Source: a virus | DNA: 64,000 nt | Virus record (IMG/VR): IMGVR_UViG_3300028569_000019 | Location: 32,780-96,779 of that record | Strand: one strand, 5' to 3' | In this document: positions 1-64,000 of the stretch, piece by piece | Position numbering within the stretch: position 1 is the first letter of the stretch | Layout of the letters: each line of letters starts with the position of its first letter | The notes under the pieces: model-generated | What the model was told of the DNA's origin: nothing | The model's database searches: none | The model's input: only the letters and a program-made list of their open reading frames with translations | Translations under genes and position numbers: made by a program

Positions 1-1341
1 TTGGTCAATGAATTGGTATTGGTACAAAAGGTTGGAAACAATTATTACTATAGCAAACCATTAAACAAATTCAATTTCCCCAATAATATCGATTATACAG
101 TTGAAACCGTATATAGCGAAAATGGAAAGCCAGCTGTACCTTTTTATTTTGATGGTACTAGAGCAACTTATACATCTGCTCCAATTTATTCAAAGTACAA
201 TAATATAGGATACGTAGGACAATATTTCATTTCAAATCCATTTATAAGATTGGTTAAGAAAAATGAAGGTGACACTGTAATAGAAAGTAGATTTGGTCAA
301 TCAATTCGATTTAGTGCATATGATGATAACAGACAAAATGATAAAGGTGTATATCCATCTTACGATTTAAATGGCAATTTATTGAAAGACTCAAGCGGCG
401 GTGGATATGGTAATCCTAAAGTTACTATTAGAAATAGACAACGAAATATTGCTTTGGATGAACCGCAACAATTACACCCTAAGTTACCACCTATTCCTAA
501 AATTACACCTATTGAAAAGAATTTCGGTGGTCAAATACAAGAAGATATTAATAACGATGGATCCACTATTCAGTTAACAAGTGGCAGAACATCGAGCGAT
601 TGGAAAACTACAGTTTATAAAAGTACATTTGGCAAAACATCAAATGGAGAGCCAACTGAAGAACAAGTAAGATTCAATCCAAAAAATTCCACTCCATTTG
701 TATTTCCAACTTTAAACGGCGATCAAATCGTAATAAATACTGATAGATTGGTGCTGAGTAGTAGATTTGCAGAAACACTACATTTTAGTAAAAAACGTTA
801 TGCCGTAACTACTGATAGCGAATACACAGTAGACGCTAATGATAATGTAGTTATAACTACAAATAACACTGCTACTATAAATGCTCCACAAATATTTTTG
901 GGTCAATATGGTGAAACTAATGAACCAGCATTATTGGGTCAAACAACTGTAGATTGGATGTATGATCTTTGTAATTGGTTATTGGATCACGTTCACTGGC
1001 ATCATCACGTACACCCACATCCTCATACACATCCTAGATCAGGTGCTGCCACTCCAGAAAATACAAAGGATGCTAATCCGGATCAAACGCAAATACCAGT
1101 ACAACAAATTAAACTACAATTATTAAGAGATAATTTACACAAGACACTAAGTAGACGAGTATTCGTTACTGGAGGCGGTTATGCGCCTGGCAGTAACGGA
1201 GTTAAACCAACTGGAAGTGGCGGAGAGTGTAAAGATCCAGTAGTAATTAATACAGTTACAGGAGCTGGAGTTGTCGGTGATTTCAAAGGTAGAAATCGTC
1301 GTGAAGGTCCAGTACAAGTTGAATTTGAATTTGAGAATTAA
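1..1341 (+). CDS. Baseplate hub/central spike-like protein (5' end missing)
   Basis: The reading frame is open from the first base, so the true start lies upstream. A segment near residues 85-105 contains GDTVIESRFGQSIRF, the type of motif seen in gp5-like hub proteins of T4-like marine phages. It is followed by an EDINNDGSTIQLTSG stretch and repeats around residues 240-310 that look like beta-structure (dates INTDRLVLSS, ITTNNTATINAPQIFLG). Near residue 330-345 there is a striking histidine cluster with HxH spacing (HWHHHVHPHPHTHP). HxH motifs at spike apices of P2 and phi92 bind iron, which is known for those families; the same role here is inference. The gene precedes gp25 and gp6 genes, which fits a baseplate function. 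Exact T4 equivalence is not certain. Confidence 0.55.
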   Translation: MVNELVLVQKVGNNYYYSKPLNKFNFPNNIDYTVETVYSENGKPAVPFYFDGTRATYTSAPIYSKYNNIGYVGQYFISNPFIRLVKKNEGDTVIESRFGQSIRFSAYDDNRQNDKGVYPSYDLNGNLLKDSSGGGYGNPKVTIRNRQRNIALDEPQQLHPKLPPIPKITPIEKNFGGQIQEDINNDGSTIQLTSGRTSSDWKTTVYKSTFGKTSNGEPTEEQVRFNPKNSTPFVFPTLNGDQIVINTDRLVLSSRFAETLHFSKKRYAVTTDSEYTVDANDNVVITTNNTATINAPQIFLGQYGETNEPALLGQTTVDWMYDLCNWLLDHVHWHHHVHPHPHTHPRSGAATPENTKDANPDQTQIPVQQIKLQLLRDNLHKTLSRRVFVTGGGYAPGSNGVKPTGSGGECKDPVVINTVTGAGVVGDFKGRNRREGPVQVEFEFEN

Positions 1342-1343
1342 TT

Positions 1344-2852
1344 ATGAGTGATTATTATATAGCTTATGAAGAAACTGTACCTTGGAATGGTAGCGTTTTT
1401 AATGCTAACGAATATAGAAGAGCTATAAACTCATTCTATTCAAAAGTTGATCTTGTACAACCAAATGTAATAGTGGAGGATGGTGCTCCAACCCCAAATA
1501 TTTCTGTAAAAAATTTGTCTCCAGATGCGAATTTTCCCAACGAATTGAATTTTAGTTTAAGTGGAAAATTTTCAACATCAAAACGTGATCAATTAACGGG
1601 AAATTACTTAGCAAATGTTACTTTAAGTGGAGACGTTAAGGTTCCAAGACAAACATCTAGTGGAAAAACACTGAAAGCTATTATAGCATCTTCTTTTAAA
1701 ACTACGACTGCTTTTGGAAAGACTCCAGGTGAAGCTTTCAATAATGCTTTTAAAGAACTAAGAGAATCTTTGTTACAAACTTTAGCTGATCAAGTTGGTG
1801 GTTCTGGTAAGGGAATTAAAGTGGAACGACAAGATCCATTTACCGATCCAGATCCTGCTTTAGTAGGACCACCTACACAAACGATATCAGGAGTTACAAA
1901 TAAAGCTCCTGTGGTAGACAATCCTAACATAAAACTTCCAACACAAGAAGTAAAGGGGTTAGATGCAAATGCAGCACAACAAGCAGCCTCAAAAGCCCAG
2001 GACGCAGCGAGTAGTGCTACATCTCAAGTTAAAAGTGCAGCTGGAGGATTAACATCACAGGTTCAAGGAGCTGCTGGACAGGCACAAGGTGCATTACAAG
2101 GAGCTGCTGGACAAGCACAAGGTGCAATTGGTGGTGCTCAAGAATCCGCAGGTGGAATACTTAGTAATCTTTCATCTGGGGTTAAAGGTGCAATTGGCGG
2201 AGGTGCTTTAGGGGCTGGTATTGGAGCATTGGCAGGTGGAGGAAAAGGCGCATTGATTGGTGCTGGTGCTGGATTGGTAGCAGGTGGTGTAGCCGGTAAA
2301 GTATTTGATAAACTCAATCCAAAAGGTATAACACCAGATGGTTTGGGTAAGGATTGGTCGCCTGATAAGTTTAGTCCTGAATCTATAGCTGGAAATGATA
2401 CAATTGTTAATGCAAAAACTGGAACAATTAGTTCAACCTCTAAATTAGCAGCTGGATTAAAAGGTGGAGTATTAGGTGGCGCTCTAGGTGCTGGAGTAGG
2501 CGCATTGGCTGGGGGAGGAAAAGGAGCTTTAATAGGTGGTTTAAGCGGTACTGCACTCGGCGCTGGTTTATCTGTTGGCGGAGTAACAGGCGGAGCCTTG
2601 GCTGGAGGTGGGTTGGGTGCTGGTATAGGCGGAATAGTTGGGGGTGGAAAAGGAGCTGTAATTGGTGCTGTTTCTGGAGGTGCAATTGGTGCAGCTGCGG
2701 CTAAATTAGCCAGTATACAGAAGGATATGCCTAAACCAAATATACCCAAACCACCTAGTACACCTCGTATTAAGACAGTAAAGATACCAAGACCATCTGA
2801 TACAAAAGGAGCACAAGCATTATTAAATTTACCTAAATCTCGTTTGGGTTAA
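1344..2852 (+). CDS. Glycine-zipper structural protein of the baseplate operon
   Basis: 502 residues, starting 2 nt after the previous stop. The N-terminal 150 residues look like a folded domain of unknown family. Residues about 205-270 are Ala/Gln/Ser rich with AAGQAQGA repeats. Residues about 275-455 hold several glycine-zipper blocks of the type GALGAGIGALAGGGKGAL, which normally pack as membrane-inserting helices. The C-terminus is Pro/Lys rich. A plausible role is a tail-borne protein that enters the host membrane during DNA delivery, but this rests only on the zipper pattern and the position between the spike-like gene and gp25. Confidence 0.6.
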   Translation: MSDYYIAYEETVPWNGSVFNANEYRRAINSFYSKVDLVQPNVIVEDGAPTPNISVKNLSPDANFPNELNFSLSGKFSTSKRDQLTGNYLANVTLSGDVKVPRQTSSGKTLKAIIASSFKTTTAFGKTPGEAFNNAFKELRESLLQTLADQVGGSGKGIKVERQDPFTDPDPALVGPPTQTISGVTNKAPVVDNPNIKLPTQEVKGLDANAAQQAASKAQDAASSATSQVKSAAGGLTSQVQGAAGQAQGALQGAAGQAQGAIGGAQESAGGILSNLSSGVKGAIGGGALGAGIGALAGGGKGALIGAGAGLVAGGVAGKVFDKLNPKGITPDGLGKDWSPDKFSPESIAGNDTIVNAKTGTISSTSKLAAGLKGGVLGGALGAGVGALAGGGKGALIGGLSGTALGAGLSVGGVTGGALAGGGLGAGIGGIVGGGKGAVIGAVSGGAIGAAAAKLASIQKDMPKPNIPKPPSTPRIKTVKIPRPSDTKGAQALLNLPKSRLG

Positions 2853-2869
2853 TAATTATATATAATAAT

Positions 2870-3337
2870 ATGAAAATAGACGTATTAAAAGAATTTATCA
2901 AGAAAACAGTACAACAAGAGGTACGAAGTGTAGTACAAGCTGAACTTAAGCTTCAATTGGCAGAAATATTTTCTAAAGAAGTTCTTCAAGCCAAGAAAAA
3001 ATCATCTGATTCTGATTTGGAACAACAGATTCTAAAAGAATTGGAAACTATGAATGAATCTGTTGTTGAAGAGCCAATTAAACCCGTAAAGAAGTTTGTC
3101 AAATATACAAGTAACCCAATGTTAAATGATATTTTGAATCAAACTACCGGTGGAATACCACAAGAGGGCGGTATGGTTAATATGATGGGTGGATTTGGTG
3201 GTGCAACTCAAACTACAATAAATGAGACCAAAGTTCCAGAAAATGCTCCTGCACCGGTAAAATCTGTGTATTCAGCAATGAATAGAGATTATAGATCTTT
3301 AATGAAAGCAGTAGATAGTAAAAAATCCAAAGTTTAA
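2870..3337 (+). CDS. Hypothetical protein with N-terminal amphipathic helix
   Basis: 155 residues; family not recognised. The first 60 residues are charged and helical (repeated VQQEVRSVVQAELK-type heptads), followed by a Gly/Met-rich middle (GGMVNMMGGFGG) and a C-terminal KSVYSAMNRDYRSLMKAVD segment. It sits 17 nt after the glycine-zipper gene and 2 nt before the gp25 gene, so it is probably co-expressed with the baseplate operon. A small baseplate or chaperone role is possible but unproven. Confidence 0.6.
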   Translation: MKIDVLKEFIKKTVQQEVRSVVQAELKLQLAEIFSKEVLQAKKKSSDSDLEQQILKELETMNESVVEEPIKPVKKFVKYTSNPMLNDILNQTTGGIPQEGGMVNMMGGFGGATQTTINETKVPENAPAPVKSVYSAMNRDYRSLMKAVDSKKSKV

Positions 3338-3339
3338 TT

Positions 3340-3741
3340 ATGGCTAAAAAAGCACTAGGACTTAAAATACCGTTTAGATTGGGTCAAGATGGTTATTTTG
3401 AAACAAATGTTGATACTATTTCACAAGTTTCTAGTAATATAAAGAATCTTTTATTAACTAAACCAGGAGAACGCAGATTTAATAATGCGTTTGGTTCTTC
3501 ATTATATAAAGTTTTGTTTGATCAAAATGAATTGGGTGAAATGTTACCTATGTTAGTAAATCTCATTCAAAATGATGTAAATAGATTTATGAACGGTGTA
3601 ATAGTTGAAGATGTTAAAGTTCAATTATTGGAAAATGATGTTGTAAATAATGATTATAATAAAATATTTATAAAAGTAGCCTTTAGTTACAAAGAATTAA
3701 AGTCAACCACTGAAGTGATTATCACAAACAACAATATATAA
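3340..3741 (+). CDS. 25: Baseplate wedge protein, gp25/GPW family
   Basis: 133 residues, the usual length for the lysozyme-fold-like gp25/GPW family that forms the inner ring of the baseplate and contacts the sheath start. Diagnostic features are the N-terminal IPFRLGQDGYF, the TKPGERRFNNAFGSSL core (the conserved pattern around xPGER in this family) and a C-terminal strand VKVAFSYKE. The stop overlaps the next start (taATG), so translation of gp25 and gp6 is probably coupled. Confidence 0.9.
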   Translation: MAKKALGLKIPFRLGQDGYFETNVDTISQVSSNIKNLLLTKPGERRFNNAFGSSLYKVLFDQNELGEMLPMLVNLIQNDVNRFMNGVIVEDVKVQLLENDVVNNDYNKIFIKVAFSYKELKSTTEVIITNNNI

Positions 3742-5726
3742 TGCAACAATTAATTAACAAAACATTTAAAGCTAATACAAAAGACGTTTTGTATTTAAAT
3801 CGTGATTTCACTTCTTTAAAACAACAACTCATTGATTTTACCAAGCAGTATTATCCACAAAGTTATAAAGATTTTAGTGAAAGTTCACCAGGCCAAATCT
3901 TTATTGAACAAGCTTCTTTCGTTGGGGATGTATTATCATACTATACTGATTATCAATTCAAAGAAAGTTTTATTCAATTTGCAGGTGAACGTAAAAATAT
4001 TATAAACCAAGCTCAGTTTTTGGGATATAAGCCAAAGGTATCTTCAGTATCATCTACATATGTAGAGTTGTTTCAATTGTTGCCCGCAACTCGTACTTCG
4101 GGTGTTAATGGTGAATATATACCAGATGAAAGATATTGTTTGATTTTAAAACCATATACACAACTATCCAGTGTATCAGGTGTATCATTTATAGTTGAAG
4201 AAAGTGTAGATTTTAGTCAAGATACCTTATTCTCCCCAAGACAAATAAGTGTTTATAATCGTGACAACACAGGTGCTCCTTTATTTTACTTGGTGAAGAA
4301 AACTGCACAATGTTACTCTGGTCGAATAACTTCAAAAACATTTAGTATTGGCGACCCACAAGCATTTTTAAAAATAAAGTTAGATGAAACCGATGTAGTT
4401 AAGATAATCAGTGTGGTAGATTCTAATGGTAATAATTACTATGAAACTCAGTATCTAGCACAAGATACAATTCCACTATTAATCGATAATGTACCTCTTA
4501 ATAATCAAACATTATCACCATATAGAAATGAAACTCCTAAGATTTTAAAGTATCTACGAACTGAACGCAGATTCATCACAACAGTAGATCAAAATAATTT
4601 CACTTATATTCAATTTGGTGCAAATACGGAAAACTATGAAAACACTGTTATTATACCAAATCCAACTAATGTTGGCGTTGCATTATCCAATCTAAAGAAT
4701 TTAAATATATCTTTGGATGGTACAAACGTATTGAAAGCCAATTCATACGGTGTATCTCCATCAAATACAACATTGACCGTTAATTATGTTGTTGGCGGTG
4801 GTTTGGATTCAAATGTAAATTCTGAAGAAATAAATAAGATTGCTAGTACCGATTATTTAAATGACGTAACCAGTTTAACTGACAGTGAAGTTATTTTATT
4901 AAACAACATTAAAAATTCACTAAGAGTAAACAATCCACTTTCATCAACTGGTGGTAATGATGCAGAAACAGATGAAGAAATTCGTCAAAATGCTATATTA
5001 AACTTTTCTGCTCAAAACAGAATGGTTACTTCCGAAGATATTCTACTAAGAGTATACTCATTACCAACTTACTTGGGTAACATTTCAAAGGCATATGTTG
5101 AAAGTAATTCTAATAGACGCATTCAATACAACCAATTAATACAAGGTGTAGTAACTGAAGGTGGCAATGAAGCTTTGGATCTAAATCCATTAAATCCATT
5201 GGATAGAAGAAAGTTTTTGGAAGCAAGTAATCCATTTACTAACAATCTTTATTTGTTGGGATACGATGTCAATAAAAATTTAACAAAGTTGAATCCTGCC
5301 ACATTACAAAATTTAATAAGTTATCTTAATAACTTCAAGATACTCACAGATAAGATCAATATTATTGACGGTTATATTATCAATTTAGGGTTGGACTTTA
5401 AAATTACAGTATTTACCGGCTTCAATAAACGAGACGTATTAAATAACTGTATTCAGTCTGTAAAAAACTATTTGAATATTGATAATATGAGTTTTAACCA
5501 ACCAATAAATCTCAGTCAGCTCAATTTCGAAATAATGAAAAACGAAGGAGTTCAATCTGTAATTGAGTTGAAGATTAAGAATTTGACAATTGATGATGGG
5601 GATTATTCACCTATAGCATATAACGTAAGTATTGCTACACAAAATAATATTCTCTATCCATCAAAAGACCCATCAGTATTTGAAATTAAATATCCTGATA
5701 ACGATATAAAAGGATTGGTAGTATAA
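3741..5726 (+). CDS. 6: Baseplate wedge protein, gp6/J family
   Basis: 661 residues, close to T4 gp6 (660). The N-terminus has DFTSLKQQLIDFTKQYYPQ and FSESSPGQIFIEQASFVGD, followed by YYTDYQFKESFIQFAGERKN, which is the conserved opening of gp6-like wedge proteins. A later segment NDAETDEEIRQNAILNFSAQNRMVTSEDI matches the J-like region common to contractile injection systems. It forms the wedge backbone of the baseplate. The gene directly follows gp25 in the same order as many myoviruses. Confidence 0.88.
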   Translation: MQQLINKTFKANTKDVLYLNRDFTSLKQQLIDFTKQYYPQSYKDFSESSPGQIFIEQASFVGDVLSYYTDYQFKESFIQFAGERKNIINQAQFLGYKPKVSSVSSTYVELFQLLPATRTSGVNGEYIPDERYCLILKPYTQLSSVSGVSFIVEESVDFSQDTLFSPRQISVYNRDNTGAPLFYLVKKTAQCYSGRITSKTFSIGDPQAFLKIKLDETDVVKIISVVDSNGNNYYETQYLAQDTIPLLIDNVPLNNQTLSPYRNETPKILKYLRTERRFITTVDQNNFTYIQFGANTENYENTVIIPNPTNVGVALSNLKNLNISLDGTNVLKANSYGVSPSNTTLTVNYVVGGGLDSNVNSEEINKIASTDYLNDVTSLTDSEVILLNNIKNSLRVNNPLSSTGGNDAETDEEIRQNAILNFSAQNRMVTSEDILLRVYSLPTYLGNISKAYVESNSNRRIQYNQLIQGVVTEGGNEALDLNPLNPLDRRKFLEASNPFTNNLYLLGYDVNKNLTKLNPATLQNLISYLNNFKILTDKINIIDGYIINLGLDFKITVFTGFNKRDVLNNCIQSVKNYLNIDNMSFNQPINLSQLNFEIMKNEGVQSVIELKIKNLTIDDGDYSPIAYNVSIATQNNILYPSKDPSVFEIKYPDNDIKGLVV

Positions 5727-5727
5727 T

Positions 5728-7395
5728 ATGCATATTTTCATTTATCCATCTCAAGACACTTATATTAACAATTCCGACAAATTCCAAAACAAAAATTTTG
5801 GAATAGACGAAATATTAGAAATATATGCGTCAAACGCAGGCAAAAAAACTGTTTACACAGATCCAAATTGGCACACTCCGCCTCTTACCGCCTCTTCATA
5901 CGGTAATAATGGATGGTTGGCATACACCACTTCTTCATTGTTCATTTATTCTGGCAGTAAGTGGTATGCTTTTAATCTCACATCTTCTGTAATACCAAAT
6001 ACATCATTTATTGCTAATTTTACAGGTAGATTGTCTAACGTAAACACCAGTCCGAGAAAACCTCTATATATTTCTGGGTCAGCAACATTTGCGTCTGGTT
6101 CATTTGTTGGAAGCATTACTGGATCTAACTGTGTAAGCAGATCTTTTAGTGGTAGTTTTTCGAGTTCAAGTTTTAGATCGATTATTAACACAAATACGTC
6201 TAGTGTATCTTACTACGTAGATGTCAGAAATTTTGCCGGTTACTTTAAAGGTAGATATAGTGGATCTTTTCAAGCTCCTTCGACAGCCACATACTTAAAC
6301 TATCCAGAGTTTAGTAGAACATTAATTAAGTTTGATTTAACCACATTGAGTCAGTCTATTTCCAAGAACGAAATTAGTAGTTCAAAATTAAAATTTACAC
6401 TCAATTTAAAAGCATGTGGTATGAGAAATCTTCCTCTCAATTATTCCATATATGCTTATCCAATAAGTCAAAGTTGGGAAAATGGAAATGGTAGATATGC
6501 AGATGATGGTTCTCAACTAGGAGCTACTTGGAACAATAGAAGTTATTCGGGTAGTAATTTGTGGTATGGTAATAAAATCACAAATAGTTATCAACAAGTA
6601 AATTATTTATTAACAGCTTCATATTCAAGCGCTAGTTTTCAAAATCAAGGTGGTACTTGGTATTATAAAGTTCCAGCTTCTTATACAAACAAGCCAAAAT
6701 GGATTTGCAACTCCACTCCGTTTCCATCATTAGTCAACAGCGGATTGATTTGCAGTCAGTCATTTACTTATGGTAAACAAAGTGACATATCAATGGACAT
6801 CACGCAAATTGTCCGTTCTTGGTTATGTGGATGCATTCCAAATCAAGGACTTATGTTATTGAGTTCATTTGAAATAAGTACACCTCCTCTTCAACCAACC
6901 AATGGATTGTTACAGTTTTTTAGTAAAGATACCAATACCATTTATAGTCCATATATTGATGTAGGGTGGAATGACACTGTATTTAGTACAGGTAGTTTAA
7001 AGCCTGTGTCATCTTCTATACAAAATCTAATTACTTTACAGTCATTAAATAGTGCATATAAAGCTGGCAGTGTTGCTAAAATATTTGTTTTTGCGAGAGA
7101 CAAATATCCTCTAAAGACATTTAATAAAGCATATCAACAACCAGCAATGGTCACTCCTAAGTATTTGCCAACTTCTTCTTATTATATGGTAAAAGATGCT
7201 GAGTCTGAGGAGGTCTTGGTTAACTTCGACGAATATACTAAGTTAAGTTGTGATGCTTTGTATGGTAATTATTTTAAATTAAATACTAATGGATTGCCTC
7301 AAGAACGTTATTTGACAGTATTTATTAAGGTAGAGTACAAGGATGGTACAATTGACATCGTTGATACTGGAAAAATATTTAAAATAACTCGTTAG
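5728..7395 (+). CDS. Putative baseplate/tail appendage protein with DNRLRE-like region
   Basis: 555 residues, very Ser/Tyr rich. It opens with IYPSQDTYINNS and contains a region resembling DNRLRE-type beta-sandwich domains (residues about 190-400: SRTLIKFDLTTLSQSI, SQSWENGNGRYADDGSQLG, ITQIVRSWLCG). Such domains are found in secreted and tail adhesin-like proteins. Near residue 58 it has a short YGNNGWLAY...FIYSGSKWY module that recurs twice in the gp15-like protein at 61344. It starts 1 nt after gp6. Function inferred only from context. Confidence 0.65.
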   Translation: MHIFIYPSQDTYINNSDKFQNKNFGIDEILEIYASNAGKKTVYTDPNWHTPPLTASSYGNNGWLAYTTSSLFIYSGSKWYAFNLTSSVIPNTSFIANFTGRLSNVNTSPRKPLYISGSATFASGSFVGSITGSNCVSRSFSGSFSSSSFRSIINTNTSSVSYYVDVRNFAGYFKGRYSGSFQAPSTATYLNYPEFSRTLIKFDLTTLSQSISKNEISSSKLKFTLNLKACGMRNLPLNYSIYAYPISQSWENGNGRYADDGSQLGATWNNRSYSGSNLWYGNKITNSYQQVNYLLTASYSSASFQNQGGTWYYKVPASYTNKPKWICNSTPFPSLVNSGLICSQSFTYGKQSDISMDITQIVRSWLCGCIPNQGLMLLSSFEISTPPLQPTNGLLQFFSKDTNTIYSPYIDVGWNDTVFSTGSLKPVSSSIQNLITLQSLNSAYKAGSVAKIFVFARDKYPLKTFNKAYQQPAMVTPKYLPTSSYYMVKDAESEEVLVNFDEYTKLSCDALYGNYFKLNTNGLPQERYLTVFIKVEYKDGTIDIVDTGKIFKITR

Positions 7396-7396
7396 T

Positions 7397-7873
7397 ATGG
7401 CAAATATACCATTAGTATATAACGTATCATTAAGTGATATACAAACATTTAAAGACTTTGGTACATTTCAAAATAACTTTGATGATTTTGGAAATGACCA
7501 ATTGGTTTACAATATATCACAATCGTTTGATGGCAAATTCAATTATATTAAATTGCCAATTAAAAGTTTTTTATATAACCAAAACAAAATTGCCGATACA
7601 TCTACTGTAGAATTCACCGAATTACAAACGTCTGCGGTTGAAGAAAAAAGAAATTTGACAGATGTTATAATTCAGTATAATAATTTGATTGAGGAAAATA
7701 GAATCTTAAATCAAACAGTAAATAGCTTGGTAGAGAAATATGAAAACAACGATGACAAACAAGTTATCGCCGCTATGAAAAACGAAATTATTGGTTTGCG
7801 AATCAAACTAGGTCAAGGAAAAGTTCCTTCGGATTTTGGTGACGACTATCCATTTTTACCATTAACTTCTTAA
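7397..7873 (+). CDS. Hypothetical baseplate-operon protein with coiled coil
   Basis: 158 residues; family not recognised. The N-terminal half is beta-rich and aromatic (FKDFGTFQNNFDDFGND), the second half holds a predicted coiled coil (about residues 75-140, TDVIIQYNNLIEENRILN). The gene is flanked by 1-nt gaps on both sides, indicating an operon member. A trimeric connector or fibre-attachment role would fit the coiled coil, but there is no direct support. Confidence 0.6.
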   Translation: MANIPLVYNVSLSDIQTFKDFGTFQNNFDDFGNDQLVYNISQSFDGKFNYIKLPIKSFLYNQNKIADTSTVEFTELQTSAVEEKRNLTDVIIQYNNLIEENRILNQTVNSLVEKYENNDDKQVIAAMKNEIIGLRIKLGQGKVPSDFGDDYPFLPLTS

Positions 7874-7874
7874 T

Positions 7875-10800
7875 ATGCCTTACGACTATTTGACAATAAA
7901 CGATAATGATTTAAATAAGGGCATTACAAGTGCGTCTTATTTGAATGCTAATTTACAGTCTTTGTACGAACAAAAATTGGTCAATGAGGATATATTTTAT
8001 GGAGAATCCGATGATGACTTGTTTGAGTTTACTCTTTATAATAACAATCAACAACTAGTAAGTTTTAACAGAGTAGTTCCTTCAGTTACGTATTCTGTAT
8101 TACAAGGAAGCTATAGAGATATTAATAACGTATTGCGATCATACAGATTTGCAAACCCATTTACAAATATTGTATCTTATAAGAATGATATTTTATTACA
8201 TCCACAATTTGATTTAAATGCAAGTGGAGTGGGTCCTGGTTTATATTATTTGTTGTATAACCCAGTTAGAAATATAGCTGGTAATCCAACGAACAGATTA
8301 GTTATAAAAGAGATATCTCCTAGTAGAACTGAAATACGATTATCTTACGCATTTGACACAACTAAAAATGAATCATCTAGATTAGATGCTGTTAAGATAA
8401 CATCTTTTGCGGATAAAAAATATTTGCTATTAAGAATCTATCAAGATTTAATCGCTATTATTAAAAATAATCCAATTGAACAAGACTTTTTATTAAATAA
8501 AGACAAGTATAATTATGCGGATATTTGTTTAAAGTTGGGACTTAAAAGCGAAGCCGAATTGCAAGAGTTTATAACATCAACTTACGTTGGGTACAATACA
8601 GTTATAAAATTAAATAACGATACAGATAATGCAATTTTACAGACAAGTAAATTTTCAGGTGTACAAGAACAAATTAATAATTTTATTTACACATACAACA
8701 ACGTAGAATTTACCAGTGAAGACATATTGGAGTCTTTTAGAATAATCACACTAAAAGTATCTCAAGATAGAGTGTTGCAAAAAAGCTCTATAAATGACAT
8801 TGATTTACAAAATATATTGGGGTTGTTTGAACAAACAATTTATACCGATTGGATATTGCCACAGGTAACTAATTTACTTGAAAATTATAAAACAAAATAT
8901 TACGGTTATTACAAGAATGCTTTGAATTTCGACAATGGAAATTTGATAAAAATTCTGGATCATACAAACTATTTGAATCCAACGGATGATACTTTTAACA
9001 TCCAAGTAAAATTAGATGCACCGTTACCTTTGCAGTACAATGTAAAAACGACTTGTTGGATATCAAATATATCAATTGCGCCAATTTATTTCAAAGCTAA
9101 CTTGTTTACATCAAAAATATCAAGAAAAGTATTTTTAAACGATATAAACTTTGATGTACAGGTAAATGCTGTAAACTCCTCTACTCAAAAATTCGATAGT
9201 AATGATGCGTTTACATTGGATAAAGCAACGATAAGATTAAAAGAAAAGTATAATGATTTGTATATCGATTATACAGATTTTAACAATTTCATTAATTATT
9301 CATCCGCTGAATTACGTACTAAGATCGCTAAGAATAAGATTAAGGATTATAATCAACTTGAATCCGTTAAGAAATCAACGATCACATCTTCGTTGAATAC
9401 AAACGCTTTAATTTCGTCTTCTTACAGTCAATTAGTAAATCAAAAAACAACACAACAAATCACATTACTGGATACATTCGATGAGTACGAATCCTATTTG
9501 TTTTTCAATTCATCGAGTATAGATGATAAAATTGATGAAGCTATTACATATGATTCGGATAACTATAATAGTTTAGTATATCAACTTCCTGAGTATGTAA
9601 AGGACGATTCCGATTCAGCTGATTATATAAAATTCACAGCAATGGTTGGTCATTTCTTTGATAATATATTAGTCTTTATCAAGAAGTTTCCAAAAGCATA
9701 TCCTATTTCTAACAATGATTCAAACTACTATCCAAAGAATTATATAGACGAATTGTTGAATAGTTTTAGTTGGAATATTGATATTGATAAATTTTCTCAG
9801 AGTGATTTGAATCAATTGTATTTCAATAACCAAGAAATTGCAGGTTATAATTCTGCATCTTATTTTGATTATACAAAATCAATTTTAAATAGATTCGCAA
9901 ATAATATTTCATCGGTATATAAATCCAAGGGTACGGTCAATTCATTCGAAATGATACGTACTATGTTTGGCATTCCAGCTGGAATAATATCAACCAGAGA
10001 ATACGGAAGCGCTGATGCTTTTTCTAACCGTGATAATTACTTTGTATACGATGATATTATTTATATGACAGATTTCAAGGAAAATAATTTCTTGAATTTT
10101 GAACATACCAGTAGTGATTTTATTTATACCACTAGTAGTTATTATGCGTCCGGCTCCAATATTAATACACTCACCAGTAGTGTTGAATACGCTTCACGAT
10201 TTAACGGCATATCTACAATAGAATTTTCTTTAAGATTTAAGTCTACGGATTATAACTTTGGTGATAAAATACAATTGTTGTCAAAGTACAGAAATAAAAA
10301 ATCCGATTGGAATTTATTTGTTAAAAAATCAAAACAGGTTGAGTCAGGTCAATTAATATTTGAAATTCACCCCTATGAATTAGGCAATACAACATCTAGT
10401 TTGGTGTTGAATGAAATGCCTTTGTTAAACGGTAACATTTTTACAGTGATGTTAAAACGTGAACCTATCGCTGGTGATTTTGATAAATTGAATATAAGTT
10501 CAAGTAAAATTATAAATCAAGTTACGCCGTTTATTATAGAAGACGACGGAGATTTCGTGGTTGAAGATGATAATGATTTTGTAACATTAGCGTCTCAAAA
10601 AACAACTTTAACTTCATCATATTTCGTCAATTCAACAAAAGAATATATTCCATACGTTTATAGTCTATCTATTAATCAATACGATGGTAGTACTAAGAAT
10701 TTTTCATCAACTAAACGTAAAATTATAAGCCATACCGCTAATAGAAACTTTTCATCAGGCAGTTATTATATAGGTAATTATTCATCTTCAGTTTCATTTA

Positions 10801-12500
10801 TAGGAAATTTGGATAAAATCAAAGTTTTAAAAGACCCACTTGATAATCAATATTTTGATGAGCATTCCTATAATTTAGACTCAATATCAATACCAAATAA
10901 GGAAGATGTTTATTCCAATTTGTTTTATTTATGGAGTTTTGATACGCCTGTAGATTTGTATTCACCTTCATCTATCCGTACATCTGTAGATAATCAAAAT
11001 ATTTATTATCAGACACAATTCTTTGCTTATAATTTTGGTCAAAAAGAAAAATATTTTAGTTATCCAACTTGTTCCAATGTATTGATAAATCAATTTCCAT
11101 ATCAGTTTGATAAAATCAATGTTAAACAAACTATAAATACAAATAATTTTGGGCCAAATTATAAGATTAACAGTAAGATAAACAAAATAACAGAAACTGC
11201 GTTGTCTAATTTAACACCATACGATTATTCAACACGTATTCAGGACAGTTTGGGTGATGATTCCATCTTATCTGGATTTTTTATAAGTCCATATAACTAT
11301 TTGAATCAAAAAATAGAGAATTTTATAGGTTTAGATGGTATAGCAGATATCATCGGTGAACCTGAAAATCTAACTAAACAAAATTATGTTGGTTTAACTA
11401 CCTTACAACGTGAATTTGGAAAAATCAATGAAAAATATGTATATCCACAAGAATTTTACAGTACGTATAAATTCTATATTGATTTTTCTGTATTTGACGT
11501 TGTACAAAATTTAAAACCAGCTAGATCCAATTTATTAACAGGAGTTTTATTGGAGCCAAGCTTATTTGAACGTAAAAAGTTTAACTATAGAGATGTAGAG
11601 TTTGTAACAAATAATGAATTTAATTTATATTTTAATAATAAAGCTACATTTACATCTTCATTAATAAATACGAACAATACTTCAAGCTTTACTATAGTAA
11701 CTAGTTCACGTGTTAATGACATTACATCTGATAAAAATACATACAACTATTCTCGTCTCGAAATTAAAGATGCAATAGATGATCGTGATTTTATTTATGC
11801 AAAATATGGGAAGTATGTATTTGTTGATCCAAATGGATACAATGTACGTGACACCGTTAATGTATCAAGAAATGATTATTATCAATGCGTTAATAATGAT
11901 GGATTTGTAGTAACATTTACATCTTCGTTTGATGAAGTTCAAGTTATTGGGTCTGGGTCAGGATATTCAACAGGTACATCTGGCACAGCAGGTTCTTCTG
12001 GTACATCTGGTACATCCGGAACATCAGGCACTTCAGGCACATCTGGTACAAACTATATAGGATTTAATGTTCAAGTTACAGGAAGTAAGTACTTAAAAAA
12101 CTACTATAAAGGTGTGTTTAATACAGGATATTCTAATAGACATTTAAGTAAGTTCTCATTTGTTGGAAGTAGAACTAAATATCAAGCAGTAAGTGGTTCT
12201 AAGACGCAACTTTTGAATGGACTAAAGTTGAATTCAAAAGGCGATATTACATATTATACTTATACCAAGGGTAAAAATGATCAAAATAGTACTGTAAATA
12301 GAGATGGCATTACAAATGGAAGTGCGCCTGTTATTACTATACCTGGATTTTTAAGTTTGAATATCGAAACTAATAATGCTCCTATATATGGCGACACAAC
12401 TGGATCAATTGGTAGTCCAGACTCACTATTCACGCAATTACCACTAACCGCTTCTTTACTAACCAGTGCAAGTTTGGAAAGATACATAATGAATTTATAA
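7875..12500 (+). CDS. Very large baseplate/tail fibre protein with LamG-like domain and collagen-like stretch
   Basis: 1541 residues, Asn/Tyr/Ser rich. The N-terminal third probably anchors to the baseplate. Around residues 765-840 a segment (YASRFNGISTIEFSLRFK, KIQLLSKYRNKKSDWNLF) resembles the concanavalin/LamG fold used for carbohydrate binding. At bases 11973-12050 there are consecutive Gly-Thr-Ser triplets (GTSGTAGSSGTSGTSG), a collagen-like stalk that also dominates the gene at 62804. A gp7/gp8-like wedge region could form the N-terminus. Best read as a large baseplate-attached adhesin; receptor unknown. Confidence 0.65.
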   Translation: MPYDYLTINDNDLNKGITSASYLNANLQSLYEQKLVNEDIFYGESDDDLFEFTLYNNNQQLVSFNRVVPSVTYSVLQGSYRDINNVLRSYRFANPFTNIVSYKNDILLHPQFDLNASGVGPGLYYLLYNPVRNIAGNPTNRLVIKEISPSRTEIRLSYAFDTTKNESSRLDAVKITSFADKKYLLLRIYQDLIAIIKNNPIEQDFLLNKDKYNYADICLKLGLKSEAELQEFITSTYVGYNTVIKLNNDTDNAILQTSKFSGVQEQINNFIYTYNNVEFTSEDILESFRIITLKVSQDRVLQKSSINDIDLQNILGLFEQTIYTDWILPQVTNLLENYKTKYYGYYKNALNFDNGNLIKILDHTNYLNPTDDTFNIQVKLDAPLPLQYNVKTTCWISNISIAPIYFKANLFTSKISRKVFLNDINFDVQVNAVNSSTQKFDSNDAFTLDKATIRLKEKYNDLYIDYTDFNNFINYSSAELRTKIAKNKIKDYNQLESVKKSTITSSLNTNALISSSYSQLVNQKTTQQITLLDTFDEYESYLFFNSSSIDDKIDEAITYDSDNYNSLVYQLPEYVKDDSDSADYIKFTAMVGHFFDNILVFIKKFPKAYPISNNDSNYYPKNYIDELLNSFSWNIDIDKFSQSDLNQLYFNNQEIAGYNSASYFDYTKSILNRFANNISSVYKSKGTVNSFEMIRTMFGIPAGIISTREYGSADAFSNRDNYFVYDDIIYMTDFKENNFLNFEHTSSDFIYTTSSYYASGSNINTLTSSVEYASRFNGISTIEFSLRFKSTDYNFGDKIQLLSKYRNKKSDWNLFVKKSKQVESGQLIFEIHPYELGNTTSSLVLNEMPLLNGNIFTVMLKREPIAGDFDKLNISSSKIINQVTPFIIEDDGDFVVEDDNDFVTLASQKTTLTSSYFVNSTKEYIPYVYSLSINQYDGSTKNFSSTKRKIISHTANRNFSSGSYYIGNYSSSVSFIGNLDKIKVLKDPLDNQYFDEHSYNLDSISIPNKEDVYSNLFYLWSFDTPVDLYSPSSIRTSVDNQNIYYQTQFFAYNFGQKEKYFSYPTCSNVLINQFPYQFDKINVKQTINTNNFGPNYKINSKINKITETALSNLTPYDYSTRIQDSLGDDSILSGFFISPYNYLNQKIENFIGLDGIADIIGEPENLTKQNYVGLTTLQREFGKINEKYVYPQEFYSTYKFYIDFSVFDVVQNLKPARSNLLTGVLLEPSLFERKKFNYRDVEFVTNNEFNLYFNNKATFTSSLINTNNTSSFTIVTSSRVNDITSDKNTYNYSRLEIKDAIDDRDFIYAKYGKYVFVDPNGYNVRDTVNVSRNDYYQCVNNDGFVVTFTSSFDEVQVIGSGSGYSTGTSGTAGSSGTSGTSGTSGTSGTSGTNYIGFNVQVTGSKYLKNYYKGVFNTGYSNRHLSKFSFVGSRTKYQAVSGSKTQLLNGLKLNSKGDITYYTYTKGKNDQNSTVNRDGITNGSAPVITIPGFLSLNIETNNAPIYGDTTGSIGSPDSLFTQLPLTASLLTSASLERYIMNL
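11973..12050 (+). repeat. Short collagen-like Gly-x-x coding repeat
   Basis: Nine-base units of the form GGT ACA TCT GGC ACA repeated eight to nine times with synonymous changes, giving Gly-Thr-Ser triplets. The same unit type fills the 3' end of the window. Confidence 0.85.
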
Positions 12501-12546
12501 TTCATATTTTTGAGTAAAAATTAAAACTTATCAATAATTATTATAT

Positions 12547-13188
12547 ATGGCATATTTAAATAACAACATTCTTACAGTGAATGCTGTATTGACTAAAAAG
12601 GGAAGAGAAATCCTCGCAAAAACGGGTGGATTAAACATTACAGCCTTTGCTTTGGCTGACGATGAAATTGATTACACGCAGTTTAATCCAAATCATCCAC
12701 TAGGTAGTGCATATTACGACATAGCTATTCGTAACACTCCTATTATGGAACCTATTACGGATGAGTCACAATCAATGAAGTATAAGTTAGTAACTTTAAA
12801 TGACGGAGTAACGTCTGTGCCAACAATAAGTGTAGCACAAAGTGTAATTACTGTAGATAGAGATTATACAGGCGAACTCTTAATTAGTCCTAGTACAAAC
12901 CCAACTTACAATGTTACCCTTGGGTATACCGCAATTTTGGCAAATAAAAACGTTGGCACATTGGTTGTGACCGAAACAAATAGTTTGAATTCAACCAGTG
13001 CTACAATTCCTACTTTCTCAGGAGATTTAACTTCACAAACTTCTCAAGTAGTAGTAGGTAACAAATTTAGATTTGTTCCAAATGCTGGTTTGTCTAAAAC
13101 TACAACCACTAATATTACAATTATTGGCAATGAAAGTGGTGGTAATACATCCATTACAGTGACAGTTAAAGTTCCAACAACAACATAA
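12547..13188 (+). CDS. Virion structural protein (baseplate/tail family)
   Basis: 213 residues. The N-terminus (NNILTVNAVLTKKGREILA) and the DEIDYTQFNPNHPLGSAYYD segment are of a type found next to tail fibre genes in T4-like aquatic phages. The C-terminal 100 residues are Thr/Val-rich and look like an Ig-like beta-sandwich. It follows a 46-nt gap after the giant appendage gene and is 2 nt from the next gene. Probable tail appendage component; the family's function is not known to me. Confidence 0.6.
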   Translation: MAYLNNNILTVNAVLTKKGREILAKTGGLNITAFALADDEIDYTQFNPNHPLGSAYYDIAIRNTPIMEPITDESQSMKYKLVTLNDGVTSVPTISVAQSVITVDRDYTGELLISPSTNPTYNVTLGYTAILANKNVGTLVVTETNSLNSTSATIPTFSGDLTSQTSQVVVGNKFRFVPNAGLSKTTTTNITIIGNESGGNTSITVTVKVPTTT

Positions 13189-13190
13189 TT

Positions 13191-14309
13191 ATGATATTTA
13201 GTAAATTTAATAATGACGACATCGTAGTGGGTAGAATAAATCAAGTATCTTCTGGTTTATTTGGAACTGGCAGTTTATTTGTTAGTCAATCTACGTTTGT
13301 AACACAATCAGGTGTTACTGGTCAAGCTAATCAACTTACTGGTTCCAGTCCATATGATGTGAGAAATGGTCAATATTATCTTGATATTTACTCAGGTGGC
13401 GACTTATATTTTGATGTAGCATATGGCGATTATGCAAATAGTGGTAGTTCACTTTTCGATGTCACTACTTATACAACTCCAGTATTGACAAATGAAACAA
13501 AAGTCATCTATTCTCAATACAAAAATACGCTCTTACAACCAGGTGATACTTTATTTAGTTTTGCATCTGGAAGCGTGGATAATATCGTGGATAGTGAAGC
13601 TATTTATGTAATTAGTTATGCCGCCGACAAATTTAAAGATCAAACAGACCCTGGGCAAATACAAATTTCTTTCAGTGGATCAGTTGGACCAAAGAAATTT
13701 ACATTTATCGATGATTCACAAGTTGTAAATAAACAACAAAATTCATACAATTTAATTTCCGGATCAATTGTAAATGGAATCGCTACGCCTTATTTGAAAA
13801 ATGGATCGCCTGTTTATGCAGGCATCGGTCTACTATATCCATCGAATGGCGTTATCGTATTTAATGCTATAAACCTAGATAGGTACGTTGGAATTACAGC
13901 TGGTCAACAAATTTTAAATAGAAAAAACTATTCCAATAGTGTAACTACCACAAATCGAAGTGGATACTGGAAAGTTTGGACAAGAGATTTTTATAATTCT
14001 TTAAGAAGATCCAAATCAACTATGGGTGTTAGAAAGTCTGAATTTGTACCTTCTACAAATTACTTCGTTCGTGTTAAAAATAAAGAATTTAATTATAGCA
14101 ACAATCCAACTTTTGTTTCTGATGGAACTGATGGTTTGACTAAAGGAACTATTATTTATCAAGATTTGATTAATAATCCAAGAACCTATATTACCTCGGT
14201 TGGTTTATATAATGATAATAACGAACTATTGGCAATTGGTAAAATTAGTCAGCCTACAATGAAATCCTTTGATAACGAATTATTGATTAAGGTGCGGATT
14301 GATTTCTAA
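13191..14309 (+). CDS. Virion structural protein, tail appendage
   Basis: 372 residues, Ser/Tyr/Gly rich, beta-type composition throughout (SGLFGTGSLFVSQSTF). The C-terminal 40 residues (YITSVGLYNDNNELLAIGK followed by QP) recur in the C-terminus of the 858-residue protein at 15046 (YITTVGLYSGCDLVAVAKL then QP), suggesting a shared attachment or trimer-capping domain. Operon member in the appendage block. Confidence 0.6.
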   Translation: MIFSKFNNDDIVVGRINQVSSGLFGTGSLFVSQSTFVTQSGVTGQANQLTGSSPYDVRNGQYYLDIYSGGDLYFDVAYGDYANSGSSLFDVTTYTTPVLTNETKVIYSQYKNTLLQPGDTLFSFASGSVDNIVDSEAIYVISYAADKFKDQTDPGQIQISFSGSVGPKKFTFIDDSQVVNKQQNSYNLISGSIVNGIATPYLKNGSPVYAGIGLLYPSNGVIVFNAINLDRYVGITAGQQILNRKNYSNSVTTTNRSGYWKVWTRDFYNSLRRSKSTMGVRKSEFVPSTNYFVRVKNKEFNYSNNPTFVSDGTDGLTKGTIIYQDLINNPRTYITSVGLYNDNNELLAIGKISQPTMKSFDNELLIKVRIDF

Positions 14310-14332
14310 TATATAATAGTTTGTTTTTATTC

Positions 14333-14340
14333 TATTTATA
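14333..14340 (+). promoter_or_regulatory. TATTTATA box, candidate phage promoter
   Basis: TATTTATA ends 5 nt before the ATG at 14346. The same box recurs upstream of many other genes in the window at a near-fixed distance. Confidence 0.45.
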
Positions 14341-14345
14341 ATAGA

Positions 14346-15044
14346 ATGATCAAATTTTTTAAAACACAAGACGTACTGGTTACCAGATTTACTGTTTCCA
14401 AAGAAAAGACGTTTAATAACGTTTTAAATAATCTTCTTTTTGGCACAGACGGTACTGATGACAGTGCATTTCCGATACAATTGTCTTACGTTTCGTGCGA
14501 TAATAATAAGTCTGGAAGTTGTGAGGGAGTTACTTTTGACGATGTATATTTAGCAATTACACAATTTGAAGAATCGTCTCAAATTGATTTTTCAGTGGGT
14601 AAATATGTAAATTCTAGCTCTGTTTTTTATCCGTCGTCAAGTGCTAAATGGAATCCGGTGGTTAATCCTGTAAATGTTAACGGTACATACAAAGGACAGG
14701 TTTATAACACTGTAAATAAAATGTATTATAATAACTACAATAATAGTTATAACATATTTGGCTTTGACGATTACGATAACCAACGTACAAAATTAGATTT
14801 GACTAATGATTTTTCTTTATATAGATTAGCCGTTGATCAAACCGGTGATGGAATTAAAAGAAATTCAGTTGTGATATATAATCAATCAGGAGATATAGTT
14901 TCCAACATACTCGACGATGGAAATCATAATTTGATATTGGGTGGTACTTATTTCATTAATAGTTACGAATTTACTACTGGAAGCAAAGATACTGTAGAAA
15001 ACCGTGGTACTTATGGTTTGGGTTATTATTTATTGAATACATAG
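14346..15044 (+). CDS. Hypothetical structural protein
   Basis: 232 residues; family not recognised. Begins IKFFKTQDVLVTRFTVSKEKTFNN and is rich in Tyr, Asn and Ser, like its neighbours. It has its own candidate promoter box directly upstream and ends 1 nt before the FG-GAP gene, so the two are probably translated together. Position suggests a tail appendage adaptor. Confidence 0.55.
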   Translation: MIKFFKTQDVLVTRFTVSKEKTFNNVLNNLLFGTDGTDDSAFPIQLSYVSCDNNKSGSCEGVTFDDVYLAITQFEESSQIDFSVGKYVNSSSVFYPSSSAKWNPVVNPVNVNGTYKGQVYNTVNKMYYNNYNNSYNIFGFDDYDNQRTKLDLTNDFSLYRLAVDQTGDGIKRNSVVIYNQSGDIVSNILDDGNHNLILGGTYFINSYEFTTGSKDTVENRGTYGLGYYLLNT

Positions 15045-15045
15045 T

Positions 15046-17622
15046 ATGAGTTTAATTAACATATATAACGAACGATATGGTACCTCTGTTGCTACTAACG
15101 GTAATATAATAGCAATAGGAAATCCCCCAACTAAAAACTGGAGTTATTCAGAGGGATTTTCCCGCAGAGGACAAATATTGTTGGTTCGTAAAAATCAATT
15201 TGAATCAAACTATGAAGTGATTAAAACTTTATTCAATGAAAACGATAATTTGTTAACTCCATATTACACAGAACAAAGTAGTAGTATGGTAAACACAAGT
15301 TCTTTAATTGCTAATAGTGGCAGTTTACCAAATGTAAATGCATCGTGTAGTTATTTAACAGTTGAAAACGATACCAAATTTGTTTATCAGAGCAAGTACG
15401 GAGAATCTTTGGACGTTAGTGATTATTTTCTCGCAGCAAGCGACATTTCACTAACGCAAAGTGTCGATAATAGAAACCTCTTCACACAAAATCAAGTAAA
15501 CATATATGAAATCGATCCAAATTACGTATATGAAAGCGGAAGTATAAGAGCCAAATCCACTGAGTTTACCAAGGAAACTATAAGTACCTATCAAATAAGT
15601 TCGACTCCGATTGCTTATTTAACATCATCGATAAATTCCCAATTTGGTAAAGCTGTTAGCATTTCAAACAATTATTTAGCGGTGGGTGCGCCGGGTTATA
15701 ACAATGGCAGAGGATGTGTTTATGTTTTTAAGAATGTAAACAATAACTACAATTTTGTGCAAACATTAAGTAGTAGTGTTACTTTAGATCCATATCAATC
15801 CGCATTTGGATTCAGTGTTTGTATAGACAAATATTCTGAAAATAAGTTGGCGGTGGGATGTAACCAAGTGTCCGCTAGCAAAGTGTTTTTATTTACATCT
15901 GGTTCAGGTGGATGGAGACTGTCTCAGAGATTTCAAAATATAACTGGATCTGAATATTTGAAATTGGAAGGTTTTGAATTTGATTTGTATCCATCTGGAA
16001 GTTTATCAGCCGCTCAGAAAAACAATAGATTTGGTTATTCTGTGTCTTTACATAAAAACGTTCTAGCAATAGGTTCTCCCAATGATCTTTTGTATTATGA
16101 ATATTCAGGATCAAATCTGTTAAGACAAAGAGGAGCAACTTATATTTATGAAAACGGATTGTGTCCAACCGGATCCAATCAATATTTGTTTATTGAAAAA
16201 CTTTATGGCGATGAAATAACCTTTAAAGATAATATGATGGGTTATTCTGTATCAACATACAATAATAAAGTATTAATAGGATCCCCAAAGCCATATTTCC
16301 CATTTAGCTCACTTTACATTTCTAGTTCAGTTAGATACTATGATAAATTTTATGACGTAAATGATTACGGGGAATCAAGTTACTGTGGTCAATGTTTATA
16401 TTATAACGTCAGTAATTCTATTGTAACGCAGATTACTACAGATCCTATTGCTAAACGAAAAGAGTATAATAAACCATTTAGTGCATTTGGATATTCAGTA
16501 GCTTTATCAGAACCAAATTTAATTGTTGGATCTCCTATTCCATTAAATGACGATTTATACTTAAGTATACCATTGATAACAGAATCAGGCAGTTACAGTG
16601 ATCCTAATTATGCAAAAACATCATCGTTTAATCCTGAAAACTGTACTGAGTCCGCTGATGTGGTATATTTTCAAATAGAAGACACAGTTTATGGAAGTGG
16701 TAGCGTTGAAGCAAAAATTGCTTTACAAATGGAGGCAGAAACATATACCGATATAGTTGGTAAAGCTTATATTTATGACAATTTAGATTTAAAAACAAAT
16801 TATCCCGTTGGTAATATTTTTTATAACAACAATAGTTTGGTTTTGAATAACACAGGCAGTGTACTGAATTTGTTGACAAGAGATCCTGTTAACCCCGACC
16901 AACCATCTTTGTATATGGATTATAGGACTCTCATAACAACTTATGAAAAGCAGTATATTTGCACAATAATGCCTGGGGAATTTAATATATCAACGAATCC
17001 TACAGCTACAACTTCATCACTGATAAATTATTGTGTATTTAACAAGAGCACATTTAATTTCGAAAATTTGGATATCATTTTAAGATATATAAACTATAAG
17101 AACGTTGTACCTGGTTCTGAAAAATGGTATTTAAATATGATATCAAATGATGTAGAACAAAACATTTTTGGGTTCTACACTTCGTCTTATTTAAATTATA
17201 ACACCAATTTACTAACATCTGATTTGAAAAATATATTGGCAGAAAAGAATTTGGATGTGGATAATGATGGTAAAGTAGATGTTTACGACGGTAAAATGAT
17301 GTGGAAGTATTTCATTGAAAAATTAAACTTCACCAATTATAAATCTTATTTGAACACCTTAAGCAATCGAAATAACTACGATGACATTATTAGATTCTTG
17401 GATAACCAAACAGGTAAATCAATCAAGAATTATGTCAAACAACCATTTTTCAATTATCAATATAGTTCATCAATTGATCCAACGGGATCTTACTTAGCAC
17501 CATATATAACTACAGTTGGATTATACAGTGGATGTGACTTGGTTGCAGTGGCTAAATTAGCACAACCAATTAAAAATACGGGAGAAATTCCAATAAATAT
17601 TTCTGTTAAATGGGACACTTAA
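15046..17622 (+). CDS. FG-GAP-type beta-propeller tail protein with dockerin-like calcium motif
   Basis: 858 residues. At least five repeats follow the FG-GAP pattern: FGKAVSISNNYLAVGAPGY, FGFSVCIDKYSENKLAVGC, FGYSVSLHKNVLAIGSPND, MGYSVSTYNNKVLIGSPKP and FGYSVALSEPNLIVGSPIP. In integrin-alpha-like proteins such repeats form a seven-bladed propeller that binds ligands. Residues about 737-750 (DVDNDGKVDVYDGK) form an EF-hand/dockerin-like calcium loop. The C-terminal YITTVGLY...QP block is shared with the protein at 13191. Likely a receptor-binding or fibre-tip protein; ligand unknown. Confidence 0.7.
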   Translation: MSLINIYNERYGTSVATNGNIIAIGNPPTKNWSYSEGFSRRGQILLVRKNQFESNYEVIKTLFNENDNLLTPYYTEQSSSMVNTSSLIANSGSLPNVNASCSYLTVENDTKFVYQSKYGESLDVSDYFLAASDISLTQSVDNRNLFTQNQVNIYEIDPNYVYESGSIRAKSTEFTKETISTYQISSTPIAYLTSSINSQFGKAVSISNNYLAVGAPGYNNGRGCVYVFKNVNNNYNFVQTLSSSVTLDPYQSAFGFSVCIDKYSENKLAVGCNQVSASKVFLFTSGSGGWRLSQRFQNITGSEYLKLEGFEFDLYPSGSLSAAQKNNRFGYSVSLHKNVLAIGSPNDLLYYEYSGSNLLRQRGATYIYENGLCPTGSNQYLFIEKLYGDEITFKDNMMGYSVSTYNNKVLIGSPKPYFPFSSLYISSSVRYYDKFYDVNDYGESSYCGQCLYYNVSNSIVTQITTDPIAKRKEYNKPFSAFGYSVALSEPNLIVGSPIPLNDDLYLSIPLITESGSYSDPNYAKTSSFNPENCTESADVVYFQIEDTVYGSGSVEAKIALQMEAETYTDIVGKAYIYDNLDLKTNYPVGNIFYNNNSLVLNNTGSVLNLLTRDPVNPDQPSLYMDYRTLITTYEKQYICTIMPGEFNISTNPTATTSSLINYCVFNKSTFNFENLDIILRYINYKNVVPGSEKWYLNMISNDVEQNIFGFYTSSYLNYNTNLLTSDLKNILAEKNLDVDNDGKVDVYDGKMMWKYFIEKLNFTNYKSYLNTLSNRNNYDDIIRFLDNQTGKSIKNYVKQPFFNYQYSSSIDPTGSYLAPYITTVGLYSGCDLVAVAKLAQPIKNTGEIPINISVKWDT

Positions 17623-17625
17623 TTA

Positions 17626-17633
17626 TATTTATT
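17626..17633 (+). promoter_or_regulatory. TATTTATT box upstream of small gene
   Basis: TATTTATT lies 18 nt before the ATG at 17652, right after the stop of the propeller gene. A TATAAT follows at 17635-17640. Spacing is looser than at other sites. Confidence 0.3.
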
Positions 17634-17651
17634 ATATAATAGAACAAATAT

Positions 17652-17957
17652 ATGGCAACATCACCAGACGCAAAAGTAATTGACCGTGAATCATTGAAGA
17701 CCAATTTGGAAGCTAGATATTTAGCTAAACAAAAAGCTGGTGGCACATTCAATGCGTATAAATCTGATGCAGCTACGCCTGGTAATATGTTGGAAGGCTT
17801 GCAAGGTGGACTCGGATATACACAAAAATCACGTGCTTGGACCACTGAACCAGGGTTTAAGACAAAATCTCAGACTATGCAAGAAAATTTCAACGAGAAA
17901 GCTTTGAATTACTCTGACACTTTGCCAGGATTTAATACGAAACGATATTATCGTTGA
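17652..17957 (+). CDS. Hypothetical small protein
   Basis: 101 residues; not recognised. Lys/Gly/Thr rich with no membrane segment (SLKTNLEARYLAKQKAGG, GFKTKSQTMQENF). It sits 29 nt after the appendage operon and 12 nt before the resolvase, and has codon use like its neighbours, so it is probably real. No function can be assigned. Confidence 0.5.
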   Translation: MATSPDAKVIDRESLKTNLEARYLAKQKAGGTFNAYKSDAATPGNMLEGLQGGLGYTQKSRAWTTEPGFKTKSQTMQENFNEKALNYSDTLPGFNTKRYYR

Positions 17958-17969
17958 TATGTATTTTAA

Positions 17970-18482
17970 ATGGTTATATTAGGTTTAGATTCATCTACAT
18001 CAGTTACAGGTTGGGCATTTAGTAAAGACGGAAAAGTCTTGGATGCTGGTTATATTGATACCAAAAAGTTTGAAACAACAAAAGAAAAAACTTATTTTGT
18101 TATATCTGAACTGGAAAAGAATTCGTTAATTAAAGATGTCACTGATATTAATTTGGAAGCAGCTCTTAGTGGTTTCGCCGGCGGATTCACATCCCAACAA
18201 GTTATAATCACATTAGCCCGTCACAATGCAGTGTTTGCTTACATTATAGAAGAACACTTCAAAGTCAAGGTAAATCTGTTATCGGTTAACACTATGCGCA
18301 AACAGTTGTTTGGTAAGTGTAGAATCAAGGGAATTAAATCAAAAGACTTTGTGAGAATTGAGCTTGAAAAGATGTTGCCCGAAGTCACCAAGTTCACAGT
18401 ACTAAATAAAAAAGGCAATTGGGATGAACGAAACGGCGATATGTACGATGGAATAGTCTGCTCTCTATATAAAAAGTTGTAA
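17970..18482 (+). CDS. RuvC-like Holliday junction resolvase
   Basis: 170 residues, the typical length of RuvC. The N-terminal strand GLDSSTSVTGWAF carries the first catalytic Asp of the RNase H-fold nuclease; NLEAALSGF supplies the Glu, and the C-terminal ERNGDMYDGIVCSLY supplies the last acidic pair. Such enzymes resolve branched DNA before packaging, a role played by gp49 in T4. It lies with the primase and gp47/46 fusion in a recombination-replication block. Confidence 0.82.
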   Translation: MVILGLDSSTSVTGWAFSKDGKVLDAGYIDTKKFETTKEKTYFVISELEKNSLIKDVTDINLEAALSGFAGGFTSQQVIITLARHNAVFAYIIEEHFKVKVNLLSVNTMRKQLFGKCRIKGIKSKDFVRIELEKMLPEVTKFTVLNKKGNWDERNGDMYDGIVCSLYKKL

Positions 18483-18504
18483 ACTACAAAATCTGTGTTA
18501 TACT
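18477..18504 (+). promoter_or_regulatory. Sigma70-like promoter of the primase gene
   Basis: TTGTAA (18477-18482), 16-nt spacer, TATACT (18499-18504), then 7 nt to the ATG at 18512. The start codon would be at about +1. The -35 overlaps the stop of the resolvase gene. Confidence 0.45.
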
Positions 18505-18511
18505 GTTTAAA

Positions 18512-19423
18512 ATGACTGTAGTTGACACTCTATCAAGATTATTTAAACAAAAGGTTCACATCCAAAAAGGCGGTGAAGAAATTCTTGTTTTTTGTCCCAA
18601 TTGCAAACATCATAAACGAAAGTTAAACATAAATACCAAAACTGGTTTTTACCAATGTTGGGTATGTAACTTTAGCGGAAAAAGTTTTCATAGTCTTCTT
18701 AAAAAAGTAAAAGCGCCCAAAGAATATTATGACGTTTTATGTAAAGATGTACCAAAACGAAATAACGTCGAAGTAAAAGAAGAAAAAAAGATATTAAGTT
18801 TGCCTGAGGAGTTTAAACCGTTGTGTAAACCAAATAGTGATATTGAATATAAACGTGCTTTGAGTTATTGTTTAAATAGAAATATAACTACACTTGATAT
18901 AGTTAGATACAATATTGGTTATTGCAATAGTGGTGCATTTATAAATAGAGTAATTGTGCCATCATATGACTCCACAGGAAAACTTAACTTTTATTGTGGT
19001 AGATCATTTTATGATGGATATCTCAAATATAGATTGTGTGATGGTAGCAAGGACATCGTAGGGTTTGAGTTGTTTACAGATTTTAATAAACCGATTACTT
19101 TGGTTGAAGGTGTATTTGATGCTATGTCTGTGAAATATAACGCAATACCTCTTTTTGGGAAAACCTTATCCAAAACACTCAGAATGAAGTTGATGGATAA
19201 TAAACCACCTAGAGTAAATGTGCTTTTGGATAACGATGCATTATCATCAAGTCTGAAAATTTGTGATTTTTTACTTGCCAACAATATAGAAACTTATTTG
19301 GTACGACTTGATGGTAAAGATCCAAATGAATTGGGTCACGAAAAGACTTGGCAAACCATACACAACAGTGTTAGAATGAATGAGAGTCTACTGTACAAGT
19401 TTAAATTAACGGTTAAATTATGA
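18512..19423 (+). CDS. DNA primase with zinc ribbon and TOPRIM domain
   Basis: 303 residues. An N-terminal zinc-binding motif CPNC...CWVC (about residues 29-52) matches the CHC2-type primase finger, and the middle holds a TOPRIM core: LVEGVFDAM (Glu) and VNVLLDNDAL (DxD). It is similar in size and plan to T4 gp61, which synthesises RNA primers with the gp41 helicase. It overlaps the gp47/46 start by 4 nt (ATGA). No helicase gene is present in this window. Confidence 0.85.
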   Translation: MTVVDTLSRLFKQKVHIQKGGEEILVFCPNCKHHKRKLNINTKTGFYQCWVCNFSGKSFHSLLKKVKAPKEYYDVLCKDVPKRNNVEVKEEKKILSLPEEFKPLCKPNSDIEYKRALSYCLNRNITTLDIVRYNIGYCNSGAFINRVIVPSYDSTGKLNFYCGRSFYDGYLKYRLCDGSKDIVGFELFTDFNKPITLVEGVFDAMSVKYNAIPLFGKTLSKTLRMKLMDNKPPRVNVLLDNDALSSSLKICDFLLANNIETYLVRLDGKDPNELGHEKTWQTIHNSVRMNESLLYKFKLTVKL

Positions 19424-22400
19424 TTATACTAAAAAATACCGACGATAAAATCAACTGCGTGATGCATGTTGCAGATATTCACATTCGTCTAACAAAACGA
19501 CACGACGAATATACATCTGTATTTGATCGGTTTTATAATGCTTTAGATAAAGCTAAATCATTAAATGCAATCTTAGTTATTGCTGGCGATGTTTTTCACA
19601 ATAAATCAGATTTAAGTCCCGAGTGTGTTAAAATTGGAAGCGACTTTCTAAAAAGTTGTGCTGATCGTGTACCCGTAATTTTAACAGCTGGTAACCACGA
19701 TGCTACGTTAGCAAACAAGTCAAGATTGGATTGTTTAACTCCAATTGTACAGGCATTAAATCACCCAAACCTTTACTATCTAAAAGATACCGAAGTATAT
19801 CGTTATCAAAACATCTTATTTAATAATTTCAGTGTATTTGATGATCCTGATAAGTATATTCGATATAAGGATATTCCATCTAAACATCGTGTGGAAACCG
19901 ATCATCACATTGCATTATTCCACGGTCCAGTAAACCACGCTGTTACTGATGTTGGATATACTGTAAGTAATCGTGCTATTACAAATCAACTATTTGATGG
20001 ACATCACATTGCAATGTTGGGTGACATTCATAAACATCAAATTCTACAAGAATATGATGAAACTGAAGGTAAGCCTGTAATTGTATACGCCGGATCTATG
20101 ATTCAACAGAATCACGGCGAAGATCTTAAAGGACACGGATTTTTGATGTGGGATCTAAAGAGAAAAGTTTATAAACACTATGAACTAAAGAATGATTATG
20201 GCTTTTATACAATTGAAATCAATAAAGGTAAGTTGATAACTGATATCAGTGACATCCCAAAAAAAGTTCGTATTCGTACACTTTGTTGTGAATCTATTCC
20301 ATCTCAGGTAAAAGAAATTATCAATGAAGTTAAGAATAAGTGCGATATTATCGAGACCACATTTAATCGAATTGATGAACCCACAACAGATTTGACTTTA
20401 AAATCCGGTCAAATATTTGATATCCATAACATCTTTGATGTAGACTATCAAAATAAACTGATTGAAGAAAATCTTCTATCAAAGAACGTTTCAACTGATT
20501 TGATTTATAAAGTCAAAGAGTTGAATAAAACTATTAATTTAGAAATACCAAAAGATAAAGCTCCAAAGAATATTCGTTGGAAGCCAAAGATTTTTGAATT
20601 TGATAATATGTTTAGTTATGGTGAAGGAAACTTAATTGACTTTACCAAATTGAAAGGTACAATTGGACTATTTGCACCTAATGCTAGTGGTAAGTCTAGT
20701 ATTATGGACGCATTGGCATTTTGTGTATTCGATAAGTTTAGCAAAGGATACAAAGCTGTACATGTATTGAATACTCAGAAAATGAGTTTTCGTTGTAAGT
20801 TCAACTTTGAAGTAAATGGAGTCGATTATTTCATTGAACGAGACGGCAAGGCTGATAAAAAAGGAAATGTCAAAGTAGATGTCAAGTTTTATAAAATTGA
20901 AAATGGCAATGAAGTACCATTGAATGGTGAAGCTCGTCGTAGTACCAACGATATTATCAGAGATTATGTTGGTACATATGAAGACTTTATTCTTACAGTA
21001 TTAAGTATTCAAAATAGTAAAACTGGATCATTTATTGATTTGGGTCAGACTGAACGTAAAGACTTATTGTGTCAATTTATGGGTCTAACTGTATTTGATC
21101 AATTATACACTATTGCAAATGATAAGTTTAAGGAAACAAATACACTACTTAAGAATATAAGCAAAGATAGTTTAATTGAAGATTTACAAAATGTTTCTGG
21201 TAGCATTGATCTAAATAATAAAAATATATCACAGTATAATTGTGATATTAAAGATTTAGAGGTCAAGAAAGAAGATCAGAATAATAAGCTTCTAGAGTTG
21301 TCTAATAATATCATTAAAACAGCTAATTTTGATTTTGATATCACCAAATTAGAATCTGAAAAGACACAGTTGGAATCTAAGATCAATGCATTTGAAACTG
21401 ATATAAACCAGAAAAAAACTAAGTTTTCATCAATTGAAACTCAACTTTCAGATTTATCTTCTTCTTTGAAGAGTTGTGAAAATATAGAAAGTGATTATGA
21501 TCAATATAAAATCTGTAAAGATAACGAGTCTAAAAAGTCTTCTGAAATAGAAAAACTTAAGGTAGTAGTTAAGAATAAAATTGATAAGTTGAAAAAGTTA
21601 GAGGAACACAAGTATGATCCTAATTGCACGTACTGCGTAAATAACGTATTCGTAAAAGATGCTATTAAAACTAAGGAAGAACTTGAACTTGATAAAAACA
21701 AGGGCAAAATCTTAGTAGAAGAATTTAATGTCATCAAATCTAAGTTGGATTCATTTGGAGATATTGAATCTCGTTATAAGGAATGTCAACGTGTAGATGC
21801 CGAAAAAGTTAAATTAGAAAAGACCAAAGAAGTTTTATCTACGGCAATATTACGTGATGAAAATTTCAAGATCCGATTGCAAAATGATTTGAATGGGGTA
21901 ATTCAAAACATTGAAACTTTTTATAAGAACAAGGATATTATTGAAAACAATTCCAAACTACTTGTTAGTGTTAATGAAGTAAAAACTATTGTTAAGAATA
22001 TTGAATCGGAGATTAAATCGGTCAATAATAAATTGTTTAACTCTTCCACTGAAAAGGGCAAGTTGGAATTGCAATATAAAAATACTACGGAACAACTAAA
22101 TAAAGTTAAAGAACTTGAAGCTTCATACGAGGCTTATAAGTTGTATACTAATATTATTAGTCGAGACGGTATTCCATATGAAATCATCACCAAAACATTG
22201 CCTGAAATTGAAAAAGAGGTAAATAATATTCTACAACAACTTGTTGAATTTACCATCACTCTTCAGACAGACGGCAAGAACATTATGACTAACATTGTTT
22301 ACGATGATAAGCGTTGGCCATTAGAAATGGCCAGTGGTATGGAGAAGTTCGTCAGTGGTTTGGCTATCAGAGTATCATTAATCAATATTAGCAATTTACC

Positions 22401-22605
22401 AAGACCAAATATCATTTGTATTGATGAAGGATTTGGCTGCGCTGATAGTGATCATTTGGGACAAATGGGTGCTTTATTTAGTTATTTGAAACATCAATTT
22501 GATTTTATTTGGGTGATTAGTCATTTGGATCAAATGCGAGATATGGTAGATGAACAAATCGAAATAAAAAAAGAAAATGGATTTAGTAAGGTAGTATATA
22601 TTTAA
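19420..22605 (+). CDS. 47/46: Fused gp47-gp46 (SbcD-SbcC/Mre11-Rad50-like) recombination nuclease
   Basis: 1061 residues in one open frame. The N-terminal third is a calcineurin-like nuclease: ADIHIR (Asp19, His21), AGDVFH, AGNHDAT, HGPV and GDIHKH, as in gp47/SbcD/Mre11. The rest is the SMC-like ATPase: Walker A APNASGKSS (about 419-427), long coiled coils, a zinc-hook CTYC (736-739) and Walker B IICIDEGFG (Asp1002-Glu1003). T4 and most bacteria encode these as two genes; here they are one polypeptide with no internal stop. The complex resects DNA ends for recombination-dependent replication. Confidence 0.92.
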   Translation: MIILKNTDDKINCVMHVADIHIRLTKRHDEYTSVFDRFYNALDKAKSLNAILVIAGDVFHNKSDLSPECVKIGSDFLKSCADRVPVILTAGNHDATLANKSRLDCLTPIVQALNHPNLYYLKDTEVYRYQNILFNNFSVFDDPDKYIRYKDIPSKHRVETDHHIALFHGPVNHAVTDVGYTVSNRAITNQLFDGHHIAMLGDIHKHQILQEYDETEGKPVIVYAGSMIQQNHGEDLKGHGFLMWDLKRKVYKHYELKNDYGFYTIEINKGKLITDISDIPKKVRIRTLCCESIPSQVKEIINEVKNKCDIIETTFNRIDEPTTDLTLKSGQIFDIHNIFDVDYQNKLIEENLLSKNVSTDLIYKVKELNKTINLEIPKDKAPKNIRWKPKIFEFDNMFSYGEGNLIDFTKLKGTIGLFAPNASGKSSIMDALAFCVFDKFSKGYKAVHVLNTQKMSFRCKFNFEVNGVDYFIERDGKADKKGNVKVDVKFYKIENGNEVPLNGEARRSTNDIIRDYVGTYEDFILTVLSIQNSKTGSFIDLGQTERKDLLCQFMGLTVFDQLYTIANDKFKETNTLLKNISKDSLIEDLQNVSGSIDLNNKNISQYNCDIKDLEVKKEDQNNKLLELSNNIIKTANFDFDITKLESEKTQLESKINAFETDINQKKTKFSSIETQLSDLSSSLKSCENIESDYDQYKICKDNESKKSSEIEKLKVVVKNKIDKLKKLEEHKYDPNCTYCVNNVFVKDAIKTKEELELDKNKGKILVEEFNVIKSKLDSFGDIESRYKECQRVDAEKVKLEKTKEVLSTAILRDENFKIRLQNDLNGVIQNIETFYKNKDIIENNSKLLVSVNEVKTIVKNIESEIKSVNNKLFNSSTEKGKLELQYKNTTEQLNKVKELEASYEAYKLYTNIISRDGIPYEIITKTLPEIEKEVNNILQQLVEFTITLQTDGKNIMTNIVYDDKRWPLEMASGMEKFVSGLAIRVSLINISNLPRPNIICIDEGFGCADSDHLGQMGALFSYLKHQFDFIWVISHLDQMRDMVDEQIEIKKENGFSKVVYI

Positions 22606-22606
22606 T

Positions 22607-23569
22607 ATGTCCTTTACCGATACCATTTATTTAGAAAAATTTGGCAAATTAACTATCAATATTTCAGATGATGGAATATTTCAAACTATAAACGACGGCT
22701 CTATTAATTGTGAATTCTTAATAACACTAAGAAGTTTGGATTCTAATCTGATTTCAAACGTAATGTATCACCACTGCACAGTTGGATATGATCTATGGAC
22801 ATATAATAACCCTATATATTACATTCAAAATATTGTAAAAAAAATTCATCCTGGTTTTTCTATAGAAATACACGATGTAATTACAAATGATCTTTTGTTT
22901 AGTAAAAATTATCACAGTGCCAAAAAGTTTAGATGTTTAGATTTGAAATCTAAAGATGGAGATGTTACATATCCATCGTATCATACGTTTTTTTATGATG
23001 ATCATTTTCTAGATAATTTTAACATAAAAGACGGAGATGTTGTTTATGATATGGGAGCTAATATAGGAGCATTCTCAATTGCATGTTCAAACTATAATGT
23101 TAAAAAAATATATGCATTTGAGCCACATCCAGAAATATTTGACCACTTAAGCTATAACTTGGACAGATATGGAAAAAATGCAACATCATTTAATAATGCA
23201 ATTGCAGGAACGTTTTCAAAAGTAAAATTTGGTACCAAAGAAACTACCGTTGGATCTAGCATCAGTGACAATGGAACGTTCGAAGTTGATACTATTAATT
23301 TAGAAAAGTTTGTATCTTCTAATAATTTGGAATTGCCAACCTATCTTAAAATCGACATTGAGGGTGCCGAATATGATTTTTTTGAAAATACCAGTGATGA
23401 TTTCTTTAAAAACGTTCGTAGTATATTTTTTGAATTTCACCATAATAACGGCTCAAATGTTTCGAAAATAATTGATAGATTTAAAAATTTAGGATACACG
23501 TTGAGTCACAAAGAAAATGCTTTAGATCATAATCTATCCCATATGAATACCATCTATCTCAATAAGTAA
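22607..23569 (+). CDS. FkbM-family SAM-dependent methyltransferase
   Basis: 320 residues. The C-terminal half has the SAM-binding start DGDVVYDMGANIGAFSIA, then YAFEPHPEIFDHLSYNL and TYLKIDIEGAEYDFFEN, which are the three hallmark blocks of the FkbM family. Members often O-methylate sugars or glycans. The N-terminal 100 residues are a beta-rich extension. It is followed by two glycosyltransferases, so it likely modifies the same glycan or glycosylated protein. Confidence 0.85.
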   Translation: MSFTDTIYLEKFGKLTINISDDGIFQTINDGSINCEFLITLRSLDSNLISNVMYHHCTVGYDLWTYNNPIYYIQNIVKKIHPGFSIEIHDVITNDLLFSKNYHSAKKFRCLDLKSKDGDVTYPSYHTFFYDDHFLDNFNIKDGDVVYDMGANIGAFSIACSNYNVKKIYAFEPHPEIFDHLSYNLDRYGKNATSFNNAIAGTFSKVKFGTKETTVGSSISDNGTFEVDTINLEKFVSSNNLELPTYLKIDIEGAEYDFFENTSDDFFKNVRSIFFEFHHNNGSNVSKIIDRFKNLGYTLSHKENALDHNLSHMNTIYLNK

Positions 23570-23572
23570 ATT

Positions 23573-25585
23573 ATGAAAAAAATATTGTTTATAGCTCCCC
23601 ATCTTTCCACAGGCGGATTACCTCAGTTTTTATTAAAGAAGATACAATCACTAATAAATGATTATGAAGTATATTGTGTAGAGTATGATGATATCACAGG
23701 AGGAGTTTTAGTTGTACAAAGAAAACAACTTCAAAAAATCTGTGGTAAAAGATTTTATACATTATCATCAAATAAGTTTGAGTTATTCAAACTAATCGAT
23801 GACATAAAGCCTGACATTATTCATCTTGAAGAAATGCCTGAGTATTTTATGGATGTTAATTTAGCAACCAAACTCTATAATAAAGACAGAGAATATCTAA
23901 TTGTAGAGACATCCCACGATAGTAGTTTTGATCCTAAAAGAAAAAGAGTTTTTCCAGACCAATTTACCTTTGTCAGTAATTATCAAAAACAAAATCTGGA
24001 ATCTCTTAATGTAAGTACGGATGTTATTGAGTATCCAATTGCGGTTAAATGTAGAAAAAATAGAACTGAAGGTCTGAAGTTTTTGGGATTGGATGAAAAC
24101 AAAAAACACGTATTGCATGTTGGATTATTTACTCCACGTAAAAATCAAAAAGAATTTATAGAATATGCTCGAGCAATGGAAAAAGAAAATGTTCAATTTC
24201 ATTGTTTGGGTAATATGGCTGATAACTTTAAAACCTATTGGCAACCATTATTAGAAAATTTGCCAAAGAATGTAAAAGTTTGGGGTGAAAGAAAAGATGT
24301 AGAAAACTTCTATAGTTGTATGGATCTGTTTCTGTTCACCAGTAGAGGACACGCTACCGATAAAGAAACAGCTCCAATCGTAATTAAAGAAGCTATATCT
24401 TATAATATACCATCTTTATTATATAACTTGCCTGTTTATCTTAATCGATATAAGGTATTTGAGACTATCAAGTATTTGGACGAAACCAATTTTAATCGTA
24501 ATGTAAAACTTATAAAAAATCAATTAGGAATGATCTCTGATTTGGAGGTTGTCAATTTGGTTTCAAATAAAACCGCAAGTAAAGATACAGTGGTTGTTAT
24601 ATCAACACATCCAAATTTTAAAGCTATAGAAGATACAACATTAGAATCAATTAACCAAGCTAAAAAAGCTGGTTATAAAGTTTTATTGACATCACACTAT
24701 CCAGCTAGTGTAATCTTACAACAAGCAGCTGACCACTATGTTTATGACTCAAATAATCCTATTTTAAAACACAACTTTTATAATAGATGGACGTATGATT
24801 CAAATAATACCAAGATTAATTTGTATTTCCCACCATCTGATTGTGACAATTATCACGGACTCGCTGTATTAATAAATTATTATAATGGTATATCTTTAGC
24901 AAACAAAATTGGATATAAAAATGCAATTTGTTTCAATTATGATATGATTATTTCAGATTCGGATTTTTCAAAGTTATATGACGTTGATGAAATACTCTCA
25001 AATAAGAAAGCATTTTTCTTTTATGATAAGGCGCTTGAGGGAGATACATTTAAAACAGTATTTCACGGAATTAATACTCAATTCTTTTTGGAAAATTTTG
25101 AATATTATACACCTGAAACGTATATGAATTTTGTTACCACAAAGAATATTTCAAACGGGTTAGAACAATTTTATTATAATAGACTAATTTCTCATAAAAA
25201 TATTTTACATATAGATTATGCAAATAATGAAGAAACATATTTGAGTAATAGTAAGAATAATTTATTTTCAATGGTGGAATATCTATCTGTATTGAGAATG
25301 AAAAATGTAAATAAGTTTGGTGTTTTAACTTATATCAATAATAAGATAGATGGTAGAATAAATGAAATCATAATTAAAAAGAACGGAGAGATTATTAACA
25401 AATACTCTTACGACGTAGTGGACAAAGTTTGCTTTTATTTGGCAAATGATTTTGAAAATGATAACTTTTATGAAATTGAAAACAGTTTGTACGATCAAAA
25501 TAAAATTTTATTGAAGAGTTATAAAAAGTCGTTTAGACGGTTAGAAGACATAGATATTAACGGTTCTATTGAAGTTACACAATGA
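23573..25585 (+). CDS. Two-domain glycosyltransferase (GT4 plus C-terminal GT-A-like domain)
   Basis: 670 residues. Residues 1-320 have a GT-B layout: IAPHLSTGGLPQFLLKKIQ at the N-terminus, GLFTPRKNQKEFIEYARA and an ETAPIVIKEAISYNIPSL donor-site segment with Glu, as in GT4. Residues about 340-560 form a second domain that may be a GT-A transferase (VVVISTHPNFKAIEDTTLES, FNYDMIISD). It overlaps the next gene by 4 nt (ATGA). Substrates are unknown; the target may be a virion or cell-surface glycan. Confidence 0.7.
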   Translation: MKKILFIAPHLSTGGLPQFLLKKIQSLINDYEVYCVEYDDITGGVLVVQRKQLQKICGKRFYTLSSNKFELFKLIDDIKPDIIHLEEMPEYFMDVNLATKLYNKDREYLIVETSHDSSFDPKRKRVFPDQFTFVSNYQKQNLESLNVSTDVIEYPIAVKCRKNRTEGLKFLGLDENKKHVLHVGLFTPRKNQKEFIEYARAMEKENVQFHCLGNMADNFKTYWQPLLENLPKNVKVWGERKDVENFYSCMDLFLFTSRGHATDKETAPIVIKEAISYNIPSLLYNLPVYLNRYKVFETIKYLDETNFNRNVKLIKNQLGMISDLEVVNLVSNKTASKDTVVVISTHPNFKAIEDTTLESINQAKKAGYKVLLTSHYPASVILQQAADHYVYDSNNPILKHNFYNRWTYDSNNTKINLYFPPSDCDNYHGLAVLINYYNGISLANKIGYKNAICFNYDMIISDSDFSKLYDVDEILSNKKAFFFYDKALEGDTFKTVFHGINTQFFLENFEYYTPETYMNFVTTKNISNGLEQFYYNRLISHKNILHIDYANNEETYLSNSKNNLFSMVEYLSVLRMKNVNKFGVLTYINNKIDGRINEIIIKKNGEIINKYSYDVVDKVCFYLANDFENDNFYEIENSLYDQNKILLKSYKKSFRRLEDIDINGSIEVTQ

Positions 25586-27726
25586 AAATTATACAAGTTA
25601 ATCTGGGGTTATTGCCTATTCCACCTAATGGATGGGGAGCAATTGAAAAAATTATTTGGGATTATTATCAATTATTAAATAATAAGGGATTGGAATGTCA
25701 GATAAAATATCTCAATGAAATTCAATATGCAGATGACGTAATTGTACACGTTCACGTAGCAAATCTTGCCAACGAGTGTCATAAACGTGGCATACCATAT
25801 ATATTCAGTTTACACGATCATCACGCTTACTTGTATGGTAAAAACTCCGTTGTTTATAAAGAGAATCTAGAAGCAATTGAGAACAGTGTAATATCAACTT
25901 GTCCGGCCAAATATTTAGTTGATTATTTTGGTAGTAAGAAACTGCGTTACTTTTCGCATGCGGTTAATACAACTGTATTCAAATGTAGAAATAATAAAAA
26001 TCCAGTAAATAAATTGTTATGTGTTGCAAATAATGGATATGCCAATGACAAGTCCTATGATAGAAAAGGATTTACATATGCAATCAAAGCTGCTAAAGAA
26101 TTAGGATATCCAATCACAATCGCTGGTCCGTCGAATAATAAAAAATTCTTTGATACGTTGGATGCTGAATTAAATCAGTATGATAAACTTACTAAATTAT
26201 TTGATTTAAATGAAGAACAATTAATCGATTTATACAATGACCACTCTATATTTTTACATCCATCTGAATTGGAAGCTGGACATCCAAATTTAACTTTGTT
26301 AGAAGCAATGAGTTGTGGTTTACCTATAGTAGGCACATTTGAAGAAAAATCATATGATGGTATGATTGTTGTCGAACGTAATGTAGAACAAATAAAATCC
26401 GCTATACAAAATATAGTCAGTGACTACGACACATATAAAAATAAAGCACTTCAAACTGCTAATGTAAATTCTTATTTTAATCGTGTAGATCAACTAATCG
26501 ATTTATACGATCAGTATACTGAAAGATTATTTGCTATCCGACATATTAATGTTTATGAAAATATAAAAAAGAATAACAAGAGTATTAAAACAAATGCTGT
26601 ATTTAAGTATTCTTTTAACGATAATGCAAAAATAGAAGTTGATAATCCAATTGATACAGAACAAAGTTTTCACGTTACATTCTATAATAGTGACGATAAT
26701 ACTATTAAATACGAAACAGATTTAAAACACAATTGGTGGGGAAGTTGTAATTTTACATATTACATTCCTTACGAAGTTCATATCAAGGATAATAAGACAA
26801 ATGAATTGGTAGAAACTTATAAATTCAATTTGAAAAATAAGAAGGTATTAGTTGAATATGAAAGTTTTTCTTTGGGAGATCAATTGGCTTGGATGCCTAT
26901 CATTGAACAATTCAGAAAGAAACACGAATGCGATCTTTATGTAAAGTTGCCTTTAAAAAACATTTTTGAAAGCAAATATCCTGAAATTAAGTTTGTTAAC
27001 CATAACAAATATGTATCAGATGCTTTTGCTACTTACAAGTTGGGATTTTATGTTGATGAAAATGGGACAAATAATGATAGATGTAAATCTGATCCTAGAA
27101 AACAACCATTGCAAAAAATAGCAAGCGATTATTTGGGGTTGCCATACGAACCAGAGTTACCTCTAATTGACTTTAAAGTAAAAGAACGTCCACTAAAGAA
27201 ACGATATGTTACTATTGCAACGCAAAGTACGTGTCAAGCAAAGTATTGGAATAATAAAGGTGGGTGGGAAAAAGTAGTGGAATATCTAAAGTCAAAAGAC
27301 TTTGAAGTAATTTGTATCGATAAACATAAAGTATTTGGTAATGGAAAAGATTGTGTCAACAATATGCCATCAAATGCTTTGGATTATACAGGAGATAAAC
27401 CTCTTGAAGATCGTATGAATCAAATATACCACAGTGAATTTTTTATTGGACTGCCATCTGGTTTATCTTGGTTAGCTTGGGCAGTTAAAAAGCCAGTGGT
27501 ATTAATCAGTGGGTTTTCTTATCCATACACCGAATTTGAGACCCCATATAGAGTACAAAATCATTCAGTATGTACAGGATGTTGGAATGATTCGTTATTT
27601 GACAAGGGAGATTGGAAGTGGTGTCCAAAATCAGATAAAAGAGAAGAATTTGAATGTACCAAACAAATAACTCCAAAAATGGTTATTGATGTTATTGATC
27701 AATTATTAATAGAACAAAATATTTAA
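25582..27726 (+). CDS. GT4 - autotransporter heptosyltransferase-like (BAHT/TibC) fusion
   Basis: 714 residues. The N-terminal half is GT4 (PPNGWGAIEKIIWDYYQLL; LHPSELEAGHPNLTLLEAM). The C-terminal half resembles the TibC/BAHT family: SLGDQLAWMPIIEQF, STCQAKYWNNKGGWEKVVE, FIGLPSGLSWLAWAVKKP, and a cysteine set CxxCWND...WCP...FEC (Cys664, Cys667, Cys681, Cys692) placed as in the iron-finger of that family. BAHT enzymes attach heptose to Ser of autotransporter adhesins. The phage protein could O-glycosylate Ser/Thr-rich fibre repeats; that target is inference. Confidence 0.78.
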   Translation: MKIIQVNLGLLPIPPNGWGAIEKIIWDYYQLLNNKGLECQIKYLNEIQYADDVIVHVHVANLANECHKRGIPYIFSLHDHHAYLYGKNSVVYKENLEAIENSVISTCPAKYLVDYFGSKKLRYFSHAVNTTVFKCRNNKNPVNKLLCVANNGYANDKSYDRKGFTYAIKAAKELGYPITIAGPSNNKKFFDTLDAELNQYDKLTKLFDLNEEQLIDLYNDHSIFLHPSELEAGHPNLTLLEAMSCGLPIVGTFEEKSYDGMIVVERNVEQIKSAIQNIVSDYDTYKNKALQTANVNSYFNRVDQLIDLYDQYTERLFAIRHINVYENIKKNNKSIKTNAVFKYSFNDNAKIEVDNPIDTEQSFHVTFYNSDDNTIKYETDLKHNWWGSCNFTYYIPYEVHIKDNKTNELVETYKFNLKNKKVLVEYESFSLGDQLAWMPIIEQFRKKHECDLYVKLPLKNIFESKYPEIKFVNHNKYVSDAFATYKLGFYVDENGTNNDRCKSDPRKQPLQKIASDYLGLPYEPELPLIDFKVKERPLKKRYVTIATQSTCQAKYWNNKGGWEKVVEYLKSKDFEVICIDKHKVFGNGKDCVNNMPSNALDYTGDKPLEDRMNQIYHSEFFIGLPSGLSWLAWAVKKPVVLISGFSYPYTEFETPYRVQNHSVCTGCWNDSLFDKGDWKWCPKSDKREEFECTKQITPKMVIDVIDQLLIEQNI

Positions 27727-27761
27727 AGATATAATAAATAGTTGGTTCTTGGATTTTTTCA

Positions 27762-27786
27762 GTTATATTTATAATTTAAATATAAC
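27762..27786 (+). promoter_or_regulatory. TATTTATA box in an inverted repeat upstream of the sheath gene
   Basis: A TATTTATA box (27766-27773) lies inside an inverted repeat: GTTATATTTA (27762-27771), 5-nt loop, TAAATATAAC (27777-27786). The ATG at 27807 follows 20 nt later and has a Shine-Dalgarno-like AAAGGA at about 27790-27796. Confidence 0.45.
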
Positions 27787-27806
27787 TTTGAAAGGATATT
27801 AATATT

Positions 27807-30800
27807 ATGGCAATACAAGAAGGCGGTAGATTCGCCCCAACACAAAATATAGTAAGCCCAGGTGTATTCACACGTGAAAATGACCTCTCCGGTCTGGCTC
27901 AAGGAGTAGCAAACATTGGAGGAGCAATTATAGCTCCATTCGCTGATGGACCAGCGTTTTTTCCAAATACAATAACCGACGTAGCTGACTTGGAAACAAG
28001 ATTCGGTGTCGCTGATGGTGTGTATTATGGACCATACACAGCCAAAGAATATCTACTACAACAAGGCATCGTTACTGTTGTTCGTGTAGGTGGTCTAACT
28101 GGTTACTGGCAAAAGAATCCATTGATTGTATATGCTCAACCAGGTATCTGGGACAGAGACGCTGATAAAGGTGCTATCACCACAGCTTCATTTATGTATA
28201 TTGACACTGCAGATTATACATCAAATGTAATATATCAACAAACTAGTACTCCTATTAGTATTACCGGTTCAGCTGCAATTAAAGGTTCAGTTGGTAGTGG
28301 TATAACAGGATCTGCTACATTTACAAGAGCAACAACCGCTGAAATTGCTTCTTTCTTAGCTACAGTTGGAAGTGTTGTTGGAATTAATTCACTTTCAGCT
28401 TCTTTGTCAATTTCATCCAGCTTTGGCAAAGTATTTAAAGTGGTTTCTACAAGACATTATGAATTGTTTAGCAGTTCAGTAGTAGCTAGAGGTGGTAAAG
28501 TAGCAAAACTAGGTAGTTCCACCGACCACTCATTGGCCGCATTTGATTTTGAAAAATCAAATATAAATGGTAGTGTTACAGTTGGCGGCGCATCATCAGC
28601 TAAGCTAAAATTAACATTTGATACCAGCACCTCCAATAGTTATTTGACATCTTCTTTTAATGCTCCAAATACATTCGGACTAGTGTTTGCTAAAGCCGCA
28701 AATCAAAATACATCCTTTGCAACCGCAAGTTTAAGTGGAGCAGGATTAAGTTCTTCTATTCAGTTGACACAACGTATTGATATTTCAACAATGACAATCA
28801 GTGGGTCATTGAATGTTAAATTTGGATCCGCAACTCTAACAAGTGGCGTAACCGCAGATGACGTTGATGGTGTAGGTAAGTTGAGTGGTAGTATCTTGTA
28901 CGCCAATAAAACAGTTGATATCGGTTCAGTTTCTTCTGGATTATTGGTACGTAAATTCAGTACTGCAACTCTTGCCAATGGCAATGCAAAACCAGTCGGT
29001 ACTAAATTCTTCTTGTTAACTTCAAGTCTACAAGGTTCAAATATTGATGCCGAAACAGCAATTGCTACCGCTTTTGATGAAAGCACAACAACTGTTGATC
29101 TAGTAAGTTCATCTTACTTCAATGGTAATATCGCTTACAATCTAACAAACTTCAATGTGGAAGCAGCTACAACACTAACACTTCAAAGTGGTAGTTTCCA
29201 TTCACTACGTGGTGTTGGAACTTGTGTAGCTGGTCTACAAGTAAGAGGTGTAGTAAGTGGTGATTTCGGTAAATATACCGGTGGATTTACAAGTCAAGAT
29301 AATGCAAGTCCAGATCAATGTAATCCAGTACTAACAGGTCGCCAAAAGTTGATCTTGTCAGTATTAGCAAATACTCAAAATGCTTCATCACAATTCACCA
29401 GTGATTATCAAGTATTTGGTTTCAATACCTCAACATTAAGCCAACTAACAAGTAGCACATTCCCATATAAGGGTGTAATTAATCCTAATGAAAATGTTTA
29501 CAACTTGGCATTGAAATATAGCTATACAAATCCAGCTGGTGGCACTAGTGCCGGTACATATGGTTACTACGACTTCAGTTTGAATGAAAATGATAATAAC
29601 TATATCAAAGAAGTATTCGGTGTAGATCCAACCGTTGGTAATCCTAACAAACAAGTTGCTGGTCAAAAAGTTGAAGCTGCTTATAACTACGTTCTATTCG
29701 AAGATAGCATCAAGAAGTTCGTAGCTGAAAAGACAAGTGCTTATGGATGGAGACTACAAGTAGGTACAAGTAATCTATCAGGAAGTTCTATTGTCGGTGA
29801 ACCTCTAAAGTTCGTTGATCAATATAGTACTGATTTGAATAACGGCGATAGTCAATTCAGCATCACAAATGCTTCTACCCCTTGGATCTACAGTCAAAAG
29901 ATTGCTCCATTCAAAGGTAGTGCTGATGTAGCCGCTCAACCAACTAAGTTCAAGTTGTTCAAAGTTCACACCTTGAGCGATGGTACACTAAGTAACACTA
30001 AGTTTAAGATTGAAATTAGCAACGTTAAGTTGGCTGGTACTGTTCCAGGCAGCGACTGGGGTAGTTTCACACTAGCAGTACGTGCTTATAGTGATACTGA
30101 TAAGAAGCCAAAGTATTTGGAAATCTACCAAAACTTGAATTTGGATCCAGAGTCTGCAAATTATGTTGCTCGTAGAATTGGTAACAGATATGCATATATC
30201 ACTTACGCTGGTAAATTGATTCAATTTGGTGATTTCACCACATTGAGCAAATATATCAGAATTGAAGCCAGTGACGTTTCTTACCCAGTAAGTTGCGTAC
30301 CATACGGATTCGAATCATATAGTACACCAATTGATAGTACCGCAAGTAACTATGTACCTGCTATACAATACAGTAAAGCAAGTATCTATGGTCTAGGTCC
30401 TGGTAAGTATCCATCTGGTACAGTATTTGGAAGTGTTCCAGGCACCGACAGTGAAATTCAAGCTCTATACCCAACATCTTCATTTGGTGTAGGTGTAGAC
30501 AATAACACCAAACAATACTTCAAACCACTACCATACTATGGTACATCTGATAGCAATGGTACTAATATCGACTTCGATTTAGAAGATAAGGTATGGGGTA
30601 CAACAAATAGTAAATTCTATGCTCAAGGCACATACGTGAGTACTGGATCACTACTATCTCCAACATTGAGTGGTAGTATTCCAAGTGTTTACGATGCTGT
30701 AAATGAATCTACATATGTCAAACTACGTAAGTTTGTACTTGGATTCCAAGGTGGATTTGAAGGTCAATGGCCAGCAATTCCAATCAATGTAGGTGGTAAT

Positions 30801-31724
30801 ATTACAGCTGGTAATACACAAGGTCTAGATTGTACAAATATCAATAGCCCAGGTAGTATCGCTTATAAGCAAGCAATTGCTGCAATCGGTAATCCTGATG
30901 AATTTGATATCAACTTGATCGTAACTCCAGGTATCTTCCGTGAACAACACAGTTATGTTACCGAATTGGTAATTGATATGTGTGAAACTCGTCAAGATTG
31001 TTTCTACATTATGGATAACGTAGTGTTCCCAGCAAGCAATCAAACTGTAGGATTGATTGATGCAGCAATTAATACTGTTGCTACAATTGACAGTAACTAT
31101 GTAGGTACTTATTATCCTTGGGTTAAGATCCTAGATACTAATACCAACAAGATTATTAGTGTTCCTCCTTCAGTAGTATTGCCAGCAGTTTATGCTGCTA
31201 ACGATAACTCCGCTGCTGAATGGTACGCTCCAGCCGGTCTAAACCGTGGTGGTATTCCAACCGCTGTACAAGTACTTGATCGTGTAACTCACAGTGAACG
31301 TGATACCTTGTATGAAGGTCGTGTAAATCCAATCGCAGCATTCCCTGGTCAAGGTATTTGTGTATGGGGTCAAAAGACTCTACAAATCGCTCCAAGCGCT
31401 TTGGATCGTATCAATGTACGTCGTTTGTTGATCAACTTGAAGAAGTTTATCGCAAGTTCAAGCAACTACTTGGTATTCGAACAAAACGTTGCTTCTACAA
31501 GAAATCGTTTCTTGAGTATTGTAACTCCATATTTGGAATCAGTACAACAACGTAACGGTATCTACGCATTCCAAGTCAAGATGGATGCTGAAAACAATAC
31601 TCCTGACTTGATTGATAGAAATATTCTATATGGTCAAATCTTTATCCAACCAACCCGTACTGCTGAATTCATTATCCTCGATTTCAGCATACTCCCAACG
31701 GGAGGGGCTAGTTTTAATGCTTAA
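27807..31724 (+). CDS. 18: Tail sheath protein gp18, enlarged
   Basis: 1305 residues, about twice T4 gp18 (659). The N-terminus NIVSPGVFTRENDLSG and GPAFFPNTITDVADLETRFG, and the C-terminus NVRRLLINLKKFIASSSN, LVFEQNVASTRNRFLSIV, RTAEFIILDFSILPTGGASF, are the conserved sheath ends. The middle (about residues 130-480) is a Ser/Gly/Thr-rich expansion, probably outward-facing domains on the sheath surface. It forms the contractile tube around the tail. The gene stands alone between a promoter region and a strong terminator, and prefers frequent codons as expected for a major structural gene. Confidence 0.92.
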   Translation: MAIQEGGRFAPTQNIVSPGVFTRENDLSGLAQGVANIGGAIIAPFADGPAFFPNTITDVADLETRFGVADGVYYGPYTAKEYLLQQGIVTVVRVGGLTGYWQKNPLIVYAQPGIWDRDADKGAITTASFMYIDTADYTSNVIYQQTSTPISITGSAAIKGSVGSGITGSATFTRATTAEIASFLATVGSVVGINSLSASLSISSSFGKVFKVVSTRHYELFSSSVVARGGKVAKLGSSTDHSLAAFDFEKSNINGSVTVGGASSAKLKLTFDTSTSNSYLTSSFNAPNTFGLVFAKAANQNTSFATASLSGAGLSSSIQLTQRIDISTMTISGSLNVKFGSATLTSGVTADDVDGVGKLSGSILYANKTVDIGSVSSGLLVRKFSTATLANGNAKPVGTKFFLLTSSLQGSNIDAETAIATAFDESTTTVDLVSSSYFNGNIAYNLTNFNVEAATTLTLQSGSFHSLRGVGTCVAGLQVRGVVSGDFGKYTGGFTSQDNASPDQCNPVLTGRQKLILSVLANTQNASSQFTSDYQVFGFNTSTLSQLTSSTFPYKGVINPNENVYNLALKYSYTNPAGGTSAGTYGYYDFSLNENDNNYIKEVFGVDPTVGNPNKQVAGQKVEAAYNYVLFEDSIKKFVAEKTSAYGWRLQVGTSNLSGSSIVGEPLKFVDQYSTDLNNGDSQFSITNASTPWIYSQKIAPFKGSADVAAQPTKFKLFKVHTLSDGTLSNTKFKIEISNVKLAGTVPGSDWGSFTLAVRAYSDTDKKPKYLEIYQNLNLDPESANYVARRIGNRYAYITYAGKLIQFGDFTTLSKYIRIEASDVSYPVSCVPYGFESYSTPIDSTASNYVPAIQYSKASIYGLGPGKYPSGTVFGSVPGTDSEIQALYPTSSFGVGVDNNTKQYFKPLPYYGTSDSNGTNIDFDLEDKVWGTTNSKFYAQGTYVSTGSLLSPTLSGSIPSVYDAVNESTYVKLRKFVLGFQGGFEGQWPAIPINVGGNITAGNTQGLDCTNINSPGSIAYKQAIAAIGNPDEFDINLIVTPGIFREQHSYVTELVIDMCETRQDCFYIMDNVVFPASNQTVGLIDAAINTVATIDSNYVGTYYPWVKILDTNTNKIISVPPSVVLPAVYAANDNSAAEWYAPAGLNRGGIPTAVQVLDRVTHSERDTLYEGRVNPIAAFPGQGICVWGQKTLQIAPSALDRINVRRLLINLKKFIASSSNYLVFEQNVASTRNRFLSIVTPYLESVQQRNGIYAFQVKMDAENNTPDLIDRNILYGQIFIQPTRTAEFIILDFSILPTGGASFNA

Positions 31725-31740
31725 TAATTAATAAATCACA

Positions 31741-31779
31741 AAACCCCGCTTATTTCTAAGCGGGGTTTTATTTTTTTTG
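31741..31779 (+). terminator. Rho-independent terminator after the sheath gene
   Basis: Perfect 12-bp stem AAACCCCGCTTA / TAAGCGGGGTTT with a TTTC loop, followed by a T-rich run (ATTTTTTTTG). It ends the sheath transcript 16 nt after the stop. Confidence 0.95.
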
Positions 31780-31783
31780 ATTT

Positions 31784-31822
31784 TTGACACTATAGTGTAA
31801 TATTTATCTATTAGATAAGGAG
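31784..31822 (+). promoter_or_regulatory. Candidate promoter/operator and RBS of endonuclease gene
   Basis: TTGACA (31784-31789) overlaps a 12-bp perfect palindrome ACACTATAGTGT (31787-31798). A TATTTATC box follows (31801-31808) and an AAGGAG Shine-Dalgarno (31817-31822) lies 8 nt before the ATG at 31831, which selects that start over the upstream TTG at 31825. Confidence 0.4.
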
Positions 31823-31830
31823 TATTGTTT

Positions 31831-33336
31831 ATGACTGAACGAGGTAAAAAAATTAGAGAAGCATTTTTTAAAAAATACGGAGTATATCATCCATCACAGC
31901 TGCCTGGCGTTAAAGAAAAAATAAAACAAAAACGAGAGAGTGGTGCATATGATAATATGATTACGAAGATGAAAAAAACAAAATTGGAAAAATATGGCGA
32001 TGAAAATTATTCAAACTTAGAAAAAGGAAAAAAAACAAAATTAGAAAAATACGGGGATGAAAATTTCAATAACAGAGAAAAAATGTTAAAAACCAATGTT
32101 GAAAAATATGGTATGAATGTATCTCCAAATACTCTTGAAAAAACAAAACAAAGAGCTAATAATGGAGAACTCGGTTTTAAGTCCGAGAAATACAAACAAT
32201 ATTTGGAGAATAATAATATTGACAATGTATCTCAATTATCCAGTGTAAGAGAAAAAAGAAAACTTCATAAAATTCAAGAATCTTTACATAATATTTTTGA
32301 AGGAAATCGATTGAAAGGTATAGTTGTCCCATTATTTAATAAAGATGAATATGTAGGTACGGAATATAATAATTTATATAAATTTAAATGTAGTGTATGT
32401 CATAACGAATTTGAAGATAATTTGTATTCTGGTAATATACCTAGATGTTTAATCTGCAATCCACACAATAGATTTAAATCTACAATTGAAACTGAAATAT
32501 TGAGTTTTTTACATTTACACGACGTTGTGACTAAACATCACGATAGAAATATATTAGACGGAGAAGAAATTGATATTTTAGTACCTCATTTGAATTTAGG
32601 CATAGAATGTGATGGAATATATTGGCACAGTGAACTTGCTGGTGGTAAAGATAAACATTATCATTTACATAAAACTAAGTTGTCACTTGATAAAAATATT
32701 CAATTGATGCATATATGGGATTGGGAATGGCGATGCAAACAAGATATAATAAAAAGCATTTTATTAAGTAAGATTGGTAAGTCCAAAAGAATATTTGCAC
32801 GTAAATGTGAAATAAAGCAAGTGATCAATGATGAAAAATCTGCATTTTTGATTGATAACCATATACAAGGAAATGACACATCATCTATTAGATTGGGATT
32901 ATACCACAATGATGTTTTGGTATCACTAATGACATTTGTTAAATCTAGATATGACAAAAAATATCAATATGAGTTATCTAGATATTGTAATATATTAAAT
33001 ACAAATGTAATAGGAGGCGCTTCTAAATTGTTCAATTATTTTATAAAAAATTACGATGTAAATTCGATTGTAACATATAGCGACCGAAGATTGTTTACTG
33101 GTAATTTATATAAACAAATTGGTATGTCGTTTGTAGATAACACTCCTTCTGGATATCACTATTTTCATAAAAATAAAGGAGTACCAATTGAAAGAAGCCA
33201 TTTTCAAAAACATAAATTAAAAGAAAAGCTTGAAAAATTTGATATTAATTTAAGTGAATGGCAAAATATGCAAATTAATGGCTATGATAGAATTTGGGAT
33301 TGTGGACATATGAAATTTAACTGGAATCGTAAATGA
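31831..33336 (+). CDS. Homing endonuclease with Vsr/PD-(D/E)XK-like nuclease core
   Basis: 501 residues from the ATG with the SD. The N-terminal 130 residues carry repeated LEKYGDEN-type helices (KTKLEKYGDENYSN, KTKLEKYGDENFNN), DNA-binding repeats seen in phage homing endonucleases. A Cys-pair zinc ribbon follows (CSVCHNEF...CLIC), then a nuclease core EIDILVPHLNLGIECDGIYWHSE with acidic residues in the ExD/ExD layout of very-short-patch-repair-like enzymes. The C-terminal domain continues to WDCGHMKF. It is a free-standing mobile gene in the gap after the sheath terminator. Confidence 0.75.
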   Translation: MTERGKKIREAFFKKYGVYHPSQLPGVKEKIKQKRESGAYDNMITKMKKTKLEKYGDENYSNLEKGKKTKLEKYGDENFNNREKMLKTNVEKYGMNVSPNTLEKTKQRANNGELGFKSEKYKQYLENNNIDNVSQLSSVREKRKLHKIQESLHNIFEGNRLKGIVVPLFNKDEYVGTEYNNLYKFKCSVCHNEFEDNLYSGNIPRCLICNPHNRFKSTIETEILSFLHLHDVVTKHHDRNILDGEEIDILVPHLNLGIECDGIYWHSELAGGKDKHYHLHKTKLSLDKNIQLMHIWDWEWRCKQDIIKSILLSKIGKSKRIFARKCEIKQVINDEKSAFLIDNHIQGNDTSSIRLGLYHNDVLVSLMTFVKSRYDKKYQYELSRYCNILNTNVIGGASKLFNYFIKNYDVNSIVTYSDRRLFTGNLYKQIGMSFVDNTPSGYHYFHKNKGVPIERSHFQKHKLKEKLEKFDINLSEWQNMQINGYDRIWDCGHMKFNWNRK

Positions 33337-33340
33337 TTAC

Positions 33341-33348
33341 TATTTATA
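33341..33348 (+). promoter_or_regulatory. TATTTATA box, candidate promoter
   Basis: TATTTATA ends 4 nt before the ATG at 33353. Confidence 0.45.
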
Positions 33349-33352
33349 TATT

Positions 33353-33643
33353 ATGATACTATTAACAAGAATTATTGAAGATTTAACTAAACCACAGGTT
33401 AAAGAAGCAGTTGACCCATCTCTATTAAAATTAATAGATGAAGTTATTAATGATACAAACGTTTTAGTTGTTAATAATTTGAAAATGGTAAAGGATATTT
33501 TGTCAAAAGAACCAATTGACAAAGCTAAATTAGATGTGGCTCTAAGCAACTATAAACGTTATTTTAATAGAGACAATGGTGGTACACCCGAAGTAATTCG
33601 TGGTATGACTATGCAAAATAAACTAGACGAGTTATCAAAATGA
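33353..33643 (+). CDS. Small hypothetical protein, possible head-targeted protein
   Basis: 96 residues; not recognised. Begins MILLTRIIEDL, which resembles a capsid-targeting peptide with an IxE site. The rest is helical (PSLLKLIDEVINDTNVLV). It overlaps the flavodoxin-like gene by 4 nt (ATGA), so the two are coupled. Confidence 0.55.
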   Translation: MILLTRIIEDLTKPQVKEAVDPSLLKLIDEVINDTNVLVVNNLKMVKDILSKEPIDKAKLDVALSNYKRYFNRDNGGTPEVIRGMTMQNKLDELSK

Positions 33644-34425
33644 TTAGTTTAACCGATCTATTGTTAGAAGCCAAACTTCCTCAAAGCGAGCAAGATATGG
33701 ATCTTTATGCCCGCAAATACAAAAAGACTATAGATTATTTACGTACTAAAAACAAAGTACTATTACTAACTACTAGTAATAGATGGAGTCAACACAAAGA
33801 CGATGTTCCAAAGAGTACTCAATTAGCAATTAAGATACAAGAACTATTGGGTAAAGAAAAAGTCACATTGATTGAAGTACCTAGTTTAAATATAGCTCCT
33901 TGCGAAGGTAATGTTAGTAGCAATTTGAAGTACGATGGAAATCATTGTGGTGTAAAAGGTGCGTTGCTTAAAGATAAAGATAAGAATCCAACCGGATATC
34001 ATCGTTGTTGGGCAAGTTTAAATAATAAAAACGATGAACTTTGGAAGATTACCAAAGAACTATTTGAAAGTGATTGCGTTGTATTTTTTGCTAGTGTTAG
34101 ATGGGGTCAAGCCAATGGTTACTATCAGAAATTAATTGAAAGATTAACTTGGATTGAAAATAGACATTCTACATTGGGCGAAAAGAATGTTGTACAAGAT
34201 ATTGAATCTGGATTCATTGCAGTTGGACAAAACTGGCACGGTAAACAAGTTGTAGAAACACAAAGAGCTGTGTTGGGAGATTATTATAAATTTAAAACCC
34301 CAGATCAATTATTTTGGAATTGGCAATTTACACAAGATGATACAGACGAAACCAAACGTTCGTATGATAAATCGATCAGAGTATTTGATAAAACATTTTT
34401 AAAACCATATGATAAGACTAAATAA
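33640..34425 (+). CDS. Flavodoxin-like/NADPH-dependent FMN reductase-fold protein
   Basis: 261 residues. The core has KVLLLTTSNRWSQ, a phosphate-loop-like strand, followed by STQLAIKIQELLG, a conserved CEGNVSS loop, and VVFFASVRWGQANGYYQKLIERL, matching the flavin-site and dimer segment of NAD(P)H-dependent FMN reductases. The N-terminus MISLTDLLLE resembles a T4 capsid-targeting sequence ending in LxE, so it may be packaged in the head. Its last 17 nt overlap the next gene's start. Confidence 0.65.
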   Translation: MISLTDLLLEAKLPQSEQDMDLYARKYKKTIDYLRTKNKVLLLTTSNRWSQHKDDVPKSTQLAIKIQELLGKEKVTLIEVPSLNIAPCEGNVSSNLKYDGNHCGVKGALLKDKDKNPTGYHRCWASLNNKNDELWKITKELFESDCVVFFASVRWGQANGYYQKLIERLTWIENRHSTLGEKNVVQDIESGFIAVGQNWHGKQVVETQRAVLGDYYKFKTPDQLFWNWQFTQDDTDETKRSYDKSIRVFDKTFLKPYDKTK

Positions 34426-35263
34426 CATTTTAAGTGAAGTAATACAAGAAGGTGGTGCCGGAGGTCATAGGAATTTAGTTAATGAAAATAACGGCACTGT
34501 ATGTTGTGTAATTTGTAATAAATGGTTTGGTCAAATAACTAAAAACCATTTAAAATTTAAACATAACATTTCATTAGAAGAATATGTTCAAAAATATAAT
34601 GTTCCCACAATCGCGGAAAGTAAAAAAAATATCGGTGATAAAAACCCGATGAAAACTTATTTAAATAAAAATAAATGGGAAAAAATAATTAAATCTGAAG
34701 AACATAAGCAAAAACAACGAACGATATCTTTAAATCACATTTCTTCTTTATCGGAAGAAGAAAAGAAAAAATATAATGGTTGGAAAAATGATAATATAGA
34801 CAAAGATAATTTCAGAAAAAAAGTATCCGTGGGTGTTAAAAAAAGCTATGAAAATACAGAACTCCGAGTTTTGAGAAGTAATACTATAGGTTTAATTGGA
34901 AAGAAAAATTTATTAGAAAGATATAATGAAAAAATAAAAATGGGTGAATGGATTTCCCCGGAAAATAAAACCGATTATATTGGTTACAGAGATAGAGTAA
35001 GAAAACTTACAGACGAAAATTTTCAAAAACAGTTTTTAAATATAAAAAATGCTAAACTTAGAGGCAATGGTTGGGATTTAGATCATAAAATCAGTATTCA
35101 TTATGGTTTTAAAAATCATATACCTGAAGAGCATATATCACATATTAAAAATCTGGAAATGTTACCATCAAAAATAAATTATAAAAAAGGTAGTAATTGT
35201 TCTATGTCATACGAATCATTATTAGAATCAATAGAAAAGGAAAATTATGATAAAAATATCTAA
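34409..35263 (+). CDS. HNH homing endonuclease inserted in the 5' end of the ligase-like gene
   Basis: 284 residues. An N-terminal zinc-finger-like block (CCVICNKWFGQITKNHLKFKH) precedes NUMOD-like helices and a C-terminal HNH core WDLDHKISIHYG...NLEMLPSKINYKKGS. The first 20 residues end in GGAGGH, which is exactly the start-proximal motif of the downstream ligase-like protein. Its first 17 nt overlap the upstream stop and its last 17 nt overlap the next start, the two overlaps being near-copies. It has therefore taken over the original 5' end of the ligase-like gene. Confidence 0.78.
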   Translation: MIRLNNILSEVIQEGGAGGHRNLVNENNGTVCCVICNKWFGQITKNHLKFKHNISLEEYVQKYNVPTIAESKKNIGDKNPMKTYLNKNKWEKIIKSEEHKQKQRTISLNHISSLSEEEKKKYNGWKNDNIDKDNFRKKVSVGVKKSYENTELRVLRSNTIGLIGKKNLLERYNEKIKMGEWISPENKTDYIGYRDRVRKLTDENFQKQFLNIKNAKLRGNGWDLDHKISIHYGFKNHIPEEHISHIKNLEMLPSKINYKKGSNCSMSYESLLESIEKENYDKNI

Positions 35264-36299
35264 ACTTTTAGTTTCTTTATTTGAAAATAAAAAACTATTA
35301 ACTTGTGGCGGGGCGGGAGGTCATATGGCACATCCATTTGATTTTGTTGATACTGGTGCTAAATTGGTAGATGTATTTGCGAAAGCAGTAAAGTCTTTGA
35401 AGCAAGGCGCCGGCAGTGTAAAGATTGACGGTGTTAATGCAAGTATCCGCATGGTAAACGGTCAATTTGTAATGGATCGTGGATCAGCAAAACCACTTGA
35501 TATCAAAGGAATGAGACCTGAAGATTTGGAGACAAGATTTGGGGCTGGTCACGGATTTGTTAATATAGGTGCTAAAGTTATTAATATTTTTGACGCTGCA
35601 GTTCCGTCTACGCAATCTGAATTGAAAACGCTTGGGTTACTAGATAATCCTAATATACTATTCAACATTGAATATGTAGAGGGACAAACAAATGTATTGG
35701 GATATGGTGAAATTGGAAACTTTTTAGCTATCCACGGATTAAAAGAAATTAAACCAAAAACATTTGGTAAAGATGGAAGTGTTAAATCAAGAGAAGCCGT
35801 TGAAATACCATATGATAAAACAGCAATGCAGTCTTATATAAACAAATTAAATAAGGTTGCTATGAAGAGTGGTTTTAAGGTATTGGGTAGCATTGACACT
35901 ACTTTCAAATCAGAACCAAAACTAGCAAGCGTTTTGACGCAGCCAGTTACATTGTATCCTACTGGCGAAGCTGTAACTAAGTCTTTGAAAGATTGGTTAA
36001 AAGGATTAAAGTTTAAAACTCCTCTTATTACACGTGAACAATTTTTGAAGGCGGTTGATAGTAAGAATATCAGTCAAGAGTTTCCAGGTCAAGATGTAAA
36101 CAAAATAGTTAATGATACTATTGTTTATTTAACCACAATTAAATTGGGAGATGAAATATTAAAAAATGCTACCAGTGAAATTGGAGACTTGGAAAAACAC
36201 GAAGGTATAGTTGTAAGAGACTCAAGTATTTATGGCAATCCATTTAAAATTACAGGAAGTTTTATTATAAAAGGTCTTGGAAGTAAGTTTAAGAAATAA
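35247..36299 (+). CDS. Ligase-like nucleotidyltransferase (GGAGGHM phage family)
   Basis: 350 residues. The N-terminal GGAGGHMAHPFD motif is a signature of a phage family with ligase-like folds. Motif I VKIDGVNASIR supplies the nucleotidyl-accepting Lys, ILFNIEYVEG fits motif III, HEGIVVRD fits motif IV and GNPFKITGSFIIKG fits motif V of RNA/DNA ligases and capping enzymes. The N-terminal MIKISKLLVSLFE resembles a capsid-targeting peptide. The substrate (RNA, tRNA or DNA nick) is unknown. Confidence 0.68.
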   Translation: MIKISKLLVSLFENKKLLTCGGAGGHMAHPFDFVDTGAKLVDVFAKAVKSLKQGAGSVKIDGVNASIRMVNGQFVMDRGSAKPLDIKGMRPEDLETRFGAGHGFVNIGAKVINIFDAAVPSTQSELKTLGLLDNPNILFNIEYVEGQTNVLGYGEIGNFLAIHGLKEIKPKTFGKDGSVKSREAVEIPYDKTAMQSYINKLNKVAMKSGFKVLGSIDTTFKSEPKLASVLTQPVTLYPTGEAVTKSLKDWLKGLKFKTPLITREQFLKAVDSKNISQEFPGQDVNKIVNDTIVYLTTIKLGDEILKNATSEIGDLEKHEGIVVRDSSIYGNPFKITGSFIIKGLGSKFKK

Positions 36300-36317
36300 A
36301 TTAAATACATATTTGTT

Positions 36318-36356
36318 ATGAAGAAAGCATCAGGTAAAAGTAATCTTTTATTTTTT
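36318..36356 (+). pseudogene. Remnant 5' end of the zinc-ribbon gene, orphaned by endonuclease insertion
   Basis: ATG and 12 codons (MKKASGKSNLLFF) then TAA. The GKSNL part matches GKSNL at residues 14-18 of the intact gene at 37168, which lies downstream of an inserted GIY-YIG gene. It looks like the former start of that gene. Confidence 0.55.
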
Positions 36357-36362
36357 TAATCA

Positions 36363-36370
36363 TATTTATT
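36363..36370 (+). promoter_or_regulatory. TATTTATT box, candidate promoter
   Basis: TATTTATT ends 4 nt before the ATG at 36375. Confidence 0.4.
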
Positions 36371-36374
36371 CTAT

Positions 36375-37178
36375 ATGAATGAAAGGTCTATGTCTAATAC
36401 CGGAATATATAAAATAAAAAATATCATCAACAACGATTGTTATATTGGAAGTGCATCATATACTTTTAATAAACGATGGAATACACATAAACACCAATTA
36501 AAAAATAATAAACATCATTCTATTATTCTTCAAAGAGCGTGGAATAAATACGGAGAAAACAATTTTAATTTTGAAATCATAGAATATTGTGAACCATCTG
36601 AATGTCTAATAAAAGAACAACATTATTTGGATAATTTAAAACCAAAATATAATATAAATCCTAATGCTGAAAGTCCACTTGGCAGAAAACTTAAACCAGA
36701 AGACTGTAAAAAAATATCAGATAGAACAAGTGGTATAAAAAATCCATTTTTTGGAAAACATCACACAGAAGAAACTAAAAAATTACTTTCGGAGAAGTTG
36801 AAAGGAAAAAATAAAGGAAAATTTTTGGCAGAAAAAAACCCAATGTATAAAAAAACACATTCTGATGAAAATAAAAAAATAATGTCTATATCTAGTCATC
36901 AATTTTGGAATAGTGAAATGGGAATAAAATTAAAAGAAATCAAATCAAAAGAAAAATTAGGAAAAACTAATCAATTTGCAAAAAAAGGAACAGAACATCC
37001 GAATTTTGTTTCTACAACATACAGATTCTTAAATAAACAATCAAATGAAGAATTCATGGGAACTATGTTTGATTTTAGAAAAAAATATAAACTGTGTTCA
37101 GATGTTTACTATCTATTAGATGGGAAAAAGAAAAAGTATAAACAATACAAAGGATGGGTTGTAAGTTATGAAAACTAA
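36375..37178 (+). CDS. GIY-YIG homing endonuclease
   Basis: 267 residues. The GIY-YIG nuclease is N-terminal: TGIYKIKNIINNDCYIGSAS, KRWNTHKHQLKNN and the catalytic Glu in CLIKEQHYLDNLKP. The C-terminal part carries NUMOD3-like repeats (NPFFGKHHTEETKKLLSEK) and a NUMOD-type tail (YLLDGKKKKYKQYKGWV) for DNA binding. It sits between the remnant start at 36318 and the intact zinc-ribbon gene, overlapping the latter by 11 nt. Confidence 0.85.
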   Translation: MNERSMSNTGIYKIKNIINNDCYIGSASYTFNKRWNTHKHQLKNNKHHSIILQRAWNKYGENNFNFEIIEYCEPSECLIKEQHYLDNLKPKYNINPNAESPLGRKLKPEDCKKISDRTSGIKNPFFGKHHTEETKKLLSEKLKGKNKGKFLAEKNPMYKKTHSDENKKIMSISSHQFWNSEMGIKLKEIKSKEKLGKTNQFAKKGTEHPNFVSTTYRFLNKQSNEEFMGTMFDFRKKYKLCSDVYYLLDGKKKKYKQYKGWVVSYEN

Positions 37179-37839
37179 TACTGGTAAAAATATAAAACTA
37201 AAAACGGGTAAATCTAATTTAGATATAGTTAGAAGTTATTTAAACGGGGAAAAGGCATTCGTACAAGTTGGCTATGATGCCAATTTAGAGAATAATAAAC
37301 GCAAAGAAGGTGACGAATGGGAGGACAGTCAAGGTCACAAATGGGTTTGGAAGAATAAAAGTAAACGTAGAGTTTCAAAACGTGCCACGATTATTAATGA
37401 ACAACGTTGTAAAACGTGTAATATGGACGTTCGATGGGGCAATTATTTGGACGACCGAGTTTGGCCCAAAACTGGATATTGTTATGATTGTTTTATCAAT
37501 TTTCAAACTGAACTAAAAATGATGGGAATGTTTGAAGTTTACAACGAACTACAGGATCTTAAAAACGAACGTAGTATTTTAGAAGATTACAAGAAAAAGT
37601 TTGAAGAAAGTAAAAAGTTCTGCGAAGAAAATAAAGATAAAGATGTTACATTTCTTGAGGAAGATGGATCGTTTGAAAAGTGGGATGGTAATATAGATTA
37701 CAATAAAATATTTGAAGATTTGACAAAGGATATAGGTGTCATTGACGTTCGATTGGAAGAATTGAATCTTAAAATAAAAGAGTACGAAGAGAAATATGAG
37801 TCAGCTAAATTTAAGAGAAATAATAAAGCAGGAGTATAA
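37168..37839 (+). CDS. Zinc-ribbon, coiled-coil protein upstream of terminase
   Basis: 223 residues. A four-Cys ribbon (CKTCNMDVRWG...GYCYDCF, about residues 78-108) is followed by long charged helices (ERSILEDYKKKFEESKKFCE; DVRLEELNLKIKEYEEKYE). It overlaps the large terminase gene by 44 nt in another frame. The position matches that of a small terminase subunit (gp16), which is also helical, but the zinc ribbon is not a usual feature of gp16, so this is only a suggestion. Confidence 0.55.
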   Translation: MKTNTGKNIKLKTGKSNLDIVRSYLNGEKAFVQVGYDANLENNKRKEGDEWEDSQGHKWVWKNKSKRRVSKRATIINEQRCKTCNMDVRWGNYLDDRVWPKTGYCYDCFINFQTELKMMGMFEVYNELQDLKNERSILEDYKKKFEESKKFCEENKDKDVTFLEEDGSFEKWDGNIDYNKIFEDLTKDIGVIDVRLEELNLKIKEYEEKYESAKFKRNNKAGV

Positions 37840-38629
37840 GAAGTGTATTGAGGATCCTATATACTTCATGAAGAAGTATGTTAAGATACAACATCCTATT
37901 AGAGGTACTGTTGGATTTGAACTTTATCCATTCCAAGAAGAAGCTTTACAAAACTTTGTTGATAATCAATTAAACATCGTTCTTAAGAGTCGTCAGATGG
38001 GTATCAGTACCCTTACAGCCGCTTATAGTTTGTGGTTAATGACATTTCATAATGATAAGAACATTCTTTGTATTAGTATTACGCAAGAAACAGCAAAAGA
38101 AATTGTCACTAAGGTAAGATTTGCGAATGACAATCTTCCGAGTTGGTTAAAAGTTCCTTGTGTAGAAGATAATAGATTATCATTGCGATTAAAGAACGGA
38201 TCTCAAATCAAAGCGGTTTCATCTGCTGGTACAGCTGGTCGTTCTTCTGCACTATCATTACTAATCATCGACGAAGCCGCATTTATCGATGGCATTGAAG
38301 AAATTTGGCTGTCGTCTCAATATACACTGTCTACTGGTGGTAGAGCTATTATACTAAGTACGCCGAACGGCGTTGGCAATTTCTTCCATAAAATTTGGGT
38401 TGAATCTGAAGAAGGCAAGAATAATTTTAAAACAATTAGATTACCTTGGCATTTACACCCAGAAAGAGATCAAACGTGGAGAGATAAACAAACTGAGTTG
38501 TCAGGAGTAAAAGGTGCAGCACAAGAATGTGATTGTCTATGGGGAGCGTCTACGATTAGAGTCAGAGATAAAACATCAGGAAAAGAATTTGATATTTCTT
38601 TAGAAAAATTGTATTCCGGAGAATTGTAA
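37796..38629 (+). CDS. 17: Large terminase gp17, N-terminal extein plus N-half of a split intein
   Basis: 277 residues. Residues 1-246 are the packaging ATPase: Walker A LKSRQMGIST (about 63-72), Walker B LLIIDEAAF (Asp159-Glu160) and STPNGVGNFFHKIWV coupling motif. The extein ends in AAQECD and then a Cys begins an intein block, CLWGASTIRVRDKTSGKEF, ending at a stop after 31 residues. The C-half is encoded by the gene at 39400. Trans-splicing would join Asp246 to the Cys of CDFSTSGNQVV, giving a 529-residue terminase. Confidence 0.88.
   Translation: MSQLNLREIIKQEYKKCIEDPIYFMKKYVKIQHPIRGTVGFELYPFQEEALQNFVDNQLNIVLKSRQMGISTLTAAYSLWLMTFHNDKNILCISITQETAKEIVTKVRFANDNLPSWLKVPCVEDNRLSLRLKNGSQIKAVSSAGTAGRSSALSLLIIDEAAFIDGIEEIWLSSQYTLSTGGRAIILSTPNGVGNFFHKIWVESEEGKNNFKTIRLPWHLHPERDQTWRDKQTELSGVKGAAQECDCLWGASTIRVRDKTSGKEFDISLEKLYSGEL
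38521..38535 (+). repeat. 15-nt direct repeat, copy 1
   Basis: ACAAGAATGTGATTG spans the extein-intein junction. An identical copy lies at 38643-38657 at the start of the endonuclease gene. Confidence 0.9.
38534..38626 (+). mobile_element. N-intein of split TerL intein (31 residues)
   Basis: Starts at the catalytic Cys (codon 38534) in the terminase conserved junction ECD|CDFSTSG. The GASTIRVRD block is a typical intein A block. An unusually short N-half, as in the atypical AceL-TerL split intein from Ace Lake metagenomes. Confidence 0.88.
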
Positions 38630-38642
38630 TCATATGTATTAT

Positions 38643-38657
38643 ACAAGAATGTGATTG
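38643..38657 (+). repeat. 15-nt direct repeat, copy 2
   Basis: Identical to 38521-38535 but read in a different frame, just upstream of and overlapping the possible GTG start of the endonuclease at 38651. Probable footprint of insertion at the terminase homing site. Confidence 0.9.
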
Positions 38658-39403
38658 CAACCCATATGTGTGTACCTAAAAATTATGTAGCAGTCGGTTG
38701 GGATAAAATCAAGAAACAATTAAGTTGTGAAACTGATTTATATTCGTGTGAAGAAACCAAATCCGAATTGTTAAATGAAAATCATTATAAATTTTTATTT
38801 GGTCGTGCGAAGAATAGAACTCTGATAAAACAAAACCCAAAACTATATAAATCAATTCTTTTTCATACGCGTATTCTAGAAAATGCATTTAAACAACAAC
38901 AAAGTTACAAGGGATGGTATAATTTTTCTTATAGGATTCGTTTTATTGTTGAACATAATTACGATTTGACAAAATTAAAATGTCAATGTGGGAAGAAAAT
39001 AACATGGACGAAATATTGTCGTAGATGTCCGGAATATCATAAAACTCAAACTGGTAAAGTACATACTCCAGAAACAAAACAAAAAATGAGAGTATCCACA
39101 TTAAAGTATTTATCGGAAATAAAAGGTCAGATTATACCTCGTTATAATAAAAAATCAATACAACTAATTGAGGAATTTGGTAATACACATGGATATACAT
39201 TTAGACACGCTGAAAATGGCGGTGAAGTTTTTCTTAAAGAACTTGGTTATTTTCTAGATGCATATGATGAGAAAAATAATGTTGTGTTAGAAATATACGA
39301 AAAACGACACTACAAAAATGGTAAATTGAAACAAAGAGATTTTCAAAGAGAAAATGAAATTAAAAATTTGTTAGGATGTAAACTATTTACAATAGACATA
39401 TGA
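38651..39403 (+). CDS. Free-standing Vsr-like (EDxHD) homing endonuclease between split intein halves
   Basis: Up to 250 residues from GTG at 38651; ATG at 38666 is an alternative start. A CxC...CxxC cluster (CQCGKKITWTKYCRRCP) precedes the nuclease core: ENGGEVFLKELGYFLDAYD, NVVLEIYEKRHY and KQRDFQRENEIKNLLGCKLF. This E/D/H layout is that of the endonuclease family described inside fractured genes with split inteins. It is in the same frame as the terminase N-gene, one stop away, and overlaps the C-gene by 4 nt (ATGA). It likely cuts intein-less terminase genes. Confidence 0.8.
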   Translation: MIATHMCVPKNYVAVGWDKIKKQLSCETDLYSCEETKSELLNENHYKFLFGRAKNRTLIKQNPKLYKSILFHTRILENAFKQQQSYKGWYNFSYRIRFIVEHNYDLTKLKCQCGKKITWTKYCRRCPEYHKTQTGKVHTPETKQKMRVSTLKYLSEIKGQIIPRYNKKSIQLIEEFGNTHGYTFRHAENGGEVFLKELGYFLDAYDEKNNVVLEIYEKRHYKNGKLKQRDFQRENEIKNLLGCKLFTIDI

Positions 39404-39741
39404 TCGATCCAAATGTTAAACTGAATACTAAGTTTCAGATTTTGACTCCAACAGGTTACCAAGATTTTTTTGGAATGCGAAAAATAAAAAAGGATTGTTA
39501 CTATAAAATATTATTGAGTAATGGCAAAATAATAAAATGTTCGGACAATCATCCTTTTATATATAAAAATTCAGAACTACGCTCTCACGATATCAAAATC
39601 GGATCGAAAATATCGGGAGTAGATGGTGTAGATGTAGTTGTCATAACCATAGAAAAATTCGAAAATTCCATTGATTTATATGATATAGTAAACGTCTCCG
39701 ACGGCAATGTTTTTAATGTAGACGGAATTGTTTCACATAAT
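39400..39741 (+). mobile_element. C-intein of split TerL intein (114 residues)
   Basis: Runs from the initiator Met to the terminal His-Asn. It contains the usual B-like block (CSDNHPF, with His), and F/G blocks ending VDGIVSHN before the +1 Cys. Together with the 31-residue N-half it has all the parts of a mini-intein. Confidence 0.88.
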
Positions 39742-40593
39742 TGTGATTTTAGTACATCTGGTAATCAAGTTGTAAGTGTAGACGTTCTTGAGTTTTACAA
39801 ACAAACCTATCTAAAAGATCCCGTTGAAAAACGTGGGAATAATCAAGACTTATGGATTTGGGATTATCCCAATTATAGTAAAAATTATATATTGACAGCT
39901 GACTGCGCTAGAGGAGATGGTGGAGATTTTAGTGCATTCCACGTTATAGATATAGAAACAATGGAACAAGTAGCTGAATATAAAGGTCAGTTAACTACAA
40001 AAGATTATGGCAATTTATTGGTTAGTGTTGCTACTGAATACAATAATGCTTTGTTGGTAGTGGAAAATAACAATATAGGATGGGCTACATTACAACAAAT
40101 TATTGATAGAGATTATCAAAATACGTTTTATAGTGCGGCTGATTTGACTGTGGTTGATGTAGAAAAAACATATACCAATAAACTTAATTCGGCTGATAAG
40201 AAATTAGTAGCTGGATTTACAACAACTAGCAAAAATAGACCTTTAATTATAAGTAACTTGGAATTATTTTTTAGACAAAAACAAGTTATAATGAAATCCA
40301 AAAGACTATATGAGGAACTGAATGTATTCATTTGGAACGGACCAAAAGCAGAAGCTATGAAGGGATACAATGACGATTTGGTTATGGCAATTGGAATTGG
40401 TTTGTGGGTACGTGAAACTGCTTTGAAACTTAGAAACGAACAAATATCTTATAATAAGGCTATCGTTTCAAAAATATCAAAAGTAACAAGTCAAATTTCA
40501 ATTCCAAAACAAGTGAGTGCTGTACCCGATCACCACAAAACTATGGATTTCACCGTTAATGACAAAAAAGAAAGTTTAACTTGGTTGTTGTAA
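39400..40593 (+). CDS. 17: Large terminase gp17, C-half of split intein plus nuclease extein
   Basis: 397 residues. Residues 1-114 are the C-intein, with blocks TKFQILTPTGYQDFFG, GKIIKCSDNHPF and the C-terminal VFNVDGIVSHN followed by Cys115. Residues 115-397 are the terminase nuclease domain: NYILTADCARGDGGDFSAF gives the RNase H-fold Asp, VVENNNIGWATLQQI the second block, and GYNDDLVMAIGIGLWVRE the last acidic pair. ATG overlaps the endonuclease stop. The domain cuts the concatemer after headful packaging and works only when spliced to the ATPase half. Confidence 0.88.
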   Translation: MIDPNVKLNTKFQILTPTGYQDFFGMRKIKKDCYYKILLSNGKIIKCSDNHPFIYKNSELRSHDIKIGSKISGVDGVDVVVITIEKFENSIDLYDIVNVSDGNVFNVDGIVSHNCDFSTSGNQVVSVDVLEFYKQTYLKDPVEKRGNNQDLWIWDYPNYSKNYILTADCARGDGGDFSAFHVIDIETMEQVAEYKGQLTTKDYGNLLVSVATEYNNALLVVENNNIGWATLQQIIDRDYQNTFYSAADLTVVDVEKTYTNKLNSADKKLVAGFTTTSKNRPLIISNLELFFRQKQVIMKSKRLYEELNVFIWNGPKAEAMKGYNDDLVMAIGIGLWVRETALKLRNEQISYNKAIVSKISKVTSQISIPKQVSAVPDHHKTMDFTVNDKKESLTWLL

Positions 40594-40619
40594 ATACTTA
40601 TATACTATAGATAAATAAT

Positions 40620-43568
40620 ATGTCAGATAAATCTTTTCAAGAATTAAGAAGTCGATCTTTGTTTGCTCGTTTGAAGCGTTTGTTTTCAAACGACGTGATT
40701 GTTCGTAACGTTGGTGGTAAAAAATTAAAAGTTATCGACACTGATGAAATTCAGTATGCTACAGATCGTAATAGTTTAAGAGACCGTTTTAATAGATTAC
40801 GTACAACTTCGTATAATCAATATACAAGAGATTTCAATTTATCATATCAAAGTAGTCGTGTTGAATTGTTTAGAGATTATGACTGTGTTGGTCCTGATAC
40901 AATCATACCTCTACCAGACGGTACTAAACCAACTATAGCTCAACTAACGGAAAGATATAAAGATAATCCCCAGGAAAGATTCTATGTATTTTCATACGAT
41001 CACGAAACTGACAGTATAAAATTAGGCAAAGCATATCATCCTAGAAAGAAAGAAGGCGGTCCTAGAAAGTGTTGGAAAGTAATTTTTGACAATGGACAAT
41101 TCGTAATAGGAAGTGCCGGACATCCATTTTTAATGAGAAGTGGAGAATATAAAAAATTAGAAGATCTATCAATTGGCGAGTCTGTGATGCCTTTTTATCA
41201 AAAAGATTTCTACAACAATGGATATAGAAGTTTGTATAATTTTAGTAAAGGATGGCAAACAGAACATAAAATAGTCGCCGAACAATTTAATCGGGGATTA
41301 AGTTCTAACGAAGTTGTTCATCATAAAAATTTTGATAAAACAAACAATCTTCCGGAGAATTTACATATAATGTTAGACTCCGATCATAGAAAATTTCATG
41401 CGGAATTAAATAATAAAATTATTTGGTCGGTTGAAAATAAACAAAATACGTTAGAAAAGATCAAAAATTCAACTGGATATAAAAATAGAAAATTTCACAG
41501 ATGGAACGGAGATCGAGTTGATATAAACAATCCTTTTTATGGAAAACAACATTCCGTTGAATCAAATGATAAAAGATCTAATACTTTAAAAGAAATATTT
41601 GTTAATAGAGATCAAACCGGAAAAAACAATCCAAAATATAGAGATGATTTAACAATTGATATATTAAAAATTAAAGCGTTAAATTATTACAAACAACACG
41701 GAAAATTAACATCTTGGGGATTAGTTAAAGATTTAAATTGTGACTATTCGGTTCTACAGAATCGTTTGAAGAAAAATAACACCGAGTGGAAATCATTTAA
41801 AAATTATATAGAGTCATCTCTTAATCACAAAATCGTTGATATTGAGTATATAGGAGAAATAGAAGTTTACGATGTTACTGTTGAAAAGTATCAGAATTTT
41901 GCTACGGATTCTTGTTTCGTCCATAATACGATGGATATGGATCCAATTCTTGCATCTGCATTGGACATTTATGCGGATGAATGTACAACCCGAAATGAAA
42001 TGGGTGAAGTAATTCACATCAAATCTTCCAACGACGAAATTAAGAATATTCTACACAATTTGTTCTATGATATTCTAAATATCGAATTTAACCTGTGGAG
42101 TTGGGCACGTTGTATGGTTAAATATGGCGATTTTTACCTACGTCTTCATATTAGTCCTGATTATGGTGTTTATTTGGTAGAACCATTGAGTACATATTAT
42201 GTAACTCGCGTAGAAAATGCACATTTAACCAATAAAAACTTTGTTAAATTTCAAGTCAATTTGCCATACGGAAACAAATTGGAAGATTTGGAAAACTATC
42301 AAATTGCACATTTTAGATTATTGAGTGACAGTAACTTTCTACCATATGGAAAAAGTACTTTAGAAGGTGCTCGCCGTGTATGGAAACAATTGAGTTTGAT
42401 GGAAGACGCAATGTTAATTCATCGTATCATGCGTGCTCCTGAAAAACGTATTTTCAAAGTTGATATTGGTAATATTCCACCAAATGAAGTTGATAATCAT
42501 ATGCAACGCATTATGGACCAAATGAAAAAGGTTCCATATTTGGATCAACAAACTGGAGATTATAATTTAAGGTTCAATCTACAAAACATGGTAGAGGACT
42601 TTTTCTTGCCAGTTCGTGGTAGTGATAGTGGCACTAGTATTGAAAATTTATCTGGATTGGAGTGGACAGGTACAGATGATATTGAGTACCTTCGTAATAA
42701 AATGATGGCAGCACTTAAGATACCCAAAGCATTTTTGGGGTATGACGAATCTTTGAGTGGTAAAGCTACATTGGCAGCTGAAGACATAAGATTTGCTAGA
42801 ACAGTACAACGTATACAACGTATTATGGTTAGCGAATTGAATAAAATTGCAGTTATTCATTTGTACAGTCAAGGATATAGAGATGAGTCGTTGGTAGATT
42901 TTACTCTTGAGTTGACTAATCCATCCACTATCTTTGAAAAAGAAAAAATAGATGTATACAAGAGTAAAGTTGAACTTTGCAAAGATATGCAAGAACAAAA
43001 AGTATTTTCTAAGAAGTGGATTTATGAAAATATTTTCGGTTTGTCAGATCAAGATATGATATCCTTACAAAAGCAACTAATTGACGATGCTAAAGGAAAT
43101 TATAGATTTAAGCAAATCGAAGAAGACGGTAATGATCCAGCTTTGTCATTTTTAAATAAAAACGATAAAGGCGACCAAGGCGCAGGCGGTGGATCTGAGC
43201 CAGGTCCAGGAGCTGAACCTGGAGCAAATTCTGCTCCAGAAAGTGGAGCTGAAGCTGGTGGGGCGGGTGATACAGAAACTAAAGCTGGTGCTGAAAAATC
43301 AACTCCACCAAAATTAGCAGAAAAACGTGATCAAACAGGCAGAAAAGATGCTAGTAAATATCCATTTGGAGAAGATCCGTTTGGCACATTGGAAAACAAT
43401 AGACGCAGTGATTTATCAGTATCACACAAATATAAGAATGGATCTCCGTTGTCATTGGAGTCTATTAAGGGATTGACCGATTTGTTGAAAACATTGGATC
43501 AAGAAAAAGAAATTTTAAGAGAAGGAAACGAAAAATCTTTTATGGATGAACAAAATATAAAAGAATAG
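40620..43568 (+). CDS. 20: Portal protein gp20 with in-frame intein
   Basis: 982 residues; about 634 after intein removal, versus 524 in T4. The extein N-part (residues 1-88) ends VELFRDYD; the C-part starts TMDMDPILASALDIYADECT and contains the portal core MVKYGDFYLRLHISPDYGV, LVEPLSTYYVTRVEN, YLRNKMMAALKIPKAFLGYD and AAEDIRFARTVQRIQRIM, typical of gp20. The C-terminal tail is Gly/Pro/Glu/Ala rich. The portal forms the DNA gate in the head vertex that docks the terminase. Confidence 0.9.
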   Translation: MSDKSFQELRSRSLFARLKRLFSNDVIVRNVGGKKLKVIDTDEIQYATDRNSLRDRFNRLRTTSYNQYTRDFNLSYQSSRVELFRDYDCVGPDTIIPLPDGTKPTIAQLTERYKDNPQERFYVFSYDHETDSIKLGKAYHPRKKEGGPRKCWKVIFDNGQFVIGSAGHPFLMRSGEYKKLEDLSIGESVMPFYQKDFYNNGYRSLYNFSKGWQTEHKIVAEQFNRGLSSNEVVHHKNFDKTNNLPENLHIMLDSDHRKFHAELNNKIIWSVENKQNTLEKIKNSTGYKNRKFHRWNGDRVDINNPFYGKQHSVESNDKRSNTLKEIFVNRDQTGKNNPKYRDDLTIDILKIKALNYYKQHGKLTSWGLVKDLNCDYSVLQNRLKKNNTEWKSFKNYIESSLNHKIVDIEYIGEIEVYDVTVEKYQNFATDSCFVHNTMDMDPILASALDIYADECTTRNEMGEVIHIKSSNDEIKNILHNLFYDILNIEFNLWSWARCMVKYGDFYLRLHISPDYGVYLVEPLSTYYVTRVENAHLTNKNFVKFQVNLPYGNKLEDLENYQIAHFRLLSDSNFLPYGKSTLEGARRVWKQLSLMEDAMLIHRIMRAPEKRIFKVDIGNIPPNEVDNHMQRIMDQMKKVPYLDQQTGDYNLRFNLQNMVEDFFLPVRGSDSGTSIENLSGLEWTGTDDIEYLRNKMMAALKIPKAFLGYDESLSGKATLAAEDIRFARTVQRIQRIMVSELNKIAVIHLYSQGYRDESLVDFTLELTNPSTIFEKEKIDVYKSKVELCKDMQEQKVFSKKWIYENIFGLSDQDMISLQKQLIDDAKGNYRFKQIEEDGNDPALSFLNKNDKGDQGAGGGSEPGPGAEPGANSAPESGAEAGGAGDTETKAGAEKSTPPKLAEKRDQTGRKDASKYPFGEDPFGTLENNRRSDLSVSHKYKNGSPLSLESIKGLTDLLKTLDQEKEILREGNEKSFMDEQNIKE
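40884..41927 (+). mobile_element. Portal intein with HNH homing endonuclease domain (348 residues)
   Basis: Begins at Cys89 (CVGPDTIIPLPDG, A block) and ends EVYDVTVEKYQNFATDSCF-VHN before Thr437. A B block is visible at FVIGSAGHPFLMRSG. The insert contains an HNH-type core EVVHHKNFDKTNNLPENLH (His234-His235) and a NUMOD-like NPFYGKQHSVESNDKRS stretch, so it is a full mobile intein, unlike the split one in the neighbouring terminase. Confidence 0.9.
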
Positions 43569-43600
43569 TATAATTCCTATATATTTAACCACATTGATTA

Positions 43601-43608
43601 TATTTATA
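43601..43608 (+). promoter_or_regulatory. TATTTATA box
   Basis: TATTTATA ends 16 nt before the ATG at 43625, after the portal gene; spacing is longer than at most sites. Confidence 0.3.
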
Positions 43609-43624
43609 AATAATAATAAATAAT

Positions 43625-44503
43625 ATGCACAAGAAAGCAAAACATTCGAAATTCAAGAATGCTGGAATATTGTTTGAACTACTCACTCGACAAATAACAG
43701 CCGACATTCTAGCGGGAAGAGATGAATCATTTACTAAAAATTTAATGTTCAAGTACTTTCACGAAAGTAAAGAACTTGGAAAAGAAGTGCAGCTTTATAA
43801 TTTTATTTTACAACAAAAAAGTAAAGACGCATCATCAGGTGAAAGACTTTTGAATGTTGTGTTGCAAACACGATCCAAGATCGATGAACGTGAATTGAAT
43901 AAACAGAAGTATAATATCATCAAAGAGATTAAAGAAAAGTATAATATTGATGAATTTTTAAAGAACAAGATTCCAAATTATAAGTTATACGCATCTATTT
44001 ATAAACTATTTGAAGATCAAGATAAAAGTGAGGCTAAGTTTGAAGTTTCTGAGTTATTGGAATCGAGAGAGTATATCATAGAAAATTTGACAAAAGAAAA
44101 GAAGTCAGATCAAGAATCAATGGATGTTTATGGAAATCAAAGTGCAGAAGTAAGATTGTTAGCATATAAGTTTTTAATTGAGAATTTCAATACCAAATAC
44201 AACAATCTATTGCCTGATCAAAAGAAACTATTGAAGGAATATATTACCAATGTTTCTAATTCCAGTAAATTTACTAAGTATGTCAATGAAGAATACAAAA
44301 GAATCAGTGGAGTATTGAAGGATCAAGTTAAAAATGTTACATCCGAAGTGGTTAAGATTAAAATAAACGAAGTTATTAGTCAATTTTCCACCAAGTCTTG
44401 TACTGGTGTAATTAAAGAAAATCAATTGACTTCTTTATTGAATGCATATGAGTTGGTAGAAGAAATTAAAAAGATTGATGTCAAAAATGAAACAAAATCT
44501 TAA
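43625..44503 (+). CDS. Hypothetical head-region protein (helical)
   Basis: 292 residues. Highly charged helices (KAKHSKFKNAGILFELLTRQ at the start; KNKIPNYKLYASIYKLFE). The first 60 residues look like a family seen beside portal genes in T4-like aquatic phages. Position between portal and prohead protease matches the T4 core genes 67/68, but no sequence link is visible. It overlaps the next gene by about 26 nt. Confidence 0.55.
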   Translation: MHKKAKHSKFKNAGILFELLTRQITADILAGRDESFTKNLMFKYFHESKELGKEVQLYNFILQQKSKDASSGERLLNVVLQTRSKIDERELNKQKYNIIKEIKEKYNIDEFLKNKIPNYKLYASIYKLFEDQDKSEAKFEVSELLESREYIIENLTKEKKSDQESMDVYGNQSAEVRLLAYKFLIENFNTKYNNLLPDQKKLLKEYITNVSNSSKFTKYVNEEYKRISGVLKDQVKNVTSEVVKIKINEVISQFSTKSCTGVIKENQLTSLLNAYELVEEIKKIDVKNETKS

Positions 44504-45470
44504 AGAAAAGATTAAATCAATTTTAGCCAAATTAAAGACTAAAAATGAAGCTAGCACAACAGGCACCGGTCCAGTTGCATCTGGTCCTGTTGCTGTTGGT
44601 GGTGATGCTGCTAGAACACCATTTGCATTTAGTCGCCGTGGACCAGGAAACGTTAGAGCCGCAACACAATTAGGTTATACGTTAGCTAAACCTATCAAAA
44701 GAAGTCCTGGTTATAAGTTGGAAAATCAAATGTATAGTAGTCCAGCTTACGCAACACCCGCACAATCAATTGAATTAGGCGATACGTATACTGATGAAAA
44801 TGGTTTGGTTCAACACAATGATCCTGATATGGATCCTAATTTAATTGGGTATAAACAAGGTTCTTTGCCTGTGACCGAGGGGTTTAATGGTCTTAAATAC
44901 GAACAAGAAACTAAACCTGTTGCTCCTCAACCACAAGCTGCACAAGCTGCACAACCAACTCAACCTAAACAACCCGCTTCTGTAGATTTAAAAACCTATG
45001 ACGTTCTTCCTGACTTCACTGCATTTGATACAAAACTAAAAGGTTCAACTGAAGCATTGAAGAACAATCTACAAAAGTCGATCCAAGACAAAATCTTGGG
45101 TAAGAAAATTGTGGTTAGAGCCAGCAAAGGATATAAACAGCCTGAAACAGATTATACAATCAATGTGACAGGTGTTGCAATTGATTATTATTATGATAGA
45201 TACGTCATCATAATTATTGGTCGTGAAGAAAATAAACAAAAGGTAGCTAAATTCTTCATTAAACCAGGATTTAAACTTAAAATTTTAGGTAATGCTGATA
45301 ATTTGAAGCCAAAGGATCAATATCAAGTTGCTAAATCAAAAGCATTAGTTGAACCAGAAAGTCAACAAAATGTTGTTCCATCAAACAAAATAACCGCTGA
45401 TAAAGAGGATGTAACTACTTCCGATCAGGCTCAAAATACACAACCAGGAACAACACAACCTAAAGCTTAA
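44478..45470 (+). CDS. Hypothetical head-region protein, Pro/Gln-rich
   Basis: About 330 residues; ATG at 44478 or 44487 are both plausible starts, the upstream TTG at 44475 is unlikely. A basic helical N-terminus (KQNLKEKIKSILAKLKTK) is followed by Gly/Ala/Pro-rich low complexity, a globular segment near residues 165-275 (VDLKTYDVLPDFTAFDTKLK, YYYDRYVIIIIGREE) and a Gln/Pro-rich tail. Possibly a core or internal head protein. No family recognised. Confidence 0.5.
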   Translation: MSKMKQNLKEKIKSILAKLKTKNEASTTGTGPVASGPVAVGGDAARTPFAFSRRGPGNVRAATQLGYTLAKPIKRSPGYKLENQMYSSPAYATPAQSIELGDTYTDENGLVQHNDPDMDPNLIGYKQGSLPVTEGFNGLKYEQETKPVAPQPQAAQAAQPTQPKQPASVDLKTYDVLPDFTAFDTKLKGSTEALKNNLQKSIQDKILGKKIVVRASKGYKQPETDYTINVTGVAIDYYYDRYVIIIIGREENKQKVAKFFIKPGFKLKILGNADNLKPKDQYQVAKSKALVEPESQQNVVPSNKITADKEDVTTSDQAQNTQPGTTQPKA

Positions 45471-45475
45471 CATAT

Positions 45476-46081
45476 ATGAAACAAGTACTGATAGATATTC
45501 TACCATTTGAATTCAAAAAAACATCTTTAAATGAATCTCTTAAAGATGGAAAATTATACGTAACCGGCGTATTACAACGTGCCGATGCAAAAAACCAAAA
45601 CGGCCGTGTATATCCAGAAGATGTACTAAAGAGAGAAGCTGAAAAGTATATGCAAAATTTCGTTAAACAACGTCGTGCTATGGGTGAATTGGATCATCCA
45701 GAATCATCTGTTGTTAACTTAAAAAACGTAAGTCACAACATCGTAGATATGGGATGGGAAAATAAAGATTTGGTTGGTACCGTCGAAATTCTACCTACAC
45801 CAAGTGGTAACATATTAAAAGATTTATTGCAATCAGGCATTCTTTTGGGTATCAGTAGTCGTGGATTGGGTAGTGTAAAGAAAGATATGAGAGAAGGAGC
45901 AGATGTTGTACAAGACGACTTTGATCTAATCGCATTTGATTTTGTAAGCAATCCAAGTACCCAAGGTGCTTTTATGTATCCACAAGGTAAAATCAACGAA
46001 GGAGTTGATCAACACAGAACAATTATTAACCCATATAATAATGTTGAAAGAATTATCCACAACATTCTATCAGAACTATAA
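45476..46081 (+). CDS. 21: Prohead core protease gp21 (U9/S78-like serine protease)
   Basis: 201 residues, near T4 gp21 (212). The catalytic His is in AMGELDHPESS (His74) and the Ser in LLGISSRGLGS (Ser127 or Ser128), the arrangement of herpes-protease-fold prohead proteases; DDFDLIAFDFVSNPSTQGA follows as expected. It cleaves scaffold and capsid proteins after Glu in LxE/IxE motifs during head maturation. Located between portal and major capsid genes as in T4. Confidence 0.92.
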   Translation: MKQVLIDILPFEFKKTSLNESLKDGKLYVTGVLQRADAKNQNGRVYPEDVLKREAEKYMQNFVKQRRAMGELDHPESSVVNLKNVSHNIVDMGWENKDLVGTVEILPTPSGNILKDLLQSGILLGISSRGLGSVKKDMREGADVVQDDFDLIAFDFVSNPSTQGAFMYPQGKINEGVDQHRTIINPYNNVERIIHNILSEL

Positions 46082-46089
46082 TATTTATA
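46082..46089 (+). promoter_or_regulatory. TATTTATA box, candidate promoter
   Basis: TATTTATA ends 4 nt before the ATG at 46094, directly after the protease stop. Confidence 0.45.
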
Positions 46090-46093
46090 AAGT

Positions 46094-46531
46094 ATGAAAT
46101 TAAAACATTTACTAGAAAACTCTACTGAAGTAGCTTATAGCTCTCTTACCAAAGAAGAAAAATCAAAAATGGTTGGGGCTATTAAATCTTACAACGAATA
46201 TCGCAAAGGATTAAAAGCCGATTGCGTATATGAAACCGCACAAAAAATTATGGAGGCTGTTAATTTAGCAGAACGATATGCCATCAAAGAATGTGGCGAT
46301 TGGATGCAAGCCAAAATGGTTGAACGTGATATGAAGGAAATCAAGAGAGATGCTTCTAAAATGTACGAAGAAGCTCAAAAGATGAAAGAAATTGAAAAAC
46401 AACTTGAAATGTTATACGAACAAGTTGGTATGAGATTGGAACGTTATTTTGAAATTGCGGACTCAATGAATGAAGCTCCACAATCACAAACAAGTAACGT
46501 TACTATCAATCCATCGGCACAGAATCAATAA
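46094..46531 (+). CDS. Small helical head protein, possible core component
   Basis: 145 residues, almost all charged helix (KMVERDMKEIKRDASKMYEE), with a Gln/Asn-rich tail. The N-terminus MKLKHLLEN matches the look of a capsid-targeting or protease-cleaved leader (LLE). It sits after gp21 and before the scaffold. A core/scaffold accessory role is inferred. Its last 26 nt overlap the end of the convergent minus-strand gene. Confidence 0.55.
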   Translation: MKLKHLLENSTEVAYSSLTKEEKSKMVGAIKSYNEYRKGLKADCVYETAQKIMEAVNLAERYAIKECGDWMQAKMVERDMKEIKRDASKMYEEAQKMKEIEKQLEMLYEQVGMRLERYFEIADSMNEAPQSQTSNVTINPSAQNQ

Positions 46532-46964
46532 ATTTGATCATTTCATCAAACGATTCAAAAACATATTTTCTATTTGCTTCTAGTACATAACCTTCGTCTG
46601 TTTTATAGACGAAGGTTTTTCTCTTTTCGTTGATCATATCCAAAGAAGGAATTTCTATTTCTGAGAACATTCTGTACTCGTCATCTATACGAAAGTCCAT
46701 TTCACCCAATAGATCTATTTCTGTAAAATTCCACCCATTTGGGTTATCTATATCTTCAAGTTTATACATTTTTTCTTCTTCAAAATTATCATTATTGATG
46801 AAGTTAACTAACTTTGGAGACTTGTACTTGTTATAACTATTATTCATTTCACGTACATCTGGATTTGAATAAGCATTTTCATCGCCAGTTCGTTTTATGA
46901 ACTTATAATTATCTTTGGTAGAATTCATATGTTTAGCTAAATTGGGATTAAAGTTATAGGCCAT
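46506..46964 (-). CDS. Hypothetical minus-strand protein in the head operon
   Basis: 152 residues; not recognised. Acidic, Asn/Lys-rich (YNFNPNLAKHMNSTKDN, FVYKTDEGYVLEANRKYVF). Overlaps the upstream minus gene by 11 nt and its 3' end runs 26 nt into the convergent plus gene. Codon use and the start-overlap support a real gene. Confidence 0.55.
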   Translation of the reverse strand: MAYNFNPNLAKHMNSTKDNYKFIKRTGDENAYSNPDVREMNNSYNKYKSPKLVNFINNDNFEEEKMYKLEDIDNPNGWNFTEIDLLGEMDFRIDDEYRMFSEIEIPSLDMINEKRKTFVYKTDEGYVLEANRKYVFESFDEMIKFIDSVPMD

Positions 46965-47586
46965 AAGAGTTAATTCTATCTATAAAGTCTGCTAAGGCTT
47001 TTGTTTGTTCGTAATCTTTGTTTTTATCTATGCTAGTACTCAACATACTAAATATTTCTTTTTCAGGACGATCAGGATACGTTCTTTGTACAAAACAGGC
47101 ATAAACAATTAAATTTTCGTTTTTTTGATCTATTAATTTTTTAAACACATACTTTTTTGTACTGCCATTACTGAATATTTCAGTTTGCATTTGTGTGTTT
47201 TCTGGTGCATTTGGAATAAAATTGGTTTTTCCAAATCCACTGAATCCATTTTGTTTATTTTGAAATATTAACATTTCTTTTTTAACAAATGGAACTCCTT
47301 CGTTTTCTTTCAATACTTGATTAAAAGATTTTCCTTTAATAATATCAAAATCACTCAGTGAGTATTCAGCTTCTTTTAGACTTTTTAATATTTCTTTCAA
47401 TTTGGTAAAATGTTTAACACTACTTGGTTTTATAGTGCGTGCCATTTTACGAACCTGTGGAGATACTTCTTTTGATTTAATTCCACCTTTTTGTAAGGCT
47501 CTTACCAATCTAAATAGTCTTGCTTGCTTTTCGAAGGCTCTTACCAATCTAAATAGTCTTGCTTGCTTTTCGCTTTGTGCTGGCAT
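46954..47586 (-). CDS. DUF3008-like N-terminus protein with 13-residue tandem duplication
   Basis: 210 residues. The opening MPAQSEKQARLFRLVRA...QKG and VSPQVRKMARTI resemble the DUF3008 family (MPAKSKAQQRxF-type), small proteins often seen in phages. The block EKQARLFRLVRA occurs twice in tandem because of a perfect 39-bp repeat. The remaining 150 residues are not recognised. A TATTTATT box on the minus strand lies 5 nt upstream of its ATG. It sits inside an otherwise plus-strand head operon. Confidence 0.55.
   Translation of the reverse strand: MPAQSEKQARLFRLVRAFEKQARLFRLVRALQKGGIKSKEVSPQVRKMARTIKPSSVKHFTKLKEILKSLKEAEYSLSDFDIIKGKSFNQVLKENEGVPFVKKEMLIFQNKQNGFSGFGKTNFIPNAPENTQMQTEIFSNGSTKKYVFKKLIDQKNENLIVYACFVQRTYPDRPEKEIFSMLSTSIDKNKDYEQTKALADFIDRINSYGL
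47495..47572 (-). repeat. Perfect 39-bp tandem repeat
   Basis: Two identical 39-nt copies (47495-47533, 47534-47572), in frame, duplicating 13 residues of the protein at 46954-47586. No sequence change between copies, so the duplication is recent. Confidence 0.95.
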
Positions 47587-47591
47587 ATATC

Positions 47592-47599
47592 AATAAATA
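47592..47599 (-). promoter_or_regulatory. TATTTATT box on minus strand, candidate promoter
   Basis: Read on the minus strand TATTTATT ends 5 nt before the ATG at 47586. Confidence 0.4.
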
Positions 47600-47632
47600 T
47601 AAAATATTTTGATATGTTTACATTTTTAATTA

Positions 47633-47640
47633 TATTTATT
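47633..47640 (+). promoter_or_regulatory. TATTTATT box upstream of scaffold gene
   Basis: TATTTATT lies about 100 nt before the ATG at 47742. The leader contains a small hairpin (ACATCA / TGATGT around 47648-47664) and an AAAGG Shine-Dalgarno-like site near 47724. Confidence 0.3.
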
Positions 47641-47741
47641 ATTCAAATACATCATTCTTTGATGTGACAGTGATTTATCTTCTTTGGAGTTCTTCAATAG
47701 CTTCATAAACAAATAACAATAAGAAAGGCAGAAATATAATT

Positions 47742-48779
47742 ATGAGCGATCTATTAAAAGAAAGTATTGCGGATGCAAAGGCTGTTCGTGAAACAGCATT
47801 GGCAAATGCAAAAACCTTCCTTGAAGAAAGTTTTGCAAACAGCATGAAAGAAATGTTTGCTGACAAACTCAAAGAAGAAATGGCAGAAGAAGGCACCGAA
47901 GAAGAAGCCAAGATTGAAGAAAAGCTTGCATCTTCTAACATCGGTAAAGATGATAGTAACATTGCTTCTAAGCAACATCCAACTAAACCATCTCCTGCTG
48001 CAAATAAAAGCACAACTCCTGCTGGAAAGCAAGAATTCGACGTAAAGCTTGAAGAAGAAGCTGCGGTTGAAGAAGGTACCGAAGTAACAAGTCAAGAACT
48101 AGATGAAATTCTAGCTGAATTGGAAACTGAAGTATCTGAAGAAACAGAAGCTGACGAAGAAGCTTCTTCTGAAGAAGGCGACGACGTTGACGAATCTATT
48201 AATTTAGACGAACTTCTAGCAGAACTAGAAGCTGAAGATTCCGCTATGCCAGCACCTGCTCCAGCACCTGTTGATCCAGCTGCTCAAGTACCAGCTGCTC
48301 CAGCACAAGTTCCATCTCCATCTGAAGGAGAAGTTACTGCTGACGAAATGGCAGAAGCTTTGGTTGCTATCAATGAAGAAAACGAATCTCTTAAGAAACA
48401 ACTATCAGAAGCTCTAAGTACAGTTAAGTTTATGAAGGGCGTTCTATCTGAAACCAACCTATTGAATGCTAAGTTGCTTTATACCAACAAGTTGTTCAAG
48501 GGTAAGAGTTTGACCGAAGATCAAAAACTTAAGATCATTAACACTTTCGACTTGACCAAGAACATTCGCGAAGTCAAGTTGGCATATACAGTTTTAGCCG
48601 AATCATTTAATTCCGGTGCATCAGTTGTCAAGAAAAAAACCAATACAACTGCTCACACTATCACCGAAGGTTTGGCAAGCAAACAAGTATCATCAACTAA
48701 ACCTGACTCTACCATTGTAGAACCTCAAGCTGATGTGATGACTTCAAGATTCCAAAAACTCGCAGGAATCAAGAAGTAA
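47742..48779 (+). CDS. 22: Prohead scaffolding core protein gp22-like
   Basis: 345 residues, strongly acidic with Glu/Ala repeats (EEMAEEGTEEEAKIEEKLA; EILAELETEVSEETEADEE), a Pro/Ala linker (PAPAPAPVDPAAQVPAAPA) and a helical C-terminus (IKKLAGI-type end). This composition and its place between gp21 and gp23 fit the T4 gp22 core. It forms the internal scaffold and is cut by gp21. Several LxE-type sites are present. A leader of about 100 nt precedes it, unlike most genes here. Confidence 0.82.
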   Translation: MSDLLKESIADAKAVRETALANAKTFLEESFANSMKEMFADKLKEEMAEEGTEEEAKIEEKLASSNIGKDDSNIASKQHPTKPSPAANKSTTPAGKQEFDVKLEEEAAVEEGTEVTSQELDEILAELETEVSEETEADEEASSEEGDDVDESINLDELLAELEAEDSAMPAPAPAPVDPAAQVPAAPAQVPSPSEGEVTADEMAEALVAINEENESLKKQLSEALSTVKFMKGVLSETNLLNAKLLYTNKLFKGKSLTEDQKLKIINTFDLTKNIREVKLAYTVLAESFNSGASVVKKKTNTTAHTITEGLASKQVSSTKPDSTIVEPQADVMTSRFQKLAGIKK

Positions 48780-48832
48780 AATTAGTTTGCGAGTAAAAAC
48801 CTAACAGTAATTAAATATAGAAAGATAAAAAT

Positions 48833-50659
48833 ATGAGTATGGATGTAAAAAGTCTATTGACAAACAATATGAATCCACAAGCCAAATTGATGGCTGAAAC
48901 ACGTGGACTACAATCAAAATGGGAAAAGACAGGCCTTCTAGAAGGTTGCGCTGGTGTCGAAAAGGCACATATGTCAATCCTATTGGAAAACCAAGCAAAG
49001 CAATTGCTTGACGAAGCAACCACAACTGGTACCTCCACCAGTTCTGAACAATGGGCTGGCGTAGCTCTTCCATTGGTTCGTCGTGTGTTCGCTGAAATCG
49101 CTGCGAAGGAATTCGTAAGCGTTCAACCAATGAACCTACCATCAGGTCTAATTTTCTATCTAGACTTCAAGTATGGTACAAACGCTCCTGGTCAAGATTT
49201 GCGTAACTTGAACAACGGTAGTTCTGTAACTACCCGTGCTGGTAAGCAATTGAACGATAGTTTGTTCGGTGGTACAGGCAAGAAGTTGGGTTCTACCGAT
49301 GACGCTGTACGTGGTCTATACGGACAAGGCGCTTTCGCATATTCCGTTCGTCCAGTAAGTAGCTCTGTTATTACTTTGACAAAAACTGCCGGTACAACTG
49401 CAATTGGTAATACAATTCAAACTGCTTCTTGGAACGACGTACAATTTGCTGCTGAATTGAGTGCTTCCGTAGTAGCCAAGAAATTGTTCAAGGTTATCTT
49501 GAACCACGACGACAATACTACTCCTGTAGTCGGTCAAGGATATATGTACAACGTTGATTTGAATGCAGTACGTTCATTCAACTTGATCTCAGGTTCAACC
49601 GCACCAACTTCTCTAAGAAGTAATGGTTTGGTATTGAATACCTACACCAAAGCAATCAACACTGGTAGTTTGAGCAATCCATTCTATCAATCCGTATATA
49701 TCGTATCCGCTTCTAACAGCGCATTCGGTGGCGCAGCAAGCAACGTTAAGTTGATCTACAGTCTACAACCTACCGATAACCTACGTGGTGACTTCGAAGC
49801 TGGTAAGACCCCAGGTGAAGGTTCTGGTACCTCTGGTAACGTTGCTACACAAAGCATCGATACTGATATCAGTATTCCTGAAGTAAACTTGGTACTAAAC
49901 AGCGAACCAATCGTTGCTAAGACCCGTAAGTTAAAGGCAGTCTGGACCCCAGAATTGGCCCAAGACTTGAACGCATATCACTCCATCGATGCAGAAGCAG
50001 AATTGACTGCTCTATTGAGTGAATACGTATCTATGGAAATCGATCTAGAAATCCTAGAAATGTTGAACGAAGCCGTTCAAGGTATAACTACCGAAGCTTG
50101 GTCCGCCCAAATCGGTGTTGAATTCAGCAAGAGCATCAACGCAAACAATGGTGAAGCAATCTTCACACGTAATGCAAACGCTTCACCAAATCGTACTGCT
50201 TACGTAAAGAGCACTTGGTTCCAAACCCTTGGAAACAAGATTCAAAAGGTATCTAACACAATCCAAAAATTGACCCTACGTGGTGGTGCTAACTTCTTGG
50301 TCGTAAGTCCAGACGTAGCAACCATCTTGGAATCAATTCCAGGATATGTAGTAAACACTGACGGTGATCAAGCTAAGTTCGCAATGGGCGTTGCAAGAGT
50401 TGGTAGCTTCGCAAGTCGCTTCCAAGTTTATAAGAACCCATATATGACCGATAACGTTGTATTGGTTGGTTTCCGTGGAAATAACTTCCTAGAAACCGGT
50501 GCTGTATATGCTCCATATATCCCACTAATCCAAACTCCATTGGTCTATGATCCAGTGAACTTCACTCCACGTAGAGGTGTAATGACCCGCTACGCTAAGA
50601 AGGTCGTCAGACCCGAATTTTATGGAAAAGTTATTATCGGTGATCTCGATACCGTATAA
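48833..50659 (+). CDS. 23: Major capsid protein gp23
   Basis: 608 residues (T4 gp23 is 521). The N-terminal peptide ends QAKQLLDEATTTG, a gp21 site (LxE before Ala) with cleavage predicted after Glu61, almost the same place as in T4 (Glu65). The core has ALPLVRRVFAEIAAKEFVSVQPMNLPSGLIFY and LNAYHSIDAEAELTALLSEYVSMEIDLEI, and the C-terminus PRRGVMTRYAKKVVRPEFYG, all typical of gp23. Codon use in the first part avoids TTA Leu and favours CTA/TTG/CTT, as expected for a highly expressed gene. Confidence 0.95.
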   Translation: MSMDVKSLLTNNMNPQAKLMAETRGLQSKWEKTGLLEGCAGVEKAHMSILLENQAKQLLDEATTTGTSTSSEQWAGVALPLVRRVFAEIAAKEFVSVQPMNLPSGLIFYLDFKYGTNAPGQDLRNLNNGSSVTTRAGKQLNDSLFGGTGKKLGSTDDAVRGLYGQGAFAYSVRPVSSSVITLTKTAGTTAIGNTIQTASWNDVQFAAELSASVVAKKLFKVILNHDDNTTPVVGQGYMYNVDLNAVRSFNLISGSTAPTSLRSNGLVLNTYTKAINTGSLSNPFYQSVYIVSASNSAFGGAASNVKLIYSLQPTDNLRGDFEAGKTPGEGSGTSGNVATQSIDTDISIPEVNLVLNSEPIVAKTRKLKAVWTPELAQDLNAYHSIDAEAELTALLSEYVSMEIDLEILEMLNEAVQGITTEAWSAQIGVEFSKSINANNGEAIFTRNANASPNRTAYVKSTWFQTLGNKIQKVSNTIQKLTLRGGANFLVVSPDVATILESIPGYVVNTDGDQAKFAMGVARVGSFASRFQVYKNPYMTDNVVLVGFRGNNFLETGAVYAPYIPLIQTPLVYDPVNFTPRRGVMTRYAKKVVRPEFYGKVIIGDLDTV

Positions 50660-50683
50660 TACTTAATAGAAATAAAATAACTC

Positions 50684-50714
50684 AAAAACCCCAACGAAAG
50701 TTGGGGTTTTTTCT
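50684..50714 (+). terminator. Rho-independent terminator after the capsid gene
   Basis: Stem AAAACCCCAAC / GTTGGGGTTTT with a GAAA tetraloop, then TTCTT. It lies 25 nt after the stop. Confidence 0.95.
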
Positions 50715-50732
50715 TGCACTAATAAAAAATAA

Positions 50733-50761
50733 TTGACATTACCATAGAACTCGTATATACT
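50733..50761 (+). promoter_or_regulatory. Sigma70-like promoter of GIY-YIG gene
   Basis: TTGACA (50733-50738), 17-nt spacer, TATACT (50756-50761), then 8 nt to the ATG at 50770. A start at about +1 is expected and no Shine-Dalgarno is visible. Confidence 0.65.
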
Positions 50762-50769
50762 TATATTAT

Positions 50770-51507
50770 ATGAAGAGTGGCATCTATAAAATAACAAATC
50801 TTAAGAATGGTAAGTTTTATATCGGTTCATCTAAGGATATAGAGTTTAGATGGAGTGAACATAAAAAACATTTAAATGGCAATTATCATATTAATAAAAA
50901 ATTACAAAATGCTTGGAGTTTTTATGGTAAAGAACATTTTGAATTTACAATAATCGAAATTATAAATGAATGTGATTTATTAGTTAAAGAACAGTTTTAT
51001 TTAAATATGTTTAAACCACATATGAAAGAAATTGGTTACAATATAAATCCCAGTGCATATGGCGGGGACACAATTACACATAATCCCAATAAAGAACAAA
51101 TTATTAAAAATATGACTGTTGCAAATAATGTCGGTCATATGCACGGTAAAAAACATAGTGATGAGGCTAAAGAAAGGCAACGTGAACGTGCTGTAGGGCG
51201 TTATACTTTGGAGTGGTTTGTTGACAAGTATGGCGTTGAGAGTGGTACACTTAAGTACAAAGAGAGAAATGAGAAGTTGGCCAATCGTAATATTAATTAC
51301 AGTTATGACAATGGATTAAAAGGCAAAAAGCGTGGTGCTATGAGTGATGATATGAAACGTAAGATTAGTGAACAAAAGAGAAATTTTGCGCTTAGAAAGA
51401 ATGAATTTATTGACGATTTAAAGAGTGGTAGTTTTAGCAACAACGAATTAAGTGAGAAGTATGGAGTATCATTAACCACAATTAAATTACATAAAAGAAA
51501 ATATTAA
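50770..51507 (+). CDS. GIY-YIG homing endonuclease
   Basis: 245 residues. N-terminal GIY-YIG core KSGIYKITNLKNGKFYIGSS, EFRWSEHKKHLNGNYHINK, and catalytic Glu in LLVKEQFYLNMFKPH. A C-terminal NUMOD-like region (HMHGKKHSDEAKERQRER, LSEKYGVSLTTIKLHKRKY) provides DNA contacts. It lies just after the capsid terminator, under its own promoter, and its stop abuts the stop of the convergent Mom-like gene with no gap. Confidence 0.88.
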   Translation: MKSGIYKITNLKNGKFYIGSSKDIEFRWSEHKKHLNGNYHINKKLQNAWSFYGKEHFEFTIIEIINECDLLVKEQFYLNMFKPHMKEIGYNINPSAYGGDTITHNPNKEQIIKNMTVANNVGHMHGKKHSDEAKERQRERAVGRYTLEWFVDKYGVESGTLKYKERNEKLANRNINYSYDNGLKGKKRGAMSDDMKRKISEQKRNFALRKNEFIDDLKSGSFSNNELSEKYGVSLTTIKLHKRKY

Positions 51508-52281
51508 TTATTCGAAAAATTCGTTGGTAGATGTTACAACGATTTCTTGCACTTCTTCTTTGAACGAAGTATCTTTGGGGTAAGGTAGAATTTTATGTTT
51601 TAGAGATTTAACCAGTTTTTTATTTTCTATCTTGTTGCTAATAAACTTGACGTAACGATGTTTACCACTTTCACGTTTACGCCAAAATGTTCTACCAATA
51701 CGTTCTTTTAATTTATCTACACTGTGTGTTTTCCATCTAGCATATACACTTCTACTATGTATCCACTCATATTGATTCGGACCAATTAAACTAACACTAT
51801 AGTTAGGCATTATTGCTATATCCACATAGTTGTCTCCTTGATATAGAAATCCAGTTGCTTGATATATTGTTCCAGCGTGTCCAGCTTCACTATCTGCATA
51901 ACTAAGAATACATTTAATGTGTGGATATTCTCTGTTTAATAGTCTAAAACTTTCAGCTATACAATAACTCTCTATATTTTTACCATAACCATCTGCAATC
52001 CACAACCGTGTTAATTCCAACACATTATTGTTAGTAAGTAGACAAGATATGCTGGTACTTGAATTTCTACCCACGGCATTTCCATATACTAATACACCTA
52101 TCAGGCGTTCGTTAAATCCCCCAAAGAAAGTACTTTCGATATACTCTTTGTAATAAACTCCATAAGCTACAGTACAAAGTGACCACTTGTGAGTATAGTG
52201 GTTCTTTTCAATAAGAGTTTTTGCAACATTCTTATTGATGCTTTTGAGGTAAATTAATGAGGGGTTAAAATACTCCGACAT
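51508..52281 (-). CDS. Mom-like DNA-modification protein (GNAT fold)
   Basis: 257 residues. The conserved core LELTRLWIADGYGKNIESYCIAES, IKCILSYADSEAGHAGTIYQATGF is of the Mom type from phage Mu, a GNAT-fold enzyme that turns adenine into N6-acetamidoadenine and blocks restriction. The Tyr-Ala-Asp and GHxGTIYQATGF signature is clear. The C-terminus YARWKTHSVDKLKERIGRTFWRKRES is of unknown role. It has its own promoter, so DNA protection may be made early. Modification of this phage's DNA is inferred. Confidence 0.82.
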   Translation of the reverse strand: MSEYFNPSLIYLKSINKNVAKTLIEKNHYTHKWSLCTVAYGVYYKEYIESTFFGGFNERLIGVLVYGNAVGRNSSTSISCLLTNNNVLELTRLWIADGYGKNIESYCIAESFRLLNREYPHIKCILSYADSEAGHAGTIYQATGFLYQGDNYVDIAIMPNYSVSLIGPNQYEWIHSRSVYARWKTHSVDKLKERIGRTFWRKRESGKHRYVKFISNKIENKKLVKSLKHKILPYPKDTSFKEEVQEIVVTSTNEFFE

Positions 52282-52287
52282 TATTTC

Positions 52288-52315
52288 ATTATAACAATAT
52301 AACTCTACCTGTCAA
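52288..52315 (-). promoter_or_regulatory. Sigma70-like promoter of Mom-like gene
   Basis: On the minus strand: TTGACA (52315-52310), 16-nt spacer, TATAAT (52293-52288), 6 nt, then ATG at 52281. This is a near-consensus promoter with the start codon at about +1. Confidence 0.7.
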
Positions 52316-52318
52316 GAT

Positions 52319-52531
52319 TTATATTATGTAAAAAAGACCCTTGGAATTATAAACCACTGTTTTTATTTTAGTTGGGTTAATTTGATTTATACCAAGTCTA
52401 TCAATTACCTGATATGGATCTGGATGATTATTTATAGGCGCAGCCATTACTCTATCTTTTATCTTATATACATCCAAATCTGTGTTAACAATACTTGGAT
52501 GATATTGTCTTACCAAAGGCATTACTCTCAT
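52319..52531 (-). CDS. Small hypothetical protein coupled to the cyclase gene
   Basis: 70 residues; not recognised. Overlaps the stop of the ankyrin-cyclase gene by 4 nt (ATGA), the usual coupling arrangement, so it is probably expressed. Sequence (VRQYHPSIVNTDLDVYKIKD) shows no membrane segment. Confidence 0.55.
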   Translation of the reverse strand: MRVMPLVRQYHPSIVNTDLDVYKIKDRVMAAPINNHPDPYQVIDRLGINQINPTKIKTVVYNSKGLFYII

Positions 52532-54306
52532 ACTGGTTTATTTATTGTTGGTTCTGCTTTTGTTACTCTGCTTGATGGAAATGCTTTGTTACCAAAGTCA
52601 CTACCGTGTAAACTATACAAGTGCATCACCACACCGTGTTTTACAACCACATCGCCTAAATCATTCACTAATACATACGCGGGTCTATCATATTTTAACA
52701 TTACAGCTGAACTAACCAATAAATGATTACTTTCACCCGCATCCATTACTCTTTGAGCATAATTGATGCCGTCGCCACTTATATTTAAATTGCCATTGAT
52801 GTCTTCCATTGGGATTACAGAACCACAATGTACACCCATTCTCATTTGTAAGTCTGGTCTATCTTTTACTGCTTTAGCTATAGCAACCGCACAATTCATT
52901 GCGTCTTCTGAGTATGTAAAGAAACCCATTACCATACCATCACCAGTAGGTAATATGATTAACTTTTCAAGAGCATTAGCTGTCTTATATTGCATTGTAC
53001 CTTTAATCAAAGTACCCAAATCTTTACAAGCTTTCTTTTGTTCATCGGTAGTCTTTTTACTATAAGCTACAATATCCATAAAGAATATATAACCTTCTTG
53101 TTCTGTATCCAATTGTAATCTACCTGATTTCACTTCCACATCAACCTTTTCAACCTTCTTGACAATAGATTTTACAGGCTTTGGAACTTCAACCTTCTTT
53201 TTTTCTTCTTTCTTTTCTACAACCGGCATATTCTTTAACTTCAAGAAGTCCTTCCAGTTAATCTTCTTTACAGGAGCATCTTTCTTTTTTGGTTCTTTTG
53301 CTGCTTGTTCTTCTTCTATCTTTTTAATAGCAGCTTCTTCTCTTTCACGTTTTTCAATAAACAAAGCTATTTGTTTTTTGACTTCATCTGTAATATAAAT
53401 GGTCACATCTTTACCGCCACCACCTGTATCGTGTTTCTTCTTTCTTTGAGCACCTTTGGATTGTAAATAACTTTGCATTTCTACATTTCCAGTCTTGAAT
53501 GCGATATCTAACGGAGCAATTTCACCCTTGAAATCCGCACCATTAACGTTTGCTCCCAAATGTACCAAAAACTCCACCATATCAACATCGTTAGCGTTAA
53601 CGGCATAATGTAATGGCATCCAACCGTTCTTTTCATCTCTACCGTTGATTCTACCATCTTTATCAAAGAATCCTTGTACACCCTCAAAATCACCAGTTTC
53701 TGCGCAGAAATGAATACTTATACCCCCGGCGGATTTAGCACCGTAATTGTTTAGTATTTTAACAATTTCGCCTCTATTTGTATTGGACAATACATCAATT
53801 GGATTGTTTTTACCCAAGAAATCTTTCTTGTTGATATCTGCACCTTTAATAATTAGATATTCAACCAAGTGTTTTTGTCCGTAATTAACGGCATAATGTA
53901 GTGCAGTCCAACCTTTACCCGCATCAACTTCGTTGATATCACATCCTTTATCTAACATTTCTTCAATAGAAACGATGTCACCATTCTTTGCAGCCAAGTG
54001 GAAACTACTACCACTGCTGTATTTAGCACCTCTTTGTTGTAGTACTTCTACAATAGGTTTAAAACCCTTTTGTTCGGCTACATCTAATGCGGTATTTTTG
54101 CTTGTCCAATCTTTTACATTTGGATCAGCTCCGTGATTTAATAATAATCGAACTATTTCTATTTGATTTTCTTCTACAGCGACAACCAGAGGCGGATTAC
54201 CTGTGTCGTCGTCTCTTTGATTAACGTCCACTTTTTCTTTTTCTATACAATTGTAAACGTTATCGTATAGACCCCTTCTAATATGGGTAAAAATATTGAT
54301 GGCCAT
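52528..54306 (-). CDS. Ankyrin-repeat nucleotidyl cyclase (class III)
   Basis: 592 residues. Residues 1-280 hold about eight ankyrin repeats (PLVVAVEENQIEIVRLLLNHGADPN, TALHYAVNYGQKHLVEYLIIKGADIN). A Lys/Glu linker (280-395) leads to a class III cyclase domain: EGYIFFMDIVAYS (metal Asp), LPTGDGMVMGF (second Asp), and GDGINYAQRVMDAGE (the Asn-Arg catalytic pair). The adenine-selecting Lys before GD is Leu-Pro-Thr here, so the product (cAMP, cGMP, cCMP, cUMP) is uncertain. It belongs to a minus-strand module with membrane proteins; signalling in infected cells is inferred. Confidence 0.85.
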   Translation of the reverse strand: MAINIFTHIRRGLYDNVYNCIEKEKVDVNQRDDDTGNPPLVVAVEENQIEIVRLLLNHGADPNVKDWTSKNTALDVAEQKGFKPIVEVLQQRGAKYSSGSSFHLAAKNGDIVSIEEMLDKGCDINEVDAGKGWTALHYAVNYGQKHLVEYLIIKGADINKKDFLGKNNPIDVLSNTNRGEIVKILNNYGAKSAGGISIHFCAETGDFEGVQGFFDKDGRINGRDEKNGWMPLHYAVNANDVDMVEFLVHLGANVNGADFKGEIAPLDIAFKTGNVEMQSYLQSKGAQRKKKHDTGGGGKDVTIYITDEVKKQIALFIEKREREEAAIKKIEEEQAAKEPKKKDAPVKKINWKDFLKLKNMPVVEKKEEKKKVEVPKPVKSIVKKVEKVDVEVKSGRLQLDTEQEGYIFFMDIVAYSKKTTDEQKKACKDLGTLIKGTMQYKTANALEKLIILPTGDGMVMGFFTYSEDAMNCAVAIAKAVKDRPDLQMRMGVHCGSVIPMEDINGNLNISGDGINYAQRVMDAGESNHLLVSSAVMLKYDRPAYVLVNDLGDVVVKHGVVMHLYSLHGSDFGNKAFPSSRVTKAEPTINKPV

Positions 54307-54323
54307 ATGTTTGCAGTGTTGAA

Positions 54324-54701
54324 TTAGTCTTTTTTAAAACGACTTAAATCCAAATTAGGTAGTGGTTTTTCTATATTTAGACTTGCCAATCTTTCATTTT
54401 GAACCACTAATTTGTTGCCACTAACAACCTTACCATCGACAATATCATAGATAAAGAATACAGTTTTGGTAAGTCCTACACGAATAATTCTGCCTGGTTT
54501 ACCATCGACGTATACAACGTCATCTTCTTTATAATCGGAGCCAATAAACATAAACAGCGCAGCTGCAAGTTTTTCTATGCTCGATTTAAACATTAAAATT
54601 ATCAAGCCTGCTAAGAACATCCAGACATATTTGCCTGTCATATCTTGTGCGGTTGATTCCAATACCTGTTGAGATATTACGTGTGCTGTATTTGTGTCCA
54701 T
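54324..54701 (-). CDS. Mini-MscS-like membrane protein
   Basis: 125 residues. One hydrophobic helix (GKYVWMFLAGLIILMFKS), then an amphipathic TM3-like stretch (IEKLAAALFMFIGSDYK), then a beta domain YKEDDVVYVDGKPGRIIRVG, LTKTVFFIYD, NERLASLNIEK that follows the MscS pore-beta domain pattern. The rest of MscS is absent, so it is a miniature single-domain version. It stands 17 nt upstream of the cyclase gene and may be a membrane partner; that link is inferred. Confidence 0.72.
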   Translation of the reverse strand: MDTNTAHVISQQVLESTAQDMTGKYVWMFLAGLIILMFKSSIEKLAAALFMFIGSDYKEDDVVYVDGKPGRIIRVGLTKTVFFIYDIVDGKVVSGNKLVVQNERLASLNIEKPLPNLDLSRFKKD

Positions 54702-54776
54702 AATCGTATTTAGTTTATTAACATATAACGTTAGTTAACAATCCAAAACAATTATATAATAAATATATTTAATAAT

Positions 54777-55742
54777 TTACTTAATCCACTTTTGTTCTTT
54801 TAGTATATCATCGATCAATTCTTTTTCAGAACTGTCCATTTCCTTATCAAATCTCTTTAATACTTCGGTTAATGGATATACTCTATCAGGAGACTCTTTT
54901 TGCTTTTCTTTTAATTCTTGGATTACATCGACTATTTTGACAAGAGGAGATTTAAATTCATTAACTTTGTCTTTTGAAGCAAAGTTAGACATTTCAAATG
55001 CATGTGGAGTTAATGCTTTTACCAAACTTAATAGTCCGGATCCAATCATATTGAATATACTAAATGCTGCACCGGCGGCTGGATGTACTGTTGCTAATAT
55101 TCTAAGTATAACAAATACTATAACGAATACGATAATAGCGGTCAATGCACTGATAAAGAACTTCTTTAAACCCCAAAATACCGCATTTAATCCAAACATA
55201 CCACTCATAGCATCAAGAGTAGCCTTACTTTGATCAGCTTCTTTTGCAATTTCTTTTGCTTTATCAGTCATTTGCCACAATTCATCGTCATACTTTTCTT
55301 TCAAAGCAGACTTTTCTTTTTGTAGTTTGTTGATGATTTCGTCACGTTGTGACAATAACTGATCACCTTTCTTTCTTTCTTCAGCAACTTGACTATTCAA
55401 TAGATCAACGGTAGCTTTAATACGTTTGATTTCATCTATATGAGGTGACCCAACTATAGAAATGACACGTTCATTTAGTGCTTTAGCAGTGTCAACTTGT
55501 ACAGGCGCATTTGTTACTTGACTCAATGAGTGTTGAATACCTATGGATAAAGATGAAGTTTGTACCCGTTTACCTTTTTCTACTTTTTCCAATTCTACCA
55601 TTGTATTATCTACTTTGGCTTCCTGTTTAGCAACCGCATCTTGTGACGTTGTAACTTGCTTTGCTGGTTTAACTTCGGAGGAAATGCAACCAGTTAGTAT
55701 TAGAATCACGATTGTATAATACAGTTGTTTTTTATAGTTCAT
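54777..55742 (-). CDS. Lipoprotein-like coiled-coil protein with transmembrane hairpin
   Basis: 321 residues. The N-terminus has a signal with lipobox ILTGC (Cys19). Then a coiled coil (about 100-185), a hydrophobic block around residues 205-275 with the stretch LTAIIVFVIVFVILRILATV and a second weaker hydrophobic part, and a charged C-terminus (EKELIDDILKEQKWIK). The mixed lipoprotein/multi-pass plan is odd. It leads the minus-strand set with mini-MscS and cyclase. A superinfection-exclusion, lysis or envelope role is possible. Confidence 0.65.
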   Translation of the reverse strand: MNYKKQLYYTIVILILTGCISSEVKPAKQVTTSQDAVAKQEAKVDNTMVELEKVEKGKRVQTSSLSIGIQHSLSQVTNAPVQVDTAKALNERVISIVGSPHIDEIKRIKATVDLLNSQVAEERKKGDQLLSQRDEIINKLQKEKSALKEKYDDELWQMTDKAKEIAKEADQSKATLDAMSGMFGLNAVFWGLKKFFISALTAIIVFVIVFVILRILATVHPAAGAAFSIFNMIGSGLLSLVKALTPHAFEMSNFASKDKVNEFKSPLVKIVDVIQELKEKQKESPDRVYPLTEVLKRFDKEMDSSEKELIDDILKEQKWIK

Positions 55743-55746
55743 ATAA

Positions 55747-55754
55747 TATAAATA
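55747..55754 (-). promoter_or_regulatory. TATTTATA box on minus strand, candidate promoter
   Basis: On the minus strand TATTTATA ends 4 nt before the ATG at 55742. It lies in the 45-nt divergent gap and is followed on the other strand by a similar box. Confidence 0.45.
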
Positions 55755-55776
55755 TTACTTTTTATAATTAAACCAA

Positions 55777-55784
55777 TATTTATC
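55777..55784 (+). promoter_or_regulatory. TATTTATC box, candidate promoter
   Basis: TATTTATC ends 3 nt before the ATG at 55788, divergent from the box at 55747-55754. Confidence 0.4.
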
Positions 55785-55787
55785 AAT

Positions 55788-56390
55788 ATGATTAAATTAG
55801 GTGATTTGATGGACAATCAAGAGTTATGTAGTATGGCTCTTATCCAAAACGTGGTTATAAGCACAAATCTCAAGTATCATCTTGAAAAACAAATACCACT
55901 AAGTGAAAACATTTTTAGAACTTATAGCGATAGTTACTTTGAGTTGTTGGAAGAAGTTCGTACTTTATATTTCCAGAACCAAATTGAATTATGTGATTCG
56001 GACGCTGAATTGGTGGAAAGTGATCTTGGTAAGAAAGAACTCTTCGAAGGTAGAGAAGTTTATTTGGATGCACCTATTGAAGTAGAAGAAGATCTACTAA
56101 TGGAACTTAAGCATAGAGGACGTACCGTTAATTTAAGCAGACCATTTAGAACTCCAGGCGGTCCTAAAAAGTATGCTGTATATGTTAAATCCAAGAATGG
56201 CAAAGTTAAAAAAGTAACATTTGGAGATCCAAATATGAGAAGTAGAGCTAGTAGCAAGGCTCGTCGTAAGAGTTTTGCAGCTAGACACAGATGTAGTCAA
56301 AAGAAAGATCGAACAACCGCTGGATACTGGAGTTGCAGAAGTCATAGAATGAGATCACTAGGCAATAAAGGTAAAGGTAAATACTGGTAA
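55788..56390 (+). CDS. Conserved phage protein with basic Cys/Arg C-terminal motif (DUF5872-like)
   Basis: 200 residues. The C-terminus KKYAVYVKSKNGKVKKVTFG, then DPNMRSRASSKARRKSFAARHRC and YWSCRSHR, is a motif I associate with a family widespread in T4-like aquatic phages, possibly zinc- or nucleic-acid-binding; its function is not known. The N-terminal half is acidic and helical. The stop overlaps the start of the cupin-like gene (taATG). Confidence 0.6.
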   Translation: MIKLGDLMDNQELCSMALIQNVVISTNLKYHLEKQIPLSENIFRTYSDSYFELLEEVRTLYFQNQIELCDSDAELVESDLGKKELFEGREVYLDAPIEVEEDLLMELKHRGRTVNLSRPFRTPGGPKKYAVYVKSKNGKVKKVTFGDPNMRSRASSKARRKSFAARHRCSQKKDRTTAGYWSCRSHRMRSLGNKGKGKYW

Positions 56391-56656
56391 TGAGTCTACC
56401 GTTTATAGAAAACTCACTGGGCAACAATCAGTATATAAGAGAATTTAGTTCTGATGTAGATACGCACGAACTGGAATGGCATATAGATCGTGAAGACAGA
56501 ACAGTTGAAGTTATAGAAAATAACAATTGGCACTTTCAATTAGATAATAATTTACCACAATTGCTTAAAGAAACAATATTTATACCAAAAGAAACATACC
56601 ACCGTGTAATAAAAGGCACGGGCAATCTAAAAGTAAGAATAACAAAACACATATGA
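56390..56656 (+). CDS. Small cupin-fold protein
   Basis: 88 residues. Beta-rich with WHFQLDNNLPQLLKETIF, IPKETYHRVIKGTGNLKVRI, matching the C-terminal half of cupins (Pro-x-x-x-xHRv-x-x-G). Small cupins of unknown role are found in many large phages. Overlaps the next gene start by 4 nt. Confidence 0.6.
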   Translation: MSLPFIENSLGNNQYIREFSSDVDTHELEWHIDREDRTVEVIENNNWHFQLDNNLPQLLKETIFIPKETYHRVIKGTGNLKVRITKHI

Positions 56657-57792
56657 AATTTATTGATTTATTAACCGAAGTTAAAATGTATGAAGCAATG
56701 GGTTTACCACCCGATAGTATAATGACATTGGATCAGTTTGTGAATTCATCAGGTCTAGAAGAAGCTGATATGACCCGTACAATGACTCCGGACGAAATGC
56801 AAGACTACCTCGCAAAAACCGCCGATGGTAAAAAGACAAAATTAGATAAGTACATGATGCCCTATGTACACAGAGGCAATATTGAAATTAAAGATGAAAA
56901 TGATCGTAAGTTTGATTTAGATAAATTGAAAGCAGCGATTATTACTCGTCCTACAAAGTTATTAAAACAAAATGAAAAGATTACCCATAGTGGAGGCGAA
57001 ACCGCACAATATTTCAATATAGGTTTGCCAGCTTTAAAAGGATTAGCAGTAAATGAAAAGACTGGCGATTTTATTGTAGTAGATACGTGTCCTGGCGCAG
57101 GTGCTTGTAAAGTATATTGTTATGCTAAAAAAGGCGGCTATGTACAATGGAAAGAAAGTTCAATGTCTCAAACCAAAGTATTGAACTTTTTGCTAAACGA
57201 TCCACAAGGATTTAAAGCAAAATTAGAATCCGAAATACAAACTGAAGTGGATAAGTTTGCTAAAAAAGGAGCTAAAGTAGTAATTAGATGGCACGATGCT
57301 GGTGATTTTTTCAGTCCAGATTATGTTGATTTAGCTTATAGTGTTGCCAGAAAGTTCCCACAAGTTGATTTTTATGCTTATACAAAAATGGCAGGTGTAG
57401 CAACTGGAAACAAGCCTAATAATTTTAAGATGAATTTTAGTATGGGTGCTACTCAAGATCAAGAAAAACAAATACAACCTAAGAGTACTAAACATTCTAC
57501 AGTAGTTCCAAAACCAATGTTTACCGATTTGATTTTGAAAGATAACAATGGCAAATTGATAAAAGATAAAGACGGTAAGATTCAATTTAAGTCGCCTGAG
57601 GCTATAGATACATTAAAAGATAAATTGTCTGCAAAATATGGCGTTCCTAAAGATAGCATCATTACATACGATGAGATGAAAGTAATTCCAGCTGGAAAAG
57701 AACCAAAGTGGAATGTTATAGTTAAACCAGGCGACGGCGATGAAAGTGCAAACAGAGCGGATGTAGTAGGTACTTGGTTATTAATCCACTAA
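56653..57792 (+). CDS. Gp88-like protein with Cys cluster, possible head-targeted protein
   Basis: 379 residues. The middle has TCPGAGACKVYCYAKKGGY, VIRWHDAGDFFSPDYVDLAY and FPQVDFYAYTKM, the conserved blocks of the phage Gene 88 family, whose function is unknown. The Cys spacing could bind metal or a cluster. The N-terminus MKFIDLLTEVK resembles the T4 capsid-targeting sequence with LxE cleavage, so it may be packaged. It overlaps the cupin gene by 4 nt. Confidence 0.65.
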   Translation: MKFIDLLTEVKMYEAMGLPPDSIMTLDQFVNSSGLEEADMTRTMTPDEMQDYLAKTADGKKTKLDKYMMPYVHRGNIEIKDENDRKFDLDKLKAAIITRPTKLLKQNEKITHSGGETAQYFNIGLPALKGLAVNEKTGDFIVVDTCPGAGACKVYCYAKKGGYVQWKESSMSQTKVLNFLLNDPQGFKAKLESEIQTEVDKFAKKGAKVVIRWHDAGDFFSPDYVDLAYSVARKFPQVDFYAYTKMAGVATGNKPNNFKMNFSMGATQDQEKQIQPKSTKHSTVVPKPMFTDLILKDNNGKLIKDKDGKIQFKSPEAIDTLKDKLSAKYGVPKDSIITYDEMKVIPAGKEPKWNVIVKPGDGDESANRADVVGTWLLIH

Positions 57793-57804
57793 TTTAGTTG
57801 TATT

Positions 57805-57827
57805 ATCTCACGTTTGAGATATTTATA
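57805..57827 (+). promoter_or_regulatory. Hairpin plus TATTTATA box before endonuclease gene
   Basis: ATCTCA-CGTT-TGAGAT hairpin (57805-57820) runs into TATTTATA (57820-57827), which ends 4 nt before the ATG at 57832. Confidence 0.4.
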
Positions 57828-57831
57828 ATTA

Positions 57832-58599
57832 ATGAGTGCTAATGTCAAGAAATATTTGTATCTATTGGTTAAAACCCATTCTGTAACTGGAATGAGATAT
57901 CTTTGTAAGAGAGTTACTACTAGTGATTCCAAAGCTATTTCATACTTAGGATCCGGAACAAGATGGAATAACCATTTAAAAGTCCACGGAAAACATATAA
58001 ATACAGAAATACTTGTTAAATATGATTTAGATAGAATTGAAGAATTTAGTAAGTTGTGTATAGATTATAGTAACAAATTTGATATAGTTAAAAGTGGCGA
58101 TTGGTCAAATTTAATCATTGAAACGGGTAAACCCGGAACTAAAATAGGTATTTATTGTGGTGATAAAGGAACTTTTTTTGGAAAGAAACACACCGAAGAA
58201 ACAAAAGAAAAAATAAGCATTGCGAATCGTGGAGATAATAATGTAATGCGTAGAAATAAGATTGCTTTAGAAAAGATGATTTTGACAAAAAATAAACCGG
58301 AAAATAAAGAAAAACAAAGATTGATTGCAATTGAAGTAAATAGTAGACCCGAAGTAAAAGAAAAGATTAGACAGTCAAAATTAGGATTAAATAATCCATC
58401 TGCAGATAAAAATATTTATACATTAAAAAATAAATTTACTGGAGATACAATCAATGGAACAAGATTTGATCTAATTGAACAAATGAAAAAATTAAATAGT
58501 AACAATCCATCTATTAATATATTAACAAATGGAGACATTGGTTATTTCTTAAAAAAAGACAGAGTTGTAAAAAACGTGAAAGGGTGGACTAAGATATGA
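57832..58599 (+). CDS. Homing endonuclease inserted at the 5' end of the neck gene
   Basis: 255 residues. The N-terminus (KYLYLLVKTHSVTGMRYLC, YLGSGTRWNNHLKVHGKH) looks like a divergent GIY-YIG-type nuclease; the middle carries NUMOD3 repeats (GTFFGKKHTEETKEKISIANR) and the end a NUMOD-type tail (IGYFLKKDRVVKNVKGWTKI). Its first four codons (ATGAGTGCTAAT, MSAN) are identical to the start of the neck gene at 58596, which its own stop overlaps (ATGA). It has thus captured that gene's start and promoter. Confidence 0.72.
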   Translation: MSANVKKYLYLLVKTHSVTGMRYLCKRVTTSDSKAISYLGSGTRWNNHLKVHGKHINTEILVKYDLDRIEEFSKLCIDYSNKFDIVKSGDWSNLIIETGKPGTKIGIYCGDKGTFFGKKHTEETKEKISIANRGDNNVMRRNKIALEKMILTKNKPENKEKQRLIAIEVNSRPEVKEKIRQSKLGLNNPSADKNIYTLKNKFTGDTINGTRFDLIEQMKKLNSNNPSINILTNGDIGYFLKKDRVVKNVKGWTKI

Positions 58600-59888
58600 G
58601 TGCTAATCTTGACTCCGATAGGGTAAGATGGCCTGGAAGTGGTAGCAGTGTTACCCAAGACACTGTGCCATTTGGTTATTACTTAAGCGAAAGTTGCAAC
58701 ACAGTATCTGGCGAAACTACATTTGAAAACGATTGTAGTAGCAGCGCTATGTGGGCAGCGAAACGTTTGGGGTATCCAATCATCGATATAGAAATGATCG
58801 ATGTTAATTTTTACGCTTGTTTTGAAGAATCTGTATTGGAGTATAACCGCGTTGTTAATGAATTTAATATCGTTAATAATATGGTTAATTTACAAGGTTT
58901 ACCTCAAGCCACATACAACAATTTAACTGGATTGGGTGTAAAAAGTACAGGTTTGCCTTTTATAATCCAATTAAGCAAACAATACGGAGCAGAAGCACTT
59001 GTTGGTGGTGAAGTTGAAGTTAAACGCAATTATGTAACTATTAGTGGAAGTATCAATCCATCTGCTACCAATCAGGTGTATGACTTAAATAAACTAATTG
59101 GACAAGACATTGAACATTTAACTGGTTCCAGAATTGAAGTGAAAAGAGTATTTCACCATCGACCACCAGCTATTGCACGTATTTATGATCCATTTAGTAT
59201 GACAGGTATGAGTTACAGCAACGTACTCAGTGAAATGGGATTCAGCGCATATAGTCCCGCTACACAATTCTTGATGACTCCTATATTTGAAGATTTGGAA
59301 CGTGTACAAGCTATCGAATTCAATGATATGGTTCGTAAAAGCGCTTACAGTTTTGAAATTCTAGGCAACAACAAGTTGAGAATATTTCCAATCCCAACCG
59401 ATAATTTTAGAGTGTATATAGATTACATCGTTGAACGTGAACGTGATATTACCAACTTTTACAGCGGATCTCGTTATCAATATATAAGCGACCCAAGCGA
59501 CGTTCCATATGAATATTGTACTTACTGTAAGGTAAATCAGCCTGGTAAACAATGGATCAAAAAGTATTTTTTGGCATTGTGCAAAGAAACATTGGGTCGT
59601 ATTCTTCAAAAATATAGTACCGTACCAATTCCTGGCGGCGAAGTAACTCTTGATGGTGCTGAACTTCGTTCTGAAGCTAAAGAAGAAAAAGATTCATTGC
59701 TTGAAAAACTAAGAGATATGTTGGAAAAGACGCTTCGTGTTAATCAATTGGAAAATAAAGGAAAAGAAAGTGAAGAAATGAATAAGATGTTGTCCCGTGT
59801 ACCTTTACATATTTACATTGGGGTTTGGGCATTTTTACTAATATATATTAATATATGGACAAACATCAATGTGATATCTGTGGTTTAA
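58596..59888 (+). CDS. 13: Neck/head completion protein gp13-like
   Basis: 430 residues. Segments FYACFEESVLEYNRVVNEFN, DPFSMTGMSYSNVLSEMGF and LRIFPIPTDNFRVYIDYIVE, plus WIKKYFLALCKETLGRILQKY near the end, are typical of the T4-like gp13 neck family. The last 28 or so residues (starting PLHIYIGVWAFLLIYINIW) are hydrophobic and read into the following endonuclease gene by 34 nt; the native C-terminus has probably been altered by that insertion. It closes the portal and joins the tail. Confidence 0.75.
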   Translation: MSANLDSDRVRWPGSGSSVTQDTVPFGYYLSESCNTVSGETTFENDCSSSAMWAAKRLGYPIIDIEMIDVNFYACFEESVLEYNRVVNEFNIVNNMVNLQGLPQATYNNLTGLGVKSTGLPFIIQLSKQYGAEALVGGEVEVKRNYVTISGSINPSATNQVYDLNKLIGQDIEHLTGSRIEVKRVFHHRPPAIARIYDPFSMTGMSYSNVLSEMGFSAYSPATQFLMTPIFEDLERVQAIEFNDMVRKSAYSFEILGNNKLRIFPIPTDNFRVYIDYIVERERDITNFYSGSRYQYISDPSDVPYEYCTYCKVNQPGKQWIKKYFLALCKETLGRILQKYSTVPIPGGEVTLDGAELRSEAKEEKDSLLEKLRDMLEKTLRVNQLENKGKESEEMNKMLSRVPLHIYIGVWAFLLIYINIWTNINVISVV

Positions 59889-60748
59889 AATATAAAAGCA
59901 CCAGATCTTTATCAATTCATATAAAATCTTCACATAAAATATCGACTGAAGAATATTATATAAAACATGTTAATATAAATAAAAGTGAGTGTATTTCTTG
60001 TAAATCAAAAACTAGGTTCGTGTCTTTAGTCGACGGATATTCAAAATACTGCAGTATTAAATGTTCGAAAATACATTATTATAGCGATGTGAATAATAGA
60101 ATTTTTGTATCGGAAAAAACAAAAATTGCTATGAAAAATCCCATTGTTAAAGAAAAAATGTCTAAATTTTTTTCGAAAGAAAAGTCAAAGGAAACTTTAG
60201 AAAAAATGAGTATATCTAGTAAAAAAAGATTTGAGGATGAAAATTTTAAAAAAAAGATATATACCAAAGAGAGAAATGAGAAAATCTCGATAGCAAAAAA
60301 GAAATATTGGGATACACATCCAGAAGAGAAAAAGCGTGTTGGTCAGATATGGAAAATATTGAAAGAAGAAGACGAATCCAAATGGAGAGGAAATTTATTA
60401 AGAGCGTCTAGACTGGGGTTTAAAAAAATATTTTCTCCTACAGGAAACACATCGTTGGAGGAAAAATTGTATAAACAGTTGGAGTTAGAAAATATAAAAT
60501 ATATACCACAATATGTTATAGATTATAAAGTGTTCGATGCGTATTTGCCGGATTATAATCTAGTAATTGAGATTGATGGTATATTTTGGCATCCAAAATC
60601 GCTGGGTGAATGTAAATATGAATTTCAAAAAACATCATATTTTAATGATTTGGAAAAAGAAAATTTATTAAAACAAAAAAACATAAAATTGATACGAATT
60701 CGAGAAAATGAATTTCCAGATTCAATCATTAACACTATAAATAAATAA
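59855..60748 (+). CDS. Homing endonuclease with zinc fingers and Vsr/DUF559-like nuclease
   Basis: 297 residues. N-terminal C2H2-like finger (CDICGLKYKSTRSLSIHIKSSH) and a CxxC...C-x4-C ribbon (CISCKSK, KYCSIKC), basic helices, then a nuclease core SLEEKLYKQLELENIKYIPQ, DAYLPDYNLVIEIDGIFWHP and IKLIRIRENEFP. Acidic residues follow the ExD/ExD Vsr-like plan seen in the gene at 31831. It starts inside the gp13 3' end and precedes the gp14-like gene, a free-standing mobile gene in the neck operon. Confidence 0.75.
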   Translation: MDKHQCDICGLKYKSTRSLSIHIKSSHKISTEEYYIKHVNINKSECISCKSKTRFVSLVDGYSKYCSIKCSKIHYYSDVNNRIFVSEKTKIAMKNPIVKEKMSKFFSKEKSKETLEKMSISSKKRFEDENFKKKIYTKERNEKISIAKKKYWDTHPEEKKRVGQIWKILKEEDESKWRGNLLRASRLGFKKIFSPTGNTSLEEKLYKQLELENIKYIPQYVIDYKVFDAYLPDYNLVIEIDGIFWHPKSLGECKYEFQKTSYFNDLEKENLLKQKNIKLIRIRENEFPDSIINTINK

Positions 60749-60756
60749 TATGTATA

Positions 60757-60764
60757 TATTTATA
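60757..60764 (+). promoter_or_regulatory. TATTTATA box, candidate promoter
   Basis: TATTTATA ends 6 nt before the ATG at 60771. Confidence 0.45.
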
Positions 60765-60770
60765 TAATGT

Positions 60771-61340
60771 ATGGCAGCACCTGTATCTCCACAGTATCCA
60801 AAAACCGATCCAAAATTTAAACAATATTGGACATCAACTCGTAAAGACGTTGGTATTTACAATAACAATTATTCGCCTGGAAGATATTTTTCTCCAAGAG
60901 ACATAAACTTCTTGGGAAGTGTTAATTCTGAATTGATAGGTGATATAATTGAATGTGTTGTTCAAGTATTTAAGATTGCTGCTTATGAAACCAATACCAA
61001 TATTTATGGCGAAAGTAGCAGTGATAAAGGTAAAGTTTTCTATTCTGGTATTGATTTGAGTTGCCTTGTTCAACGTGAAGACATTAATACTGAAAATCAA
61101 GGATATGGTCCTGATAGAAAGCAAGATATCGTTTACAGATTCAGAGAACGTGATTGTATTACCACCAATTATTTTCCAGAAATTGGCGACTTGGTTTTGT
61201 ATAATGAACGTTATTACGAAATTGATAATGTTGTTCAAGAACAATTCTTGGGCGGACATCCAGATAAATCTTGGAGCTTAATTGTTAATACACATTACAC
61301 AAGACTAAGTAAGCTTAACCTCGTAGAAAGACAAACATAA
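60771..61340 (+). CDS. 14: Neck protein gp14-like
   Basis: 189 residues. INFLGSVNSELIGDIIECVV, YETNTNIYGESSSDKGKVFY, then LVQREDINTENQGYGPDRK and YFPEIGDLVLYNERYYEID follow the gp14 neck pattern of T4-like phages. It joins gp13 to close the head and binds the tail. The order gp13-gp14-gp15 is kept, except for the inserted endonuclease before it. Confidence 0.72.
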   Translation: MAAPVSPQYPKTDPKFKQYWTSTRKDVGIYNNNYSPGRYFSPRDINFLGSVNSELIGDIIECVVQVFKIAAYETNTNIYGESSSDKGKVFYSGIDLSCLVQREDINTENQGYGPDRKQDIVYRFRERDCITTNYFPEIGDLVLYNERYYEIDNVVQEQFLGGHPDKSWSLIVNTHYTRLSKLNLVERQT

Positions 61341-61343
61341 TTT

Positions 61344-62732
61344 ATGGCTTGGGGTCCAAATACTAATATAAATCCGCCGCCAAATCCGATTGAAAATGCA
61401 TCATCTCAATCAGATGTTAACAAGCTTTATAATAGAGCAAACGCATCTCGTCGTGATACTGATAAAGAGAAGAATTTTACGGTCACTTTATTAGACGTTG
61501 ATACAGCTGTTATTAATACTTTAAACGATACACTCAGACTTCAAGTTAATGATAACGGTGAAGTTGTAAAAGTGCCAGTTATATATGGTAATCCTGAAAG
61601 ATGGTTTGCTATGAAAAAATTTGGTCATATTAGAGATAACCAAGGCAAAATATTGTTGCCAGCCATAATGATTCGTAGAAAAAGTGTTGAAAATAACAAA
61701 GAACTAGCAACCTTTAATCGTTATCTAAATTACGAAACTATAATGAATTATAGTGAAAAGAACAAGTATGATAGATTTGATTTAATGAATAAAGGTGCTT
61801 TTGCTAGCAAACCAACCAAGCAAATTTATAGTGTAAGTTTACCAGTTCAAGTAAATATAACATACGAATGCATCATTTGGACCGATTATGTAGATCAAAA
61901 TAATAAACTGTTGGAACAAATAAACTACGCAGCTAAAGACTACTGGGGTGACGCGGAGAGATTTAAATTTAGAGCTAGAATAGATAGTTACAGCATCGAA
62001 CAAGAAGTTAACGACGGTGAAGATCGTAATATCAAAACAACATTCGATATAAATGTCAATGCTTACTTGCTAAATGATAATTATATAACAAATTTAAACG
62101 GGGTAAAAAATACCACTCAAAAGCTATTTACTGTAAGAAAAGTAATGTTGCAAGAAAATGCTGTAGCTAGTGCTGGAGAAATGGGTGCAATTGAACATAA
62201 TGTTATTAAAAACAGTAGTAATCTAAAAGATAGTCCATTGGATTACACAGATGTAACAGGTCAAGGTACAATGGCACTAAAGCCAAATGAAGTAACCAAT
62301 TTGGATGGTTATAATAAAATACCATCAAATTATCAAAATACAATAAATACTCCATTTCACCCAGCTCCTAAATCAATCACTGATTATGGAGAAAATGGTT
62401 GGTTAGCTTATGATAGTAAATATATTTATGTATATCAATATCCATCGGGGTGGTTAAAAAGAGAAATATCTACATTTGATTATGATTATAGTAGTCAAAC
62501 TTATATAAGTGGTTATGACTGTAATGGCAATCCCATATACACTACAGCTAATAGAAGACCTATAAATACAGCTTTTAGAATATTTCAAAGATTTCCTGAT
62601 AAATTCTATCATCAAGTACCTTATCAATCATCTGACTATGGAGAAGATGGCTGGGTAAGCTACGACGGTAATTATTTTTATATTTATAGTACAGGTCAAT
62701 GGAGACGAATACCAATTTCTCTATTTAAATAA
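61344..62732 (+). CDS. 15: Tail completion/sheath stabiliser gp15-like, with extra C-terminal repeats
   Basis: 462 residues (T4 gp15 is 272). Residues 60-260 contain VPVIYGNPERWFAMKKFGH, ILLPAIMIRRKSVEN and VSLPVQVNITYECIIWTDY, the gp15 core that caps the tail tube. The C-terminal 190 residues are an addition with two copies of an aromatic module: DYGENGWLAYDSKYIYVY (near 348) and DYGEDGWVSYDGNYFYIYS (near 432), also seen in the protein at 5728. Starts 3 nt after gp14. Confidence 0.78.
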   Translation: MAWGPNTNINPPPNPIENASSQSDVNKLYNRANASRRDTDKEKNFTVTLLDVDTAVINTLNDTLRLQVNDNGEVVKVPVIYGNPERWFAMKKFGHIRDNQGKILLPAIMIRRKSVENNKELATFNRYLNYETIMNYSEKNKYDRFDLMNKGAFASKPTKQIYSVSLPVQVNITYECIIWTDYVDQNNKLLEQINYAAKDYWGDAERFKFRARIDSYSIEQEVNDGEDRNIKTTFDINVNAYLLNDNYITNLNGVKNTTQKLFTVRKVMLQENAVASAGEMGAIEHNVIKNSSNLKDSPLDYTDVTGQGTMALKPNEVTNLDGYNKIPSNYQNTINTPFHPAPKSITDYGENGWLAYDSKYIYVYQYPSGWLKREISTFDYDYSSQTYISGYDCNGNPIYTTANRRPINTAFRIFQRFPDKFYHQVPYQSSDYGEDGWVSYDGNYFYIYSTGQWRRIPISLFK

Positions 62733-62791
62733 ATATAGTTAATATTTATCTTTTTTAACACTATGTAGACGCTATTTAGTTGTTTTTGTTA

Positions 62792-62799
62792 TATTTATA
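62792..62799 (+). promoter_or_regulatory. TATTTATA box, candidate promoter
   Basis: TATTTATA ends 4 nt before the ATG at 62804, after a 59-nt gap. It probably drives the fibre gene. Confidence 0.45.
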
Positions 62800-62803
62800 A
62801 GAA

Positions 62804-64000
62804 ATGTCAACATTGAAGAAAGATCCATGCGAAGTTTCACCAATAAAATTGGACAATGCTTTGTATGACTATAAAAAATTAACAGCGACTTTTAAAGATC
62901 CTACTACAGAACTGTTTCTTAAAATAATCGATGAATTACGCAAAATAATTTATTGTAGAACCAGTTCCAGATATTTTAACAATGTTGCAACAAAACAAAT
63001 ACCCTGCGATCAAAAAGCAAAAGTTTGGGTATTTGATCATAATCTAAATTCGGATCTGGTATTAATTCAAACATATGATGAAAATTTTAACCAGTTAATA
63101 CCTGAAACAATAGTTTTAAATAATGATAATACTGCTACAATAACTTTTTCATTTGATGCATGTGGTTATATCATAGGTGTAAGCGGTGACATAAGTACAA
63201 GCGGTACATCTGGAACAGGTACAAGTGGTACTAGCGGTACATCTGGAACAGGTACAAGTGGTACTAGCGGTAGTAGTGGTGCAAAAGGTTCAGCTGGATC
63301 AAGTGGTACCAGTACCACAAGCGGTACCAGCGGTATAAGCACATCTTCAGGAACAAGTGGAAGTAATGGTACCAGTGGAACAAATGGAGAAGGAGGTAGT
63401 AGTGGTGAAAGTGGAGAAATTGGTTCCAGCGGCAGCAGCGGTGAAAATGGAAGCAGTGGTACAAACGGCAGTAGTGGCATTTTAGGAGGCACCAATGGTA
63501 CAAGTGGTACTAGTACCACAAGCGGTACAACCGGAACAAGCGGCACCACCGGAACAAAAGGAAGATCTGGCACAAGTGGTAACGATGGAACAAGTGGAAG
63601 TAGCGGCACAAGTGGTACTAGTGGATCAAGTGGAAGTAGCGGTACGAGTGGAAGTAGTGGTTCGTCTGGAAGTAGCGGTACGAGTGGTACGTCAGGAAGC
63701 AATGGTACATCAGGCACCAGTGGCAGTAGTGGCACAAGCGGATCAAGCGGCAGCAATGGTACATCTGGTACAAGTGGTACAATCGGCACAAGTGGCACAA
63801 ACGGTACCAGTGGAAGCAGTGGGTTGAGTGGAAGCAGTGGAAGTAGTGGATCAAGTGGTACAAGTGGCACAAGTGGTAAAAGTGGAAGTAGTGGTACGAG
63901 TGGAAGTAGTGGCACAAGTGGAACTAACGGCACCAATGGTTCTAATGGAACAAGTGGTACAAGCGGTACAAGTGGTACTTCAGGTACAAGCGGAAGCAGC
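62804..64000 (+). CDS. Collagen-like tail fibre/adhesin (3' end missing)
   Basis: 399 codons open to the window end, starting STLKKDPCEVSPIKLDNALY. About 125 residues of a globular head-binding domain lead into Gly-x-x repeats (GTSGTSGSSGAKGSAGSSG) that continue to the end, with Ser and Thr at nearly all x positions. Such collagen-like stalks form trimeric fibres. Ser/Thr density makes it a candidate O-glycan acceptor for the phage glycosyltransferases. The receptor-binding tip must lie beyond the window. Confidence 0.85.
   Translation, partial: MSTLKKDPCEVSPIKLDNALYDYKKLTATFKDPTTELFLKIIDELRKIIYCRTSSRYFNNVATKQIPCDQKAKVWVFDHNLNSDLVLIQTYDENFNQLIPETIVLNNDNTATITFSFDACGYIIGVSGDISTSGTSGTGTSGTSGTSGTGTSGTSGSSGAKGSAGSSGTSTTSGTSGISTSSGTSGSNGTSGTNGEGGSSGESGEIGSSGSSGENGSSGTNGSSGILGGTNGTSGTSTTSGTTGTSGTTGTKGRSGTSGNDGTSGSSGTSGTSGSSGSSGTSGSSGSSGSSGTSGTSGSNGTSGTSGSSGTSGSSGSNGTSGTSGTIGTSGTNGTSGSSGLSGSSGSSGSSGTSGTSGKSGSSGTSGSSGTSGTNGTNGSNGTSGTSGTSGTSGTSGSS
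63190..64000 (+). repeat. Collagen-like Gly-Ser/Thr triplet repeat array
   Basis: Roughly 90 nine-base units coding for Gly-x-x triplets with Ser, Thr and Asn, drifting between ACA/AGT/AGC codons. It continues past the edge. Confidence 0.9.

What the first reader, a model, noticed from the sequence alone, without database searches (positions are those of the whole stretch)
25582..27726. Phage-encoded BAHT/TibC-like heptosyltransferase with iron-finger cysteines
The C-terminal domain keeps the BAHT motifs and four cysteines with the right spacing, fused to a GT4 domain. BAHTs glycosylate autotransporter adhesins; a phage copy next to an FkbM methyltransferase and a second glycosyltransferase suggests a protein O-glycosylation pathway.
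Basis: partly seen in the sequence, partly recalled or inferred. Interest (0 to 1): 0.6.

Follow-up and report, generated by a model that had tools for sequence, protein, structure and literature searches.

The report
Phage sugar-transferase for collagen-like tail fibres
A giant-phage gene encodes a two-headed sugar-attaching enzyme related to those that coat bacterial adhesins with heptose, and genome comparisons suggest that in phages it decorates long serine-rich, collagen-like fibres on the virus particle instead, which is inferred and not yet shown.

Summary
ORF 25582-27726 (+, 714 aa) fuses a GT4 glycosyltransferase to a TibC-like (BAHT) domain: NCBIfam TIGR04414, 347 bits against a cut-off of 200; AlphaFold model matches TibC at Z 41.9, 2.1 A over 365 residues. 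Iron and activity are untested.

Comparison adds more. At least 582 viral stretches encode relatives. In a tree of sampled rows the phage enzymes separate from 25 bacterial BAHTs including TibC; three bacterial-labelled rows fall among them. The autotransporter repeat that bacterial BAHTs modify was not found in 26 phage contigs. Instead BAHT genes accompany long Gly-(Ser/Thr)-Ser collagen-like fibres: 22 of 50 fibre-bearing contigs carry BAHT against 0 of 50 pattern-picked contigs, and 15 of 21 lie within about 10 kb. One clade places HldE-like kinase and nucleotidyltransferase genes between BAHT and fibre. Two Methylobacter genomes pair BAHT with a GTSG-repeat protein.

Best reading: O-glycosylation (probably heptosylation) of serines on collagen-like fibres. 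The window phage has such a fibre ORF (62804-64000), 35 kb away, running off the contig.

The parts
25582..27726 (+). GT4-BAHT fusion protein, 714 aa
25582..26571 (+). N-terminal GT4 glycosyltransferase half (residues 1-330); a separate ~315-aa neighbouring gene in several marine phages
   Evidence: PF00534; GT4/BshA fold Z about 25; separate gene in L201, L204, L208, L212, L216-L218, L220
26587..27702 (+). TibC-like BAHT half (residues 336-707)
   Evidence: TIGR04414 347 bits; TibC Z 41.9
26878..26880 (+). Asp433, aligned with the TibC catalytic base Asp110
   Evidence: alignment; role in TibC from PMC4358343
27229..27243 (+). Thr550 and Lys554, aligned with TibC Thr226 and Lys230 (beta-phosphate contacts)
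27412..27471 (+). Arg611, Pro625, Trp630, aligned with TibC Arg286 (adenine), Pro300 (D,D-heptose selectivity), Trp305 (heptose O4)
27571..27657 (+). iron-finger cysteines Cys664, Cys667, Cys681, Cys692
   Evidence: invariant in 44 of 44 scorable rows
22607..23569 (+). FkbM-family methyltransferase (likely glycan cap)
   Evidence: TIGR01444, PF05050; FkbM fused to BAHT in L041
23573..25585 (+). second GT4 glycosyltransferase, 670 aa
   Evidence: PF00534; relatives upstream of BAHT in many other loci
27807..31724 (+). tail sheath protein, 1305 aa, Ser-rich expanded N-terminal part; second acceptor candidate
   Evidence: phrog_23; composition
62804..64000 (+). collagen-like fibre ORF: about 125-aa N-domain then Gly-(Ser/Thr/Asn)-Ser repeats; runs off the contig end; favoured acceptor
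11973..12053 (+). short GTSGTSG tract (27 aa) inside the 1541-aa ORF 7875-12500

Best explanation
The gene encodes a two-domain glycosyltransferase of a large T4-like phage, acting in the host cytosol. Its TibC-type half transfers an ADP-activated heptose (or close relative) from the host pool to serine side chains of a phage structural protein while virions are made. The most likely acceptor is the Gly-X-Ser/Thr collagen-like fibre; the neighbouring tail sheath is second. The fused GT4 half, the second GT4 and the FkbM methyltransferase probably extend and cap the glycan. Shown here by computation: enzyme family, fold, conserved catalytic and metal-ligand residues, gene order and co-occurrence. 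Inferred: activity, the sugar, the acceptor, iron binding, ring assembly and benefit to the phage.
For: TIGR04414 347 bits and TibC fold Z 41.9, 2.1 A over 365 residues. Cysteines and Asp/Thr/Lys/Trp invariant where scorable. The strand-loop-strand acceptor was not found in 26 phage contigs but is abundant in 3 of 4 bacterial BAHT genomes. Ser/Thr-rich GXY repeats occur in 29 of 42 BAHT+ viral contigs, reversed-pattern control 0. Of 50 GXY+ viral contigs over 20 kb taken from a GXY pattern scan, 22 carry BAHT over cut-off; of 50 contigs found by two unrelated patterns, 0; Fisher p 2e-8, though the sets are not length-matched. In 15 of 21 GXY+BAHT+ contigs a GXY tract lies within about 10 kb of BAHT, 7.6 expected, p 3e-4; for those over 40 kb 13 of 17, p 8e-6. 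In GenBank phages, GXY-array DNA queries gave matches covering 80% or more only in the 735-kb phage (LR756501/LR756503) and in Mel-JY01 itself, which are three of the four BAHT+ records. Clade-B phages have GT4-BAHT, cupin, HldE-II-like and HldE-I-like genes next to the GXY fibre. Two Methylobacter genomes have a GTSG-repeat protein 41 nt upstream of a BAHT; the one put in the tree falls in the phage clade.
Against: No biochemical evidence. In the window phage the fibre gene is 35 kb from the BAHT, whose adjacent gene is the tail sheath. No HldE or GmhA hit in the 96.8-kb record, so the donor must come from the host or an unsequenced part. HldE-like proteins score below NCBIfam cut-offs. Co-occurrence may partly reflect shared lineage of large T4-like aquatic phages: in a set picked by terminase, 16 of 29 contigs had BAHT, 9 GXY, 5 both, with no visible association. 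The random set is smaller in bases (1.1 against 3.7 Mb). The window thumb tip lacks the Phe-Val pair that TibC needs for its ring. GXY arrays are not expected to form beta-helices like TibA. Two Erwinia phages have a partial GXY match and are not among the BAHT-positive records.
Confidence: 0.6

Rival explanations
1. Same enzyme, but the acceptor is the tail sheath (or another Ser-rich virion protein) rather than the GXY fibre.
For: The sheath is the next gene in the window lineage and follows the BAHT directly or with one gene between in many marine phages; the window sheath has a Ser-rich expanded region.
Against: Sheath adjacency was not seen beside the BAHT in clades B and C or in Methylobacter, where a GXY protein is near instead; sheaths in several marine relatives are only about 570-670 aa and lack the large expansion.
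Confidence: 0.15
2. The enzyme modifies host surface molecules (LPS, capsule or an adhesin) to change adsorption or exclude other phages.
For: BAHTs are distant relatives of LPS heptosyltransferases (PF01075); FkbM and GT4 genes are common in surface-glycan clusters (established knowledge).
Against: The genes lie among structural genes and beside virion components in several clades; the closest family is protein-directed; the known adhesin repeat was not found in the phage contigs.
Confidence: 0.12
3. TibC-like enzyme that uses a different sugar nucleotide, not ADP-heptose.
For: Arg286 (adenine contact) is Leu, Val or Ala and Pro300 is Gly or Ser in several phage clades; HldE-like kinase and NTase score below cut-off.
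Against: The window protein keeps Arg611, Pro625 and Trp630, the residues tied to ADP-D,D-heptose in TibC; the best NCBIfam matches of the clade-B and clade-C genes are HldE domains I and II, ahead of ribokinase and glycerol-3-phosphate cytidylyltransferase.
Confidence: 0.2
4. DNA-modifying glycosyltransferase (hypermodified phage DNA).
For: Glycosyltransferase genes in phages are often assigned to DNA glucosylation (as in PMC12619734).
Against: The family, fold and linkage all point to protein; no base-modification gene was recognised among the immediate neighbours.
Confidence: 0.03

Closest known systems
TibC / AAH, bacterial autotransporter heptosyltransferases (BAHT, TIGR04414; PDB 4RAP, 4RB4)
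   Same: Fold (Z 41.9), 37% identity over the domain, catalytic Asp, donor-binding Thr/Lys/Arg/Trp, Pro for D,D-heptose, iron-finger cysteines, short strands predicted in the thumb region.
   Different: Fused to a GT4 domain; sits in a separate, mostly phage branch of the tree; thumb tip residues differ; partner is not a strand-loop-strand autotransporter but most often a GXY fibre.
HldE (RfaE) heptose-7-phosphate kinase / heptose-1-phosphate adenylyltransferase
   Same: Best NCBIfam matches of two genes beside the BAHT in clade-B phages (131.7 and 90.3 bits).
   Different: Two separate short proteins, below curated cut-offs; not found in the window record.
Mycobacteriophage virion glycosylation (Freeman et al. 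2023, as cited in PMC12619734)
   Same: Precedent for glycans on capsid and tail-tube subunits of phages.
   Different: Different hosts and acceptors; the original paper was not read here, only the citing text.
SdgB, glycosyltransferase of Ser-Asp repeat adhesins (PDB 7VFM)
   Same: GT4-type fold like the N-terminal half (Z 22.5); glycosylates Ser in a low-complexity repeat (established knowledge).
   Different: Only about 16% identity; no BAHT domain.

Membership tests
BAHT (TIGR04414, TibC/AAH) | Score above the curated family cut-off | tested here: met
   347.3 bits against 200
BAHT (TIGR04414, TibC/AAH) | TibC fold with N-terminal beta-barrel and GT-B-like core | tested here: met
   AlphaFold model, TibC Z 41.9, 2.1 A, 365 residues, model 338-713
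BAHT (TIGR04414, TibC/AAH) | Catalytic Asp110 and donor residues Thr226, Lys230, Arg286, Trp305 | tested here: met
   All present in the window protein
BAHT (TIGR04414, TibC/AAH) | Four iron-finger cysteines | tested here: met
   C664, C667, C681, C692; Cys in 44 of 44 scorable rows
BAHT (TIGR04414, TibC/AAH) | Thumb tip hydrophobic pair (Phe265-Val266) for ring assembly | tested here: inconclusive
   Two short strands predicted at 584-586 and 592-594, but the tip reads GKDCV and the loop is longer
BAHT (TIGR04414, TibC/AAH) | Bound ferric iron and dodecameric ring | not testable with these tools
   needs purified protein
BAHT (TIGR04414, TibC/AAH) | Partner autotransporter with strand-loop-strand repeats (functional part of the name) | tested here: not met
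   TIGR04415 in 0 of 26 phage contigs (fragments), 12-43 copies in 3 of 4 bacterial genomes. So filed as a TibC-family enzyme by sequence and fold, not as an autotransporter heptosyltransferase
BAHT (TIGR04414, TibC/AAH) | Heptosyl transfer from ADP-heptose to Ser | not testable with these tools
   no assay
HldE halves (TIGR02198, TIGR02199) in clade-B and clade-C phages | Score above curated cut-off | tested here: not met
   131.7 of 345 and 90.3 of 181.5 bits in L587, 113.7 of 181.5 in L588; best-matching families, so called HldE-like only

The most novel reading that the evidence does not exclude
A phage-borne branch of the TibC family, in some phages with its own HldE-like donor genes, hyper-O-heptosylates serine-rich collagen-like (Gly-Ser/Thr-Ser) virion fibres: a phage-encoded glycosylation system for collagen-like proteins, distinct from the animal and mimiviral collagen glycosyltransferases.
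Probability: 0.5. Interest if true: 0.8.

Novelty: new variant of a known kind. Interest (0 to 1): 0.68.

Why it matters
BAHTs are described as enzymes of bacterial adhesins. A large phage branch with a different linked partner would show that phages glycosylate their own fibres with a dedicated enzyme, give a function to the very long serine-glycine fibre genes at which this contig and several others end, and mean that automatic naming by TIGR04414 (autotransporter heptosyltransferase) is probably misleading for phage copies. Fibre glycans could affect host range, protection from proteases and recognition. One isolated phage (Mel-JY01) makes the claim directly testable.

Tried and rejected
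Searched the 26 phage contigs for the bacterial acceptor repeat TIGR04415: none. GmhA (TIGR00441): none in 26. HldE in the window record: none. Sheath as sole acceptor: not next to BAHT in clades B and C. Pattern control GATGAYGARAAYTGGAARGA gave only 7 contigs, four of which were put in the control set; AATTGGGARCCNGAYGA supplied the other 46. A terminase-chosen T4-like set showed no clear GXY-BAHT association; it is fragmentary and was chosen near BAHT phages. tblastn with a GXY protein query found nothing, not even its own source record, because of the low-complexity filter. Nine literature searches: no listed title or abstract reports a phage BAHT; only two papers were opened, so this is no proof of absence.
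Full report
What is there. The window is bases 32780-96779 of a 96,779-base virus record. Neighbouring genes are T4-like: tail sheath, portal, terminase and major head protein by PHROGs. ORF 25582-27726 (+) gives 714 aa. Residues 161-286 match GT4 (PF00534); residues 336-707 match TIGR04414 with 347 bits and TibC with E 7e-76. AlphaFold2 on 29 window and locus sequences gave mean pLDDT 82.8, pTM 0.53; against the PDB the C-terminal half matches TibC (Z 41.9, rmsd 2.1 A, 365 residues, 37% identity) and the N-terminal half GT4 enzymes such as BshA (Z about 25).

Active site and iron finger. TibC uses Asp110 as catalytic base, Thr226, Lys230, Arg286 and Trp305 for ADP-heptose, Pro300 for D,D-heptose selectivity, and Cys339, 342, 358, 370 for iron (PMC4358343). 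The alignment held 45 rows: the window, 43 distinct locus proteins and TibC. Columns for Asp110 and the four cysteines were scorable in 44 rows and for Thr226, Lys230 and Trp305 in 43; each is invariant there. The window keeps Arg611 and Pro625 as well; three phage clades (L044, L050, L059 types) have Leu or Val at the Arg286 position and Gly at Pro300. The thumb tip is not conserved.

A phage branch. A tree of 72 sampled rows puts 44 phage rows plus three bacterial-labelled ones (two MAG contigs, L081 and L090, and Methylobacter L109) on one side of a 100/100 branch and 25 bacterial rows including TibC on the other. Row sampling was mine, and the bacterial set was fetched with phage queries. 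L081 looks like phage, with a sheath gene. Many phage copies carry the GT4 half; most bacterial copies are 400-460 aa. In marine phages the GT4 half (about 315 aa) and the BAHT half (about 400 aa) are adjacent separate genes, followed by the sheath and preceded by another GT and, in L204, L212 and L217, a GXY ORF. So the window gene looks like a fusion of two neighbours.

The partner. [quoted passage not shown] TIGR04415 repeats were absent in 26 phage contigs and present 12-43 times in three of four bacterial genomes. BAHT loci of two divergent clades instead lie beside ORFs of up to 2018 aa made of GTSGSSG-type triplets. A 5-triplet Ser/Thr GXY pattern occurs in 29 of 42 BAHT+ contigs, backwards control zero. 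Starting from the GXY side, 80 contigs were listed by pattern; I took 50, all of 20 kb or more, and found BAHT over cut-off in 22; one of the 50 (L351) was already known to be BAHT+ when chosen. The control is 50 contigs drawn from two unrelated patterns (46, four), with larger contigs preferred: 0 of 50. Fisher p is 2e-8, but control contigs are shorter (1.1 against 3.7 Mb); at the GXY-set rate 6.7 would be expected. Twenty-one BAHT regions were examined; 15 have a GXY tract within about 10 kb, 7.6 expected from contig lengths with a 24-kb span, p 3e-4; with a 30-kb span p is 0.004. A terminase-chosen set did not show the association.

Independent pairs. In 50,697 GenBank phages only four records have BAHT: LR756501 and LR756503 (same size, 735 kb), LR756504 and Microcystis phage Mel-JY01. 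Matches to GXY-array DNA covering 80% or more were seen only in LR756501, LR756503 and Mel-JY01, the last with its own array as query. In Mel-JY01 the annotated antisense CDS 739-2298 overlies a plus-strand GXY reading frame open from 2 to 2998, and the GT4-methyltransferase-BAHT gene starts at 4750. Two Methylobacter genomes have a GTSG-repeat protein with a signal-like N-terminus 41 nt upstream of a BAHT.

The sugar. In clade-B phages BAHT is followed by a cupin, an HldE-II-like nucleotidyltransferase and an HldE-I-like kinase, then the GXY fibre on the other strand. Best NCBIfam matches are TIGR02199 (90.3 bits) and TIGR02198 (131.7 bits), both under cut-off. HldE-I-like hits occur in 9 of 26 BAHT+ contigs, beside the BAHT in three and far from it in six by my reading of coordinates; since this kinase family rings in all 14 control genomes, weak hits alone mean little. 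GmhA was in none. The window record has neither, so host ADP-heptose is assumed.

Window specifics. The window phage has a GXY fibre ORF at 62804-64000, open at the contig end, 35 kb from the BAHT, and a 27-aa GXY tract in ORF 7875-12500. Its BAHT is followed by the sheath and preceded by FkbM and a second GT4.

Verdict. The pathway idea is supported; the acceptor most consistent with the comparisons is a collagen-like fibre, at moderate confidence, with the sheath as the chief rival. No step of catalysis, sugar identity, metal or ring formation has been shown.

Noticed in passing
37796-40593: Terminase large subunit looks split by an intein in two pieces: N-part 37796-38629, a separate ORF 38651-39403 between, C-part 39400-40593 with a typical intein end (VDGIVSHNC) before the terminase sequence resumes.
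   Followed up: partly
40620-43568: Portal protein has PHROG HNH-endonuclease matches at residues 187-278, suggesting an intein or inserted endonuclease.
   Followed up: no
63166-63936 (-): Antisense ORF of PLVPLVP repeats is most likely spurious, opposite the GXY fibre; the same kind of false gene (WWT39287.1, 739-2298) is annotated in Mel-JY01.
   Followed up: yes
L065:2049-3707 (record bases 2049-3707, outside the window): Carbamoyltransferase of the NodU/TobZ type (PF02543, PF16861), possibly another glycan-modifying gene of this phage.
   Followed up: partly
L066:5354-6844 (record about 25354-26844, outside the window): Fibre with GSFTGSFSGS repeats and a C-terminal Peptidase_S74 chaperone domain.
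   Followed up: partly
L056:6234-9083: A GT4-GT25-BAHT triple fusion; GT25 is the family of collagen galactosyltransferases (own knowledge).
   Followed up: no
G101 and G104, L199: A second, shorter BAHT copy directly follows the full-length one.
   Followed up: no
31825-33336: ORF 503 aa with weak DUF7487 and REase_MTES_1575 matches, probably a homing endonuclease.
   Followed up: no

What the first reader, a model, noticed from the sequence alone, without database searches (positions are those of the whole stretch)
34409..35324. Endonuclease captured the 5' end of the ligase-like gene, with the start region duplicated
The endonuclease begins with about 20 residues ending GGAGGH, and the ligase-like protein also has GGAGGH near its start. 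The 17-nt overlap with the upstream stop (34409-34425) is repeated in related form at the endonuclease/ligase junction (35247-35263), starting ATGATAA in both. So the inserted unit copied the original junction and restored a coupled start for the host gene.
Basis: partly seen in the sequence, partly recalled or inferred. Interest (0 to 1): 0.75.

Follow-up and report, generated by a model that had tools for sequence, protein, structure and literature searches.

The report
Start-stealing endonuclease carrying replacement gene start
In this freshwater T4-like phage a homing endonuclease gene has landed inside another gene, taken over that gene's own start and supplied it with a different one, and the same arrangement recurs at two other genes nearby, so these selfish genes seem to carry a replacement for the piece of the gene they break.

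Summary
The core observation is right. Of 88 relatives of the ligase-like gene, 87 start with the leader that the window's endonuclease now carries (86 complete, one truncated by its contig end); in the window the endonuclease body sits exactly after the GGAGGH codons. The ligase now has a different leader. One HEG-less relative (L062) carries that leader letter for letter (65 nt, against about 77% identity on both sides) behind a decayed remnant of the native leader: most likely a deletion scar.
One detail is wrong: the new leader is not a copy of the old junction (13/17 nt; an unrelated start scores 14/17). It is foreign sequence that travels with the HEG.
The finding is bigger than stated. 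The GIY-YIG HEG at 36375 and the NUMOD3 HEG at 57832 show the same anatomy: native 5' stub, HEG, recoded 5' end joined to the gene body. For the GIY-YIG element (8 genomes) the recoded end follows the HEG while the body follows the phage. Non-HEG inserts at two of the sites do not recode.
Best reading: homing elements that cut a gene's 5' end, use its start and carry a divergent, probably cut-resistant replacement, mirroring fungal mitochondrial elements that replace gene 3' ends. Cleavage is untested.

The parts
33640..34425 (+). upstream gene, weak FMN-reductase-like (below Pfam cut-off), own leader MISLTDLLLE; stop overlaps the next start by 17 nt
34409..34468 (+). captured native 5' end of the ligase-like gene (MIRLNNILSEVIQE + GGAGGH), now the start of the endonuclease ORF
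   Evidence: identical over 88 nt to HEG-less relatives L003/L004/L008; match ends 1 nt after GGAGGTCAT
34409..35263 (+). HNH homing-endonuclease-like ORF (case 1), fused in frame to the captured leader
   Evidence: PHROG 5104 E=2e-15; conserved LDH...N...N motif shared with HEGs between gp18 and gp19 of T4-like phages
34469..35240 (+). endonuclease body, not found in any of the 88 relatives
35241..35306 (+). replacement leader module (AAAATT + MIKISKLLVSLFENKKLLTC codons), imported
   Evidence: 65-nt exact run shared with L062 versus 77-78% identity in both flanking genes, Fisher p=1e-7
35307..35324 (+). second GGAGGH copy, where the ligase body resumes; synonymous haplotype of L024/L035/L042, not of L003/L004
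35307..35357 (+). short tract right of the insert with L024-like bases (6/51 mismatches to L004 versus 21/942 beyond): candidate co-conversion tract
   Evidence: Fisher p=0.0018
35247..36299 (+). ligase-like host gene with replaced leader (KxDG and EGxVVR motifs; no Pfam, PHROG or PDB match)
36318..36347 (+). case 2: stranded native 5' stub MKKASGKSNL of the next gene, cut off by the GIY-YIG HEG
   Evidence: relatives without the HEG start 18 nt after the ligase stop
36375..37178 (+). case 2: GIY-YIG/NUMOD3 homing endonuclease
   Evidence: Pfam GIY-YIG 3e-8, NUMOD3 4e-13; PHROG 314 1.5e-34
37168..37257 (+). case 2: recoded 5' end MKTNTGKNIKLKTGKSNLDIVRSYLNGEKA; start overlaps the HEG stop by 11 nt
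   Evidence: all 8 HEG+ genomes, 0 of 83 HEG-
37168..37839 (+). case 2 host gene, upstream of the large terminase gene
57832..57843 (+). case 3: captured native start ATGAGTGCTAAT (MSAN), in frame with the HEG
57832..58599 (+). case 3: NUMOD3 homing-endonuclease-like ORF
   Evidence: PHROG 655 2e-5, Pfam NUMOD3 3e-8
58596..58619 (+). case 3: recoded start ATGAGTGCTAAT CTTGACTCCGAT (HEG-less relatives: TTRGAYCAAGAY); overlaps the HEG stop by 4 nt
58596..59888 (+). case 3 host gene: head-tail adaptor; C-terminus longer than in most relatives, next to the HEG at 59855
   Evidence: PHROG 211 1.5e-11

Best explanation
A free-standing homing endonuclease that targets the 5' coding end of a conserved late phage gene moves as a unit made of the nuclease body plus a divergent replacement for the 5' end of that gene. 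On insertion the native start, with its translational coupling to the gene upstream, is cut off; in cases 1 and 3 the nuclease reads through it as its own start, in case 2 it is left as a dead stub. The gene body is joined to the replacement start, which overlaps the nuclease stop so that translation restarts. The replacement keeps the gene working and, because its DNA differs from the native sequence, probably protects the occupied allele from its own nuclease and from being lost by recombination between the two copies. When the nuclease is later deleted, the replacement start stays behind as a footprint. Shown by sequence comparison: empty, occupied and scar-like states, HEG-linked transfer of the replacement, capture of the start, the overlaps. 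Inferred: cleavage, where the cut lies, resistance of the recoded end, function of the replacement leader.
For: Case 1: 87 of 88 relatives have the native leader on the ligase gene; only L062 and the window have the other one. Left identity runs 88 nt and ends at GGAGGTCAT. The replacement leader is a 65-nt exact match in L062 against 593/762 and 748/975 in the flanking genes (p=1e-7). L062 keeps a native-leader remnant, 25 of 29 nt like L046 by hand, in frame with KNYDKNI*. Right-hand tract of foreign bases, p=0.0018. Case 2: 8 HEG+ genomes all have native stub + HEG + recoded start; 83 HEG- contigs all have the native start. Double dissociation: window versus HEG- relatives, body 92% and 5' segment 61%; window versus HEG+ L168/L170, body 64% and 5' segment 88%. 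Case 3: HEGs start with MSAN like the native gene; the gene restarts with a recoded start; empties L247-L258 and a scar-like L246. Negative controls: a J-domain gene inserted before the ligase (L011, L012, L018, L019) and a methyltransferase-like gene inserted at the case-2 site (L024, L037, L038) leave the next gene's native start unchanged. All three HEG stops overlap the recoded start (17, 11, 4 nt), against 17 of 80 adjacent pairs overall. No known intron RNA at either locus.
Against: No cleavage or homing has been measured. Case 1 has a single occupied genome. The HEG-derived part of the L062 scar upstream of its ATG is only 6 AT-rich nt, so a state preceding HEG insertion is not strictly excluded. 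In case 3 the recoded stretch is only about 12 nt, and some HEG+ alleles keep the LDQD residues. The source of the replacement ends is unknown. The uninterrupted GGAGGHMAHPFD codons remain in the occupied allele, so immunity requires that recognition extends upstream of GGAGGH.
Confidence: 0.72

Rival explanations
1. Leader recombination: many genes here share a capsid-targeting-like leader, and cargo genes are gained and lost by recombination between leaders. The endonuclease is one more cargo gene joined to a leader.
For: Nine CTS-like N-termini versus a shuffled mean of 2.6. A J-domain gene between the same two genes also starts MIRLNNIL or MIKLINIL.
Against: The HEG carries leader plus GGAGGH, which is ligase-specific; J-domain insertion leaves the ligase leader native; cases 2 and 3 have the same anatomy at genes without such leaders.
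Confidence: 0.12
2. Illegitimate insertion with a local target duplication; the downstream copy of the 5' end then diverged in place.
For: GGAGGH and MSAN are present on both sides of the inserts.
Against: The replacement ends are shared between lineages whose bodies differ by 23-36%, so they were transferred and did not diverge locally.
Confidence: 0.06
3. The leader swap in case 1 came first (L062-like state) and the HEG inserted later between two tandem leaders.
For: L062 has both leaders and no HEG; its HEG-specific trace is only 6 nt plus the frame.
Against: L062's native remnant lacks EVIQEGGAGGH and its start is TTG, as expected of decay; case 2 shows HEG and recoded start travelling together in 8 genomes.
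Confidence: 0.08
4. Assembly chimera in the window.
For: Case 1 is seen in one contig only.
Against: In-frame fusion, a coupled junction, and an independent contig (L062) with the same replacement leader at the same place; cases 2 and 3 each recur in several contigs.
Confidence: 0.02

Closest known systems
Fungal mitochondrial mobile ORFs that replace a gene's C-terminus (Allomyces atp6; Glomus atp6, atp9, cox2, nad3; PMC3630166)
   Same: Endonuclease ORF inserted within a gene, carrying a divergent foreign copy of the gene's end that replaces the native one; the native end is left displaced; transferred horizontally
   Different: There the 3' end is replaced and the native 3' end is stranded. 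Here the 5' end is replaced, the native start is stranded or used by the nuclease, and the hosts are T4-like phages with HNH, GIY-YIG and NUMOD3 nucleases
Free-standing homing endonucleases of T4-like phages (seg and mob genes; intronless homing; PMC2988022)
   Same: Nuclease families, lack of an intron, translational overlap with neighbours, co-conversion of flanks; a HEG may split a gene (Aeh1 mobE in nrdA)
   Different: Typical ones lie between genes and cut hundreds of bp or more away, or split a gene into two working parts; the review passages read do not describe a carried replacement 5' end or capture of the host start
Engineered home-and-rescue gene drives (HomeR, PMC7968924)
   Same: Homing into a target gene with an encoded rescue for that gene
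   Different: Engineered with CRISPR in flies; here natural, and resistance is inferred only
Collaborative homing, F-CphI and the psbA intron (PMC6083498)
   Same: A free-standing HEG is kept from cutting its own genome by a change at the target in the donor
   Different: There an intron protects; here a recoded gene end would

Membership tests
free-standing phage homing endonuclease | HEG-family nuclease | tested here: met
   PHROG/Pfam matches for 36375 and 57832; for 34409 PHROG 5104 (function unknown) and an HNH-type motif shared with T4-like HEGs, no Pfam HNH hit
free-standing phage homing endonuclease | optional: absent from close relatives at the same locus | tested here: met
free-standing phage homing endonuclease | not inside an intron or intein | tested here: met
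   no Rfam match at E<=1; ORFs contiguous
free-standing phage homing endonuclease | cuts the HEG-less allele and is inherited by repair | not testable with these tools
   needs enzyme and coinfection assays
mitochondrial mORF gene-end replacement element | carries a divergent duplicate of the target gene's end that becomes part of the gene | tested here: met
   (5' end instead of 3' end)
mitochondrial mORF gene-end replacement element | the replaced end is the C-terminus | tested here: not met
   the N-terminus is replaced; so not filed as a member, only as a mirror image
T4-type capsid-targeted proteins (CTS) | short shared N-terminal propeptide with (L/I)xE, and a prohead protease in the genome | tested here: met
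   9 of 89 starts versus shuffled mean 2.6, max 8; S77 protease at 45476
T4-type capsid-targeted proteins (CTS) | protein found in the head and cleaved | not testable with these tools
   needs virion proteomics

The most novel reading that the evidence does not exclude
The captured leader is a working capsid-targeting propeptide, so the endonuclease of case 1 is packed into the phage head, trimmed by the prohead protease and injected with the genome: a homing nuclease delivered by the virion that can attack a co-infecting phage at once, while its replacement leader rescues the packaged ligase-like protein.
Probability: 0.15. Interest if true: 0.9.

Novelty: new variant of a known kind. Interest (0 to 1): 0.74.

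Why it matters
It would show that phage homing endonucleases can enter the start of important late genes (one target is a head-tail adaptor) without killing them, by bringing a rescue copy of the piece they break. That is the logic of engineered home-and-rescue drives, found in nature and in several independent nuclease families in one phage group. It gives a direct sequence signature (stub, HEG, recoded start) to search for, predicts cleavage sites to within tens of bp, and explains otherwise puzzling changes of gene starts in phage genomes.

Tried and rejected
Junction copied from the upstream gene: rejected (ranking; HEG C-terminus). Source of the replacement leader: degenerate scans of viral contigs for MIKISKLLVSLFE(N/K) found only L062; source unknown. 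HEG 1 relatives with the same body in IMG/VR: none. Other gene families with an EGGAGGHM leader: one narrow pattern, no hit. Ligase family in GTDB contigs: five distant hits, showing that GG..GHMAHPFD is the family's own N-terminus behind variable leaders. Structure: ligase model pLDDT 55, no significant PDB match (rank 2 was a tRNA-ligase adenylyltransferase domain at E=0.1); HEG model pLDDT 34, unusable. The ligase assignment therefore rests on KxDG and EGxVVR motifs only. Paper searches for a phage precedent of 5'-end replacement found none in the open library, which is not proof of absence. The HEG at 31825 was looked at by eye and shows no consistent recoding of the 33353 gene.

Full report
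WHAT WAS CLAIMED AND WHAT IS THERE. The window is part of a 96.8-kb viral contig. Its major capsid protein is about 50% identical to those of Microcystis and Flavobacterium T4-like phages. The endonuclease ORF at 34409-35263 and the ligase-like ORF at 35247-36299 are as described, each with GGAGGH near its start and each overlapping the stop before it by 17 nt.

CASE 1, EMPTY ALLELES. Eighty-eight distinct contigs carrying the ligase-like gene were compared. In 86 the gene starts with the native leader followed by E-GG[AV]GGH-M-[AS]-HPFD (for example MIRLNNILSEVIQE-GGAGGH-MAHPFDF), and one more (L024) is truncated within that leader. This is the leader that the window's endonuclease carries. 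At DNA level the window matches L003, L004 and L008 over 88 nt, through GGTGGTGCCGGAGGTCAT, and departs one base later. The body of the endonuclease therefore lies exactly behind the GGAGGH codons. Its frame has no ATG, GTG or TTG from codon 2 to codon 80, so it depends on the captured start.

CASE 1, REPLACEMENT LEADER. The ligase body restarts behind MIKISKLLVSLFENKKLLTC-GGAGGH. The only other genome found with this leader is L062. The exact shared run is 65 nt, while the flanking genes are 593/762 and 748/975 identical (Fisher p=1e-7). L062 has no endonuclease. Upstream of its leader is TTGATTAAATTAAATAATATATTTACC, a decayed native leader (25 of 29 nt like L046 over a slightly longer stretch, by hand), in frame with AAAAATTATGATAAAAATATCTAA, that is, with the last codons of the endonuclease. 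I read this as a deletion scar, with the caveat that only 6 nt upstream of the ATG are HEG-specific. In the window the first 51 nt right of the insert differ from the closest relative L004 at 6 sites, versus 21 in the next 942 (p=0.0018), several of them with bases seen in L024 and few others. This is what a short co-conversion tract would look like.

THE JUNCTION REPEAT. The two 17-nt overlaps are 13/17 identical, but the unrelated start of the 19420 gene reaches 14/17. The endonuclease's last residues align with those of related endonucleases that lie between the tail sheath and tail tube genes of T4-like phages. The overlap was re-created, not copied.

CASE 2. The next gene (37168) has the same history with a different nuclease. 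In 83 contigs it starts MK[KR][AS]xGKSNL and in nearly all of them lies 18 nt after the ligase stop. In the window that native start is still at 36318-36347 but runs into a stop. A GIY-YIG endonuclease follows, and the gene then restarts as MKTNTGKNIKLKTGKSNLDIVRSYLNGEKA. Seven further contigs with the nuclease (L165-L171) all have stub, nuclease and recoded start; two of them (L168, L170) have a different gene upstream. The 5' segment follows the nuclease and the body follows the phage: window versus nuclease-free relatives, body 92% and 5' segment 61%; window versus L168/L170, body 64% and 5' segment 88%.

CASE 3. The head-tail adaptor gene (58596, PHROG 211) starts ATGAGTGCTAAT TTRGAYCAAGAY in nuclease-free relatives (L247-L258). 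In the window, L245 and further contigs a NUMOD3 endonuclease starts with ATGAGTGCTAAT, taken from the gene, and the gene restarts ATGAGTGCTAAT CTTGACTCCGAT; other nuclease-bearing lineages have other recodings (MSANLDAD, MSAGLDQD, MSAALDND). L246 has no nuclease directly upstream but a recoded start preceded by TGGACTAAAAT, which resembles the nuclease's last codons: a second likely scar.

CONTROLS. Other genes inserted at the same places do not come with recoding: a J-domain gene before the ligase (L011, L012, L018, L019) and a methyltransferase-like ORF at the case-2 site (L024, L037, L038). No known intron RNA was found at either locus.

MECHANISM. The simplest account is homing into the 5' coding end of a gene by a unit consisting of nuclease and replacement end. 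The nuclease's stop overlaps the replacement start in all three (17, 11, 4 nt), so translation can be handed on. Divergence of the replacement would protect it from the nuclease and prevent loss by recombination. Cleavage and resistance are inferred, not shown.

THE LEADERS. Nine N-termini in the contig follow a pattern of M, a few residues, two of L/I and E, against a shuffled mean of 2.6 and maximum of 8. The genome has a T4-type prohead protease (Pfam S77), and native ligase leaders mostly end in (L/I)xE directly before GGAGGH. T4 capsid-targeting sequences are 10-20 residue propeptides that can bring foreign proteins into the head (PMC5694885, PMC9958956). So the captured leader may send the endonuclease into the head. 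The replacement leader keeps an LFE site but lacks the one directly before GGAGGH. This is the most novel reading and is untested.

COMPARISON. The closest precedent is in fungal mitochondria, where mobile endonuclease ORFs bring a foreign C-terminus that replaces the native one (PMC3630166). Here the N-terminal end is replaced and the native start is reused or stranded. Phage free-standing endonucleases are known to sit between genes, overlap them and sometimes split them (PMC2988022); I found no description of a carried replacement 5' end in the papers searched. Engineered home-and-rescue drives use the same logic (PMC7968924).

Noticed in passing
59855-60748 and the end of 58596-59888: Next to the HNH-like HEG at 59855 the head-tail adaptor ends ...LHIYIGVWAFLLIYINIWTNINVISVV; most relatives end at LHIYIG, while L246 and L254 share the extension. 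Possibly a 3'-side alteration linked to a HEG site; whether L246 and L254 carry that HEG was not checked.
   Followed up: partly
37796-40593: Large terminase split by intein-like halves (N-part ending CLWGASTIRVRD..., C-part in 39400-40593) with an ORF at 38651 (weak NUMOD3 match) between them: looks like a split intein with a free-standing endonuclease.
   Followed up: no
40620-43568: Portal gene carries an apparent intein with an HNH-like core (from CVGPDTIIPLPDGTKP to CFVHNT).
   Followed up: no
L011:2915-3589 and homologues in L012, L018, L019: DnaJ-domain protein with nearly the same leader as the ligase gene, inserted between the FMN-reductase-like and ligase-like genes: possibly a head-packaged J-domain protein.
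   Followed up: partly
33353, 33640, 34409, 46094, 56653 and contig positions 385, 1531, 10348: Family of CTS-like leaders on unrelated proteins, suggesting a set of head-packaged proteins in this phage group.
   Followed up: partly
37168-37200: The recoded case-2 start contains a repeat-like MKTNTGKNIKL / KTGKSNLD, as if an older stub had been joined on.
   Followed up: no
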